From: Incurvaria masculella
Lineage: Eukaryota > Arthropoda > Insecta > Lepidoptera > Incurvariidae
Length of the DNA: 64,000 nucleotides
Reading direction: 5' to 3'
Assembly (NCBI GenBank): GCA_946894095.1
Contig: OX335662.1
Location: 14,092,001 to 14,156,000 of the forward strand
In this document: positions 1-64,000 of the stretch, piece after piece
Layout of the letters: every line of letters starts with the position of its first letter
Numbering within the stretch: position 1 is the first letter of the stretch
Program-made: the position numbers and the translations under genes
Notes under the pieces: model-generated
Database searches by the model: none
What the model saw: the letters and a program-made list of their open reading frames with translations, nothing else
What the model was told of the DNA's origin: nothing

Positions 1-2040
1 CACCCCATCATGATCCACTCTGCTACTGTGTTCCCGCCACTTTCCAGACATACAGTTGGTTTTAGCCAGCATAGCTTTAATCTCAGGCACCATCGTTGTA
101 CATTTCTTTGTATTTGAGGCACATATTAATAGAGCTTTGTATGCCAAATATCTGAAATGATTTATACAGTAGTAAAAATTTATTTCTTTTGGTTTATTTT
201 TGGCAATTTTATCAATAATAGAGTTGCACAATCTTATGCCCACTTGCGTTTTATAGATTGGCAAAAATTGGCTCATACGGTCATCATCGCACAATATTGC
301 TAATATAGTACAAAATTTGTTGGCAGATAGACACAGAGTATGGAATGTGTACTTCCATAAGGATTTTTCGGTATTATAGTACATGTTGAAAATGTGAGCG
401 TTGACAGAGAGACTGGATTGATTGATTCTACGTTCAACAAACTTGCCGACATCGACTATAGCTGGAGTGAATACAGTTTTATAGCAGACTTGGCCGCAGA
501 AGGCATCGTGTGAGCGGCCTACTTCTAATGTTGCCGTATTGTAGACGTAGCCCAGGAATGTGATCTGATGGGACACTTGGATGTTAGGATGAATGAAATT
601 GGTGACAGTTTTGGAGTAGTTCAAGTTATTGTACTTTGACAGATTAGTGAGGAACTCTGTAGCATTCTCGAGAGAATCTGTGATGTAGAGATAGTCATCC
701 ACAACTCTGCGAAAAAGTTGGACGCCATCACCTCTGTTAGTGTGTGTGGCCCCCAAGTATTTACTGTCGAGATAGGAGTAGTAGATATCTGAGAGTGCTG
801 GAGAGCTGTGGAGACCCTGCAGCAGGCCGCGTCTCCACGCGTACACCGTGCGACCGCAGCGCAGCAGCAACGACCCTCGCAGATCTGATATCAGTGCTTT
901 GTATTCAGTGGCCATTTTTCTTTTGGTATGCAGATTCGTTTCTCTCTCCCGGCAATTCTTGTAACACTCAGTGAGGATGGTCACGAGAGTGCCCCTGTCA
1001 ATGGACCCAAAAGCATCGGTCAAGTCGGCCTTCACAAAGTATAGCTTTGGCCTCTTCATTTCCACCCATTTCTTAAACAAATTCATGTATTCAGACTCAA
1101 AGCTGGTCTGAGACGGATAAATCGATTTAATTAAGGCCCTTAATAATATTTTTCGGGCCTTCAGTTTTTTTTCAATCTGGTGTTTTGATTTGTAGCGCAC
1201 AATGGGTCTGAATTTATCATTATTTTTCATGATAATGTGTAATTTGGGAATATTTATTAAAAGTTCTTTAAGTTTTAACCTTTCCATGGCACTATATTTC
1301 CGACAACAACTAACCCCAAGGCAATATGCCTCGTGCCTCGATATGACACCGGACTCGATAAGGTCCCGTATCTTGCTGTCCTGATAGCTCTGCCATTGAT
1401 TTTTGGAGAAATAAAATAGCTTCCTTTCATCATCCGTACACTTGGTCGTTGTGACATACAAATTTAATAAAATAATGACGGCCAGCACATTCTTGTAAAT
1501 CCAAAGCAGGAAATAGTACAGAAGAAATTTTTTAACATTTGCATTGATCTCACCGCACCAGGTCAGGGCGTCAAGACGCCAGCGTGCAAGGGGTCGGAGC
1601 AGCATTAAGTGTTGTCCGTGGGCGCTGCGCACCACCTCGCGCACCTGACTGACGAACAGCCTTCGGTTGACGCTGTGCCCGAAGAAGCAGGGTGGCAACA
1701 CCTTTACGAGTGCGGCGCAGCAAGCGTCCGCTACCACCGTCTCGTCGATCGGCTCCAGTGTGGCAGATGTCGGCCGTGCAGACGAAGAGAAACACTCCTG
1801 AAAGTCATCTCTGCACGACCTTTTCAGGTTGTTTTGAAAGTCCGTTAGAAATGTTTGCAATTCGTCGGACAGGAGTCCAACCACGCTGACGCCCGCTGGA
1901 AGAGTCGCGCCTTGCAGTATGCGCTGCAGCAAGTGCGGTGTGTCGTCGCGAAGGGCGTTTCGCAGTTCCGGGTTGCTGCGAGCGGACCGTAGACCCATCT
2001 TGTGCACGAAACACTGGGCCACACACACTGGAACCTCCAT
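1..2040 (-). CDS. TERT: telomerase reverse transcriptase, 3' end cut by the window edge
   Basis: Catalytic subunit of telomerase, which extends chromosome ends from an RNA template in the nucleus. The minus strand is open without a stop from an ATG at 2040-2038 to the left edge (680 codons). An in-frame TAA lies six codons upstream of this ATG, which supports the start. Visible in order: FYFSKNQWQSY (about residues 209-219, T region), KLHIIMKNNDKFRPI (266-280, motifs 1/2), LYFVKADLTDAFGSID (333-348, motif A, Asp339), RRGLLQG (403-409, motif B'), RRVVDDYLYIT (444-454, motif C, Asp448/Asp449), YNNLNYSKTVTNF (motif D) and FLGYVY (motif E), then a C-terminal extension. The three catalytic aspartates are intact. 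The protein begins almost at the RNA-binding domain with no TEN domain, as reported for silkworm and flour beetle TERT. No introns and no frameshifts. Silkworm TERT is about 700 residues, so few codons should be missing. Assignment is by motif recognition and is strong. Confidence 0.93.
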   Translation of the reverse strand, partial: MEVPVCVAQCFVHKMGLRSARSNPELRNALRDDTPHLLQRILQGATLPAGVSVVGLLSDELQTFLTDFQNNLKRSCRDDFQECFSSSARPTSATLEPIDETVVADACCAALVKVLPPCFFGHSVNRRLFVSQVREVVRSAHGQHLMLLRPLARWRLDALTWCGEINANVKKFLLYYFLLWIYKNVLAVIILLNLYVTTTKCTDDERKLFYFSKNQWQSYQDSKIRDLIESGVISRHEAYCLGVSCCRKYSAMERLKLKELLINIPKLHIIMKNNDKFRPIVRYKSKHQIEKKLKARKILLRALIKSIYPSQTSFESEYMNLFKKWVEMKRPKLYFVKADLTDAFGSIDRGTLVTILTECYKNCRERETNLHTKRKMATEYKALISDLRGSLLLRCGRTVYAWRRGLLQGLHSSPALSDIYYSYLDSKYLGATHTNRGDGVQLFRRVVDDYLYITDSLENATEFLTNLSKYNNLNYSKTVTNFIHPNIQVSHQITFLGYVYNTATLEVGRSHDAFCGQVCYKTVFTPAIVDVGKFVERRINQSSLSVNAHIFNMYYNTEKSLWKYTFHTLCLSANKFCTILAILCDDDRMSQFLPIYKTQVGIRLCNSIIDKIAKNKPKEINFYYCINHFRYLAYKALLICASNTKKCTTMVPEIKAMLAKTNCMSGKWREHSSRVDHDGV

Positions 2041-2091
2041 TAGATACCTACATTACAAATACTAATGTTCAACAAAATTCTTTCAATTCTT

Positions 2092-2199
2092 TCACCTGTC
2101 AAAACTTACTGCGAGATTAGTATCGGACTAACCATACAAAACCCGGTTTAGTACGAACTTAAAGCGCGCACTAAAGTCAGTCCGCCCTATCTGAATAGA
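2092..2199 (-). mobile_element. 108-bp MITE (GGTTAGTCCGA family)
   Basis: Reverse-complement match over its whole length to 13191-13290, which is inserted inside a (GGAC)n repeat. Internal inverted motifs GTCCGACTAAC and GGTTAGTCCGAT are seen in the second copy. Confidence 0.65.
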
Positions 2200-2265
2200 G
2201 CTGTTTGAGATTTTCCACAAAGTTTTGTCCATCGCACCGGTACTTGAGTACTTTCAAATAAAACC

Positions 2266-2725
2266 AGTGTTACCGATTAAAACTCTTCAAATTTCCCAAA
2301 AACTTTCGAAATCCGTAAAAATCCGGAATTAGAAGTTTTCATTAAAATTTTATTATTTTTCTTCATCTTGCTTAAAAATGTCAAAGAGAAAATAAAAGGT
2401 CGTGCAGCCCATAGAAATAGGATGCACAGTACGCTGGGGTGGGCGCGCATGCTAGGTCTGTGGGGCAGCCGACGACGACGGCAAACCGAGGTCCAAACCT
2501 CGGTCCAGACAACTTTTGGGAGGAAATGAAATCCAAAGTTGTCCCAATTGCTTTAATATTCGTAAGATGCAGCCAATGACGTTGATGAGCTTCAAAAGAA
2601 AGGGGAATTCCCGCGGATTGCCCAATACCCCGACGAGACGAGACACTTGCATTCCCCCGCCATTTTCCCCACAAGACCTCAAATTCCAGGTAGTTCGGGG
2701 AAACGGAGAGCGATCGGCAACGCTG
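2266..2725 (+). mobile_element. MITE with CGGCAACG ends, copy A
   Basis: Outer end reads GTTACCGATTAAAACTCTTC and inner end reads CGATCGGCAACGCTG. The whole length is similar to 4129-4512 in reverse complement, with shared internal blocks such as GACAACTTTGGATTT and CTTGTGGGGAAAATGG. The shared ends suggest a terminal-inverted-repeat element about 0.4-0.46 kb long. No coding capacity. Confidence 0.7.
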
Positions 2726-2879
2726 AATAAAACTGACATTTTGGCACTAGCGTTGCTCGTTAGCAAGATTTTCGCAATCCGGGTCTAACCGAACGACCCG
2801 AAAATTGAACGGGTATTTCTGACCCGTTCGTTCATTCGTATGGGTGGTCTATGCGTCCCGAGGGCTACTCTTGAAATGC

Positions 2880-2919
2880 AAATTTAGTGATGAGTCACAG
2901 ATGACTCATCACTAAATTT
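2880..2919. repeat. perfect 18-bp hairpin
   Basis: AAATTTAGTGATGAGTCA is followed after 4 bases by its exact reverse complement. Flanking sequences (CTACTCTTGAAAT nearby, repeated at about 2937-2950) suggest a small repeated motif. Function unknown. Confidence 0.8.
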
Positions 2920-3129
2920 TAATTTCAAGAAAGGAGGCTACTCTTGAAATTCAAATTCACCGGAAAGTCCCAGTGAGTTACAGGTGACTCCCGGGTGCGT
3001 CTCTTGGGGCTTATCATAAAATACAGATGCACCGTTGAGTCTCTTACTACTTACTTACTTATACTTTCATATACTTTCATGCTCGAAGTGCAGTACGACC
3101 ACAGAATACATCCTATTTGTTGGCGAACC

Positions 3130-3300
3130 AAAGGCTCGAAGCCTAGTGGCGCAAGAACTTGCCTAGCATACTAGAGGTCTGGGTTCAAATCCTCGCCCCG
3201 TTCGTGCACAACTTTCTTTCTCTTCCTGAGTTTGATAAGCGCATTTCGTCTCGAATGCGAGCTGCTCCATGGTTCGGAATCCTTGTAAAACTGTAGGTTC
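3130..3300 (+). repeat. tRNA-derived SINE head, truncated copy
   Basis: Contains an A-box-like TAGTGGCGCAAG and a B-box GGGTTCAAATCC about 40 bp later, then TCGCCCCGTTCGTGCAC and GAGCTGCTCCATGGTTCGG, which match the fuller minus-strand copy at 24490-24895. It lacks the shared body and tail. Confidence 0.7.
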
Positions 3301-3419
3301 CCAGTCATCTCATTCAGTCGGCCGAATCGGTAGAAAATACGGGTCGCGTAGACACGGATCTTTGCGAACAAGAGAGGCGTTCGGTCGTTCAGAACAGACG
3401 AGTCGGGTCTTCAGAGTAA

Positions 3420-3753
3420 GCAGTCTGAGTTCTCACCGAAATTGGCGTTTACGGCAAACCGATCGACTGGCGTTTTCTCCAAACTCCATACAAGTTTTTA
3501 CTAGATATTCTGTGGTTTTACTTCTTCAAGCTGTCAAAGTCAAACGCGGACTTCCGATTTGTATGAAAACGCGGAGTGGACGTAAACGGCAACGTCGACG
3601 TATTTACGGCAACGTCGAGTAAGCTGTCAAATCAAGCTCGGACTCGCAAATGTTAGTTCGCTTAACGCCCGCTGCGCGCGCTCTTCAATTTCTCCATACA
3701 ATTGAAAACGCCAGTCGATCGGTTTGCCGTAACGCCAATTTAGGTGACAACTT
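3420..3753 (+). mobile_element. MITE, GGCGTTTACG-end family, full copy
   Basis: Begins GTCTGAGTTCTCACC..TTGGCGTTTACGG and ends in the inverted counterpart GTAACGCCAATTTAGGTGACAAC. It is about 334 bp long and non-coding. Related copies or parts lie at 10075-10977 (split), 22355-22632, 24899-25005 and 25462-25652. Confidence 0.75.
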
Positions 3754-3755
3754 AG

Positions 3756-3913
3756 CCCCGGTTGCACGAAGAGACGGCCGAGTTAATCAATGTTTAAACA
3801 CGTCACTTTTAGTGATCCGCATAGAGTTCCTTCCATACTGTCCACACAAAGTGACGTGGTTGATCATACTTTGACGTTGATTTTGATTTTTTGTCCTTTC
3901 GTGCACTCGGCCC
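3756..3913 (+). mobile_element. hairpin MITE (GGCCGAGTTAATCAATG family), copy 1
   Basis: Nearly identical to 7164-7324. It contains AACACGTCACTTTT and its inverse AAAGTGACGTG, which gives a stem-loop. The ends carry AGCCCCGGTTGCAC and GTGCACTCGGCCCT. A third, diverged copy is at 40478-40572. Confidence 0.75.
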
Positions 3914-4128
3914 TTAGACTACCGGCTCTGACCCGTTCGTTAGCGAACGATCCATCGCTCAGAGCACAGAGCACCTTACTACTGACGGTGCCCTGCATCT
4001 ACATCGTCTATAACTCCGTCTTCAAGCTTCATCGCTTATATTTGCATCGCCAACATATGCATTGCCGATATCTCCATCGCCGGCCGGAGACACATCTGCG
4101 TGACCGTCACGTCACGTTAATGTGTTAG

Positions 4129-4512
4129 CAGCGTTGCCGATCGCTCCCCGATTCCCCGTTCCGCTGGAACTTCTAGGTCTTGTGGGGAAAATGGTGGGAA
4201 ATGCAACTGTCGGGAAATTGGCCAATCTGCTGGGAATTTAGATTTTTTTTTTTTATATTCCAAAAATATCCCCAATATTCAACTACTTTCCATTTTGACA
4301 TATTGGCTGCACAACTTTTTTTTGCTCATTCGAAGCAATCGGGACAACTTTGGATTTACCGAAAACCATAAAAAAATTACTACGCGACCATTTTTTTTTT
4401 GCTTTTTAAAATTTTTCAAAGAAAACTTGGTTATTATTCCGGAGTTTTACGGATTTCGGGGAATCCTAAGAACGTTTTTGGGGAATTTGAAGAGTTGTAG
4501 TCGGCAACGTTG
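4129..4512 (-). mobile_element. MITE with CGGCAACG ends, copy B (inverted relative to copy A)
   Basis: Begins CAGCGTTGCCGATCGC and ends TCGGCAACGTTG, so its own ends are inverted repeats. It pairs with copy A about 1.4 kb away in the opposite orientation, and the two could form a large fold-back. Confidence 0.7.
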
Positions 4513-4756
4513 TGTGTCTACCAACCAGTCAATCAGTGCCGATCATTTCGGAAAGTCGGTCGGATCGGTTATTGTGCTTCTTGTTCGCGTAGTGTAGTTG
4601 TAGGTAGCGTCATGTTGGTGTTTTAAAATTGTTGGTTTATTTGTCTCTAAAATGGATGCGATAAATTTGCTAAAAATGTAAAGTGAGCCTGTCCTTGTTC
4701 AGTGCTAGTGTGCTGTGTTGTGAGGCTGTGTGGCTGTGTCGTGTGATGTGGAGACG

Positions 4757-4832
4757 ATGCTTCCAACCAGCGCCTTGTTTGGTTTCTTTTGCCTGCTTCT
4801 TCTAGCCTTGACAAAGGAATCCCTTCAGAGCA
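4757..4832 (+). CDS. ADAM exon 1: start codon and signal peptide
   Basis: ATG at 4757 begins a hydrophobic leader (MLPTSALFGFFCLLLLALT) of signal-peptide type. The exon ends at the donor CA|GTAAGT in phase 1. An in-frame GTG upstream at 4730 is not a credible eukaryotic start. The next coding exon is 29 kb away, but its first two bases complete the split codon in the correct frame. An alternative or additional 5' exon inside intron 1 cannot be excluded. Confidence 0.75.
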
Positions 4833-7800
4833 GTAAGTTAGCCTTTGTTGCTGTTTGCTTATTTACGTCAGAACTAATTTCTCGGATGGAGCCCAACCTG
4901 ACCACAGAAGCAGTATAATACTATTTAGTTGGGCTTGGTGGTACTTACATACCCATACCAGCCTGTTTCTTAATGTAACTTTCAAGTAAATGTAAAAATT
5001 GGATAAACTTGGTTCTTCTTCTTTTCAGGGTCATACTATTGGATCCCTTTTTATGACTTTCGCGCATCTAACACATTTCGCCAATGTCAAAGTTCATAGC
5101 TATATACAAATAATGGAAAAGGTTTTGAAATTAGTTTATTTGCAATGATAAATGAAGCAAGTAACTTTAGAATTTTAAAGTTAGATGAAGAGAGCAAGCA
5201 ATTTATATTGGTTGAAAGAGGAATTTGGAGTAGAGGGAGATAATCGTATAAAGGAGCAGCTTCATTAATCAGGACAACAGAAAAAAACCGGCCAAGTGCG
5301 AGTCGGACTCGCACACGAAGGGTTCCGTACCATCGTAAAAAAATGTATACAAAACCCCCTTTAATTTTAATTATTTCTAAATCTTACCTATTTGTTGTTA
5401 TAGCGGCAAAATAAATACACACTCTGTGAAAATTTCAGCTGTCTATCTGTTACGGTTACTGAGATACAGCCCTGTGACAGACGGACAGACGGACGGACGG
5501 ACAGCGGAGGCTTATTACTAAGCCTCCGCTGTCCGTCCGTCCGTTTTCACCCTTTGGGTACGGAACCCTAAAAAATGAGGCGGGGATGGAATATAATTGT
5601 GGATTTTTTTTTGTCTCTGTCTCAGTGTAGACAATTTGCCAACTTTGTTTCACTTCTTGATTTTTTAACTCTTTTTCTTATGTACATACTAGGTATTTTA
5701 TTTCGATTAATTTATAATGAACATTATCACATATAAGCTTCTGGCATTCAATCTTTAAGTATTGATGGTTTGATGAGATAATTGGTGAACATAATTCAGT
5801 GAAGTGAGGGAATGAAAAACAAATATGCTATGAAAAATATTTATTTTAAAACTCAAATGTTTGCAAAAGAAAATTATTTTTTTAAAAATCAAAGCCGAGT
5901 CAAATAGCGGATAAATAATAAATCTTCATACAAAATGTTCTTGTCTTTGGTTTGAGTCAGGATAACTTTTTCGAAAACAAGAATATAAATTTAATTTAAG
6001 GTGGCCCAACCCGGTAGGACTAACTCATTCGTGGGCACGGTACAATGCCGTGCTGTTGCATGCGTGCGTGCGTGCATGGTATGTTTTGCTGGTTCGGGTT
6101 CAGCCTTGCAGTATTTTCGTAAAGTAGTTCTTTTTACTGGGCTCTTTCTTCAATTAATGTGTCCTTGCTTCTTGGTCCATTATACATACATACATGTCAC
6201 ATTCCTTGGAATAAGCGACGTACCTGCTTAGTACGAAAAAGTATATTAACTTTAGAGGTGAATTACTCAACGATAAAAAATAAAGACATCTGAAAAAGAT
6301 TTGTCATCAGACATAGCTTGTTTCATTAAGATTTATAATCATATTGGTTTTTGTTTGACTTTTGACTACAGTAAAATAAAGAAATAATGAAACTTAAAGG
6401 GGGGCCCCATACAAAAAAAATATTTTTTTTGTGTTAACTCTTGTGCGATGGCACGGAACCCTTCGTGTGCCAGTCCGACCCGCACTTGGCTGAATTTTTC
6501 ATTTATGATATTACTGGATTGGTGAATTGTGAAAAGATATTTCTTTTAATTTCATATTCTTGCTTAGTCAGTTGGCAGCCCATGATATTTCCGGTGATTC
6601 TCGCACTCCTAAAATAACAGTAAATGGTCACCGTTGGCTGGTTGATTCCTGTCACAGGATATACAGTATATTTGCCCATGCAAATTGGAGTCGCGTAGGC
6701 ATTTCCAACGGATCTACCTGCCTGGGTAGTTACAATCTGTGTCGTGTGATCGGAATATATAATCTGCACAATAGAGCAGCCATTTAAACTACCAAACTGC
6801 CTGGCTTGTGCCACCGTCCCGCAAAGTTCAGATTATTTCCATGAATATTTCCTTAAATAAATACAAGCTTCGCTGTGATGGAAAGAATTGCTGGTTGCAC
6901 AATTATGTGATTTTTAAAATACCTCATTACTTATTAATGCCCATCTAGGCCACTTTATTAGTAAGAAATCATTTTCATTTTTGCAATGACAGACCTATGA
7001 CAGACGAGCTAGCATGGACGGAATGGGCAGTCCGATCATTACGTCGTCGGGGTGATCCTGTCCAGCCCATGCAAGTTTTGACCTGTTTACTACAACACTG
7101 CAGATCGCAGTGTTGTAACCTGATGTTAATTAGATACTTACATTTACACATTAGCATAATCTAAGCCCCGGTTGCACAAAGAAACGGCCGAGTTAATCAA
7201 TGTTCAAACACGTCACTTTTAGTGATCCGCAAAGAGTTCCTTCCATACTGTCCACACAAAGTGACGTGTTTGATCATACTTTGACGTTGATTTTGATTTT
7301 TTGTGCTTTCGTGCACTCGGCCCTAAGTATTTTCCTGTTCATGTGACGATGCAGTTCTGCTTCACTGTTCCATCAGTTGTATTGACACCTAAACGGAGCG
7401 AAATAATTTCTGAAAGCATAGTGCTCACACATTGGTTGTGTCTATTCTGACAGGAAAGTACACATGTCACCAATATCACATTGTATTAATTTAAGGGTAC
7501 ATTTTAGCGGCGGCGGAGGAAACGTTGGTGCGGCCTGGGGTGATGGCAGATGTTCGACCTCCATGACGCCGCCGCCGCCGCCGCAGAGCACCGCCGTCGC
7601 CTCGGGCATTGCTCTTGAACCCTAATGTTGCTAATAGGGTTGCCAAATGTTAATCATGTATTTTTGAATCCCACGGTATAGGTTGATAGCTATTTTTCGA
7701 ATACAGCATGCTTGAAAGCTTTCTGCAAAATATTATTTTAACGATCGGGCCATGCCTCACTACAATATACCCACAGAAGAGGGAAGGAAGGAGAAGTGCC

Positions 7801-10800
7801 TTGTGGTCGTTACTTGGGACTGCCAAAATAGACAAATTGTTCATGTCATCCAATTGTAATTGGCCGCACGTCGTTTGGCGCACAGTCCAAACATCGCCAC
7901 CGCGTGCAAATGTACTCCCGAAATGCGTTCACCACAGTTCCCTCCCTCCAATATGTCTGAGAATATCTTTGTCCGTGGTGACTGCTATTCAGGTGGGGCG
8001 TCCTACCGCAAGCCGCGCGGGCGTTGCGACACTCTGATCCCACTTCACCTCCGCGTGATGCAAGCGCTTCAGAGCAATCGCTTTGCGATGTGCTCCTGGA
8101 CTTTTGAATACGACCATCGTTAAGAACGTCGTAAAGTCAATGGGCCCTGAGATTTGAAAATTTGAAGAAATACTCATTGGTCAAGGCACATATTTACACG
8201 CCAATTTTGAATGAACTAGTAAAATTCTCTTCCGGGCTCCAACGGTTTCCTAGTAAACTTCCCTAGTAATTTTAGTAAAAGAATGTATGTTTTTATTTCT
8301 ATGTAACGCACATATTGCATTTTATGCACAGTAAAAAAGACTTCTTTTTACAATGTTTATTAGCCAACATTTTCCAATCTAAAATGTAAATAAAAAATAT
8401 ACAAACATACGTACGTACGTTTTTACAATGTATTTTAGATTCCAAAATTTCCAAAACCTAGTAAAATATTTAGAGCGTGTCAACAGTGTTATAGTTATAT
8501 TTTGATACCTATACGATAGGTATGTTTAGAAACTAGGAGACATTTGGTCTTGTAGCGCGTAGGAGGTGCACTAGATGGCACATCTCATTCCTTTTTAGAT
8601 CTGAGGCTATGACGACACTCTTTATATACCTTCATTAATTGGTATTAATTGTTAATTAGTTTCGAGTTGGCCTCAGCTTAAATTCCAACCTTGGCCTCGT
8701 ACTTTGGTTATATGTTGGACGTACCCACACCACCGGGAGCATCGACTATTTGTACCTACCTATTGCTAGCGTATCAGAAGCGGGCACTTGGTTGTTTAAC
8801 CTGCGTGTTCACTGTTCACGGGGTGCGAGATTGGGCGGACTGAATGCGGCAAAAAATTGTTCGTCACTTCTGTTATGATCAATTAATTTTTTTCTAAATA
8901 ATATTAATATGAATAAATTAATTGAAAGCATAAAATCAAACAAATAATTGGATTTTATTGTTTTATTTTATCGTACACAATAACCTAACTGATACTGATC
9001 TGACCTGACCGATAATTCCATAAAATAAATGTAAGCAAAGTAAGTACTCATATTTTTTTTGTTTGTATGTTATATTTAGGTAGTAGTTAATTACATATTT
9101 CATTAATTTGATGTTATTCAATGACATTTTGAAGTATTTTGGATTTCGGATCTTGGTTCAACCCCGGCATTGAAAAATTCTCCTTGTTTTCTATCCAGTT
9201 AAGTGTAGCCGCGCTCATAAAGGGATGCATGGCATGGCACCTAATTCCTCAGAAATGTGGTGTATTGGGCTAATATGACAGGAGTTTTGTATTAGTCATA
9301 TATGTCAGTTCCAAAAAATATAAAAAGGGTGGTACCACTGTAAATTCATTCGCCGGGTGAACAGGCAAGCAAAGCATTAAATCTGACGGTTAGTTAGGTA
9401 CATATCGTGCCGTGCTAACTGTTAAACGACGTGTTCGGCCAAGGGAACTGACATTTACCAGTTACCTAGTATGGTCCGAAATGCAACTAAACGTCAATTT
9501 TATTCACTCTCTTTCCTATTCACCCGGAGCGTGAATGCACAATGGTAACCCGCAGATCCGGCGAAGTGCAGCGGACTTGGCCCGCGGTTCACTCAACTCG
9601 GATCTCGGATCGAAATACTCGTGCGTGGAGTCTCCCGTCGCACCCCGCGCCCCTCACTCCTCACTCCGCGCCCGTACCACTACTGCCAAACATTTATTTC
9701 GGTACCGCATCGTCTTGCTATCGTTTTGCAGCTGCGTATTGTCACCGAAGCATCGTCGGCTCTTTGCGAATTGATTCCCTCCCGAGCCCCCAAATGGGTC
9801 GTTTGGGTCTTTTACTCCCAGGATTTTCAAGTAACTGTCATTTGCTATGTAAAACAATTGTTTAGTTTTCGAGTAAAACTCGTGATAGGTAAATGCTAAT
9901 TGAAAACTGGGTATCCTAAAAAGAGCGGCCGCAGTATATCCATTTTTATTTAAAAACATTTTATTAGAAAATAATTTTAAAAGAAATAGAGATTCGATTC
10001 TGTGTAGAATATAGCTCGTAACTGCTGGCGCCCAGCAGGGTAGCTGGTTCGGGCCAGTACGTACCAGAGCCCCTAGTCCGAATTGTCACCTAAATTCGCG
10101 TTTACGCCAAACCGACCGATGGCGTTTTCAAATGTATGGAGAATTGGAGATGGAATTGGGCGCTAAGCGAACTAACATTTACGAGTCCAAGTTTGATTTG
10201 ACAGCTTACGTATCGTCGCCGTAAATACGTTGACGTTGCCGTTTACGACTCCACGTTTTCATACACATTGGTAGTCCTAGTTTGATTTTGACAGGATGAA
10301 GTAAGTCAAACCTCAGAATAACAGCTTGCATCTTCGGATTCAGTTGATTGTCACGTCGCGTCGTCTCGTCGTTATTCTATCTATTCTAGTCTATTTCCGC
10401 TAAACTGCATATGTAAGGCCGATTACATCAGTTACATAAGGGGCTTAAGTTTAAATTTAACCTCATTTGAGAAATCAAAGCAACAGGTCCAGCTATCGTC
10501 TCTTTCAGGTGCAGGAGGTGGTATTATCCTCAAATATCTGACAGACGGACAATGTGCCCCTCTACAGACAAGTATGAGGGCAATCGAGGAGGCAATGGAG
10601 CTGACATCCATCGAATCTCATATGTGGCGGCTGGAAGGCAGTGGGAAGCCGGAGCGGCGCCGGATGGCGTGACGTCGGCGCGTCACACGTGTCGCGGAGT
10701 GCGTGTGACGAGCGCCGCGCAGCCCGCCGCGCCGCCGCCATGCGCCATGGGAAACCGTTTCACTGTCTCGAGGACATTCGCTTCTGATCTGAACTGCACA

Positions 10801-13800
10801 CGAAGCGTTTTAGAAGGTCCCCTTGTTGGATTCCGTGTCAGCTACGATAGACGATGACTTTGACACCTTGAAGAAGCAAAACCACAGAATATATATTAAA
10901 AACTTGCATGTAGTTTGCCGTTTTTACGTAATTTCGAAGTTCCGTAAACGCCAATTTAGGTGGAAACTCGGACTGACCACTCTGAGCTATTTTTGAATGC
11001 CAATTTATGTGAGAACTCGGACTGACGATTTCTTTTTGTGAAGTGTCCAAGCAACTAGATGGATGCTGTATTCAGAATCGAATATACAGTGCGCACTGGC
11101 GGCCGCGGAGGCGGCGCGGCAGGCGGCGCGGTGGGCGGCTTGCATTTCCCGAAGTGACGCAGACGATGCTGTTACAGTATTTGGCAGCCTTTCTTGAATT
11201 TCATGTAGTGAGGAGGCGTAAACTCGAGCCGTGCGGTAACCTTAGATCAATAAATAATCCACATATAAATGTTTGCAAGACGGCGTGATATTGCTACTTC
11301 AGCAATATGCAAGTCGCACCACGCTGATCGAGTCGGCGTCGCGTCGTCGGTTTGGTACGGAATGAGTTGGCGTTCGCGGTCGGCACCGACCCCCTGTATT
11401 AGGTATTCTTTGCCGACACGGTCAGCGTTGGCGGCATGCAGCGCCCCAAGCATAGATACAAATGAAGGAGACATGGCATCGAGCGCTCCTACAATGGGAC
11501 CCGCTGTGTCCAATTTTCAAAAACTACCAATCCAACTGAATTGTACATGCGAACATAGTCGCAGACGTACTGGAGGGTTTGTGTGGGTGGGAACCGAATT
11601 GACGAACGCTAATTCAGAGCACATTCGCGCGCGGTGGCGATGTTTCGACTGTGGCATTCGACGCGGCGCCGGATTCCCATACAATAATATGGTAATTTTG
11701 ACCATATAGCGGAGATGCGTAACCGACCGCATGTCACTTCCCCTTCCTGTCTCTACAGTGGTCCCAAGAGGTGCGGATGTGAAGCGTCCTATAGACGTGA
11801 CGTCGCGTCGTTACGAGTATTTCCGGTTGGTGGGCAGCACAGAGTTATCCGGAGATGCTTCTCACCATCTCGCTCCGCGCCGCGCGCCGTACGCGACCTC
11901 CCGTCCCGCCGCGCCGCCGCCCCGCCGCCCCGCCGCGCCGTCGAGCCACTTATAGCTCACTCGCCGAGCAGCGAGCAGAGCAACAAAATAAGTGGCTCAT
12001 CCCTTATTCCAACTTCTAGCGTTTTCAAATATTGTTAGGAATATTATACGTTGTGACTATTAGACTATTAGACTCGCCCAAGTTCGAGACGGACTCGCAC
12101 ACGAAGGGTTCCGTACCATCGTACAAGATTTAACACTCAAAAATCACGTTTTTTGGATGGAATCCTCCTTTAATTTTTATATTTTTTTTAATTTACCTGT
12201 TTTATGTTATAGCGGCAAAATAAATACACACTCTGTGAAAATGTCGGCTGCCTACCTATTTCATGAGATACAGCCCTGTGACAGACGGACGGACGGACGG
12301 ACGGACAGCGGAGGCTTAGTAATAGGGTTCCGTTTTCACCTTTTTGGGTACTGAACCCTAAAAAGCGCGCAGAATGATTGCAATAATTGGGCAGCTGCAC
12401 GCAATGTTGGCCGCGTAGGTAATACGAAGATATGTAGGTAGGTTTAGGTACTATAGCGAGCTGGGTGCGCGACCGACACCAGAGATTTGTGGGCGTCGTC
12501 GCATGCTAAATGACTATCGCGCGAAATTGGGACAGAGCGCTAACATTCGTTCATTTGTTGGTGAATTGATGCGGTCAGCAACAAAACAATTCGAGGTTCA
12601 TTTACATTGGGCGAGCAACTTATGCGGAGATTCATAGACAGTACTGGCGTACTTATGCTGAGATTCATAGACATCACTTGTACTTGGCTAATGCCCGTTT
12701 CCACCACTTCCAGTAAAAAAATCCCATAGTTACCTTTCGGTTACACTATGTAAATATGCCATGTAACCGAAAGTTACTTATTTGAATTTAGGAGGAGGTG
12801 AAATCAGGGGTAAGCCAAAGTATTTATTCCAACTGTCAGTTTTGACATAAAATGTATGAAAGGAATGTCAAATGTGACAGTCGGAAGCCATACCGAGTTG
12901 GTAATGTCTATGAATCTCACAATTAGTCGGCAAACGGCAGCCAGCGCTAACTCCCTCCCTAATTTAATATTTATGTCGCACTCGAATACCTATGCATTAT
13001 TATAAAATTTTATTGATTTAACCATTCTTACCACTTTATGTGCAGTGCACGTATTTTTTACGTTTACTTTGTCCACGCAGAAGTTTGTCATTGTTCGGAC
13101 TTCAAATAAAAACCGGCCAAGTGCGAGTCGGACTCGCACATGAAGGGTTCCGTACCAGCGTACAAGATTTGACTCCAAAACATCACCAGGGTCTATTCAG
13201 AGTAGTCCGACTAACTTTAATCCGCCGGACTAAACCGGGTTTCTATGGTTAGTCCGATGCTAATCTCGCACTAAGTTTTGACAGGTGCTCTCTGAAAACG
13301 ACTGTACGTGTTCTATATGGGGCCCTTTAATTTTTATAATTTGTAATGATACCTATTTGTTGTTATTGCGGCGAAATAAATACACACTCTGTGAAAATTT
13401 CAGCTGCCTACCTATTACGGTCCATGAGATACAGCCCTGTGACGGACGGACGGACGGACGGACAGCAGAGGCTTAGTAATAGGTTTCCGTTGGCCCCCTT
13501 TGGGAACGGAACCCTAGACAGTGATGTGTTTAATAACAGGCTAATGTAGTTTTGACGTTGCGTCGGTGTCGGCTTCAGCGTTGATCCACTAATGGTGGCG
13601 GGCGACATGTCAGTTACTTACCCAATGTAAATGCGCTGCTATCTGCTCCCCCCACCCCCCAGCCGCCCTCGACACCACTCGGTCACGTGATCTCGAAACG
13701 GCTCATAAATACATAATACACCATTAGCAATATTGAGCTGTAGATGCTAACTATCTAGTATCGACCATGCCATAATAGACCGGGATAGATACGGTTTGAG

Positions 13801-16800
13801 AAGCACATGAAATCCGAAATGATTTTTTTTTTCTCTGAAATATATAATTTCATGTTCATATGCTTACATTAAGTTTGCAACATTTAGCGGGGCCCGGAAG
13901 ATAGAAAAATTTTTTTAAATGTATTAAAAAATATATGTCTCCTAAACAAATATTTAGAAACGATATTAAAAAAATAATATTTGTTAAGACTTTAAAGGCG
14001 TCATGAAACTGTGAATTTGCAACAATTTTGTAATTACGGAAATGTATTTAAAAAAATGTTTTTACTAAAAAAAATCTATGCCGCGAACCTAACTTGCTAT
14101 TGCTATATTTCTTTCTAGAATATGTAAAAGAAAATTAAATTCTTTAAAAACTATACAACGAACGATTTTATACGTATTTCGAATTTTTTGTTTAGCTTTT
14201 GTGTGAATGTAAAAATTATAAATGAAAAAAAAAATGTGCTTCTAATATTTGCAACATTTTAAAAATTTAACAGAATATAGAGTTTGCGGTCAGTTTCCAA
14301 TTTCAGAAAATAAAATAGAATTTTCATTATTTTCTTTGCAGATATTATGAAAATAGTACAAAAAAAATATATTTACACAGTTCCGTAAATAAGAAATTGT
14401 TGCAAATTCACAGTAATATTACACCTAAAATTAGCTAACATATAAAATTTTTAAATAACATTTCTAAATATTTGTTTAGGAAATATCATTTTTTAAACAT
14501 ATTTCATATTTTAATTCTATCTTCCGGATCCCCCAAAATGTTGCAAACTTAATGTACACACGTCCATATGTAATACTACGTTTATGAGAAAAAAAATTGC
14601 ATTTCGGATTTAATGTTTTTCTAAGTGCTGATTTAAGGCTAAAGTTCCTGGAGTATAATGGCCTGACTAAGCAGCGAACTTCACAAGAATAGTGAAGACA
14701 TAGACGCATAGACGCTAGAAAAAACACAAGTTCGTTTTTTTAGAGTTTCGAACCCAAAGGGTGCCAACGGAACCATATTAGGAAGCCTCTGCTGTTCGGC
14801 CGTTCATCCGTTTGTCCGTCTGTCACAGGGCTATATCTCATAACCATAATAGGTAGGCAGCTGAAATGTCAACAGAGTGTGTATTTATTTTTCCGCTGTA
14901 ACAAAAAGTTATAACATTAACAAAATAAAAAAAATAAAAAGGTCCCATTGAAATCATTGGTCCCCATAAAAAAAACCTGATTTTTTTTGGGTTAAATCAT
15001 GTACGATGGTACGGAACCCTACGTGTGCGAGTCCGCACTTCGCCGGTTTTTGCAATAATATCCTAACAAATAGATCGTAATAAACTCCTAAATCGCTCGA
15101 ATTGTTTTTCACACTTATACCCGAGATCGAATGTATCAAACGCGGAAACTACAAACAAAAACATGCTGATGTACGTATATTTGTAGAGCGATACCAATTC
15201 TGGTTTCATTAGGAATCGCCGAAATTTTCCCGGAAAAAGTTGAGGATACCGGACGCGACTCACACTCACCGCACAACCGTTATGATATTTCATCGCCCGG
15301 ATGCCTACAGCCGCCGCAGTTCGAAAATTACCCAGGGGCCAAAATAATATTCCGGGAGGTCACGACATTTTTGGTCACGATAAGGTAAATGGCTGAAGCT
15401 GGGTTCACAGGTTAGAGACAAACCCTCTGATACTAAATATGTCGGTCTGTCCGTGCCAAGTGGTTGCGTTATCTAGATTGACTATATAAAATAGATTCTG
15501 GTATGTACCTGCTGATTAATATACTGATTGTCTGGAAACATCGATACCTATTAATTATACAACAATAACTAGACGGTTTCATTACTAAATATCTATCTTA
15601 TCTACGTAACGCAACCACTTGGAACAGGCAGACCGACACATTTAGCTTCAGAGGGATGGTCTTTATGATGTGAACCCGGTTTCAGCCATTTACGTTATGG
15701 TTACCATTTTGGTCGCGACCTCCTAGTCTATAAGTAGGATATAGAATACATATGGAAATTTAGTCTCAGTACCTCACCTCCTCTGCATTTATGATTCCTT
15801 TCAACACTCTTCATCAGCTTCACCTACTCATATTTCCATTCCCCCGTAAAAACATATCTATTTCGGTTTCAAGTCATTCGGGAATGGGATTCTGATAATT
15901 TAACATTCCGCATTTATAGACACTATTCCGTATCGGCCCGCTTGTTTTTTGAGCCGAAGTTCAATCGGGCCTTGCCTTTTTTAGGCAAAGAGCGTTCGAC
16001 TTTTTTATTTTGCTATTTGAATCTTTTCCGGACGTGTTCTTCGAAACTGGCCAAACTCATCCTCCTAACTAAACTTAGGCGAGACCCTCACGACGAAGAA
16101 TTTATAATACGAATCCTGGCTAGGTGAGTAGTGGCCTATTCTGCGGCAAATAATGGAAGTTGAAAACTGTAGATATGCACTGTGATGTGCTGGAAGCAGG
16201 GTCGCGGACGAGCCGCAAGGGACGTCGACCCCGTCCCGGCTAGACGTGCGTCACGGGCCAACTGTTACTTGTTCCGGGGCGCCGCGGCACGGTGACGCGC
16301 GACCGCACTCCACATCTCTGTCGTCGCGTTTACGTCTCCGCGCAGCACCGCTTTCGATGCGAGGTGTGCCGTCTTCGTTGTTACAATCTTCCTCATTTTG
16401 TTCATAGTTTTCTTACGTTCTTGTATTGCCGGCTTCCTTTACGATTGTACGTCCGATACTGTCTATGTACTGATACATTATAGGTTAGGTTGGATTGTAG
16501 GTCTGATACTGTCTATATGTATGTATACTGGTTCGTTTTAGACAAGTCCCGTCCTCCCTCCTGAGCCCACCTGGGTCGGTAACATTCTATTGGATGAAAA
16601 GAGGTGGAAGTGGCAATGAAAAATCGTCTGTGTTTTCTATACAGTTCCATGCAGCCATGCTCATAAAAGCGAAGGTCCTGGCATGGCACCTGAATCCTTA
16701 ATTCCTTCGATACTTGAGAGTAACAACCAAAGCTGAAAAAACCGGCCAAGTGCGAGTCGGACTCACACACAAAGGGTTCCGCACCATCGTACAAGATTGA

Positions 16801-19800
16801 ACACAAAAAAATCACGATTTTTGTATGGGACCCCCTTTAATTTTTATTGTTTTTTATTTTACCTATTTGTTGTTATAGCGGCAAAATAAATACACACTCT
16901 GTGAAAATTTCAGCTGCCTACCTATTACGGTTCATGAGATACAGCCCTGTGACAGACGTACGGACGGACGGACGGACAGCGGAGGCTTAGTAATAAAAAC
17001 CTATAAAAACCACTGAATCTCAACTGCTCAACGAATTCATTTGCGAGATGCAAGGCTGCTGGCGAGTTTACGAGCACTGTATAGGCGTGTGTGTGTGTGT
17101 GTGTGTGTGGACTGCTTCACGTTGACTAAGCGTTCATGCAATGATCATATTTTCCAGAAGTAAGTACCTATGCCGATAATGTGCTGCAGACATTGGTTGC
17201 AGGTGAGTCAGCGTCGACATTAACCTCACCTGGTTATTGTGGAATAAGATTCGCTCTCCGCAAACCACGTAACAATTGAGGCCAATTTCAAAGAGGTGTT
17301 TAAAAAGAGTCCAAAATTGTCTTGTTCTTTATGCCTACCGAACGTGCATAGAACACTTTCACATTTTATGTTTTGGTGCGCATAAAATCAGCCCAAAACA
17401 CCCCATGCGAACTGGGTGCCACGCCAAGATCTTTCCATATATTGCACGGCTACCTATATTTAACTAGATGGAAAATACGTACCGTCTTCATTGCAGCTTT
17501 TGACCACACCGACAATGCGATGGTGCTAACTCGACGGTAATGAAGTGGATGTAGCGACCTAGCGCCCTCTACTGCTAGTTTCACATGCCACAAATGCAAC
17601 AAACAGATGCATAGAAGCTATAGTTAACATGGCGGGCGCTAGATGGCGCTACCAGCTAGACATGAAGTCTATATCGCAATAACGAAGTTTATCAGCGAGT
17701 TAACACATATACAACATTCAAAATCACGACTAGGGGAGAGCAACTGCGCAGCCGTGGGGCTCGAGGCCTGACCCACCTTTTCATCTCTCCACATGGACCT
17801 CCAGGTTTACGTGGAATCCGAACCGCGAACGACTAATCCCTTGGTCGCCTCTTACGACATGCATGGGAAGGCATGCAGTACGATACGAAGAGATACAGCA
17901 ATTATACGTATAAGCAGAAGTAGAGATAAAGTAGTGTATGTAGCAGGCAACTTAGCTACAATCAATGTAGCAGATAGTTCTGCAGTAAAGAGTGAAGAGG
18001 GGAGAAAAATGTAGGAGAGGAGGAAGACGTACGTGCAGACAGATCTACGCTAGCAAACTACTTCTAATTTGTATTAATGGTTTATGCAATCTTAATATAA
18101 AAGCCTGTAAGATTGTAACTTTTGCGGATGATACAGTGCTAATTTTCAGTGGCCCTTCGTGGTCGGAAACATACCAGCTAGCTGAAGAAGGACTTCAAGA
18201 GATCAAAAAATGGCTTAACATCAACATGCTCACCTTGAACGTTAAGAAAACCAACCATATGTTCTTCAGTATCAACCAAGCAGGTAAACCTTCTGTGCCA
18301 CAAGCACTAAAAATGCATACATGTAAAATCCGTAACAACTGTAACTGTCAAAATATAGAATTAGTTGGCGTGATAAAGTACCTGGATGATATACTCTCAT
18401 GGGAAGATCACCTGTAGATAGTTTGACTCGCAGAATGCGCAAGCTTATTTACGTTTTTAAGAGCATGCGAAATATTGCTGACAAAATTCTGCTGCGTACA
18501 ATCTTTCTTGCTCTAGTCAATCCTTAATTTCTTACTGCGCAACTCTATGGGGTGGGGCTGCTAAATGTTTTCTAATGCCCGGTGAAAGGGCAGATAGGGC
18601 ATGCTTAAACGTTTTATTCAAAAAACCGCCACAATTCTCTACCCATTCCCTATACCAAGAGTGTAAGATATTGACGGTACGACAAATTGCTATCAGTCGA
18701 CTTATTCAATGGATTCACATGCAACCAGTCACTGCAAAAAGAAGTCACTCAAGCAGATTTCAACATAAATTACAAATTCCTAAAACGAGAACTTCATTTG
18801 CTCAGCGTTTTCGAAACTTCACCGCACCCTTTCTCTATAACTTGGCTGATAAAAAAATACTAATTCATAAAAAACATCGAAATTCCTTAAGATAACGTAC
18901 ATTTCAATGGCTTAACGCAATGGACTATTCAAAGACGGAAGAACTTTTTATACTCACAGTGTAGTAACTAAATAAATACTCTATACCTTCTTTATGCTGT
19001 TTGCCTATCCCCATTAATTACCTACATGAACGACCATTAATTACCTAACGATCGTTAAAATTTTAACCCATATTCGTGACAGTTCTCATATCGCTTGGCT
19101 CTATGGCTACGCTTGCCGTCTGCGTCACAGTCTTCGAACTAGTGCAGAAGGCAAGATTCAAAACTGTTGTGAACAAATAAGCAAAGCTGTTTTAATTTTA
19201 TAATACTTGTAATTGTAATAAGTTATATGTATATCAGTAAGGTTAAGTATTACCTAATTACAAATATTTAGAGTATTATATCATATGTGTAATAAATAGA
19301 TTATAAGACATTCATGTATTGGCTTCCTGAAATCAAAAACTTTGAAACTTTTTTTTTTAAACTTGTGGATGTGGATATTGCGCCAACAACATCGCCGGCG
19401 CAATATCCACCACGCATCTCAGTGGAACCGCAGAGGAGTTCTTCTGTGAGTGGAGTGAAGTGCCAGGAGTTTGATATACCTTGAACATCTATTAAGTAAC
19501 ACACACATTGGCATGTATGTATGTACTTGGAGTGCGATATAGGAATCGCTATCAATATTAAGCGAATGGTTTCATCTGATTGACAGTGTGTAGGATAGTA
19601 AGTAGGTATATGTGTTAGTTTTGAGCCGAGCAAGGTCGATGCTATTACCAGTTTGAAACCGCTGGAAGCGACGAATTAAGATGTGGTTCCATTAGCACAG
19701 CACTCGCGCTGGTAACGTTGCCTATTTTAAGATTGCTTTAAGATATCTATTGGTAGATAGATTTAGTTGTAGTCAGCCTGTAAAAATGGTCACCCTAGGT

Positions 19801-22800
19801 CGCTTTGGGTCGCGGCGGCGCCTGTGTTGGAACATCGAGGTTAGTCATATCTGAACCGGTCGGATTCTGGGGGCGACCGCGCGATATTTGAGGCTGGGCT
19901 GGCTTGAGTATTCCCCATTTCTTGAGTCTTCGAAAGTTTACGAAGTGACTTAGAACACCTGAGCCTCTACCTATTACGAGTTACAAATCAATTATCGCAA
20001 AATCGCTAAGATCATCGATGCCGCACGTTTACTTCATTGAATAGAGAATTCATTGAATAGAACATTTTTTCTGTAGGTTTGGGTTCAGTTGTTATGTCTT
20101 GTTCATTGTTGTTTTTATGTTATGTGTGGCGCTTATTAAACGATTTGAATTCGACTTTGTTCTTCTGTTGGTGCACCCCACGTGCCACGTGTAAACTCTG
20201 GCGTCGGTAGGGATACGGGAGAAGTAACCCGAGCAGAGATATAGCTCTTATCAGCTCGGCGGGCGATACAAGGAGCGAGGCGAGCGAGGTGAGTTGTCCC
20301 TCCGCCGCGCCGCTGCGCCACCGAACTAGGTTGTTGCGTTGGCTTTAAGCGTTATTTATAGCCTCGCTAAATTAAATATGGCGGCCTGCGGTGGTCGTGC
20401 ACCGCGGGTGGTCGAACCGATCGCGCGGGAACACTGTCGACCTGACGCGCATCGCTACCCATCGCCTTTCAAACTTCCACAGGCGCTGCGAACACCACAC
20501 CGGCCGGCCATTGTACTTTGGCAGAAATAAATACCATTACGTTATCTTTCCCCCTGTAACACTGCTGGACACTGCTGGTTCCTTGTCATTCTTTTATCAT
20601 TGCCGTTAGTTTGAGCAGGGATCCATCATTACTAGTTTCGAAACTGTTGAAATTTAAAGGAAATGGAAGCAAAACGAGAACCGGTAACTAGGTAGGTACG
20701 ATGATTCCGTATCCGAAGTAGAATTAACATTGAAGTAATTATCGTAATGTCCAATCGTAATTGTATAGTCGTTTTTTTTATTTCTCATTCGCCTACATTA
20801 CGTTATAAACGGTCAAAAGTTTGCTTTGACAGGGTTTCAACGCTTGGTGCACATCGATCCTCAGTGCGATGTTGTGTGGCGTGGCCTAGTGTGGACACTG
20901 CACAGAATTATTTGTGGAGTAGGTAATTCACTAACAAAAGTTAGCGTCGCCGAAAATCACTTACTGTGATACTCACTCATTCGCTCTATGGGTTCCAAAT
21001 GATCTCCACATTATCTTCTCATTTCTCGTCTCCATTAAACGCAGTGAGCTAAACATTGCGGGCAATCTGACCCTGGTCGTCTCCCTCCCCGCAACTCGCG
21101 TCGCGTCGCCTGCACGACTCCGTCACCGTGGTGTTAGCTGGCCCTCGACCTCGCCCATGTTATTGTCTGTGATGCTCGGATCCCACCATTATTCGAATGC
21201 ACCGCTCGAGGCACCGCTACACCCGTGACGCCACGCTCTGCTACCACGCCGCCCCCCTCGCCCCCACACCCACCCCCACCACACCAGTCCTGTGCTTGCT
21301 ACTATCATTCATGCGAGTAGCTGCCATTCCCTGCTATCTATTGAAGTTGGACAATGCAATGTGAACTCACCCTTGAAAGTGAATTGGATGACTCGGGAGG
21401 GACCCTGGTGCAGGCGACGGGAGGGAGTGTGTCCGGTGATGTGAGCACTCTCCCCGACCGGCACGGACGAATGCAATCTAGCTCGTTGTGCCCTTCCGCT
21501 CCGCTGCAAAGGTTGCACGCGTGCATACATTCGTTGCGGTCGCATGCGCCCGCTTGTATCGTTGACTGGTGAGGTCACCGCGGCTTCAACATTATGCTTT
21601 CTTAAATTAAAATAAAAGTCACTGTGTGGTTCTAGCGATTTGAAAAGTTGAAACGTCGGGTAGGTATGCTCCATCTCTCTCTAACTCGCGATAGCAGTGC
21701 TTTAGGTTGACTTCTCACTCGCACACTGCACGAGCGCAGCACTCTCTGTTGCCGCCATAGAAGGGCTGCGTTTTGCAGTCAAGCAGTCAATCTGCAGTTG
21801 TGAAACAAAATGATGGTACGCGGACCGCACGAACCTGGTTGCTTGCGGTAGTACCCAGAACATGCAGCCGACTTGCGGTCGAGTTTCGCATTGACCGTCC
21901 GCAAATTGCCGGCTAGGTTGCCACAGATGAACCGCATTTTGCAGTTGGCTTCCTCTCCGCGTCCCGCGCAACCTCCATATTGCCCCACCTGTTGTAGTAT
22001 TTCATCCCGTACATTAATGAGTTCATTCGTCGAATGACGACATTGACATACGGAAGTATACTTATTTGAAACAAAACCTACGCAGTACCACAGAGTTTTC
22101 TATGCGGCCGTTTTCGCAACCATGGCAAAAAACAAACATTACTTTCTCACGCGTTGGAACTGAATGAGCAACCGCGTGGCAGCTTGAATCGGTCGAGGTC
22201 CAGTCGACTGGAACTGCACGCGCTGCCTGCACACTGTAGAGGAGGAGAGAAGAAACGTTCGGTTATAGCAGCCGTCGCGACTGCTACTGTCCAAATCACT
22301 GCAATCTATTTTATCATCTAACCAAACTAGAATAGTCTTCAGAACCTCTAGTCCCAGGTGTCACCTAGATTGGCGCTTACTGCCGTTTTTTAATGGATGG
22401 AAAAATTGATTTGCGAGTCCGAGTTTGATTTGACAGCTTACACACCGTCGTCGTTAATACGTTGACGTTGCCGTTTACGCCGACTTCGCGTTTGCATACA
22501 AATCGGAAGTCCGAGTTTGATTGACAGCTTGAAGAAGTAAAACCACAGAATATCTAGTAAAACCTTGTATGGAGTTTGACGTTTTTACCTAACTTCGAAG
22601 TTCCGTAACCGCTTATTTAGGTGAGAACTCAGACTGACCACTCAGATGCCACTTTCGATTGGCGGTGGGTGGAGGTGTCAGCGTTGTATACTTGTATACT
22701 GCACGTTAGTGACGCGCGTGCGTCGCGCCAAGGGAGAGCCATTTCCGACCATCCTTTCATTGTTCCCGTATCCGTTGTCGGTGTGGCTATAGCGCTGGTT

Positions 22801-25800
22801 TGCTGATTATCACTTTTTGTATGTAACCGGACATGGATGGCTAATATCACACCCACGCTTATAGCCCAACACACTGCCGTACTTGCTTACAAGTAGGCAC
22901 GTACGTTTGCCGATAGCTGCCTCGTGATCACACCGCACTCCCCAGTTGTCGATAGGAACAATGTCTACGTGCGTGACTATGTATGTATCTGGATGATTGT
23001 GGTCCAGCGCGCGCAAGTGTCACGAGACGCAACAGGTCGCTAAACGGAACGAATGGCTGTACGCGAGTAGTGTCTCGCGGGAGGGGTGGCGGGCGCGGTG
23101 CGTGCAGTAATAAATAGGTGCGGTCCAGTTCATCGCTCTAGATCTAGATCGTCGGCGGGCGCCGGGCGCGGCGGCGGCGGCGGCTCGCGGGGCGGCGAGA
23201 CGGCGTGAGGTCACAGCTCCGGCCCAGTGAGCTCGACCGCTCCGGACCGGATACTCGACCTAACAATCGGTGTGACTGCCTTAGTGCTTATTATCGATGG
23301 TGCTTATTATGTTTCATTAAGGTGGCCCAACCCGGCGGCCTCAACTCATTTGCGGGCACGGTACAAAACCGTGCTGTTGCGCTCTGGGACCTTCTCTGTT
23401 TCTAAGAATAAGACAGGCTCCGTTATGAGGAAGATGCAACCTGTCCACAAAAAAGACAATGTGCATAGTGTATGATTTGGTAAGATTTACGAAAATTTTA
23501 ATTTCAAAACGACTTATAGCTAAAAGTAAACCACGACCGCTGTAGTCAAAAATCTAACAAAAACCAAATAGATTATAAATCTTGATTAAACAAGCTATGT
23601 CTGATGACTAATCTTTTTAAGATGTTCTTACTTTATCATTGCGTAATCCACCTCCAAAGTAATTGTATAAAACGCGCGAAAAATCCGAACTTTCGGACGT
23701 AACTTGGAAACATTTTACAATGCCAATGGTCATCAGACATCTAGTTCAATCAAATAAAGCTATATTGAGCAAAATTTTGGATCTCTGACAAGAAATATAG
23801 GCGTGATCTTCTTTCCCCTTTTGTATGGGGAAATGAGCGGGTTGGGCCACCTTAATGTGGAGGGATGAAAAGGTGGGTCAGCACTTGAGACCCACGGCTG
23901 CGCAGTTGCTCTCTAGCTGTATATGTGTTACTTCGTTGGGAAACTTCGTTAGTGCAATATAGATTTTTGCGATTTTGACATGTTGGACATTCCAGTGGGT
24001 AGTGCCATCTAGCGCCATGCTAACTGGCTTCTACTAATCTGTTGCGTTTGTTGGCATGTGGTTAATAGCAGCTCTTTGTAGAGGTCGCTAGGTCGCGAAA
24101 TAACGTTCATTTAATCAAACCCGAGAAGGTTACCTCTTGAAACGTTCTTGATGCATATGCTTTCTCTTTTGACCTTTCTCTACACTCCAAAGACGCAAAG
24201 GCTTTAATACCCTCGGGCGCTAACACTTTATCCCAAAACAAACCCTACGAGGCCGCTCCGATCCAAAAGGATGGGAGCATGACGGAAGCCTTCGCAAGAA
24301 TCTCGCATTGGAGAGTAGAGCCGCCGCCGTCATTGCAGTTTGCTACCCACATATCGCTCCCGGATTCATGATCTTGGTAGGTACTCATGACGTCAAAATG
24401 TGACAACTTTTAGGGGTAGGGAACCGTTAGGGCCTGGAAGACGGTTTCGCTAGTTTAATTGCAGTCGCCGTGCAAAATGTTTCCTTGGCTAATTTTGTTT
24501 TATGCAACCTGTCATGGATGGCTAATACCACGCAACTATACTTATAATATTAGCCCAATACACTAAATTCCCGAAGGAATTAGGTGCCATGCCAGGACCT
24601 TCCCTTTAAAAGCACGGCTACATTGAACTGGATGGAAAACACGGACAATGTTTCATTGCCCCTTCGACCATCTTTTCATCCAATGCGATGGTAGCAACCC
24701 GGGTGGGCTTAAACGCTATCACCTAGTACTACAGTTTTACATGGATTCCGAACCATGGAGCAGCTCGTATTCGTGACGAAATTCACTTTTACATAAATCA
24801 GAAAGAAAAATAAAGTGGTGCATAAACGGGGCGAGCATTTGAACCCAAACGTCTGGTATGCAAGGCAAGTCCCCGCGCCACTACGGTGGCCAATGCATTT
24901 GTGAGTCCGAGTTTACGCATCGTCGGCGTAAATACGTTGACGTTGCCGTTTACGCCGACTCCGCGTTTTCATACAAATCGGTAGTCCGAGTTTGATTTTG
25001 ATAGGTAAGTTTGATAGGTTAGTTGTAATACTGTGTGTTGGTGGTGGTGGCGGTGGTGGCGGCACGTGGCAGCACAGCCGCAAGGTCGCCAGCTCGGAGC
25101 CCGCAGCGGCTTTCTCTTCCGCCATCGCGAACTCGACGCAACTCAACGCATTATTGCTGAACGTTACCTAGTACCTACCTACCTACCTACCTACCTACCA
25201 GCTGTGTTGCGTACCTCCGCCGCCGCCTCCCCCGCAGCCAGCTCCGGATATGGGCATTGTCGACGTGACGTCATCGCCACAGCTGCACTGCACCGTCATG
25301 CACCCTGACTCGTAATAGCGTTCATGAATTTATTCTCGGTGCCCTCAGAGCTTTTGTTTGTGCAAATTACTTAAATATATGCTTTAGTCCGAAGTTGCGA
25401 CGACTTTATGTAGTGGGAATTAAACCGAACCTACCTACTTGCTTTGGTGCCTGTATGGTCAGTCCGTGGCGTTTACGGAACTGCGAAGTTACGTAAAAAG
25501 TCAAACCCATACAAGTTTTTTCTACTTATTCTGTGGTTTTACTTCATCAAATGTTAGTTCGCACTGCGCGCGCTATTCAATTCTCCATACATTTTAAAAC
25601 GCTAGTCGATCGGTTTGGCGTAAACGCCGATTCAGGTGAGAACTCCGACTTGAGTCTCTGGCCTGAAGTCTGAGTCCGCTAATAGATAACTCTACTTTCG
25701 AGCGTTAGCGTTATGATAACCCCGGGATCACAAAAATGTACTAAATTGTTTGTTATTTCATAACGCAAACGCCCGAAAGTGGAGTTATCTATTAGTGGAC

Positions 25801-28800
25801 TCAATCTTCTGGTGGCCGTCTTGTCTCATCTTTAGCAAGCAACACCCATACCGTAGCTCACACCTCCGTACGGGAATGTGTCGTGGCGCCGCCCGCGCCC
25901 GCGCCGTGAAGTCTATGCAAATATGAGGTGACAAATAAGATGAGTTTCATGTGTGACGGTGTCGCGCGGCGCATCGCACTGTCCGCAACGTTAACAATGA
26001 TGATGATGATTTTTAGGGTTCCGTACCCAAACCAAGGGTGCCAACGGAACCCTATTACTAATCCTCCGCTGTCCGTCCGTCCGTTCGTAACAGGGCTGTA
26101 TCTCATGAACTGAGATACAGCCCTAAAATAGGCAGCTGAAATTTTCAGTTCAGTTCAATTTTTGAAAGTGTAGACAATTTTGCCAGTGTCGTGTTGTTGG
26201 GTGACTTTTAGTATCACCCTATTTTAACTCTGCCAATTACTGAATGGCTCAGCAATCGTTTAGTGGCTATAGCGGGATGGCGGCGGCGGCGCCGCGGCGG
26301 CGCGGAGGCAGCGCAATGTGGACCCAAACAATGGCACCTGGTGAATCAGTATCTCGAGGCGCCGCGGCCGAGGTGATGTTCACGCTGCTGACTGACGCGT
26401 GAGTCACATCTCGCGGGAAAATACCACGAAATTCTCATCATTATCTTGCATAATTTACTAAGTATAATCTACACATCTTATAAACAATTTCGGTTTACAG
26501 AATGACAGTTACTGTATTCCGACTTTTGACCTTAGATGGCTTAGGCCTTAGGCTGATAGGTACCATAGCAGTAGACGCGTATTTTTATTCAAGTTAGATA
26601 TACCTTTAAGAAAATAGGCTTATAAATCATCTAGGCAGACAATCCGAGGACGGCGACGACTTCTACATTGAGTCACGAGCACATTTTTATGAATGATTGG
26701 ATTCGCTAATTGAGTCTATGCGATATAATTTCACTTTTACTAAAATATAGTGGGTGTGGGTGGTGTAACTGGTGGTGGTGTGCGTGAGGTCAGGGTCTCA
26801 AGGTGACGTTCTCAATATGTTGCTTGTCTACCTAGCGGAAGTGGGTATCGAGTGCCGTCGACGCGCCGCGGCCGCTGCTGACCGGTGCTGGGTCTATGTG
26901 TCAAGGCCTGCAGACTCTTGCTGAGGCTCGCCGGGGCTTATTTTTGTAGAGGCTTCTCTTCGTTTAGATTGACCGAACTTTATGGAGAGTTGTGATGATC
27001 TATGGAAAAGTAGTGTCGGTGGTTATAATATCAGCGGTACAGGCACCGGGCGGGACTTGACGGCTGCGGGCGCTGCGGCTGTAGCGAGGGCTGTAGTCTA
27101 TCTGCAATAGCACCCCCGAAGCGCTAGTCGCTTCATGTGGCCAGTTTTTCTATTCGATTGCAGTCATTCAAAATGAAAGTATTTCATTGTAAAACATACA
27201 AACTTTAAGACATTGCCATCTTTCAGCTGCAATATAGGTGATGGAACCTTCAATAGATCACATAATTAAAAATCCATACAGCTTTTTTACTTACATTAAA
27301 ACTCATGATGCAACCACAACCAGCGTTAGTTCTCCAGAACTCACGACTCAACGACCACATCACGCGGCCTTTCTATCTTCTAACTCCAGCTGTCGGACCG
27401 TTATTTAGGTCCGTTAACTCTGGCCCGGAGGAGTGTCGCTTGTACAAGCTTGCAAGTAATTGGATTAACTGCATAATCGCACATTTCCTTCTCTCCTACA
27501 GGCATCCTACAGGCCAGCACTCGGCACTCGCTTCTTAGGATGCTTCCTCCTAGTTACATATGTATGTATAATATTAATGATGGGTCATTCCGACTCCAAA
27601 TAGGAATTGCGGCGATATAAATATTGTATGGGGAACTCACATAACATAAAATGTTAGGTTTAGCCCGACATCAGTCCAAAACGACAATGATCCGAGCGGA
27701 ACCAGGTACCTCAGCTCAGCTCAGCATAAATACCTGGCGTCAAGTTCTTACGACTTTACACACTTTTTATCAAACTTTGTCCTTTTTGGACATGTTGGTG
27801 GAATCGATTTTTTTTTTGTGAAACCGAGAATATTATCTTTAAAATGCTCCTCAGTTTCGCGTCACTTCCGTGGCGCTGCCGCGGCCGCCCGGAGACGTGA
27901 CACGCGGGCGGTTGCATTGCTCTGCAACAACCTATCGAACTCTTTGTGGGCGTTGCACATCGAACTTGCGATGCCAATTTATCGGAAAGATGGGGAAATC
28001 TCTCATTCATTTGACATTTCCGTAATGCATCGCGTGCCAGATATTTACGGAAGGCGCGAGCGGCGTGCGCCACGCGTTTGTTATCTCATACTGACGGCCC
28101 AAAACCTAAACAAACCTCGAAACAAACATGTCGCGTGCCACAACCGCGCCACGACCGCGCCGCGACCGCGCCACAACCGCGCCGGTAACTCGATAGCTCG
28201 CGAGTGGGCACCGAGCGATGCTGTGGAGTGAGCGATGCGTCGCACGTTTCCGACGTGACATTGAAACGTCACACGTGGGATCTTTAAATATAAATTCCGG
28301 GAGGTCACGATAAGGTAAATGGCTGAATCTGGGTTCACAGGCTAGATACCAAACATCTGATGCTAAATAGGTCGGTCTGCCTCATCTGCGTTACCCTCGG
28401 CGTTACCTAGATAAGGCGCCTGAAAAATTCATCCATAGATTACAGTTTATGCATCACTCGATGATGCAATAAAATAAACTAAACACACCAACCAAAATGA
28501 AATCTGTAAATTCTTGATAGTACTTATGTAGAGCTTTGAAATAGTCAGCATACGTTGTCGAAGATTATAATAATTACAGTTTTTAGATAGTGTACGTACA
28601 TTCGCCACAACAGTGACTCTCTTGCAAGACGGTATCGTGCTTTGCGTCCGTCGGCTTTCGTGTGGCACGCCGCAGCACGCCGCTCCACGCCGCACCACGC
28701 CGCTCCACGCCGCATCACGCCGCACCACGCCGAACCACGCCGCACTACGCCGAACCACGCCGCACCACGCTGCACCTCGTTGCAGCGGGGTTACGTTGCT

Positions 28801-31800
28801 ATATTTAGACGGCGTCACATTCGACACTTGCGGAGGAGGTGACACGTGGCGGCGGGCGGCGGCAGCGGCGCGGGGCGACGATATTATCCGGATGAAAAGA
28901 AATATTTCTTGGTGCAATCCATAGATAAATAAGTGCAATCCATCTAATGCTCGCATAATTCTCGGTGATTCCGTGCGCACAATGTTGCCGTGCTCTCATA
29001 AATGTCGTACTTTCTAAGGACGCTGCGTTTTTTTATAGAAAGCGCGTCAAATGCACCGTGCGTTACCTAGGTAGTAGGTACCTATCTAGGACTGCCCTGA
29101 TCATTCGGGAGGGACCGTAGCACGCTATCGGAGGAGCCCAGGTTGCAACCTTTGGGCAAAAACTTTGGGTGACACGGAGCCAGGCAACGCTGTCCATAAT
29201 TAGAGATTCTGCCACAAAATGTGCCCTGTGACACTGGAAGAGCTCTGCTCGGAAACATTCCGAGCGTTCTTCACGGATTGTCACGCGACAGTAGCCGACA
29301 GCAGCCAATAGCAGCCGACTGACGCCGACGACGAAGATTCATCGCAGCTGCAAATAGAATTTGCGGGAATGTCATATCCGAACGAAACGTTCCTCCATTG
29401 TATTGTTTATTGAGTAGGCAGGGCTGAATAAATGCTAGGTTGCCGTCAGTCATTCGTTAATTTCTCGGAGAGTGAATAAACCCGGGCGGCCTTTACCTGA
29501 ACTTACCTAACCCTACGGTAAGGGGACTACGGTTTTACACAGATCCCGTACCATGGAGCTCGTATGGATCGAACCCATGACCTCTGGCAAGGAGGTGTTG
29601 TTGCTTCCGCTACCACGACCACATGCACCAGGCAGGCCTCAGACAAGCGCACAACGCGACGCACGAGGTCGCTAGTGCCAAGCACAACGTACATTATTAT
29701 ATTGTAATGAAATGCACTTCCTGGTTTGCCGCCGTCTTGTAAAATATTTGTTTAGTTGAATACAAATAACTCATTCTGGTTTCTTGCACCGAGACGCTCT
29801 ACCGAAAGGACTGAAGATGTATACTTTGCAGCACCATACGCCTCGGGCGGCTTATATTACTATTAATCACTCGTAACAACTCGTGACAACACGATTGACT
29901 TATATTGTATTGTATTGTTTATTCATCATCCATAGACAGTACACTGCACTCGGATTTGTCATATTTTAGCATTGGCCAGTTCAGCAACACAAAACACAGC
30001 GAAGAAGAACTGGAAAGAAACTACGAGGTTTTTTTTTCAACGTCGACTTACTGACTAGACTAAGTGGCACTTAGTCTAAGTTTACAAAAGTGTTTGTCAA
30101 TTATTTTAACAAAAACATAGGTAAAACACTAAATTAACATGAATACACAAAATTTACAATCCATGCCGTATGCAACAGTTCATGACAAATATCATTTTAT
30201 TTGCAAAGACAATCCCCTCCAACTAATATGTTGCCAATTGGAGCAGGCCAGTCCCCACAAACAGCACCCGTTCACGAGCATCACGCCGGGCACAGCCATT
30301 ACCTCTTTCAACCATATTTTAGGGAAAGAGATAACCCGAGCCAAGCGTCACCGTATGCAAAGACCTTTAAGCGATGCACTGCTCCAGTGGCAAAACAACA
30401 CTGTGAAACACTTGCACATTAGGTTTTAATACTATAAGTTTTGTCATAAACTACTACTGTCAGCTGATCACATAGTTACATATCCATTTAAATGCTACCA
30501 ACTACAGAAAATTAAGAGTATAATGGTTTGAGAGCAACCCTATCAATAAAGTAATAATAGATTCCTATATGAGATTTTAACCAATACCGAGAAACTAATA
30601 ATGCTTCTAAAATAAAAACTATGCGGTAGGGTTAAGCACGGCCGGGTTGGTACAATCGCATTGGATGGAAAGATACTCGAAGCGGAAATGAAAAAAAATC
30701 CTTGTTTTCCGTCCAGTTCAATGCGGCCGTGCTCAAAAAGGGAAAGTCCTGGCTCCTGGCATGACACCTAATTCCGAAAAACTTAAAACGAAACGACAGA
30801 GTGAGCTCCCGGCCTCAGGTCCGTGATTCAAATGGAAGCATGTGGGAGCGGAAACGGGAAACGGCGCCGATGTCGCCTGCAACAGCTGTGCGAGAGCGGT
30901 GCGAGAGCGGTGCGAGAGCGGTGCGAGAGCGGTGCGAGAGCGGTGCGAGAGCGGTGCGAGAGCGGTGCGAGAGCGGTGCGAGAGCGGTGCGAGAGCGGTG
31001 CGAGAGCGGTGCGAGAGCGGTGCGAGAGCGGTGCGAGAGCGGTGCGAGAGCGGTGCGAGAGCGGTGCGAGCAGCTGCTATCAATATTACTCCGAGTTGAA
31101 TACATGTGTGTGAGTTGCATGTTCAGCAGGCCTTTGACATTCCGGGCTAAGGTATGAGGAATCTTTCCTTCAGAAAATCGCTTTGACATACCTATAAAAG
31201 CGGTCAGAGGGGTTCACAACAGAACATTTCTGGTGTGGCAAAACTTGAGGGATATGGGGAATTGTTCGTTTTCACGCTTTGCCAAATGTTTTCGGCGACC
31301 ATCGTCCGCATGAGCTTTTTTTGCTCATTCAAAATTATCAACGACTTTGCTCAAGCCCCCATCCCTCATGGATGAATATTTAATTACCGCTCCGATCTTT
31401 AATTCCGTGCGATGGTAACAAGTACCGACCCGTATAGAGGACTTAACACCACTGCCACCTAGTAAGTAGTAAGGGACCTACAACTTTAAATGGGTTCCAT
31501 GGAGTGACCCAAATTCTCAACGAAATTGCTCTTTCAATCTCCGATAGGAGAAAAATATATGGATATCCTAGAATTCAAATCCCCTACTCCGACATCAAAC
31601 CCCTCAATCTAGGGGCCTGTTTCACATTTTAATGAGTGTACAGATTATGTTTCATATAATCTTATGTTTACGCTTTCATTAATCAACCCACAACAATATG
31701 TAATCTCTTTGCAAACAGTGTTCATCGTATTTATTTTGTATGTGTATGTAAATGTATGTATAATTGATAGCGACTTGTGATCGATGCGAGCTTGCAAAGT

Positions 31801-34800
31801 CTTATCGAGTAGGCCGCGCGTGCCTGCTGCTATCGTGTTGTACCGGGTATAATATTAGCTAATTACCTCCAATATTTACTTCCCGCTTGCTTGCATATGC
31901 CCAATTACTATGATGCAAAATTCGAAGACAGAAATGTTCCCACGAGGGCACACATATATACGTGTTCTAATCTCGCAGACACTCGCATGCATCTATATTG
32001 ACTTTCTTGCCCGGGCGCACAAGGTGGTAGTGGATACCAGGAATTGATCCCAGGTGTCTTAATTTTTTGGTTCTATTGACCGGTAGAAAGTCGATTAGCT
32101 TATTCCTTCAATCATTATCTCTTAGACCGGCAGTGCGATTAAGAAGCGCAATGACTTATTTTGTATGCGAAGTTCTCAGTTCAGTCAGTTTAAGGTAGGT
32201 GCAACACATGCACCTCATTTCACGCTTCGTTATCGCGCTGCCGCCGCGCGCCGGTTGCAGATTCAGCACGGTGAGCTTGGTTTACTCCACACGTTTCACA
32301 AATTATCAATCTGTTGTGCGCTCCGGAGATAATCCTGAAAACTTCGGGATAGTCCATGTAGGAATTTCCGAGATATTATTTTTAAAATTAAAAAATAAAA
32401 CTTTATGTTAACATTCACGCAGTTATTCTTCATTTGCAAACCTTGTAAAGGAGGTAAGCATAAAGTCAGCTTTCGTTCCAAATAAAACAGTATCCAGCTA
32501 GATCGTAGAGCCATCTATGACTGCTTTTTAACCGACTTCAAAAAAAGGAGGAGGTTATCAATTCGTCTGTATGTTTTTTTTTTTTTTTGCTTTTTTTATG
32601 TTTGTTACCTCATAACTTTTGCCTGGGTGAACCGATTTGGATGATTATTTTTTTAAATGAAAGCTAGTGCTTCCCAAGTGGTTCCATTTTAATTTGGTTA
32701 AGTTCTGACAATGATATCCATGAGAAAATCATATAAGTCTTAAATTTGTATTAAGATGTGCGCGACAAATGGACGAATAACTCAATATAACGCCAACCGA
32801 TTTCGGTGATTCTTTTTTTATTGGAAAGGACGTGTACAAATTAGTAAGTGTACTTCAGATTCACTATAAATAAACAAATAAAAAAAAATAACCGACTTCA
32901 ACGAAAAAGCACTAAAAAGTATAAAATAATTGCAATTTTTGTAGTTAAGATTTTTGTTATTTTTTGAGTCGGTGTCAGCCAAGTTAGCCAAGGTTCTCTT
33001 GATTGGCGCAGCGCGTGCCCGGCTGACGCCGACTCAAAAAATAACGAAAATCTTAACTACAAAAATTGCAATTATTTTATACTTTTTAGTGCTTTTTCTT
33101 TGAAGTCGGTTTTTTTTTGTTAAATTTTTTTTTCGGAGTTGTGCACAAAAGCTTAGGCAGCAAAACTGCCTGCGGACCGAACTTGGTCAAAAGATGGCGC
33201 CATTTACCTGTTTGCATGGCGCACTCTTTAAATATTGGTATTTTTGTATAACACATATCTTTTGCCTAATAAAAATAACCCTAGATCAATATAGTAGAAA
33301 GAACATCAAGAACTACATCGCGAAGGATATTGTTATCGACTCTTACGTCATGCCAGAGCCCCTAAAACTCGGTGGACTGGTCTAGGAATAAACTCCACCG
33401 ATATATTATAACGTGCCCGAGCACTAGAGGCGGACACAAGCTATAGCATGCAAATGATGCAAGTGATCCTAGTTATCTTGCAAATAAAAGAGTTCTCAAA
33501 TAATTGTGTTTAGATATTGGTGTTCGAAGTGACGTATCGACGTGTAATGAAATTTGTGTTTGTGAGTTCAATGTTGTAACTCTTTGAAAAGAAATGAAAT
33601 GATTAATTTTGGTGTTTTCCGTATCCACCTAACAGAATTATCGAATTATCTTAGCTGACGATCCATGCTCCTCGAAGCTGCTAAGGCAATGGAGTTTTAT
33701 ACCAGATGCCCTTTCTCTACTGTTATGTCAAAGTGCCATTTCCAATGTATCTATTAGTATATCGTTTAAATGCTTATTCCCACAAGTCCTCTTAGGATGT
33801 CCGTTGTGGTCCCTCGTTGTGGGAGGTGTGAAGTGACGTGTGTGATTGTGTGTGTTGCAGGAGGCCCCTCCGCCGAGTTCAGGCGGCACCATGTCACCGT
33901 GCCCCTGCTTCATCGTGCCCGCCAGCGTCGCTCGTCCGCATCCCAGGTACACCCGCTACCCCGTCCTCACGTCCTTGAATAGAAATGTCGTTATTGTTAA
34001 GTGCCGAGGGTGCGTTACGACCTACTAATACTACTGCCCGGACTGCACCAACGAGCGAAAAACCTTTTCTTGATGGACCGCACCATAACACCGAGTCCGA
34101 GAAGCGCACCGAATCACAAATACACGTAGGTGTTATGTATACACGTGCGTGCATGAAAATGAGTCGACATTGGCTCACCGCTCGCTGATTCAACGTATTC
34201 ACATGCAAACATGCAGTGTTAATTAGTGCTAACTGGATTGTCCGTCTGTCCCAACCGCCGCCCGTCCGTTTCCCACTCCCTGCCGATAGCCGGAGGCAGT
34301 TCACTAACCCTGCGTTATCACGTTATCACACTTTGTTCGCGGGTGAGGATCGTTCGAGTCCGCAAACAGCATGCTGGAGCTACCTCTCCGCCTTCCACCT
34401 CCACATTCCACACAGCACGCGCGCATCCCTCACACGGCATATCACACGCTTGCGAAATGTGTCGATAGTCAAGAGTTTTATCCTTGCTCAAAACCTGCGC
34501 GTTGAACTCCCTCCAGCGATAGTTCAATGCAAGATCAGTAGTAGTTATGTACAACGCGGGCCAGTTAATGACACCTGACCCGGGTGAATTTTAATAAAAT
34601 AAGCTCGGAAGCAATAACTCGGTAACTTTAAAACGCAGACACAGGGAGATTTGGAACTTTTTATTCCGAGCTCCACCAAATTCCTTGGTTGTAAACGCCA
34701 GCCATGGTTCAACGCGGAATGCGCAGTCGCTTGTTCTACTAAGAACGCGGCCCACCGTGCATGGTTCCGTACGCGAACACGACGTGACTCAGTCATAAAG

Positions 34801-37800
34801 GCGCTGAAACAGACCTTTAACGTAGCCTCCAGATCCAGTAAAAGAGCAATTGCCGGAGCGAAGTTTGAGCATATGGGCAGAATTGGCAAAAACCTGATCA
34901 GTCACCCAACTGGGAGTCGTCGATTCTGGTCCCTCGCCAAATCTGTCGAAGCAAATTTCTGCCGCTCCTCACTTCCACCATTGCTGCAGCCTGACGGATC
35001 ACTAGCTTTTTCCGCCAAAGAGAAGGCCGACCTTCTCGTGGGCATCTTTGCGGCGAACTGTCGCCTGGATTATGGCGGCTCCATTCCGCTTGCCATTCCT
35101 TGGTGCGAAGTCTCTATGCCGAGCATACAATTCCGGCAGGGAGCTGTGCGGCGTGAGCTCTTCGCCCTAGACTCCAGAAGGCGAGTAGCCCATATGGCAC
35201 TTCTGCGCTGCTGTTGAAGAAATGTGCTCCAGAATTTGCTCCTGGCCTAACCCGCTTTTACCGTACTTCACTGGATATGTGTCTTCAGCTTGGAAATCGG
35301 TCAACATTCAGCCCGTGCCTACAAAGGCGATCTATCAGACCAGGCCAACTACCGTCCCATAGCCATTACCTCTCTTTTCTGCAAAGTGATTGAGCGCATC
35401 ATTATCTCTCAGTTGATGAAGTATATTTTTTTATGTAAATGGACATGGATGGCTAATACCAAACTGAACGTCAGATATTAGTCTAACACACCACATGGGA
35501 ACTAGGTGCCGTTCCTTATATTGCTCGGCTACACGAACCTAAGAATATTTTAGATCCTTCATCTATAGGGTCGGAAAACAATGGAATGAATGTATTCCGA
35601 GGTATTTCCCCTAAAGTACAACCTGGGGTCCTTCAAACGTGGTGTGAAGAAGCACCTAGCCGGTCGGCATTTATTTTCGCAGCCCCCTTAAAAGTTCCAA
35701 AGCTCATGGGTGTCGTCGGGCACCTTAATAGATAACTTACGCCATATGCCCCGCTTTATATAAAAAATACCACCTCGTAAGTAACAAAGGGGTTGTGTGA
35801 CAGTGCACACGGCGTCGGTTGATTCAGATAGAGTCTCCTCACGTTGAGTGTGGGGCGTGCGGTGTGTGTTGCAGGCGGCGGAGGGCGAGCTGACGGTGAC
35901 GCTGCCGCTGGCGGGCGGCGCGCGGCGCGTGCTCGACCTGCGGCTCAGCGCGGAGCTCCTGCCGCGCGGACACACGCTCGCCTACACGCGCCGCGGCGAG
36001 CGCCTCACCCTCGCTGCCGGCGCGCCCGACGGCCAGGTTCGTCACGTCATACACTTACACTGCGTACCGAAATGCTTATATTGCAAAGAATTCAGTAATG
36101 TATGCGTACACGACCGTTCCGAATTACTTATATTCACTCTCGTGAACGTCATTTTGACATAAGGGACGTGACTCTAGACCGCACACAGATCTTACAAAGC
36201 GCGCACGGTTGAGAGCATGTGCGCCGTTTACGCTGTCAAATGGCTGTCATCAAATCGTCATTAAACGTGTTTATATGTAGTTCTCTGATCGTGTGAACTT
36301 ATAGTCTGATATAACGAAGGCTTTTCGCCGTTTGTTAGTCTAATCAGACAATTATCGGCCTGGAATAACCACTCTCGAGACTTACGAGGCATTTTCGAGG
36401 TAGTTAGGTTAGGCTCTGGCATATATGTCTGCTCGAATTCATTCCGATTTGGACAATTATATTCGTTGGCCGTTTTAAAAACTGTATTTTAAATGCGTTA
36501 ATTCCTGCAAATCGAGCAAATAATGTACAGCATTGTGGGAAATTGGCGGGAAGTGCAGATAAACGCTTCCTCTCTTCACAGAATCATGCGCATTCGCCCG
36601 AGTACGTCCGCATGCGCAGAGCGTCCCCTTTCTACCATCGCTCAACGCGGAACGGGCTGGGAATACGACCCTACACTGGGACATTTCCCAAAATTTGAAC
36701 CAACCGAACCTCTAGATACTTTATACAAAGGATCAATATAATTATGAAATGCTCTCCTCGCCGAGGTATTACCTGACGGCAGTCATTGTTTTTGCAGCCC
36801 CCTAAAGACCAAGGGCATGCCATATACCGGGCGTAACAAAAAAAAAACAATTCTCCAAGTTTCCATTGCTTCGCTCGCCGCCGGCCTGTCGGCTGCTTCT
36901 AACGGATGCGCCGCTCATACCCGAACTTCACCCAGCTGTCTCTCAATCGCAGGCTGGAAGGTGCAGCGGTTACGCCAGGTCTTCGCAGGCGGAGGTCCTG
37001 TGGAGGAACTGTGCCACGACGCGTGCGAGGCGTGGAGTCGTCGTGGGAGCGCTGTCCACGTGCCGCGGCCTGCGCGGGCTCCTTTACGACGGCCAACAGT
37101 TGCTCTACATATAACTTGTTGTGCAGACGGAGGCCGGGGAACTGTGCCACTACCAGGGCGGCGTGCGAGGCGTGGAGTCGTCGTGGGCGGCGCTGTGCAC
37201 GTGCCGCGGCCTGCGCGGGCTCCTTTACGACGCCGAACAGTTGCTCTACATATAACGTGTTGTGCAGACGGAGGCCGGGGAACTGTGCCACTACCAGGGC
37301 GGCGTGCGAGGCGTGGAGTCGTCGTGGGCGGCGCTGTCCACGTGCCGCGGCCTGCGCGGGCTCCTTTACGACGGCCAACAGTTGCTCTACATATAACTTG
37401 TTGTGCAGACGGAGGCTGGGGAACTGTGCCACTACCAGGGCGGCGTGCGAGGCGTAGAGTCGTCGTGGGCGGCGCTGTCCACGTGCCGCGGCCTGCGCGG
37501 GCTCCTTTACGACGCCGAACAGTTGCTCTACATATAACGTGTTGTGCAGACGGAGGCCGGGGAACTGTGCCACTACCAGGGCGGCGTGCGAGGCGTAGAG
37601 TCGTCGTGGGCGGCGCTGTCCACGTGCCGCGGCCTGCGCGGGCTCCTTTACGACGCCGAACAGTTGCTCTACATATAACGTGTTGTGCAGACGGAGGCCG
37701 GGGAACTGTGCCACTACCAGGGCGGCGTGCGAGGCGTGGAGTCGTCGTGGGCGGCGCTGTCCACGTGCCGCGGCCTGCGCGGGCTCCTTTACGACGGCCA

Positions 37801-40800
37801 ACAGTTGCTCTACATATAACTTGTTGTGCAGACGGAGGCCGGGGAACTGTGCCACTACCAGGGCGGCGTGCGAGGCGTGGAGTCGTCGTGGGCGGCGCTG
37901 TCCACGTGCCGCGGCCTGCGCGGGCTCCTTTACGACGGCCAACAGTTGCTCTACATATAACTTGTTGTGCAGACGGAGGCCGGGGAACTGTGCCACTACC
38001 AGGGCGGCGTGCGAGGCGTGGAGTCGTCGTGGGCGGCGCTGTCCACGTGCCGCGGCCTGCGCGGGCTCCTTTACGACGGCCAACAGTTGCTCTACATATA
38101 ACTTGTTGTGCAGACGGAGGCCGGGGAACTGTGCCACTACCAGGGCGGCGTGCGAGGCGTAGAGTCGTCGTGGGCGGCGCTGTCCACGTGCCGCGGCCTG
38201 CGCGGGCTCCTTTACGACGGCGAACATCTGCTCTACATTGAGCCGTCAGGTGCGGAAAATATGCACGGATTATTTATCTTGTCAACTACTCTGCTCGGAT
38301 TCGGCCAATATCAGCTGAGAAGGCGCGGTCATGACCCATACCAAGACTTAAGTATTTGTAGAACTCCTCTTTGCGTTCTCCTCAAATATGTAACTAAAAC
38401 CGTGCTTTTATTGTTGTTGGACTATTATGCATTGGGTATTGATCCCAGACCTGGGGGCTGCACAGTTAGTGACGGGACAGTTGTCCGCGCAGGCGCAGAA
38501 ATGAGCTCCCCTCACTACGTGTACCGACACGAGGACGCGACGGGCGAGCGCGCCTGCGGACACGCCGCCGACCGCTCGCAGCACCGCCTGCGCCGGCGCC
38601 GGCGGGACACCACCGGTGGGGTGAGCTACCATTCAACGAACGATAGACAAACATTGTTTTTCCTCCGAATCTGAGGCAGCAAAACCTACAGACTCAGAAT
38701 ATATTATTACTATGATGAGCCCACAAATCTATGCTCCCTCAGAGTAATCATAATATGCTCCCCGCTGGCGTTTCGGCGTTGGTGGGAATAGAGTCCCTTT
38801 GCGTATTACCTCACGCTTGGACATTGGGAGAGCTATATAAAATCAAAAGCGCATGGCAGTCTTATCCGCAAAACACATGTCCAAAATCCACATGCGTGAT
38901 TTAGTGTGGCCATATTTGCTTCCTCAATATGGTCTGTTGAATTCTTGCCGAGATTCTGCTAATTGTTATTGGTTGAATTGCTTACGTTTACTTCGTTTAC
39001 TTCGTCTCTTTTTTCTTCTCTTATATATTATATATGATATTATTATTATTATTATCTCTTCTTCTCTTCTCTACTTATATAAAAGGGAACGTCTGTCCAC
39101 ATGCGAGAGGTAATCTCCGTAACCACAAAACAGATCAAGATGCGATTTAAACCAATTTAAAGAGAACATCGCTGGGAACGCTTTAGCGTACATACCATCA
39201 CGCTAAATATCCAAAGGGCTGAGCAATATCAATGAAATTACTCTCAAACAAAATTAACTTGCGACGTCATTCAACGATTCACTATTTTCGCACTAATTGT
39301 CAGAAAGCGGATGGCGCAGGGCGGAATACCGACTCTTCTATACGTATTTTGTTCGGGAGGGTATAGGTTCGAATCCTGATAGCCTCAATTTTTTTTTTCG
39401 TTTTTTACATTTTATTGTTTATGGGGTGTCGCATATAATAATTATAGCATGGATTAGACTTATCTCTACTTATATCAAAGAGAACACTTGTCCACATGTT
39501 CGAGGTAAACTCCGTAATAAATATTATATATTATATAAAAGGGAACGTCTGTCCACATGCAAGAGTGTACAGAAAATATCGCTGGGCTCACTCTAGGATA
39601 CATACCATCACGCTAAATATTCTAAGGGCTGAGCAATATCAATGAAATTACTCTCAAACAATATTAATACCATCCCGTGGCGCATGACGGCGTCATTTTG
39701 CCAGAACCGATTAACAATTTTCGCATTAAACGTAGAAAGCCGGATGGCATAGCGCGCATAATCGACTGTTTCGAATATATTTTGTTCGAGGGAGGGTTCA
39801 GGTTCGAATCCTGAAATCTCAATTAGTTTTTTCTGTTTTTTTTTATCTCGCATATAATTATAACATGGATTCGACATAATAGATCAAATTTTTTTTCTGG
39901 TTTTTTTACGTAATTTTTTTTTCTTTATTTCTTTATTAAGGTTCGCCAACAGGGTAATACACGTACAATTTACAAAAGGAGATGTGTTACAAAAATATAG
40001 CGTTCGTGCACACCCCACAAGTGGCGAAGTTTAATGGCAAAACTATTTTCCTAAGGCCCAGTGGCGCGACACTTCGGCGATCGCTCTCCGAAGTTAAGCA
40101 ACGCTGGGTCCGGTCTGGTCTTGGATGGGTGACCATTCGACCGTTGAGAGAGGCTGGCCGTGGTTCGGTTTCCACGTTAAGCTGTAGGTCCCCTTCCTCA
40201 CTTACTAGGTGGTAGGGTTTATCCCGCCCGGGTTGGTACCATCGCATTGGATGAACGATGGTCGAAGCGGCAATGAAAATTGTCCGTGTTTTCCATCCAG
40301 TTCAATGTAGCCGTGCAATATAAGGAAGGTCCTGGCATGGCACCTAGTTCCCATGTGGTGTGTTGGGCTAATACCATGACAGAACTTGTGGTATTAGCCA
40401 TCCATGTCCAGTCACATAAAAAAAAAAAGGAACAATTTTAATTCATGGTATGAAGAAATTTTGTTCCCGAATACGGCTGAGTTAATCAATGTTCAAACAC
40501 GTCACTTTTAGCGAACCACATGGAGTTCATTCAATAATGTCCATACAAAGTGACGTGTTTAATCACACGCGCTGTGAAAAGAAATTTTCAAACTAGGTAT
40601 AAGAACACGCACCTGTTTTTTAATGAATAGTTTCTATGGTTTGGTCAAGAATATGAGTTTGGTGTTGGTCATCACTGATTGCACTTATGTTTCTTCTTTC
40701 CAGACTAGCTAATTGTACAGACACGCATGGCTTTATTATTCCCGCAACTTTAGGGCTAATTAGCATCAGTGGGCCCATTCAGGTAAGAGTGACTTCGAGT

Positions 40801-43800
40801 TCGAAGTGAGTTAACTTAAAAATAGCTGGGAAATATATAATTAGTTGATATTTAACGACGAATTCGATCTCACTCTTACCTGATTGGGCCCCCATGCAAA
40901 ATTATGAGAGGGGTATGCAAATAAGCAGTGGTATGAAATGCTTATAAAGTTTGGTTTCCACGTCTAGCCTGATTCTGCTCACAACTTAAAAGCTACATGA
41001 AATAACTCTAAATTACCAGAGCGGTGAGCATTAGGGTGAAATGCTTATAACTTGAGAACCACTCACCCGATTTATATGCGAATTGTATCTACGTTTGGCA
41101 TCTCTGAGTGCGCTAGAGTTACGGATGGGTGACCGTTTTAGGTGTTGATTTCTTATTTAATTAAGCTATATCGGCTCCATCCGTTATGATTAAAAAGTAG
41201 CAGATAAATTACATCGCTATTGACCAGCCTTTTCGACTAGCCATTTAGGCTACTTTTTATCTAGGAAATAATTCAGCTCGACATCAGTCTAAAACGACAT
41301 GGACCCGAGCGGAGCCGGGTACCGCAGCTAGTGACTAATAAAAGTGTGTTCTCCTGCAGCAAAAAGTATGCGTATGTGCATTTTTAGGTAAGTAGTTTAA
41401 ACGTAGAGTCAATTGCAGCATAGCGTTGAGTGTTTATGGTGAAATCTTTCTTCTGGCAAGTCCTTGGGTTTTCAAGTCAATAACCATTCGAACAAGACGT
41501 CCACATGACGCAGTATTTAGTGACTCGAGAGGTTTTGGTCATCAACTCAAGCTGTATTTTTTTTTTCCGAGTTACTAATATGGTTACTGTGCTGAGGGAT
41601 TAGAATAACATTGGACCTCCAAAATCCACAATCCGCGAGTTACCATTCCAGCCGTTTTGGCAAAAAGCTATCGAGTATGTTTCAACTGCATTTGAAGATT
41701 CCCAGGTTACAGGTATATAGAAAGGCACTCGCCCACGTCTTAAGCGAAGAGATGCAGATACATTCCTGAATTCGAAACACTGTTCGTGTAGTGTTGGCGC
41801 AGACATGGGGCAGCGACTGCTATTGCATCACCCCATCGTAGTTGTCAATCGTCGTAGAGCCGAGCGGGAGTCTCTATTCCCGGGCGCAAGCGGTGGAGTT
41901 ATCGCGCGGTGTATGTCGGTTGCAGTACTCGTTGCGCGCGCCGTCCAGCGCCAACGAGCAGTCCCGCTACGTGGAGCTGGCGCTGGTGGTGGACCACGAG
42001 GGCTTTAACGCCGCCGGCGGAGATCTACGCGCGCTCCACCGCGAGTGCAAGGACATCGCCAATATTATCAACGCCGTATGTACTGCATGTGTGTCCATTT
42101 AGGACTTAATACATCCCATAACCCCAACTAAATGTAAATTGTCCACTTTCCATCTGTGATCAGTCTAACCATAGATAAATGATAGTACTAAAAGATTGCT
42201 AGCGTCATACAAGTGTTGAATAGGGATATTAAAAGTCAACAGATGGCATTGCAATTCACATTTGAGAATACATTAAATACAAACCAATGAAAATGTAAGA
42301 TATATTTTTATTTACAATGACATTACTTAATTTATAGTTAAAATGTAACGTTTTCATCATGCCTGCCTAGGCAAAATTTGGAATTAAGCTTGGTTTAATA
42401 ACGGTCTAACTAGTTCTGGCAGTGACGGGAGATTTGAAATGTCATAGTTCCAGCGAAAATAAGAAGTATTTAGCGAGTTTTGTACGTAGTATGACGTTAG
42501 GAGTACATCCCTACTATCCTTTGTCTATGTTCTAACAGACTATGAGGAGGTGTCGTACGGCATTTTTGTGATTTGGTATAGTAATAATAAACTATTATGA
42601 TAATATCGTTCTTTTTAGACGCTTCTCGTGGTGTGAGTCCCGAACATGTTTGCCCTTTCATGGTAGCTTTATACCCAATTTTGTAATTTCTTCAATATGA
42701 GGTTTTAGTTTCTGGGGCTTAAGTAATTTGGTGATATTTAATAAAAAGCAGCAGAGAAGGACACCAGCTGGGCCTCGATTATTTAGTGGTTTTCAGTGGC
42801 TTTAGTTGATTGCAGGCTTTGTTTACGGCCGATTATTCAAAGTTTGTGTTGCACCAAAGCTTGTAGGAGGAAATCTCAATTGAAAAATGTTTTAGATTTA
42901 GAGTATCGCGTTTACCAGAATATGCGGCGCAGCTCGAAGTCAGTTTAAGAAGGCATTCTCCAGGATCGCCAGTACACTTCTGGGCGTAATTTCCATGATT
43001 GTTTCTTCCACATTTATCTGGCGGGTCACGATCTAGACTTGCTACCTCGCCAGACTATCGAGGTCCAGATGGGTCGCCAAAATGTCCACGACTGATTGAG
43101 CAGCTAACCCTCATATCGGGCTCATATCCGCAATGAGACTTTAATGGAACGTTGTGCACTACAGATGTACGCGCCACTGAACATATTCGTGGCGCTGGTG
43201 CACGTTGAAGTGTGGACGGAGCGGGATGAGATTCCTCTCGTCAACAACGGCGACGACACTCTCAACAGCTTCCTTAAGTACCGGCGCGAGGTGTTGCTGC
43301 GGCACCACCGCAACGACAACGCTCAGCTTCTGACGTGAGTATCTCAGTTTGCGGAGCGAGACCTTTAGTTAACAGTGGCGACGACACTCAACAGCTTCCT
43401 TAAGTACTGGCGCGAGGTGCTGCTGCGGCACCACCGCAACGACATCGCTCAGCTTCTGACGTAAGTATCTCAGTTTGCTGAACGGGACCTTTAGTCAACA
43501 GCGGCGATGACACTCTCAACAGTATCCTTAAGTACTGGCGCGAGGTGCGGCTGCGGCACCACCGCAAAGACAACGCTCAGCTTCTGACGTGAGTATCTCA
43601 GTTTGCGGAGCGGGACCTTTAGTTAACAGTGGCGACGACACTCAACAGCTTCCTTAAGTACCGGCGCGAGGTGCTGCTGCGGCACCACCGCAACGACAAC
43701 GCTCAGCTTCTGACGTAAGTATCTCAGTTTGCTTAGCGGGACCTTTAGTCAACAGCGGCGACGACACTCTCAACAGTATCCTCAAGTACCGGCGCGAGGT

Positions 43801-46800
43801 GCTGCTGCGGCACCACCGCAAAGACAACGCTCAGCTTCTGACGTGAGTATCTCAGTTTGCGGAGCGGGACCTTTAGTTAACAGTGGCGACGACACTCATC
43901 AGCTTCCTTAAGTACCCGCGCGAGGTGCTGCTGCGGCACCACCGCAACGACAACGCTCAGCTTCTGACGTGAGTATCTCAGTTTGCGGAGCGGGACCTTT
44001 AGTTAACAGTGGCGACGACACTCATCAGCTTCCTTAAGTACCCGCGCGAGGTGCTGCTGCGGCACCACCGCAACGACAACGCTCAGCTTCTGACGTGAGT
44101 AACTCAGTTTGCGGAGCGGGACCTTTAGTTAACAGTGGCGACGACACTCAACAGCTTCCTTAAGTACCAGCGCGAGGTGCTGCTGCGGCACCACCGCAAC
44201 GACAACGCTCAGCTTCTGACGTAAGTATCTCAGTTTGCTGAGCGGGACCTTTAGTCAACAGCGGCGACGACACTCTCAACAGTATCCTCAAGTACTGGCG
44301 CGAGGTGCTGCTGCGGCACCACCGCAAAGACAACGCTCGGCTTCTGACGTGAGTATCTCAGTTTGCGGAGCGGGACCTTTAGTTAACAGTGGCGACGACA
44401 CTCATCAGCTTCCTTAAGTACCGGCGCGAGGTGCTGCTGCGGCACCACCGCAACGACAACGCTCAGCTTCTGACGTGAGTATCTCAGTTTGCGGAGCGGG
44501 ACCTTTAGTTAACAGTGGTGACGACACTCAACAGCTTCCTTAAGTACCGGCGCGAGGTGCTGCTGCGGCACCACCGCAACGACAACGCTCAGCTTCTGAC
44601 GTAAGTATCTCAGTTTGCTGAGCGGGACCTTTAGTCAACTGCGGCGACGACACTCTCAACAGTATCCTCAAGTACTGGCGCGAGGTACTGCTGCGGCACC
44701 ACCGCAAAGACAACGCTCAGCTTCTGACATGAGTATCTCAGTTTGCGGAGCGGGACCTTTAGTTAACAGTGGTGACGACACTCAACAGCTTCCTTAAGTA
44801 CCGGCGCGAGGTGCTGCTGCGGCACCACCGCAATGACAACGCTCAGCTTCTGACGTAAGTATCTCAGTTTACTGAGCGGGACCTTTAGTTAACAGTGGTG
44901 ACGACACTCAACAGCTTCCTTAAGTACCGGCGCGAGGTGCTGCTGCGGCACCACCGCAACGACAACGCTCAGCTTCTGATGTAAGTATCTCAGTTTGCTG
45001 AGCGGGACCTTTAGTCAACAGCGGCGACGACACTCTCAACAGTATCCTCGAGTACTGGCGCGAGGTACTGCTGCGGCACCACCGCAAAGACAACGCTCAG
45101 CTTCTGACATGAGTATCTCAGTTTGCGGAGCGGGACCTTTAGTTAACAGTGGTGACGACACTCAACAGCTTCCTTAAGTACCGGCGCGAGGTGCTGCTGC
45201 GGCACCACCGCAATGACAACGCTCAGCTTTTGACGTCAGTATCTCAGTTTGCTGAGCGGGACCTTTAGTTAACAGTGGTGACGACACTCAACAGCTTCCT
45301 TAAGTACCGGCGCGAGGTGCTGCTGCGGGACCACCGCAACGACAACGCTCAGCTTCTGATGTAAGTATCTCAGTTTGCTGAGCGGGACCTTTAGTCAACA
45401 GCGGCGACGACACTCTCAACAGTATCCTCAAGTACCGGCGCGAGGTACTGCTGCGGAGCAACCGCAATGCCAAAGTTGAGCTATTGACATAAGTGTCTTT
45501 CTGTGTATCCTTCATTCTGTATATGTCGATTTACTGTGGCACGATTAACTCCCATCTTTTTGCATGACTTTATGAAGACTTTTGTAGAGGATGCAAAAGT
45601 TCGACATAGAATAAGAAACGAAACTCAATCTTAGCAAGCCACAATGATATTTGCAGGCGGAAACGTTTCGACAACGGAGTGGTGGGGAAGGCACTTAAGG
45701 GCACCATGTGCACTTACGAATACTCGGGAGGCATCAACACCAACCACTCGGAGACCGTGGGGCTGGTGGCCACCACCATCGCGCACGAGATGGGACACAA
45801 TTTTGGTGAGGTTCCGTCTTCTAGCGCTAGATTTGTAAAGAGTTATATTAGGTGCATAACAGATTCAACTGCTCAGAACACTTTGGACTATGTCTTGTTA
45901 TATCTCTCTATTGTAGAACCCATTATCAGATATAGGCAACCCCAAAACGTTTCAACCGAGGCCGGTAGCAATTTTTTCAAAGAAGATCACATTGCTGCCA
46001 GCCGAAGACAAATCAGATGCAAACAAATCACACCACATTCCCGAAGGAATTAGGTTGCCAGGAATGCTACGCCGGGGAAGTTCTTTATTGTGCTTGGTTA
46101 CATTGAACTATACAGAAAACAATAATCAGTGACCTTTCCCTGCTGATGATATTTTTCTTAAATGTGGTAGAATGTGGTAAAATACATCAAAATGGAAGAA
46201 AGAGATGCATGCCTGGAAACTTAAACTGAGGGTCCAGTGTGTAATTCCGATGCGATATACACTTGGCTATGAGGTACATAAGGATGTGTGTACACGTGCA
46301 GGCATGGAACACGACAACGAAGAGGACTGCAAATGTCCTGACAAGAAGTGCATCATGTCACCGTCCAGCAACACCGTCAGTCCCGTGCACTGGTCCTCGT
46401 GTAGCCAGCAGGCGCTTGCACTATCCTTCGAGCACGGACTGGACTACTGCCTTCGGTTAGTAACTCCCGTTCCCACCACGGCGTTCTCACACATCCATGA
46501 AGTGCATCATGTCACCGTCTAGCAACACCGCTGCCCTCTTGCAAATCCTCCAAGCAAATAGGTCTGGATATCTTCGGTAAATCCATCAATAGCTGAAATC
46601 ATTCCCTTTGTAATGTAGAGTTACTTCATAACTAGATTGTTTGACTCGTCCATTGTAGGTTCAAGGGATCAATGAATACAATGAACAATGAACACCAGGA
46701 ACAAGCCGGAGAGGCTGTACGACATGCCGACGTGCGGCAACGGGTTCGTTGAGGCGGGCGAGCAGTGCGACTGCGGCGGCGGCGCGGGCAGCGCGTGCGC

Positions 46801-49800
46801 CGCCTGCTGTCACGCCGACACGTGCATGCTGCGCCGGAACGCCACCTGCGCCACCGGAGCTTGCTGCGACCTCACCGTCAGTCTTGCACTTCCTCTCTCT
46901 CAATGTGCCCACTGACACTGCACAATGTAGGCCTCCCAAATTCCTTTTATGGTAGTTCCATCTTTGTTCACTATATAAACTGTTATAAGATCTATTGGCA
47001 ATGTGTCCAATAACATGAAACCTATATCTTAAACCCGATATACACGCATCAGCTTCCAGCTTCTAATGTTGAAAACCAAATAATAAGAATAATAATAGGA
47101 ATCTCTAGGTATTTGTATACTAATTCAAGTTATCCGCTTGAGCAAATTCTTGGAATTTATTGGATTGAATCTTTATTGTGCAAGATTGAAAAAATAATAT
47201 TAAAAGAACAATTAATAACAACTACCGAACTGCACAAATGTGAACTCCAGTTCCAGCGGTGAGTGTGTGTGTGTGCAGACGTGCAGCGTGCGCGCGGCGG
47301 GCGGCGAGTGTCGCGCGGCGGCGCAGGAGTGCGACCTGCCCGAGTACTGCACTGGACACTGGGAGATCTGTCCCGACGACGTCTACAAGGGTGTGTTTGT
47401 GTGTGTGTGTGCAGACGTGCACCGTGCGCGCGGCGGGCGGCGAGTGTCGCGCAGCGGTGCAGGAGTGCGACCTGCCCGAGTACTGCACCGGACACTCGGA
47501 GTTCTGTCCCGACGATGTCTACAAGATGGACAGTTTGCCCTGCGACAATGGCCAGGTACGATAACCTATATCTTCACGGCTACGCAGAGTCCACGGGCTT
47601 GTGGGTTGTGGTGGCAGAACTTCTGCATTGGGCTAACGACAAAGAGGGTCTAACTAGGGTACGAGATAGTTCCACGAAGACGTGGCGAGTTACCACTCCC
47701 ATCTAATAAAGCCTTCACACGGTTGTTTCACTTGTTGACGCTCGATCCCATGTCTGGCCACGGTGGCCTGATCCAAGGCAGCCTTTACGAGAAACCCATG
47801 TTTATTTTTTTATTACAAACAAGATAAATATACTAGTTTTGTTCATGTCCACCCAAATCAACATGGCTGGGCACAAATTCAAATAATATATAATTTTGAT
47901 GTCCTGTTGACTGCAATCCTTACACGGATGACTTGTGGCAATATAATGTGGGCGTATTCATGGTGGACTGTGGGCCAAAGTGACAATGTGTCGCGGGTCT
48001 CTTTGTTTTTGGTCTGCTTGCCGTTTAACGGGTTACAGTTAGTTACCTGTCAGTTAACTAACTGACAGATAGTTAACCAACAGATAAGTAACTGGCAGAC
48101 AGGTAGAAATGAGCTCCAGGGTCGTGGAAAGGTGAACGTAATTCGTGCCCCTATGTCATATTCAGATGTATGCCATCAATCAAACACAGTTGTAGGTACA
48201 ATATGAAGTTTATATTCTCTTAGATAATTACATCACACAGATGACAATTTGGAGGTTACTTCGCTGATATAAAATAGAATGTTTTACATATGACATGGTT
48301 TTACAGTGTGATTAGAGATCTAGGAAACTAACAAGGTCTGGATGCTCGGTGGTACTTAGCTTGATTAATGTTGGTGTGCTGTTTCCCCCCCCCCCCGGAT
48401 TTCTACTCTTGTTGGTTCAGCTTCAAGAAGCCGGTGAGGCCGTCAACTTGCCGATGTGAAGATGCAGCGAGAGAAGCTCGCATGTGCCTGTGATGTGGTT
48501 TCTTGGACGAAGTTATGGTGTGAAGATCAAGTGCTATATTTCTCTTGATGTTAGGGTACTATGTGGAATGTTGTTCATTCAACGTCGCATTCATAGAATG
48601 CGTTTTGATGTTCATTATATCCATCGGATAAAAGAAGTGAGGCGTAGGTTAAACTTGATCACAAAGATGGGTCAAAGGTGTATATAAGGAAAGGCCGCCA
48701 TCCTGTCGACCGCAACTGTTGGACAAAAAAAAAACTTCGTCTAATTATATGTTTCTTTTCAAAATAAAATTTGGAGTGGTTCCCTATTATTTGTTGTTTC
48801 GTTACTTACGTTGATTTGTTGTTATTGATACCGCATCCTTTCCTGACCGCCTCGATTTGCGAACTGTAATGGACGAGTTTGGTTAGGATCACGAAATGTG
48901 CTCGTATAGCGTTGTCATTTTGAAAAACATGATAACGATGTGCAGATCCCTGAATCTAGATCCTGAAATTCGGCTATGATCAGTTGTGGAATGACATTTG
49001 ACTGACCCATATTGCTCCATTATCAAATGATTGCCATCGATTGCTGCGATTGAATTATACTGGGTTGGCTCTATTTAAGCTCCAATACTAAATGATTTGA
49101 CTCTGTTCGTTCCAATCATTTAATTGGAGTGGACCAAACGCGACCTCGTAAGATAACTTACTCAAGAGAAGTTGAAGTATTTTTCTGGCATCAATTTTAA
49201 GTCTAAAACTTATTTTTGTAAACTGTGAGCCTTTCAGTAAAACTTTCAGTGGCTCCTAAAAAGTAACAGAATACCGAATAATTATCGGCGTAACCAACGA
49301 GTGTTACTGAAAAATATGACTGCCCCGATCTGATTAAGATGTTTGACATGAACCAGAACCTTGACTTGCGTGGTAACAGTAAAAAACTCAACCACTCAGC
49401 TTCAAATACAAACATCTGAAAGCACTTCCTACCTATAGTCGAGTCCAAAATTCGGCGAACTAGTTTGACAGCTCAAAATGCACGAATGTTGCCACAATTT
49501 CGCTAGTGAAGTCTTTCATCGATAGTTGCCACATCGCGCGGTTCGGTCTCCACTCTAACTTGTGGACGGACGATGGCAAAATAACAGGAAGTGGTCATGA
49601 ATTTTCTCTTTTGCCGGTGTAACGTCATCATACTACTGCACTAAACTTTTTCGGCATAATACTGGCCAAAATATCTTTGCATTTCGATAAAAATACTTTG
49701 TTAAGAAAATTATTATTTTCGGATATTTAATCTTAAAAATATATTTGTGTATTGTGGATCAATTTAAATATTTAAATTTGATATGACTTGTGATGCGACA

Positions 49801-52800
49801 TTACCGAATACTTGCGTTTGATTTATTAGTTGGCCATTAAATTTGAATAAACTTAATTTGAGATGTAAGTTTGTATTAATAAGTTATTTCGTTTGTTGAC
49901 CATTGTATTTAAAATGGAAAAAGATGCCAATAATATATAATTTCATGCAGAATGAAAAAAATATAGATAGACGTAATAGATATATATATAAGTATTCCAG
50001 TTCCATAAAGAAAATACTGCTGAATGGGTAATTTTTATACCGAAAACAGTATTACGTACTATAGCAAAATGTTTCTGTGTCTGCGCTCACGTCAGTTTTG
50101 GGGCAAAACAGACGTGATCGCTATCTGCTATCTGCGCTCACCTCTCACCTCAAAACGGACGTATGATCAAATATGTACGTACTATAGCAAAATGTTTCTG
50201 TGTCTGCGCTCACGTAAGTTTTGGGGCAAAACAGACGTACTCGCTATCTGCTATCTGCGCTCACCTCTCACCTCAAAACGGACGTATGATCAAATATGTA
50301 CATACTATAACAAAATGTTTCTGTGTCTGCGCTCACGTCAGTTTTGGGGCAAAACAGACGTGATCGCTATCTGCTATCTGCGCTCACCTCTCACCTCAAA
50401 ACGGACGTATGATCAAATATGTACGTACTATAGCAAAATGTTTCTGTGTCTGCGCTCACGTAAGTTTTGGGGCAAAACAGACGTACTCGCTATCTGCTAT
50501 CTGCGCTCACCTCTCACCTCAAAACGGACGTATGATCAAATATGTACATACTATAACAAAATGTTTCTGTGTCTGCGCTCACGTCAGTTTTGGGGCAAAA
50601 CAGACGTGATCGCTATCTGCTATCTGCGCTCACGTCTCACCTCAAAACGGACGTGAGCGCAGATAGCAGGTCACATAGATGGAATCTGTCCATTCGTCTT
50701 CCACTCTTCGGACTGTTCGGATGTGTTACCTCTTTTTGCGCACGGCTTGCCCTCGTTATTTGTTTTCAGTTACGTTTTTGTTTTGTTATTGTTGTTATTG
50801 ACTTTGTTGTTGTTGTGACTCTCAATAATTAACATGTTATGGATACGCCACATGAAAACTGTAGAAGTGAATCTACAACACCCCCGCCATCGGCGTCTAG
50901 TTGTGTATCGCCTCCGAAAAAAAGGAAACAACGAGCATTAAGTGATACTGAAAAAACAATGGTAAATAATGTGTATAAACATGTGTTCAAAGAAAAGTTT
51001 GAGGAAGAAAAGCGTGACACAGATTTGCCAGGTGTGTCGAACGTACATGTAAATCAAAACGAATGTGTGCTCAAATCCTAGGCACATCGAAGACGTCAAT
51101 ATACAAAGTATTGAAAGAAATTAAAGAAAATGATTGTTTTAGTCCACCTAATAAGCCCGGACCAAAAAGGAACTTTGAGACAAAAAACGACGACTTTACG
51201 TTTTTGGCGATCCGCTGCAAAGTGCACGCATTCTTTCACAATAATGAAGCACCGACAGACCTGGGGAACGCGCTCTCTAGGGATCTCAGCCACCCCGAGA
51301 GTGGCAAAGGTAAGACATTTTTATTTTAGATTTTTACTTTAACAAGCTAATGGAAAAAATACCACATGGGAACTTTTTGCTATGCCTTGTTTGTTTTACT
51401 GCAACATTGAACTGGAATGAAAATACGGTCATTTTTTCTGCAGTGTCATGGCACTAGCGCGAAAGTGATCAACTCCACCTAGGAGGTGGAGTTAATCACT
51501 TTCGGTGTAGAGGAGGAGGAAAAGAGGAATTGAAAATAAGAAAAAACTTCTCCTTATACATGCACATAGTCATATAATTATAATAAACTAAATTTATAAT
51601 CGTGTTCTAGGTACTTCAGGCCGTGAATGAAAATAATGATTTGCCAAACTTCTCATTGACCACAATGAGAGGAATCCTTAAATATTTAAATTTTAAATAT
51701 ATGACACGAACGCGACGCAGCATGCTCATAGATAGACAAGATATTATTTCGTGGCGAAGAAATTATTTGCTGAAAATAAAAGATCTTCGAAGAAAAGGTG
51801 TACCCATTTATTACGAGGACGAATCGTGGGTTAACGATGGTAAATATACATTTGACATTTAAAGTGAGCACTATACTGATTTTCCCCCTTGGTATTTTGT
51901 GTGAAATATGTATAAAAGTATGTAGGTAGTCCAAGTCATACTGGAATACAACAGAAATAGTAAAATACGTTTTATAAGTCCTTTCGAGTACTACCAGTCA
52001 CCATATTTGCTAATAATGTTTTCTAAAATCAAATTATTTTTCTGGACACACAATGAAGAAGGCGTGGATAGACCTTACTGTACAGACACCACGTCAGGCA
52101 TTTTTAGAAGGTCTATCCACTGGTCTCAAAGCGCCATCGGGAATAGGTCGCCGTTTGATTATATCGCATATTGGCAACGAGGAAGGTTTTGTAGAAGACG
52201 GGTTATTGATGTTTACATTCAAGTCGGGGAAGGAAGACTATCATCTAGATATGAACAGCAGGTGCTTCGAGGAATGGTTCGGGAACATACTCCCTAAATT
52301 AAAACCCAACGCTGTGGTAGTGATGGACAATGCCCCGTACCATTCAAGGAAAATTGATTCCTTTCCCAACATGAGTTGGACCAAAGCAACTATAGTGGAA
52401 TGGATGAGAAACAACAATATGGATTTTCCAGAAACAGCCACTAAAAGTGATTTAATTGACATTGCGAAACCTCGTAAACATGAATTTGATCACTACGTAG
52501 TTGAGAAAATGGCACATCAACATGTTGTTACAATCTTGAGACTGCCTCCGTACCACTGTGAGCTCAACCCAATTGAGCTGGTGTGGGCACAAGTGAAGGG
52601 GCACGTCGCAAGACAAAACAAGAATTTTAAGTTGGAAGAGGTAAAAACTAATATTGACAAATGCTCTTCAACTATATTAACTAGTCCATGGTTATTTGTC
52701 CCTGTTATACTAAAAATGTAAGTATTGCCGTAACATTTTGACTATACAGTCGCATAACTGTTTATGTTTTTATTTATTTATATTTATTTATGTCTTTTGT

Positions 52801-55800
52801 GAAACGCCTTAATTTTTTTAACCATCAAACGTATTTTAATGAGAATTCGTAATAGAGGCAAATTTAATGTTTACTGTTTTATATGCTTATTTTTTCATTG
52901 TCATGTGTACACGTTTCCGTGATTTCTCCTAATAAATAAAATAAAAAGTACAAGCTTGTTTTATTTTACGGCAATTTACATAGACAAAAGGCAAATCCAT
53001 CCAAAGGCTGATCCATATCATAATTAAAATTAAAATAATAGAGCACTTTTACTTTTTCCAAATATATCCAGGCAAAACTACAAGACTATTTAAAATTATT
53101 TGCTTTTTTCCAGGAAGAAAACTTGTGTTATTGTAGATGTCCTATGAGTAACCTCACCTTATACTCAAAGTAACAAACCAAACCTACCGCCACTACCTAC
53201 GAATATATACCTATTAAACTTCTCAAACACCCAAAGGTCGGCTGGAAGAAATCTCTTCGAGGGATAAGCCCGCCTTTGCGCCCCACTTATGTTGTTTTTG
53301 CACTATACTTTCTTTTGTAAATTGTTTTTTTTTGTGGCGTAATAAAGAATTTTCAATCAATCAATCAATCGACCTTATAAACTCCATGATAGTAAGAATA
53401 AAGTTTACACAAAAAGAAGAGCTTTTGTGTGTCTTCAAATAAAATTTTAATGTTGCCCAGCACAAGCCTAATATTTCAATCCAATTAATTGTATTATGCA
53501 ATTATGTTAATAAATACGCTGTGTTTATACACATATCACATTAAAAGGAAAATTGCACTTGCTGTTCGATCGGTATTCGATCGATACTGTAATATCGACA
53601 GTTACCCCATCACTATTTAAATTCTTCCGCAGCTGGTAACATTCTTTCCGTCAAACTAGTTCGCCGAATTCTGGCGTCTACTTTAATCGGGTGGTTGAAG
53701 CCTGAAACGAACTACCAGAAGATGTTATTGCTTCACCAAACACAAATACATTTAAAAACCACCACTGTTTCTTTACTGTTGCTATTTTCAAATGTTGACA
53801 AAGAGATCCAAGTATACATCTCTTGCGCTTGATCATCATCAATGCACTTTTCGGTTTTTATGACCGTTTCACTCAAGGAGAGTTTGTGTGTGCATTTGAC
53901 AGGCGTGGTGCGCGGCTGGCTCGTGCCGCTCACACACGGACCAGTGTCGACTTCTGTGGGGACCTTCCGGCACACAGTCACACGAAAAGTGCTATGCCAT
54001 CAACCGCAATGGCACCCGGTGAGTGTTCATCCCTACTACACGACATCAGTGTGCAGCTCGAGTTAGCTTTATTTAACACTGTACATCCGTAACCATTAAG
54101 TATTACGCACACCTCCATCGACTTGCTAGTGTGTTTGTGTGTCGGCAGGCACGGCAACTGCGACTACGACCGGCTGAGCATGTGCTATGAGCGCTGCGAC
54201 ACGGAGCACGCCATGTGCGGCATGCTGCACTGCCGCCTCCTCAACGATCAGCTCGAGTTCGGTGTGGACTCAGTGGCGCTGCAGTCGCACACCTCCATCG
54301 ACATGCCAGTGTGTTTGTGTGTCTGCAGGCACGGCAACTGCGGCTACGACCGACTGAGCATGGGCTTTGAGCGCTGCGACACGGAGCACGCCATGTGCGG
54401 CATGCTGCACTGTCGCCACCTCAACGAGCAGCTCGAGTTCGGTGTGGACTAAGTGGCGCTGCAGTCGCACACCTCCTTCGACATGCCAGTGTGTTTGTGT
54501 GTCGGCAGCACGGCAACTGCGGCTACGACTGGCTGAGCATGCGCTATGAGCGCTGCGACACGGAGCACGCCATGTGCGGCATGCTGCACTGTCGCCACCT
54601 CAACGAGCAGCTCAAGTTCGGTGTGGACTAAGTGGCGCTGCAGTCGCACACCTCCATCGACATGCCAGTGCGTTTGTGTGTCGGCAACACGGCAACTGCG
54701 GCTACGACTGGCTGAGCATGCACTATGAGCGCTGCGACACGGAGCACGCCATGTGCGGCATGCTGCACTGTCGCCACCTCAACGAGCAGCTCGAGTTCGG
54801 TGTGGACTCAGTGGCGCTGCAGTCGCACACCTCCATCGACATGCCATTGTGTTTGTGTGTCGGCAGGCACGGCAACTGCGGCTACGACTGGCTGAGCATG
54901 CGCTATGAGCGCTGCGACATGGAGCACGCCATGTGCGGCATGCTGCACTGTCGCCACCTCAACGAGCAGCTCGAGTTCGGTGTGGACTGTGGCGCTGCAG
55001 TCGCACACCTCCATCGACATGCCAGTGTGTTTGTGTGTCGGCAGCACGGCAACTGCGGCTACGACTGGCTCAGCATGCGCTATGAGCGCTGCGACACGGA
55101 GCACGCCATGTGCGGCATGCTGCACTGTCGCCACCTCAACGAGCAGCTCAAGTTCGGTGTGGACTGTGGCGCTGCAGTCGCACACCTCCATCGACATGCC
55201 AGTGTGTTTGTGTGTCGGCAGCACGGCAACTGCGGCTACGACTGGCTGAGCATGCGCTATGAGCGCTGCGACACGGAGCACGCCATGTGCGGCATGCTGC
55301 ACTGTCGCCACCTCAACGAGCAGCTCGAGTTCGGTGTGGACTCAGTGGCGCTACAGTCGCACACCTCCATCGACATGCCATTGTGTTTGAGTGTCGGCAG
55401 GCACGGCAACTGCGGCTACGACCGGCTGAGCATGCGCTATGAGCGCTGCGACATGGAGCACGCCATGTGCGGCATGCTGCACTGTCGCCACCTCAACGAG
55501 CAGCTCGAGTTCGGTGTGGACTCAGTGGCGCTCCAGTCGAACACCTCCATCGACATGCCAGTGCGTTTGTGTGTCGGCAACACGGCAACTGCGGCTACGA
55601 CTGGCTGAGCATGCACTATGAGCGCTGCGACACGGAGCACGCCATGTGCGGCATGCTGCACTGTCGCCACCTCAACGAGCAGCTCGAGTTCGGTGTGGAC
55701 TCAGTGGCGCTGCAGTCGCACACCTCCATCGACATGCCATTGTGTTTGTGTGTCGGCAGGCACAGCAACTGCGGCTACGACCGGCTGAGCATGCGCTATG

Positions 55801-58800
55801 AGCGCTGCGACATGGAGCACGCCATGTGCGGCATGCTGCACTGTCGCCACCTCAACGAGCAGCTCGAGTTCGGTGTGGACTCAGTGGTGCTGCAGTCGCA
55901 CACCTCCATCGACATGCCAGTGTGTTTGTGTGTCGGCAGCACGGCAACTGCGGCTACGACTGGCTGAGCATGCGCTATGAGCGCTGCGACACGGAGCACG
56001 CCATGTGCGGCATGCTGCACTGTCGCCACCTCAACGAGCAGCTCGAGTTCGGTGTGGACTCAGTGGCGCTGCAGTCGCACACCTCCATCGACATGCCATT
56101 GTGTTTGTGTGTCGGCAGGCACGGCAACTGCGGCTACGACCGGCTGAGCATGCGCTATGAGCGCTGCGACATGGAGCACGCCATGTGCGGCATGCTGCAC
56201 TGTCGCCACCTCAACGAGCAGCTCGAGTTCGGTGTGGACTCAGTGGCGCTGCAGTCGCACACCTTCATTAACATTGACGGTGAGGCGTGAGGAGTGGAAC
56301 TGAAACCACATAGTAACATCTGTCATTGCCTGCTATTATTAAAAATTTTTTAGGGCACATCTCTTTTCAAAAAGAGTTAGTTACATGGACCAACTTCTTC
56401 TCGTGGACCTTCATCCTCCGGTTTCCAGGCAGACTGGGATTTTGTTAAGACTGTTCCGAGAAATGTAAAAAACACATTTGCAGAGTTTTGATCTAAAGTC
56501 AGCACTGTACATACAGCAGACGTGTAGTGACAACTTCCCCAGTATACACTTCCTTGAAGGACTCACGCCGTTATTGATTACAAATCTGTCACTTCTCCTA
56601 CCCATTTAAAAATGGCATGAAAATAAGGAGATAGTCACCTCGATCTTGTGTTTCCAAAGGACTCCACTATGCCAGACTTTATCATGTATGTGTGAGATTC
56701 CTTTTTTTAATTACCTTTAATCCTGGTCGATTATTCCATGCTTATGACTGAAAGCTAATTGATGACATAGACAAAGGATAGTAGGGATAGACTGCTAACA
56801 TCATATAACGTACAAAACTCGCTAAATACTTCTTATTTTCCCTGTTACTATGACATTTCTAAACAGCCCCTCCTCCTGTCACTGCTAGAATTAGTTACAC
56901 CGTACTTAAGTACCAAACTAAGCTTAATTTCAAATTTTGCCTAGGCAGGCATGATAAAAAAATACGATTTGACTATAAATTAAGTAATGGCATTGTAAAC
57001 AAAAAAATATCATTGCGTTTGTATTTAATGTATTCTCAAATATGAATTGCAACACCATCTGTTGACTTTTATTATTCCTATTCAACACTTGTATAATGTT
57101 AAAAATCTTTCCCTGCTATCAATAATCTATCTATGTTGATGACAAGGAATGAGATTTTTTTCTTCGGCAAGAAATGGAGTTTTGAACATTTTTGATTTAA
57201 CTATATATTTTGTGAGTCCTGCAGCGGGAGCACAAATGAAAGTGGACACTTGTCGAGCTAGAGGGATAAGACATTTTGTCGAGGATTTTTATCCACTGTG
57301 ATATCACAAATGGGGAGCTCGATTAATTTATCGAGATCGAGAGTTAACTCGATAGAGAGTGGCAACCCCCACCGTTTTGTCCACAAGAACTGTCACTTTA
57401 AACCTCCCGACCCTGGCTGCGTTCGCGCAGACTGCTCCATGATATTCAGTGCAAGGAGCAAGAAATAGCGTTTTACAGAATAGCGGCGAACAAAATGCCA
57501 TTTTCTACAAATCGCCTACATATAAGTTATTTCGAATTGAATTTCGTATGGATGCACAATTAAGTACGTTTTTAATGAATTTAGATAAAAATTGCTTGGT
57601 TTAGTCCATTTGCCTTGTTAGATTAGAAGGATTGTAGTTTATCTAATGTCAATGTGAAGTTAATCTCTGCACTTTTTTCGTTTTCCTGTTCAGCTGGAGC
57701 GTTGCTCTAAGCCGTTCCGCCTGATTACTTCCTATAACGGAAAGTAAAGGATGGAATGGAAACGTCTTTGCCCAAACAAACCCATCCATCTTTCGCTCTT
57801 ATTACCGCTTTCCCCATGACTTTGAACCATGAAAAAGTTAAGAAACGCCTGTGCCATCGCCACTACATACGCACATATTCGTAACACGAACAAACACCTC
57901 CTTCTAGGATTTAACACACCCTCCCGGTGGTGGTGACAAAATTATCCTCAACAAACGTCAAATTAGTAGGATTAAATGTATTTGTGCTTCCACGAATGGA
58001 CAAAATTTATTCTTTGTCGAGATTTGTCTATGGTGTGGGTTTATTTTGACAACCTCACTCGACATAACATTGTTTATGCTATCAGTTAGCGACAAGTGTC
58101 CCGCACACAAGATAAAGACTATGTACGTAAGTTTGTCGGCCAGATAAAATTATTTGTGCTCCCGCTGCTGGTTAAATGTCAGTTGATTGAGTACGTTTTG
58201 CAGTTAACTTCACACTAGTTGCTAACAAAATGACGTCTTTAATATTTAAAGTTACTGCATGCAACTTTGTCGCCATCTCAGACCAAAAAGGAAAGAGATG
58301 TGCAATCTAGCGCGCCTACTTGGAGACCCGCTATAGCAACTTTTATTTCGGGAGTATATTTACGTGCTGCGGCGATGTTTGGACTCCCTACTCTCACGAA
58401 TTCACACCTCGCGAAACTGGTGTTGCATGAAGACATGTATATGTAATTGGTAGGAAATTAGCTCACACTTGAAAATCGATAATATACTTCCACTTGAACA
58501 TGTGCCAGGTACAATAATCCCGTGCCGCACTGCGCTTGTCGACCTTGGCATCGATGTGATTGACCCGGGGCTGGTGCCCGATGGCGCCAAGTGCGGACCC
58601 AACAAGGTAACCTTTTGCTGTATCGCACCGCCACCGTGAAACTTACGATCCATTTACATGCTCCATGGGGTACTATTATTTGACTAAGTGTGCAGAACTA
58701 CCCCATGAAATAGTGGTTGTGTTAATATCTAATGTGTATTGTTGAAAGTCAATCCAACAAGGGCTCCAAACCGACTGGTCAGCGCCACCTATTATTTGAG

Positions 58801-61800
58801 CGTGCTGTCTACCTCTATGGAAGTATTATTGGTTTTTCGAGGCCTATTAGAGGTTAGTGTGCTGACAAGCTTCTACATGTCACCACAATACATAATATTG
58901 TTCGGTGGAAAGTAAATCAGTTAAAAGAGGACCAGCGTGACAAAACGACGGTGGAACCTATACAGACTAGTGGCGCCATCACTCGATGACTCGGTCGCAG
59001 GCATTGCACTACCTTCTCCTTGCGTTGTGCAGATGTGCTTGGGCCGCCGTTGCATGGGCGTGGAGAGCGTGCGTGAGCGCGTCGCCGCCGCCGTTGGCTC
59101 TGACTGCCCCTCCGACTGCTCCGGCCATGGCCTCTGCAACTCACTGGGTGAGTACATACTCCAGTTCAATGTAGCCGAGCAATATAAGGATGGTCCTGGC
59201 ATGGCATCTAGTTTCCATGTGGTGTGTTAGGCTAATATCTTACATTCAGTTCGAGAAGAGCCTATAACCAAGCCTATGCCAATAACTTGACAACTTTACA
59301 CAGGCCACGGAAAATCTGACTCCGAAGCTTTCAAATATATTGGCAATTGATGAAATCCAAAAGCACTCCAAGCCCTCTAAACGTGTCCCTACACCGTATT
59401 GAGGTCTTGAAGCATGCATTTTGAACGGCAATGTCATTAGACGGTGAATGTATCTCTACTCGAAAGAACCAAAACATATTCATATTGTATAGTCGACTGT
59501 AGACAGAATATTATGCTACTCAAATGATCAAGTTCTTCACACCATGTAGACCTACTGAGAAGACAGTGTAGTACCTAGAAAGTGTGACCTAAGGGGCTCG
59601 CCAAACTGAAACTTTGGGTTAACTAGGGCTAACCTAGCATCGTTACCTTCTCATCATTGCTCGTGATTTTTTTGTTCCGAAAAATTCCAATCTTTGAGTG
59701 CTTTACTTTTCAAGATATTTCATCAAAGTACTGATAATGACGAATTTGTTTCGGTTGCAGGTCACTGTCACTGCGAGCGTGGCTTTGCTCCGCCGCTGTG
59801 CGCGCTGCCCGGGCACGGCGGCTCGCTCGACTCCGGACCTGCCGCCGATCCCAACGGTACGTGCAGTGCTCTCCTCACTTATCCAGCTGACGAATTGATG
59901 AAGAGTTTATGTAACCGTGATTCGCATTGTTATAAATATAGATGTTGCACTTTTGTTTGGGTGTGTTGCCCTATCTGCAGTTGTTTTGTGCAGCATCTAC
60001 TGCCCTTTGCTGTTTATGATATAGTGCTGCCAATGTCCAACCGAGACGCAAAGAAAGACGCTATTCCCACTGAAAGCCCAAAATACGGGTCGGGCTTTTT
60101 GTTATGTTTCCACTAGGGTGCTGCAGAAGTTGGGTATGCACCCACCGTTGGCTTCAAATTTAAGCTAACGTAACCTGAACTAATGGGCATAGAGTCTACC
60201 TTTGTTTATTAACCTTTAGAGCGCGAACGACGCAGCATCGGCGTCCTGTACCGCGCTCCCGAATCGAATAAAAATCTATATCTAAGACACTTGTCAAAGT
60301 TATCTTCAAAATAATAACTGTTCCATGTAGCTAGATAGTGCCTCCATTTATTTACGTTACTTTTGTAGTAGTTTGGTTCAAATATAAAATAATCAAAATC
60401 ATATAACATTGACTTTAGATTTTTTTTAAATATTTTGTGATGTTACTCGAGGTTTAGGGTAAAAAAGATAAAGTTATGAAACAAATTTGTTTTTTATTTC
60501 GTAATTTATGATAGCTGCTATAACATTCTGTCAAAAACCAATGACCCCGCCATACAAAAAAAAAATATATAATTTGGTTCCAAACATCGCGAACAAAAGC
60601 GACACTTATTGTTTTTCAAAATAATATTTTAGAATTTATTATAAATTATTTACGATATTATCTCAGTTGGATTTATTTTTAATTTATTGAATAATGATGA
60701 AAGAATATTTACATAAAATTGTTGTAAAGAAAAAGTTTACATAACATTTTCAGGAAAGGAAAAACCCGAAAAATCTCTCTCTATTACTAACAGTCTAATT
60801 CGAATCTAATCTAATTAGAATCGAGTTAGATTTTATATCATCATAAACTGTTATATATACACAATTTTTTTGTGTAAGATAATGTTATAATATGTAATCA
60901 AAAACATTTCATTTTTAACATTCAAATTCGACTATAAAAGCGCACTCAGCGCACTCATACATGCAAACGCTCCACTTGAACACACGTCAGTGAGCGCGCG
61001 CTCTATCTATAGATAGGTGGGCGCGCGCGTTCTATCTATATAGGTAGGCACTTACTCAGCGTGACGAAGGTCGAATCTTGTTGCTGGAGTAGAAGCAGGC
61101 TTCCGTGACACGAAGCATTGGTGACATGGTCTTTGAAATAAAACACGTAAATATAAGTTCATAGAAACATAGCAGCACAAGTATATTTCTTAACATTTTG
61201 TAAAAGTGAAACCTAAAATGAATAGAAATTCGAATTAGCGACGGCTGGTCAAAAAAAAACACCTAATGATTATATCTGAAGTAGAGTTTGTGCGTTGTCT
61301 GTCCGTCCGTCTGTCAGACACCTCCTCCTATTATTGAAGTTACAAAATTTACAATGTATGACGAAAACAAGTTTTGACATGACAGGTAGGTAGATCAGGG
61401 CGGGCCATCTAGTTTGAGGGGTCGCATGATGAGTCTAATACCAGAGTTTCCTAAGATATGACGAAAACAATTTTTTGAAGTTGTTTGACATGCATGCAAG
61501 TGCTCCCGTGCATGTCGCAAGTATATTTTAGGCATATTTAGTGTCCACACACCACCCGTTAGCATGAGAACAGGTGCGACATGCACGGAAAAATTCGCCG
61601 AAATGTAATACAGCATGCACGGCAATTGACCCAGTGTGACTAGTAACCAAAAACCGGCCAAGTGCGAGCCGGACTCGCACACGAAGGGTTCCGTACCATC
61701 GTAAAAGATTTAACATAACAAAACACGTTTTTTGTATGGGAGCCCCCTTTAATTTAAATTATTTTTCAATTTTACCTATTTGTTGTTATAGCGGCAAAAT

Positions 61801-64000
61801 AAATACACACTCTGTGAAAATTTCAGCTGTCTATCTGTTACGGTTACTGAGATACAGCCATGTGACAGTCGGACGGACAGACGGACGGACGGACGGACAG
61901 CGGAGGATTAGTAATAGGGTTCCGTTTTCACCCTTTGGGTACGGAACCCTAACAAGAATACTATGTAACCGAAACAAATAGTACATATTTTTTATTCTAT
62001 TCTATTACCAGATGCGTCTTGCCCTATGGAAATGTATGCAGATGATGCAATGGGATTACTTATTAGATGTACCAAACGATTTCAAAGCAACAAAATTTAG
62101 TATTATAACTCCACGCTCACGAAGTTCCTGAGATCTCGACAAATGACTTGAATCACACTTGACCAACGGCCAGCGGGCGGACGAGCGGCCGACACCAATA
62201 CACTCACAATGTTTATACTACAAAATATGATTTTCTAGATTTTCGGTCTTTTTTCCATTTTTATATAAGAAACCATATCAAGTGTGATACATCACCGGAT
62301 TCTACACAAAATTTGCCACAATCCGGACTAATTACATTCAAGCAAACGTAATTTTTTGTAAACAAATGTGATAAATCTTTGAAATCTGAACATGCCAAAA
62401 AACATTTGATTTTTTTGCTATAAATTTTTGATATAAAAACCTATAACCACTGCATTGATAAATAGCTGAATATATTACAATTTCATTGATATAAAAAAAA
62501 TTACAATACTTACGTAATATTTTCGTCACTCATCCTTTTCAGCCGGCACAGAACCACGCGCGCAAACGTACCTCGGTCGACTGGCCAGCGAGACGAGCCG
62601 CGCGGATTTCAAAAAAATATTTTGTTTTACGAAGTTGCAGCTATTGGGTCGCGGTTTAGCCAATCAAAAGCGTCCTACACTCCTCAATCCATTTGAAAAA
62701 GCCAATCATAGACCAGTAAATCTATGCCCACACAAAAAATAGCCAATCAGCGCAGATAGCGGGAGCGCGGCAGAGGACGCCTATACGGCGTCGTTCGCGC
62801 TTTACGGGTTAACTCACGGTTGGTCATTGCGAGGGCTGTATAATAAACAGCAAAGGCAAGTACAAACCGTCTCCAGTTCTGGTGGGTTAAGGATGTAGAG
62901 TGTGTATAAAAAGACGAAAAGCTGTAGAGGAAGCGAAAGAAGTATGCTGTGATCTATTTATATGGCGCTCTATCATCTATGACTGCCCCTCCGGGGAAAC
63001 GGAGTAGTATTAATATTTTAAAACTTACGCGGGACATAACTATAATATTTAGTTTGATTACTAACCGCGTGTGTGAGGAACAGGACGTTCTGCTCCTCAC
63101 ACGCGCGGTAAGCCGTCAAACTAAACGGAGTAGTAGTTGAACTTTGGGGTAACATATTTATTTTAGTGCAGAGAGGGCCACCCAAATGTGGCGTACTTTT
63201 TTGGCCACCTGAAGGCCCAGTTGATGACTTGTCCATTGAATGTTTCAGTCCAACGCAACTTCATGCGTGCGATGTTCATTATATTCCTGGGGGTCGTGCC
63301 AGCGACGCTGCTGCTGCTGCTGCTGGCGTACTACTCGCGCCACAACCTGCTGCTGTGGTGGCGCCCTCGCAAACTGTACGTACACGCCGCCCGCCTCCGA
63401 CACTTCCTCACCTCCGCATTTAGACCCGACCAGGCACCCTCCAACGCTTCGCAGATTAAACGCTCCTTCCGTTTCCCAAGCACCAAACACATCAAGTTCA
63501 GCAACCCCAACCGACACCCCGACGCTACGTCCGGAACGCAAGATGAGACGCGTTTGAACTTGACGAGCGCCCGACACTTCGAGTTCATGAACAAGCCTAA
63601 CCCACACTCGGACGCTCCATCCGGATCGCAAGATAAGACGCGTTTGAACTTCACGAGCACCCGACACATCAAGTTCATGAACAATTCCATTCAGCTGGAA
63701 ACATTGCGGACGGTGGCGACCAAGAGGCACATTGAGATGCCGCTTGCCTCAAAGATTGAGTTCCGCGGTTTGGCTTCCACGACGAATGACGCTATTCATT
63801 TGAATTTGGCTGGAGATGGCCGATCTATTGCCAGTGAGTTAAAAGACAAACCCAATATAAATTCAAGCAAGATAGAGAAAATACACCATCCAAATTCAAC
63901 TATTCTGAATCTAAATAAAAATGTTGGGAGCACCAAAATGCCTTTGTACTCTACAGAAGTGAAACCAAACATAAATTTAAAGCCAACAGTCAAATCCAGA
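4757..64000 (+). CDS. transmembrane ADAM metalloprotease gene (ADAM12/meltrin/mind-meld type), 17 exons, open at right edge
   Basis: A membrane-anchored zinc metalloprotease of the adamalysin family, which acts at the cell surface in ectodomain shedding, adhesion or guidance. The exon model is 4757-4832, 33861-33946, 35875-36036, 38114-38249, 38499-38620, 41926-42075, 43165-43334, 45657-45805, 46302-46455, 46699-46876, 47415-47555, 53903-54018, 56119-56279, 58509-58606, 59033-59147, 59761-59856 and 63249-64000. Every junction has GT/AG ends and compatible phase, giving 954 codons without a stop. Domain order: signal peptide 1-25; prodomain to about 189 with Cys173 and RRRRR 185-189; metalloprotease from about 208, zinc site HEMGHNFGMEHD at 344-355, Met-turn CIM at 367-369; disintegrin from Cys414 with loop CDLPEYC 479-485; cysteine-rich 509-640; EGF-like about 655-690; transmembrane about 711-732; basic cytoplasmic tail. 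All catalytic residues are present, so it should be an active protease. The closest relatives I can name are fly mind-meld and meltrin and vertebrate ADAM12; I cannot decide orthology. Four exons are tandemly multiplied (see arrays). Confidence 0.92.
5285..5576 (+). repeat. lepidopteran (GGAC)n dispersed repeat, copy 1
   Basis: Begins ACCGGCCAAGTGCGAGTCGG and ends with TACGGAACCCTA. It contains a conserved core ending in GAGATACAGCCCTGTGACAG followed by a GACGGACGG tract. The middle carries a near-perfect 25-bp inverted duplication of the (GGAC)n part (5490-5543, loop about 4 bp). Seven other copies occur in this window. Confidence 0.85.
5996..6376 (+). mobile_element. TTAA-type MITE, rearranged copy
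   Basis: Starts TTAAGGTGGCCCAACCCG and matches the complete element at 23317-23855 over its first 60 bp. It then jumps to an inverted middle segment: the part around 6290-6375 is the reverse complement of about 23535-23620. No right terminal repeat is seen. The body is rearranged or deleted. Confidence 0.65.
6399..6500 (-). repeat. (GGAC)n dispersed repeat, copy 2, 5' fragment
   Basis: Reverse-strand remnant of the family's head: GCACTTGGCTGAATTTTT and ACGGAACCCTTCGTGTG blocks without the (GGAC)n part. Confidence 0.7.
7164..7324 (+). mobile_element. hairpin MITE (GGCCGAGTTAATCAATG family), copy 2
   Basis: Same layout and ends as the copy at 3756-3913, with only scattered substitutions, which implies recent activity or gene conversion. 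Confidence 0.75.
9143..9330 (+). repeat. SINE body copy
   Basis: Shares GTTTTCTATCCAGTT, GCATGGCATGGCACCTAAT and TGTATTGGGCTAATATGAC with the complete SINE copies at 24490-24895 and 40056-40436, and ends in an A-rich tail. Confidence 0.65.
10075..10977 (-). mobile_element. MITE, GGCGTTTACG-end family, split by about 550 bp of other sequence
   Basis: The left part (10075-10310) and right part (10858-10977) together correspond to one element in the orientation opposite to 3420-3753. The interval 10311-10857 is an insertion. It is GC-rich at 10650-10745, and I do not recognise it. Confidence 0.65.
12073..12364 (+). repeat. (GGAC)n dispersed repeat, copy 3
   Basis: Complete: degraded head (CCCAAGTTCGAGACGGACTC), core, four GGAC units, and a GGTACTGAACCCTA end. 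Confidence 0.85.
13107..13516 (+). repeat. (GGAC)n dispersed repeat, copy 4, with nested MITE
   Basis: Complete copy interrupted at about 13191-13290 by the small MITE also found at 2092-2199. This dates the MITE insertion after the repeat. Confidence 0.85.
13804..14616. mobile_element. palindromic element with arms of about 240 bp
   Basis: The left arm (about 13804-14050) and right arm (about 14375-14616) are inverted copies. ATGAAATCCGAAATG, TTAAGTTTGCAACATTT, CCGGAAGATAGAA, AAACAAATATTTAGAAA and GTGAATTTGCAACAATTT recur on the opposite strand in mirrored order. The AT-rich centre has no coding potential. It looks like a fold-back or long-TIR non-autonomous DNA transposon. Confidence 0.75.
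14736..15050 (-). repeat. (GGAC)n dispersed repeat, copy 5
   Basis: Reverse orientation: CGAACCCAAAGGGTGCCAACGG end, GTCCGTCTGTCACAGGGCTA, CAGAGTGTGTATTTAT, then GTACGGAACCC..GTGTGCGAGTCCGCAC head. Confidence 0.8.
15352..15725. mobile_element. inverted-repeat MITE with GGGAGGTCACGA ends
   Basis: Left arm 15352-15485 (TAAGGTAAATGGCTGAAGCT, GTCGGTCTGTCC, AAGTGGTTGCGTTA) and right arm about 15600-15725 in mirrored order. A partial second copy is at 28297-28415. Confidence 0.75.
16525..16733 (+). repeat. SINE body copy, ending at a (GGAC)n repeat
   Basis: Contains CATTCTATTGGATGAAAAG, GAAGTGGCAATGAAAAATCG and GAAGGTCCTGGCATGGCACC. Its 3' part is replaced by the (GGAC)n repeat starting at 16737. 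Confidence 0.65.
16737..16995 (+). repeat. (GGAC)n dispersed repeat, copy 6, 3' truncated
   Basis: Head and core as in the other copies. It stops after GCGGAGGCTTAGTAATA without the GGAACCCTA end. Confidence 0.8.
17085..17109 (+). repeat. (GT)n microsatellite
   Basis: Uninterrupted run of about 12 GT dinucleotides. Confidence 0.9.
17355..17800 (-). repeat. SINE body fragment next to a second dispersed repeat
   Basis: 17355-17530 is a diverged minus-strand SINE body (GAACTGGGTGCCACGCC, CACGGCTAC, ATGGAAAATACG). About 17540-17800 matches 23860-24115 in the opposite orientation, including AACTGCGCAGCCGTGGG and GACCCACCTTTTCATC. The sequence around 17840 (CCCTTGGTCGCCTCTTACGA) is a block I associate with insect retroelement 3' ends. 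Confidence 0.5.
17990..18900 (+). pseudogene. jockey-like non-LTR retrotransposon relic (reverse transcriptase)
   Basis: The frame from about 18035 reads ICINGLCNLN..ACKIVTFADDTVLIFSG, the RT block with catalytic FADD, then a typical EGLQEIKKWLNINMLTLNVKKT stretch (shown here only as a family pattern) and IELVGVIKYLDDILSWEDHL. A stop at 18417 and further stops and shifts to 18575 separate it from the distal C-terminal part, which is open to 18895. The 5' end (endonuclease and early RT) is absent. It is a dead, 5'-truncated LINE in intron 1. Confidence 0.8.
22355..22632 (-). mobile_element. MITE, GGCGTTTACG-end family
   Basis: Shares GAGTCCGAGTTTGATTTGAC, TACGTTGACGTTGCCGTTTA and AAGTAAAACCACAGAATAT with the family. 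Internally deleted relative to 3420-3753. Confidence 0.7.
22805..22875 (-). repeat. SINE body 3' fragment
   Basis: GTATGTAACCGGACATGGAT and GGCTAATATCAC..AGCCCAACACACT match the SINE 3' end in reverse orientation. Confidence 0.5.
23317..23855. mobile_element. TTAA-flanked MITE, complete
   Basis: TTAA followed by GGTGGCCCAACCCG at the left, and CGGGTTGGGCCACC followed by TTAA at the right, gives perfect inverted ends of at least 14 bp inside TTAA. TTAA duplication is a piggyBac hallmark. No transposase frame. Copy of 5996-6376. Confidence 0.8.
23860..24115 (-). repeat. dispersed repeat shared with 17540-17800 (inverted)
   Basis: GATGAAAAGGTGGGTCAGC, CCACGGCTGCGCAGTTGCTC and CATCTAGCGCCATG blocks match the plus-strand copy in reverse complement. 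Nature unknown, probably a retroelement tail. Confidence 0.55.
24490..24895 (-). repeat. full-length SINE with tRNA-like head
   Basis: Read on the minus strand: A-box-like TAGTGGCGCGGGG, B-box GGGTTCAAATGC, the linker GAGCTGCTCCATGGTTCGG, then a body with CCATCGCATTGGATGAA, GTCCGTGTTTTCCATCCAG, GGTCCTGGCATGGCACC and TGGTATTAGCCATCC, and an A-rich end. RNA polymerase III transcription is inferred from the boxes. The body is the same as in the 5S-headed copy at 40056-40436. Confidence 0.8.
24899..25005 (-). mobile_element. MITE fragment, GGCGTTTACG-end family
   Basis: GTCGGCGTAAATACGTTGAC and AATCGGTAGTCCGAGTTTGA blocks only. It abuts the SINE at 24895. Confidence 0.65.
25167..25200 (+). repeat. 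(TACC)n microsatellite
   Basis: About eight TACC units in a row. Confidence 0.85.
25462..25652 (+). mobile_element. MITE, GGCGTTTACG-end family, internally deleted
   Basis: Has both ends (GTCAGTCCGTGGCGTTTACG and GATTCAGGTGAGAACTCCGAC) and GATCGGTTTGGCGTAAACG, but lacks the central GTTGACGTTGCCG block. Confidence 0.7.
25674..25800. mobile_element. palindromic MITE, 127 bp
   Basis: GTCCGCTAATAGATAACTC at the left and GAGTTATCTATTAGTGGAC at the right, with the inverted similarity extending about 45 bp into each side (CGTTATGATAA / TTTCATAACG). Confidence 0.85.
26011..26148 (-). repeat. (GGAC)n dispersed repeat, copy 7, truncated and self-inverted
   Basis: Minus-strand 3' part, ending in a 14-bp inverted duplication of AGGGCTGTATCTCA around a 5-bp loop (26092-26124). 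This is a second case of an internal palindrome in this family. Confidence 0.75.
28297..28415 (+). mobile_element. MITE fragment related to 15352-15725
   Basis: CCGGGAGGTCACGATAAGG, AATGGCTGAATCTGGGTTCAC and TAAATAGGTCGGTCTGCC match the left arm of the element at 15352. Confidence 0.7.
28666..28785 (+). repeat. 10-bp minisatellite (CACGCCGCAC)n
   Basis: About 12 units with point variants (CACGCCGCTC, CACGCCGAAC, TACGCCGAAC). It opens overlapping frames on both strands that are not genes. Confidence 0.9.
29515..29640 (-). repeat. tRNA-like SINE head, minus strand
   Basis: Minus strand carries GTGGTAGCGGAAGC (A-box-like) and GGGTTCGATCC (B-box), then GAGCTCCATGGTACGGGATC, the linker of the SINE family. 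Confidence 0.6.
30630..30780 (+). repeat. SINE body copy
   Basis: GGGTTGGTACAATCGCATTGG, GAAGCGGAAATGAAAAAAA, TCCGTCCAGTTCAATGCGGC and GGCATGACACCTAATTCC match the family body. Confidence 0.65.
30890..31074 (+). repeat. 11-bp minisatellite (GCGAGAGCGGT)16
   Basis: Sixteen essentially identical units followed by a partial one. Because 11 is not a multiple of 3 and the unit lacks stops, it opens all frames on both strands; none is a gene. The lack of divergence implies recent expansion or homogenisation. Confidence 0.93.
31425..31620 (-). repeat. SINE fragment, minus strand, diverged
   Basis: GTGCGATGGTAACAAGTACC and GGGTTCCATGGAGTGACCCA resemble the reversed body/linker of the SINE family. 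Low similarity. Confidence 0.45.
32520..33110. mobile_element. lepidopteran dispersed element with a long hairpin
   Basis: 32525-32880 begins AACCGACTTCAAAAAAAGGAG and carries TTGTTACCTCATAACTTTTG, a block common in lepidopteran introns. 32891-33110 is a near-perfect inverted repeat: arms 32891-32980 and 33021-33110 (90 bp, ACCGACTTCA..GGTGTCAGCC against its reverse complement), loop 40 bp. Confidence 0.75.
33861..33946 (+). CDS. ADAM exon 2: prodomain, N-terminal part
   Basis: Acceptor TGTGTGTTGCAG and donor CAG|GTACAC. In phase with exon 1 it reads RGPSAEFRRHHVTVPLLHRA and a basic stretch to SASQ, of the HxVxVP..HR type seen at the start of ADAM prodomains. Short exon, placed by phase and by the neighbouring exon. 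Confidence 0.75.
34640..35425 (+). pseudogene. non-LTR retrotransposon relic (endonuclease-RT linker and start of RT)
   Basis: Frame 34651-35217 reads through KRQPWFNAEC, SHPTGSRRFWSLAKSV, SLPPLLQPDGSLAFSAKEKA and FRQGAVRRELFALD, the linker of a jockey-type LINE. A frameshift near 35217 is followed by KKCAPEFAPGLTRFYRTS, a second shift, then YRPIAITSLFCKVIERII, an early RT motif. It stops where the SINE fragment begins. Confidence 0.8.
35428..35545 (-). repeat. SINE body fragment inside the LINE
   Basis: GGACATGGATGGCTAATACC, CACCACATGGGAACTAGGTG and CTCGGCTACACGAAC match the reversed SINE 3' body. It separates the LINE RT part from its 3' end. Confidence 0.6.
35550..35695 (+). pseudogene. 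3' end of the same LINE, frameshifted
   Basis: Codons resembling RVGKQWNE..PRYFP, NLGSFK and GVKKHLAGRH occur in shifting frames and end at CAGCCCCCTTAAA. A similar tail block is seen near 36780-36810. Confidence 0.5.
35875..36036 (+). CDS. ADAM exon 3: prodomain
   Basis: Acceptor GTGTGTGTTGCAG, donor GGCCAG|GTTCGT, 54 codons in phase 0. Reads GELTVTLPLAGG..LDLRLSAELLPRGHTLAY..GERL, which matches the ADAM prodomain pattern (L.L..N..LLP..Y...Y). Strongly GC-biased third positions, unlike the surrounding intron. Confidence 0.88.
36037..38113 (+). other. ADAM intron 3
   Basis: About 950 bp of sequence with no clear content apart from a possible LINE tail (36735-36830), then the exon 4-derived tandem array up to the exon 4 acceptor. 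Confidence 0.7.
36986..38113 (+). repeat. exon 4-derived tandem array, 8 upstream copies of a 141-bp unit
   Basis: Units start at 36986 (diverged, with a deletion), 37127, 37268, 37409, 37550, 37691, 37832 and 37973, followed by the functional exon at 38114. The spacing is exactly 141 bp. Each unit is TTGTTGTGCAG or GTGTTGTGCAG (the exon 4 acceptor) plus exon 4 up to codons LLYI, then TAA and the next acceptor. The authentic 3' end (GAGCCGTCAG|GT) is missing in all of them. Two subtypes alternate irregularly: GACGGCCAACAG..ACTTG and GACGCCGAACAG..ACGTG. In the exon frame every unit ends in a stop and has no donor, so the copies are not usable exons. Long frames across the array on either strand are artefacts of 141 being a multiple of three. 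Confidence 0.95.
38114..38249 (+). CDS. ADAM exon 4: prodomain
   Basis: Last and only complete copy of the array. Acceptor TTGTTGTGCAG, donor CCGTCAG|GTGCGG, phase 0 in and phase 1 out. Reads GELCHYQGGVRG, LSTCRGLRGLLYDGEHLLYI and EPS, the conserved CxYQGxV..(S)LSTCxGLRGL motif of ADAM prodomains. The 3' end differs from the other copies (GAACATCTGCTC against CAACAGTTGCTC). Confidence 0.93.
38499..38620 (+). CDS. ADAM exon 5: end of prodomain, cysteine switch and furin site
   Basis: Acceptor GGCGCAG, donor GGTGGG|GTGAGC, phases 1 and 0. Reads HYVYRHEDATGERACGH, with Cys173 placed as the prodomain cysteine-switch residue, then RLRRRRRD, a strong furin-type cleavage site that would release the mature protease. 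Confidence 0.88.
39060..39890 (+). repeat. tandem duplication of about 440 bp carrying tRNA-like modules
   Basis: Two diverged units share GGGAACGTCTGTCCACATGC, CATACCATCACGCTAAATAT, GGGCTGAGCAATATCAATGA and a module with an A-box-like GATGGC(GC/AT)AG(G/C)GCG and a B-box AGGTTCGAATCCTGA, followed by T-rich runs (39390-39410, 39826-39846). The modules are at about 39298-39390 and 39738-39825. They do not fold into a good acceptor stem, so I call them tRNA-derived rather than tRNA genes. Confidence 0.65.
40056..40436 (+). repeat. SINE with 5S rRNA-derived head
   Basis: 40080-40133 reads CTCTCCGAAGTTAAGCAACG..GGTC..TTGGATGGGTGACC, the internal promoter (A box, intermediate element, C box) of 5S rRNA. 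After a linker it continues into the same body as the tRNA-headed SINE (GGGTTGGTACCATCGCATTG, GTCCGTGTTTTCCATCCAG, GGTCCTGGCATGGCACC, TGGTATTAGCCATCC) and ends in an 11-base A run. This matches the SINE3 class. Confidence 0.85.
40478..40572 (+). mobile_element. hairpin MITE (GGCCGAGTTAATCAATG family), copy 3, diverged
   Basis: CGGCTGAGTTAATCAATG, AAACACGTCACTTTTAGCGA and CAAAGTGACGTGTTTAATCA. The outer end GTGCACTCGGCCCT is absent. Confidence 0.65.
40771..40891. mobile_element. palindromic MITE, 121 bp
   Basis: GGGCCCATTCAGGTAAGAGT at the left against CTCTTACCTGATTGGGCC at the right, with further pairing (TTCGAGTTCG / CGAATTCGA). AT-rich centre. Confidence 0.85.
41926..42075 (+). CDS. ADAM exon 6: start of the metalloprotease domain
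   Basis: Acceptor TCGGTTGCAG, donor AACGCC|GTATGT, 50 codons in phase 0. Reads SRYVELALVVDHEGF, the first strand of adamalysins (RYVEL.(I/V)V.D), and a following helix ending ECKDIANIINA. Confidence 0.92.
42076..43164 (+). other. ADAM intron 6
   Basis: Contains a 360-bp MITE (42170-42529). The remaining sequence, 42530-43164, has nothing I recognise. Confidence 0.7.
42170..42529 (+). mobile_element. MITE with CATAGATAAATGATAGTA ends
   Basis: Left end CATAGATAAATGATAGTA and right end TACTATCCTTTGTCTATG are inverted repeats. A second copy in reverse orientation lies in intron 13 (56765-57135). Non-coding. Confidence 0.8.
43165..43334 (+). CDS. ADAM exon 7: metalloprotease domain
   Basis: Acceptor TGCACTACAG, donor TGAC|GTGAGT, phase 0 in and 2 out. 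Reads APLNIFVALVHVEVWTERDE, then TLNSFLKYRREVLLRHHRND and NAQLLT, aligned with PLNI.(I/V)(V)LVG(V/L)E(V/I)W and the DNAQL(I/V) motif of ADAMs. Its last 80 or so bases are the source of the downstream array. First copy and only one with a complete 5' end. Confidence 0.92.
43335..45500 (+). repeat. exon 7-derived tandem array, about 17 downstream copies (126/128-bp units)
   Basis: Each unit is about 85-87 nt from the 3' part of exon 7 (from GGCGACGACACT to CAGCTTCTGAC), its donor, and about 41 bp of intron (TATCTCAGTTTGC..CCTTTAGT(C/T)AACAG). Successive donor positions are 43335, 43461, 43589, 43715, 43843, 43969, 44095, 44221, 44349, 44475, 44601, 44729, 44855, 44981, 45109, 45235, 45361 and about 45490. 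Type A units (126 bp, AGTTAACAG, GACACTCAACAG) lack two exon bases. Type B units (128 bp, AGTCAACAG, GACACTCTCAACAG, CGCAAAGAC) do not. A/B patterns form higher-order repeats of 254 and 380 bp. GT is mutated to AT at 44729 and 45109. The normal splice is presumably from 43334 to 45657 with the array inside intron 7. Confidence 0.93.
45657..45805 (+). CDS. ADAM exon 8: metalloprotease domain with zinc-binding motif
   Basis: Acceptor TATTTGCAG, donor TTTTG|GTGAGG, phases 2 and 1. Reads GKALKGTMCTYEYSGGI, NHSETVGLVATTIAHEMGHN and F, so it contains the first two zinc histidines (344, 348) and the catalytic Glu345. The GT(M)C..SGGI(N) block before HExxH is typical of active ADAMs. Confidence 0.95.
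45806..46301 (+). other. ADAM intron 8
   Basis: Holds a short minus-strand SINE fragment (about 46035-46120: CCCGAAGGAATTAGGTTGCC, GGTTACATTGAAC). Otherwise nothing recognised. Confidence 0.6.
46302..46455 (+). CDS. ADAM exon 9: third zinc histidine, Met-turn, end of protease domain
   Basis: Acceptor CACGTGCAG, donor CTTCG|GTTAGT, phases 1 and 2. Reads GMEHDNEEDCKC, KKCIMSPSS, HWSSCSQQALALSFEHGLDY, CLR. It supplies His354 of the HExxHxxGxxHD site, the Met-turn (Met369) and the conserved WSSCS..(L)..(G)..(Y)CL ending. Confidence 0.94.
46456..46698 (+). other. ADAM intron 9
   Basis: 243 bp. Includes a 20-bp echo of exon 9 (GTGCATCATGTCACCGTC at 46503-46520), a fragmentary re-copy of coding sequence just after the exon. 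Confidence 0.6.
46699..46876 (+). CDS. ADAM exon 10: disintegrin domain, first half
   Basis: Reads NKPERLYDMPTCGNGFVEAG, EQCDCGGG, CCHADTCML, NATCATGACCDLT. This is the CGNG(F/V)VE.GE.CDCG..CC signature of disintegrin domains. Donor CTCACC|GTCAGT. The acceptor (ACACCAG at 46698) is chosen because it alone gives phase 2. It has a poor pyrimidine tract, and the better-looking TTGTAG at 46658 is out of frame. Confidence 0.82.
46877..47414 (+). other. ADAM intron 10
   Basis: AT-rich and featureless to about 47220. It then contains a partial extra copy of exon 11. Confidence 0.7.
47279..47389 (+). repeat. partial upstream duplicate of exon 11
   Basis: 111 bases nearly identical to the start of exon 11, preceded by the same GTGTGTGTGCAG acceptor, 136 bp upstream. 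It encodes CDLPEYCTGHWEICPDDVYK and then runs into a GTGTGT tract. A GT at 47391 would splice in phase 1, incompatible with exon 12, so it is not a valid alternative to exon 11. Confidence 0.9.
47415..47555 (+). CDS. ADAM exon 11: disintegrin domain, second half with disintegrin loop
   Basis: Acceptor GTGTGTGCAG, donor GGCCAG|GTACGA, 47 codons in phase 0. Reads GGECRAAVQECDLPEYCTGH, SEFCPDDVYKMDSLPCDNGQ. The integrin-loop position is QECDLPEYC, with no RGD, as in most ADAMs. Confidence 0.93.
50053..50656 (+). repeat. 123-bp minisatellite with 246-bp higher-order pattern
   Basis: About 4.9 units, each starting near TACTATAGCAAAATGTTTC and containing GTCTGCGCTCACGT, GGGGCAAAACAGACGT and CTCAAAACGGACGTATGATC. 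Alternate units differ (TCAGTTTTGG..GTGATCGC against TAAGTTTTGG..GTACTCGC), giving a 246-bp dimer. 123 is a multiple of 3 and stops are rare, so it simulates a 210-codon gene. It sits between the left end and the transposase start. Confidence 0.9.
50839..52721 (+). pseudogene. transposase, DD82E type, frameshifted and interrupted
   Basis: Segments: ATG at 50839 with a basic PPKKRKQRALSD region; a frame change near 51060 into AQILGTSKTSIYKVLKEIKE (helix-turn-helix), ending at a donor-like AAAG|GTAAGA (51309); from about 51620 NDLPNFSLTTMRGILKYLNF to GVPIYYEDESWVND (first Asp), ending at a GATG|GTAAAT donor-like site; from about 52047 KKAWIDLTVQTPRQAFLEGL, then VVVMDNAPYHS (second Asp) and LPPYHCELNPIELVWAQVKG (Glu), stop at 52721. 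Between the second Asp and the Glu there are 82 residues. The first gap cannot be closed in frame with the visible splice sites and the second lacks a clear AG, so the copy is probably inactive. Family: IS630-Tc1-mariner superfamily, DD82E/Sailor. Confidence 0.85.
53215..53372 (+). repeat. LINE 3' end with (AATC)n tail
   Basis: GGTCGGCTGGAAGAAATCTC, GGGATAAGCCCGCCTTTG and AATAAAGAATTTTCAATCAA match the common insect CR1-like LINE 3' terminus, ending in tandem AATC units. Inserted within the DD82E element. Confidence 0.7.
53903..54018 (+). CDS. ADAM exon 12: cysteine-rich domain
   Basis: Acceptor ATTTGACAG, donor ACCCG|GTGAGT, phases 0 and 2. Reads AWCAAGSCRSHTDQCRLLWG, SHEKCYAINRNGTR, matching the (Y)C..G.C.TH..QC..LWG pattern after the disintegrin domain. 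Its tail NGT is a possible N-glycosylation site. Confidence 0.92.
54149..56118 (+). repeat. exon 13-derived tandem array, 11 upstream copies (about 179-bp units)
   Basis: Copies begin at 54149, 54329, 54509, 54688, 54867, 55045, 55222, 55401, 55580, 55760 and 55940, then the functional exon at 56119. A unit is exon 13 without its last bases, fused to the intron 3' end (CATGCCAGTGTGTTTGTGTG..CAG). Variants: acceptor CGGCAGGCACGG in copies 1, 5, 8, 10 and 12 (TCTGCAGGC in 2), CGGCAGCACGG in 3, 6, 7 and 11, CGGCAACACGG in 4 and 9. Copies 2 and 3 have an in-frame TAA (GTGGACTAAG), and 6 and 7 have a 2-base deletion (GACTGTGGCG). The cysteine-rich frame from HGNC to FGVD stays open in every copy, but only the last copy has a donor. 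Confidence 0.94.
56119..56279 (+). CDS. ADAM exon 13: cysteine-rich domain
   Basis: Acceptor GTGTCGGCAG, donor TTGACG|GTGAGG, phases 2 and 1. Reads HGNCGYDRLSMRYERCDMEH, AMCGMLHCRHLNEQLEFGVD, SVALQSHTFINIDG, the GNCG....(C)...(C)G.(L/I)(H/Q)C block of ADAMs. It is the twelfth and only complete copy; the 3' end CTTCATTAACATTGACG is unique to it. Confidence 0.92.
56765..57135 (-). mobile_element. MITE with CATAGACAAAGGATAGTA end, second copy
   Basis: Reverse-complement copy of 42170-42529. Shared blocks include CTAGGCAGGCATGAT, AAATTAAGTAATGGCATTGT and CACTTGTAT. The right end is more diverged. Confidence 0.75.
57222..58167. mobile_element. non-autonomous DNA transposon with CAGCGGGAGCACAAAT ends
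   Basis: CAGCGGGAGCACAAAT at 57222-57237 and its perfect reverse complement at 58152-58167. Subterminal GACACTTGTCG is also inverted at 58092-58102. No transposase frame. Superfamily undetermined, and I see no clear target duplication. Confidence 0.8.
58509..58606 (+). CDS. ADAM exon 14: end of cysteine-rich domain
   Basis: Acceptor TGTGCCAG, donor AACAAG|GTAACC, phases 1 and 0. Reads TIIPCRTALVDLGIDVIDPG, LVPDGAKCGPNK, the (C)R.......DPGLV..GTKC motif of ADAMs. Confidence 0.92.
58607..59032 (+). other. ADAM intron 14
   Basis: 426 bp. No repeat or gene recognised. Confidence 0.6.
59033..59147 (+). CDS. ADAM exon 15: cysteine-rich to EGF-like module
   Basis: Acceptor GTTGTGCAG, donor CACTGG|GTGAGT, phases 0 and 1. 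Reads MCLGRRCMGVESV, SDCPSDCSGHGLCNSLG. The last part is the start of the membrane-proximal EGF-like module (C..(C)(S/H)G.G.C(N)). Confidence 0.92.
59148..59760 (+). other. ADAM intron 15
   Basis: Begins with a short plus-strand SINE fragment (59160-59242: CAGTTCAATGTAGCCGAGCA, GGTCCTGGCATGGCATCTAG). The rest shows nothing specific. Confidence 0.65.
59761..59856 (+). CDS. ADAM exon 16: end of EGF-like module and stalk
   Basis: Acceptor CGGTTGCAG, donor CCAACG|GTACGT, phase 1 to 1. Reads HCHCERGFAPPLCALPGHGG, SLDSGPAADPN, equal to the (H)C.(C)..G(W/F).PP.C...G.GGS.DSGP stretch before the transmembrane helix in ADAM12-type proteins. Confidence 0.93.
60209..62812. mobile_element. piggyBac-like non-autonomous element, 2.6 kb
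   Basis: TTAA at 60209-60212 and 62809-62812. The internal ends are inverted repeats: left CCTTTAGAGCGCGAACGACG, right (reverse strand) CCCGTAAAGCGCGAACGACG, followed by shared GGCGTCCT and CCGCGCTCCCG. TTAA targets and CCC-type termini are characteristic of piggyBac. I see no transposase. The interior is AT-rich, and a (GGAC)n repeat is nested at 61649-61952. Confidence 0.78.
61649..61952 (+). repeat. (GGAC)n dispersed repeat, copy 8
   Basis: Complete copy from ACCGGCCAAGTGCGAGCCGG to TACGGAACCCTA, inserted inside the piggyBac-like element. Confidence 0.88.
63052..63122. repeat. strong hairpin before the last visible exon
   Basis: AGTTTGATTACTAACCGCG..TGAGGAACAG is followed after a 6-base loop by CTGCTCCTCACACGCGCGG..GTCAAACT, giving an imperfect stem of about 32 bp. 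It may be a small palindromic MITE or a structured intronic RNA. Confidence 0.7.
63249..64000 (+). CDS. ADAM exon 17: transmembrane helix and cytoplasmic tail (open at window end)
   Basis: Acceptor TGTTTCAG, phase 1, open for 250 codons to the right edge. Begins NFMRAMFIIFLGVVPATLLL, LLLAYY, a single-pass helix at about residues 711-732, then a basic juxtamembrane stretch. Residues from about 780 contain a threefold repeat of 29-30 residues (starts 63479, 63566, 63656; STKHIKF, SARHFEF, STRHIKF, each followed at distance by TRLNxT). The rest is Lys/Asn/Ser-rich and I recognise no motif. The stop codon lies beyond the window. A GTACGT at 63377 is a possible alternative donor. Confidence 0.85.

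Follow-up and report, generated by a model that had tools for sequence, protein, structure and literature searches.

In amphioxus, minisatellites called “mirages” are found in the globin genes BflGb6 and BflGb9 and in the Adh3, TnC and PGBD5 genes (PMC3087553 and PMC3902484, both in the excerpts available), and their origin is called unclear in the excerpted text of PMC3087553. In the literature found, mirages have so far been described in a few lancelet genes; among the open-licence publications listed, no title or opening of an abstract mentions any in insects. Several other systems are related. As far as the accessible parts of the reports go, human internal tandem repeats associated with segmental duplications (PMC2812944) likewise cross the boundaries of exons in coding genes and can give rise to new introns, but their units average ~30 bp, whereas those described here take in a part of the exon or most of it. 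In Drosophila, too, tandem duplications at and near exons have supplied the material for new introns (PMC2891723, in part); there, duplications within coding sequence that had a proto-splice site became introns, whereas here there are arrays and the original exon has been kept. The duplications of earthworm metallothionein exon 4 (PMC12783039, in part) are also among the closest systems; a boundary structure is not described for them in the text available. Finally, Dscam-type arrays, according to the portion of PMC1397879 available, likewise consist of exon copies in tandem within a gene of an insect; those are spliced in a mutually exclusive manner, which the copies described here probably are not.

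The present analysis concerns a stretch of 64,000 nucleotides from the moth Incurvaria masculella (“the window”), in which exons 4, 7, 11 and 13 of a single Meltrin/ADAM gene are accompanied by tandem copies. The preliminary description stated that no gene with this pattern was known to have been described; that is not supported, as the amphioxus globin, Adh3, TnC and PGBD5 genes are reported to carry mirages. By their sequence, the Meltrin arrays appear to share the architecture of these mirages. As the amphioxus arrays are described in the available excerpts (PMC3087553, PMC3902484), both kinds consist of tandem units over one intron–exon boundary, on either side of the exon; their units are of similar order (150–160, 157, 60 and 108 bp in amphioxus); splice signals are present in many copies; and the inner copies are homogenised while those at the edges stand apart. 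Mirages are also expected to differ in copy number between haplotypes; a single sequence was analysed here, in which no second place was reported for the exon 13 unit. The differences are the lepidopteran host, the copy number (up to 18 here, 2–7 in the amphioxus excerpts), the presence of four arrays and a remnant in one gene, and the occurrence of 12 arrays in 264 kb; moreover, splicing has been examined in amphioxus, whereas the arrays described here are known from DNA.

The host gene

By its sequence, the host gene is an intact insect Meltrin/ADAM12, most likely lepidopteran, having a propeptide, a zinc site, a disintegrin domain, a transmembrane part and a long tail. In a 62-row protein tree, this Meltrin fell inside the lepidopteran group with a support of 100. 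In a 51-row tree its branch was long (0.96) and attached between the Lepidoptera and the outgroups, its exact place being unsure. All exons are on the forward strand. Exons 2 (33861–33948) and 3 (35875–36036), which encode propeptide, were located by tblastn with lepidopteran Meltrins and by reading their splice sites, and neither has an array. Arrays are likewise absent from exons 5 (38493–38620), 6 (41926–42075), 8 (45657–45805, with the zinc-binding motif HExxH), 10 (46699–46876, disintegrin), 12 (53903–54018), 14 (58509–58606), 15 (59033–59147) and 16 (59761–59856). The transmembrane exon and the start of the cytoplasmic tail occupy 63248–64000, and homologous tail sequence follows downstream (L013:3966-6029). 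When exons 4–16 are joined via GT–AG sites, using one edge copy from each of the four arrays, the result is an open reading frame of 597 residues. Intron 11 contains a DDE-type transposon, which itself has a 123-bp array. Scans of the window for Rfam families (at the gathering threshold) and for tRNAs gave no match.

Anatomy of the arrays

Tandem Repeats Finder reported arrays at 37021–38238 (period 141 bp), 43249–45467 (126 bp, and also 254 and 380 bp), 47263–47525 (136 bp) and 54106–56268 (180 bp). Counting of anchors gave 9 copies of exon 4 (spacing 140–141 bp), 18 of exon 7 (126/128 bp), 2 of exon 11 (136 bp) and 12 of exon 13 (177–180 bp), which bears out the four exon-derived arrays and the copy numbers first reported. 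Each unit comprises part or most of the exon together with a piece of intron of ~15 bp (exon 4), ~33 bp (exon 7), ~24 bp (exon 11) or roughly 26–43 bp (exon 13). For the exon 13 unit, both breakpoints have CGCACACCT in common.

Either side of an exon can be involved: the acceptor side is repeated at exons 4, 11 and 13, and the donor side at exon 7. In each array there is one complete exon, which is a single edge copy. Exon 4 has eight extra acceptor-side copies (36989–38113; the first of 138 bp, the others of 141 bp), and its complete exon is the last copy (38114–38249), the sole copy followed by a donor and with a frame open into exon 5. The complete exon 7 is the first copy (43165–43334, donor GTGAGT), followed by 17 extra donor-side copies of 126/128 bp (43335–45488). 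Exon 11 has one extra acceptor-side copy of 136 bp (47263–47398) before the complete last copy (47415–47555), and exon 13 has 11 extra acceptor-side copies of 177–180 bp (54106–56118) before the complete last copy (56119–56279). The extra copies keep at most one splice site each. That every unit keeps one, as initially proposed, holds for most copies: GT is present in 15 of the 18 exon 7 donors and AG in 10 of the 12 exon 13 acceptors, so that these dinucleotides have been lost from three and two copies, respectively, i.e., from 5 of the 37 extra copies. The remaining 13 exons had been called single, which needs correcting for exon 9 (see below).

Units of exon 7 are of two types, arranged as AB dimers and then as AAB trimers, and variants are shared in the dimers and in the 380-bp trimers, which supports the suggestion that unequal crossing-over was a driver. 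Amplification of exon fragments by a rolling circle or by a transposon is a very remote prospect: there is a transposon with an array in intron 11, but the arrays are in place at their own exons and in register, no transposon ends were noticed at the array edges in an unsystematic look, and the exon 13 unit, the one searched, was reported nowhere else. In that search (31 contigs, 552 Mb) it was found at its 12 places only, an absence that does not prove rarity. A dispersed satellite was rejected on this result.

Random placement of six founder units of the observed lengths, picked post hoc after the data had been seen, gave P = 0.002 within the gene span for at least four units spanning exactly one exon boundary; the same test over the window gave P = 0.00005.

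Divergence and coding constraint

In all three large arrays (exons 4, 7 and 13), the inner copies are homogenised, the boundary copies stand apart, and the copy at the far edge has the lowest mean identity. The most diverged copies are the first of exon 4 (mean identity 79.8%) and the last of exon 7 (72.1%), and the far-edge copy of exon 13 is only modestly apart (93.6%, versus 94.6% for the next). With the complete copies included and the diverged far-edge copies left out, variable sites were spread evenly over codon positions 1, 2 and 3 (13/117, 14/117 and 14/116); the intron parts had 15/91.

None of the 37 extra copies would yield a normal protein: the use of 36 would end in a stop, and that of the remaining one would shift the frame. 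When compared with 214 homologues, the first copy of exon 7 has all its near-invariant residues (F, R, N, D) intact, while 10 of the other 17 (copies 2, 3, 5–9, 12, 15 and 18) break at least one. Overall fit to homologues was best for the last copy of exon 13 jointly with copy 8, and was better for the last copy of exon 11 than for the first; at exon 4, four inner copies outscored the complete last copy, and at exon 7, copy 17 outscored the complete first copy and five others equalled it. On these sequences, homologue fit does not single out the edge copy.

In Dscam-type clusters, the copies as a rule have both an acceptor and a donor each, and they are conserved as coding sequence. Neither feature was found in the Meltrin copies, and a cluster of alternative, mutually exclusive exons was rejected on the lone splice sites, the stops and the even variation over codon positions. 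More generally, a use for the copies, either as alternative exons or as splice-site decoys that tune the amount of productive mRNA, is improbable. AG or GT has been kept in most copies, and in Cydia amplana and C. fagiglandana the predicted protein models have repeated exons; however, the second splice site that mutually exclusive exons have is missing from every copy, 36 of the 37 extra copies give a stop, there is no codon-position bias, and amphioxus Adh3 data and globin RT-PCR, in the part of PMC3087553 available, suggest that splicing is undisturbed. The biological use once proposed for the copies is without support here, variation being even over codon positions.

Arrays in other genes

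Within 200 kb around the window, 13 of 20 arrays were read by eye, and eight of the 13 read as further one-boundary exon arrays. Their hosts include a second ADAM gene, a DUF1676 (Osiris) gene, EDRF1 (two exons) and methionyl-tRNA synthetase. Together with the four in the window, this gives 12 one-boundary arrays in 264 kb. Two candidates were dropped as clear cases: the EDRF1 array at L020, in which the exon boundary was not placed, and that at L021, which is transposon-like. No exon edge could be recognised at L013 and L014, which have 66-bp arrays, nor in the 60-bp repeat at L018.

Exon repeats also occur outside this contig, on contigs C15 (P450) and C13 (trypsin). By eye, one close pair was seen among the matches listed in the P450 search (94 matches) and one among those listed in the trypsin search (154 matches). 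Among five unselected 10-kb loci on other chromosomes, none had an array recognisable as that of an exon edge; two of them (L029 and L031) have arrays of other or unclear origin. No exon-edge array was seen in seven unselected 3-kb P450 loci. Thus, exon-boundary amplification may be patchy across the genome. One of the P450 loci has an intronic 313-bp repeat that ends ~10 bp before an exon. In other species, the predicted proteins of the two Cydia species contain exon-sized repeats, and the counterpart of exon 10 is repeated there. A protein search with the two-copy reading frame of exon 13 gave no candidate.

A process specific to the locus had been suggested, which is not supported in view of the eight arrays in neighbouring genes and the exon repeats on C15 and C13. 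A wider version of that idea, in which the arrays stem from a recombination hot spot close to the end of contig C22, with few in the rest of the genome, is a serious but doubtful contender. The window lies ~180 kb from the end of this 14.3-Mb contig, and the 12 arrays in 264 kb may be set against none recognised in the five unselected loci, although the rates are not comparable without knowledge of which genes those loci contain; the repeats on C15 and C13 also speak against it. We tentatively entertain, as somewhat less than an even prospect, that exon-boundary amplification is widespread and continuing in this lepidopteran genome, that it is independent of that in amphioxus, and that it yields numerous natural arrays of competing splice sites which feed the birth of exons and introns.

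An artefact of assembly or amplification, with single exons in the true genome, is highly unlikely. The sequence evidence does come from one assembly rather than from reads, but derived variants are shared in a higher-order pattern, splice sites have decayed, the far-edge copy has diverged while inner copies are alike, the frame-fitting edge copy retains the conserved residues, and similar repeats occur in other genes of the 31-contig, 552-Mb assembly and in the protein models of both Cydia species.

A proposed mechanism

We consider it probable that the arrays are mirage-type minisatellites at exon boundaries, formed by tandem duplication and by unequal exchange or slippage, with copies that are untranslated, unspliced decoys, exon definition picking the edge. 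The process would start with a short tandem duplication across exactly one exon–intron boundary. After such a duplication, a single copy at the edge of the array would always be a whole exon: with a repeated acceptor side it is the last copy, and with a repeated donor side the first. The inner copies would then be expanded and homogenised by unequal exchange or slippage, as we infer from their sequence.

Many of the decoys have a splice site, yet would not be used, because pairing across the exon should prefer the nearest acceptor–donor pair, which spans 136–170 nt for the edge copy compared with at least 277 nt for a decoy. We propose that exon definition, by selecting the edge copy, allows the arrays to be tolerated. 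Base composition, which had been offered as a cause, does not set the arrayed exons apart: the GC contents of exons 4, 7, 11 and 13 are 0.68, 0.58, 0.66 and 0.61, and the nine other measured exons range from 0.56 to 0.75, so that the highest of the 13 values falls outside the four arrayed exons. Nor does GC explain the preference for boundaries over introns, which make up most of the gene.

In each array, the correct splice site has to be picked from among 2–18 look-alikes. Twelve arrays in 264 kb would offer many independent cases, with relative ages available from the divergence of copies. With them one could test exon definition, how often exon boundaries are duplicated, and the route by which new introns are proposed to arise. 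They are also a warning for annotation, as exon-sized repeats have already entered the predicted proteins of the two Cydia species.

Exon 9 and similarity between exons

Exon 9 (46302–46455) is followed in its 3′ intron by a decayed partial copy (46496–46576), probably of the donor side. The stretch 46342–46430 matches this copy with a score of 34, the best of 200 shuffles being 22. In a shuffle test of similarity among 16 exons, exon 12 matched the first copy of exon 13 with a score of 21 (shuffle maximum 19), and exon 5 matched exon 4 with a score of 17, which was reached by 1 of 200 shuffles. These two matches are tentatively taken for chance, or for the likeness of related cysteine-rich and GC-rich exons.

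Structure of the arrays

Four exon-derived arrays had been described in this gene, a Meltrin/ADAM12-type ADAM on the + strand, and Tandem Repeats Finder together with anchor searches bore them out, with 9, 18, 2 and 12 copies of exons 4, 7, 11 and 13, respectively, lying where they had been placed. Every copy was read: the acceptor side is repeated in exons 4, 11 and 13 and, among the four arrays, the donor side in exon 7 only; in each array, both exon sides are present in one edge copy only. In exon 11 the duplication comprises just two copies, of equal length. Duplication across exactly one boundary would explain why one splice site remains per unit, as in the preliminary description; GT or AG has been lost in 5 of the 37 extra copies. 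The other 13 exons had been taken to be single, but exon 9 is a fifth exon with a partial copy, decayed and lying within its 3′ intron.

Putative functional copies and gene identity

Copy residues were scored against 214 homologues (217 were fetched, from the best 120 of 619 and the best 120 of 1281 hits; the proteins P0001, P0037 and P0096 were excluded for internal repeats). The first copy of exon 7 retains all near-invariant residues, and at least one such residue is broken in 10 of the 17 other copies; in homologue fit, copy 17 lies above the first copy and five others equal it. For exon 13, the best score is common to the last copy and copy 8; for exon 11, the last copy scores above the first; and for exon 4, with the first copy excluded, four inner copies score slightly above the last. 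When the diverged copies at the far edge are excluded and the complete copies counted in, variable sites are spread evenly over codon positions 1, 2 and 3 (13/117, 14/117 and 14/116). If used, the extra copies (n=37) would bring a stop in 36 cases and a frameshift in one. With the edge copy, i.e., the sole complete copy of an array, exons 4, 7, 11 and 13 measure 136, 170, 141 and 161 nt; with any non-edge copy, the exon is at least 277 nt long.

Exons 4–16, joined via GT–AG sites, give an open frame of 597 residues. Pieces of the product match Reprolysin and Disintegrin (the latter scoring below the Pfam curated cut-off), and a search with the spliced protein returned insect ADAM12/Meltrin proteins (best 120 of 619 hits). 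A tblastn search located the transmembrane exon as well as exons 2 and 3, which encode the propeptide, and a tail homologous to a long lepidopteran Meltrin (48% identity, E 3e-115) lies downstream of the window, in locus L013. A 90-bp tandem repeat (63479–63684, 2.3 copies) falls within the part of the gene that encodes the cytoplasmic tail. In a 62-row tree (the window protein and 61 rows picked among the best 120 of 619 hits), the protein groups with Lepidoptera with support 100; in a 51-row tree (the window protein and 50 rows picked from the 217 proteins), its branch is long (0.96) and joins between the lepidopteran proteins and the outgroups, which makes its precise position uncertain. 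Short, fast-evolving Meltrin duplicates in the latter tree (the Cydia proteins P0064, P0045 and P0037, along with further short ADAM proteins of Lepidoptera) seem to have separate origins in several lepidopteran lineages. The assembly has 31 contigs and 552,006,686 bases; 31 is a common chromosome number among Lepidoptera.

Origin and turnover

An array would start with a duplication across exactly one exon boundary, always leaving one complete exon at an edge, and such a duplication can therefore pass selection; the remaining copies would then be hidden by exon definition. Why boundaries rather than introns are hit is left unexplained by this model, and GC-rich exons, previously proposed as the cause, likewise fail to account for it. 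The location of the window, some 180 kb short of one end of its contig (C22), may matter.

In all three large arrays, the far-edge copy has the lowest mean identity and the inner copies are alike: 79.8% for copy 1 of exon 4 (next-lowest 93.8), 72.1% for copy 18 of exon 7 (next-lowest 89.1) and, by a modest gap, 93.6% for copy 1 of exon 13 (next-lowest 94.6). Along the exon 7 array, two types of unit follow each other first as AB and later as AAB, with variants in common, as expected from unequal exchange, which favours the suggestion of unequal crossing-over as driver. The exon 13 breakpoints have a 9-bp sequence in common. By eye, the arrays of the sampled loci L010, L011, L014 and L034 have a truncated copy at the edge opposite the complete exon.

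Two other elements lie in the window. Intron 11 holds a DDE-type transposon (49434–53685) with 36-nt inverted ends (86% complementary) and its own 123-bp array (50053–50654). A stretch similar to 5S rRNA (40051–40180), without a match in an Rfam gathering search, is presumably part of a short interspersed element.

Arrays outside the gene

Twenty 10-kb stretches around the window yielded 20 arrays (period at least 60, at least 1.9 copies); the full list of 22 includes two from other contigs. Sequence was inspected for 13 of the 20, including all nine with unit GC of at least 0.55 and period of at least 75, and splice sites were called by eye, without annotation; seven of these nine read as one-boundary exon arrays (L010, L011, L014, L019, L024, L027 and L028). 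An eighth (L017:3692–4330), older and decayed, lies in EDRF1 (E 6e-6, slightly under the curated cut-off), which has arrays at two further places, L019:8928–9376 and L020:2158–3166. By eye, those in L017 and L019 are donor-side exon-boundary arrays of different exons and ages; that in L020 has an ambiguous exon boundary and is outside the eight. Of the seven, the L010 array lies in a DUF1676 gene, which we take to be Osiris. The L014 array corresponds to methionyl-tRNA synthetase (minus strand, E 9e-9) and the L027 array perhaps to a GAF domain of a phosphodiesterase (E 0.003–0.1); a Pfam search matched neither. The L021 array was rejected for its transposon-like appearance. A diverged second ADAM gene lies upstream of the window (L011:6521–7966 and L012, C22:14078521–14092000), with a donor-side exon 7 array (179 bp, 5.3 copies). 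Exon 7 is arrayed in both ADAM genes, with differing repeat units. Two arrays with a 66-bp unit and the same sequence (4.5 copies each) lie about 5 kb apart at L014:4064–4363 and L013:8867–9166.

On other contigs, a P450 exon has 2.6 donor-side copies (C15) and a trypsin exon two nearly whole copies, the second without its acceptor (C13); both loci were chosen for a close pair seen in a family search. These repeats, and the eight one-boundary arrays around the window, argue against the locus-specific process that had been suggested. No array recognised as an exon edge was found in five unselected 10-kb loci (L029–L033), of which L029 and L031 have arrays of other or ambiguous origin, nor in seven other P450 loci. 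The diverged array L031:7851–8483 (C13; 159 bp, 4 copies) has a minus-strand frame like a zinc-finger repeat, presumably FLYWCH. An intronic 313-bp repeat (L037:1399–2025, C10; 2 copies, 99%) ends about 10 bp short of a P450 exon and does not span the boundary.

Relation to known repeats

The preliminary description knew of no gene with this pattern. Two reports (PMC3087553, PMC3902484) describe "mirages", tandem repeats across exon–intron boundaries, in amphioxus globin, Adh3, TnC and PGBD5 genes, with inner copies homogenised in globin; Adh3 data and globin RT-PCR suggest regular splicing. At the DNA level, the window arrays share the structural features of mirages, and we judge them to be a new, taxonomically remote member of unusual scale.

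Repeated 7-mers at one shift occur in 4 of the 217 homologues: P0001 has distant repeats, P0159 a short repeat, and two predicted Cydia proteins exon-sized tandem repeats. In C. fagiglandana, the exon 10 counterpart is present twice, and the residues past the first copy look like donor read-through. In C. amplana, the exon 10 counterpart is present four times and that of exon 13 twice, the latter resembling whole-exon duplication.
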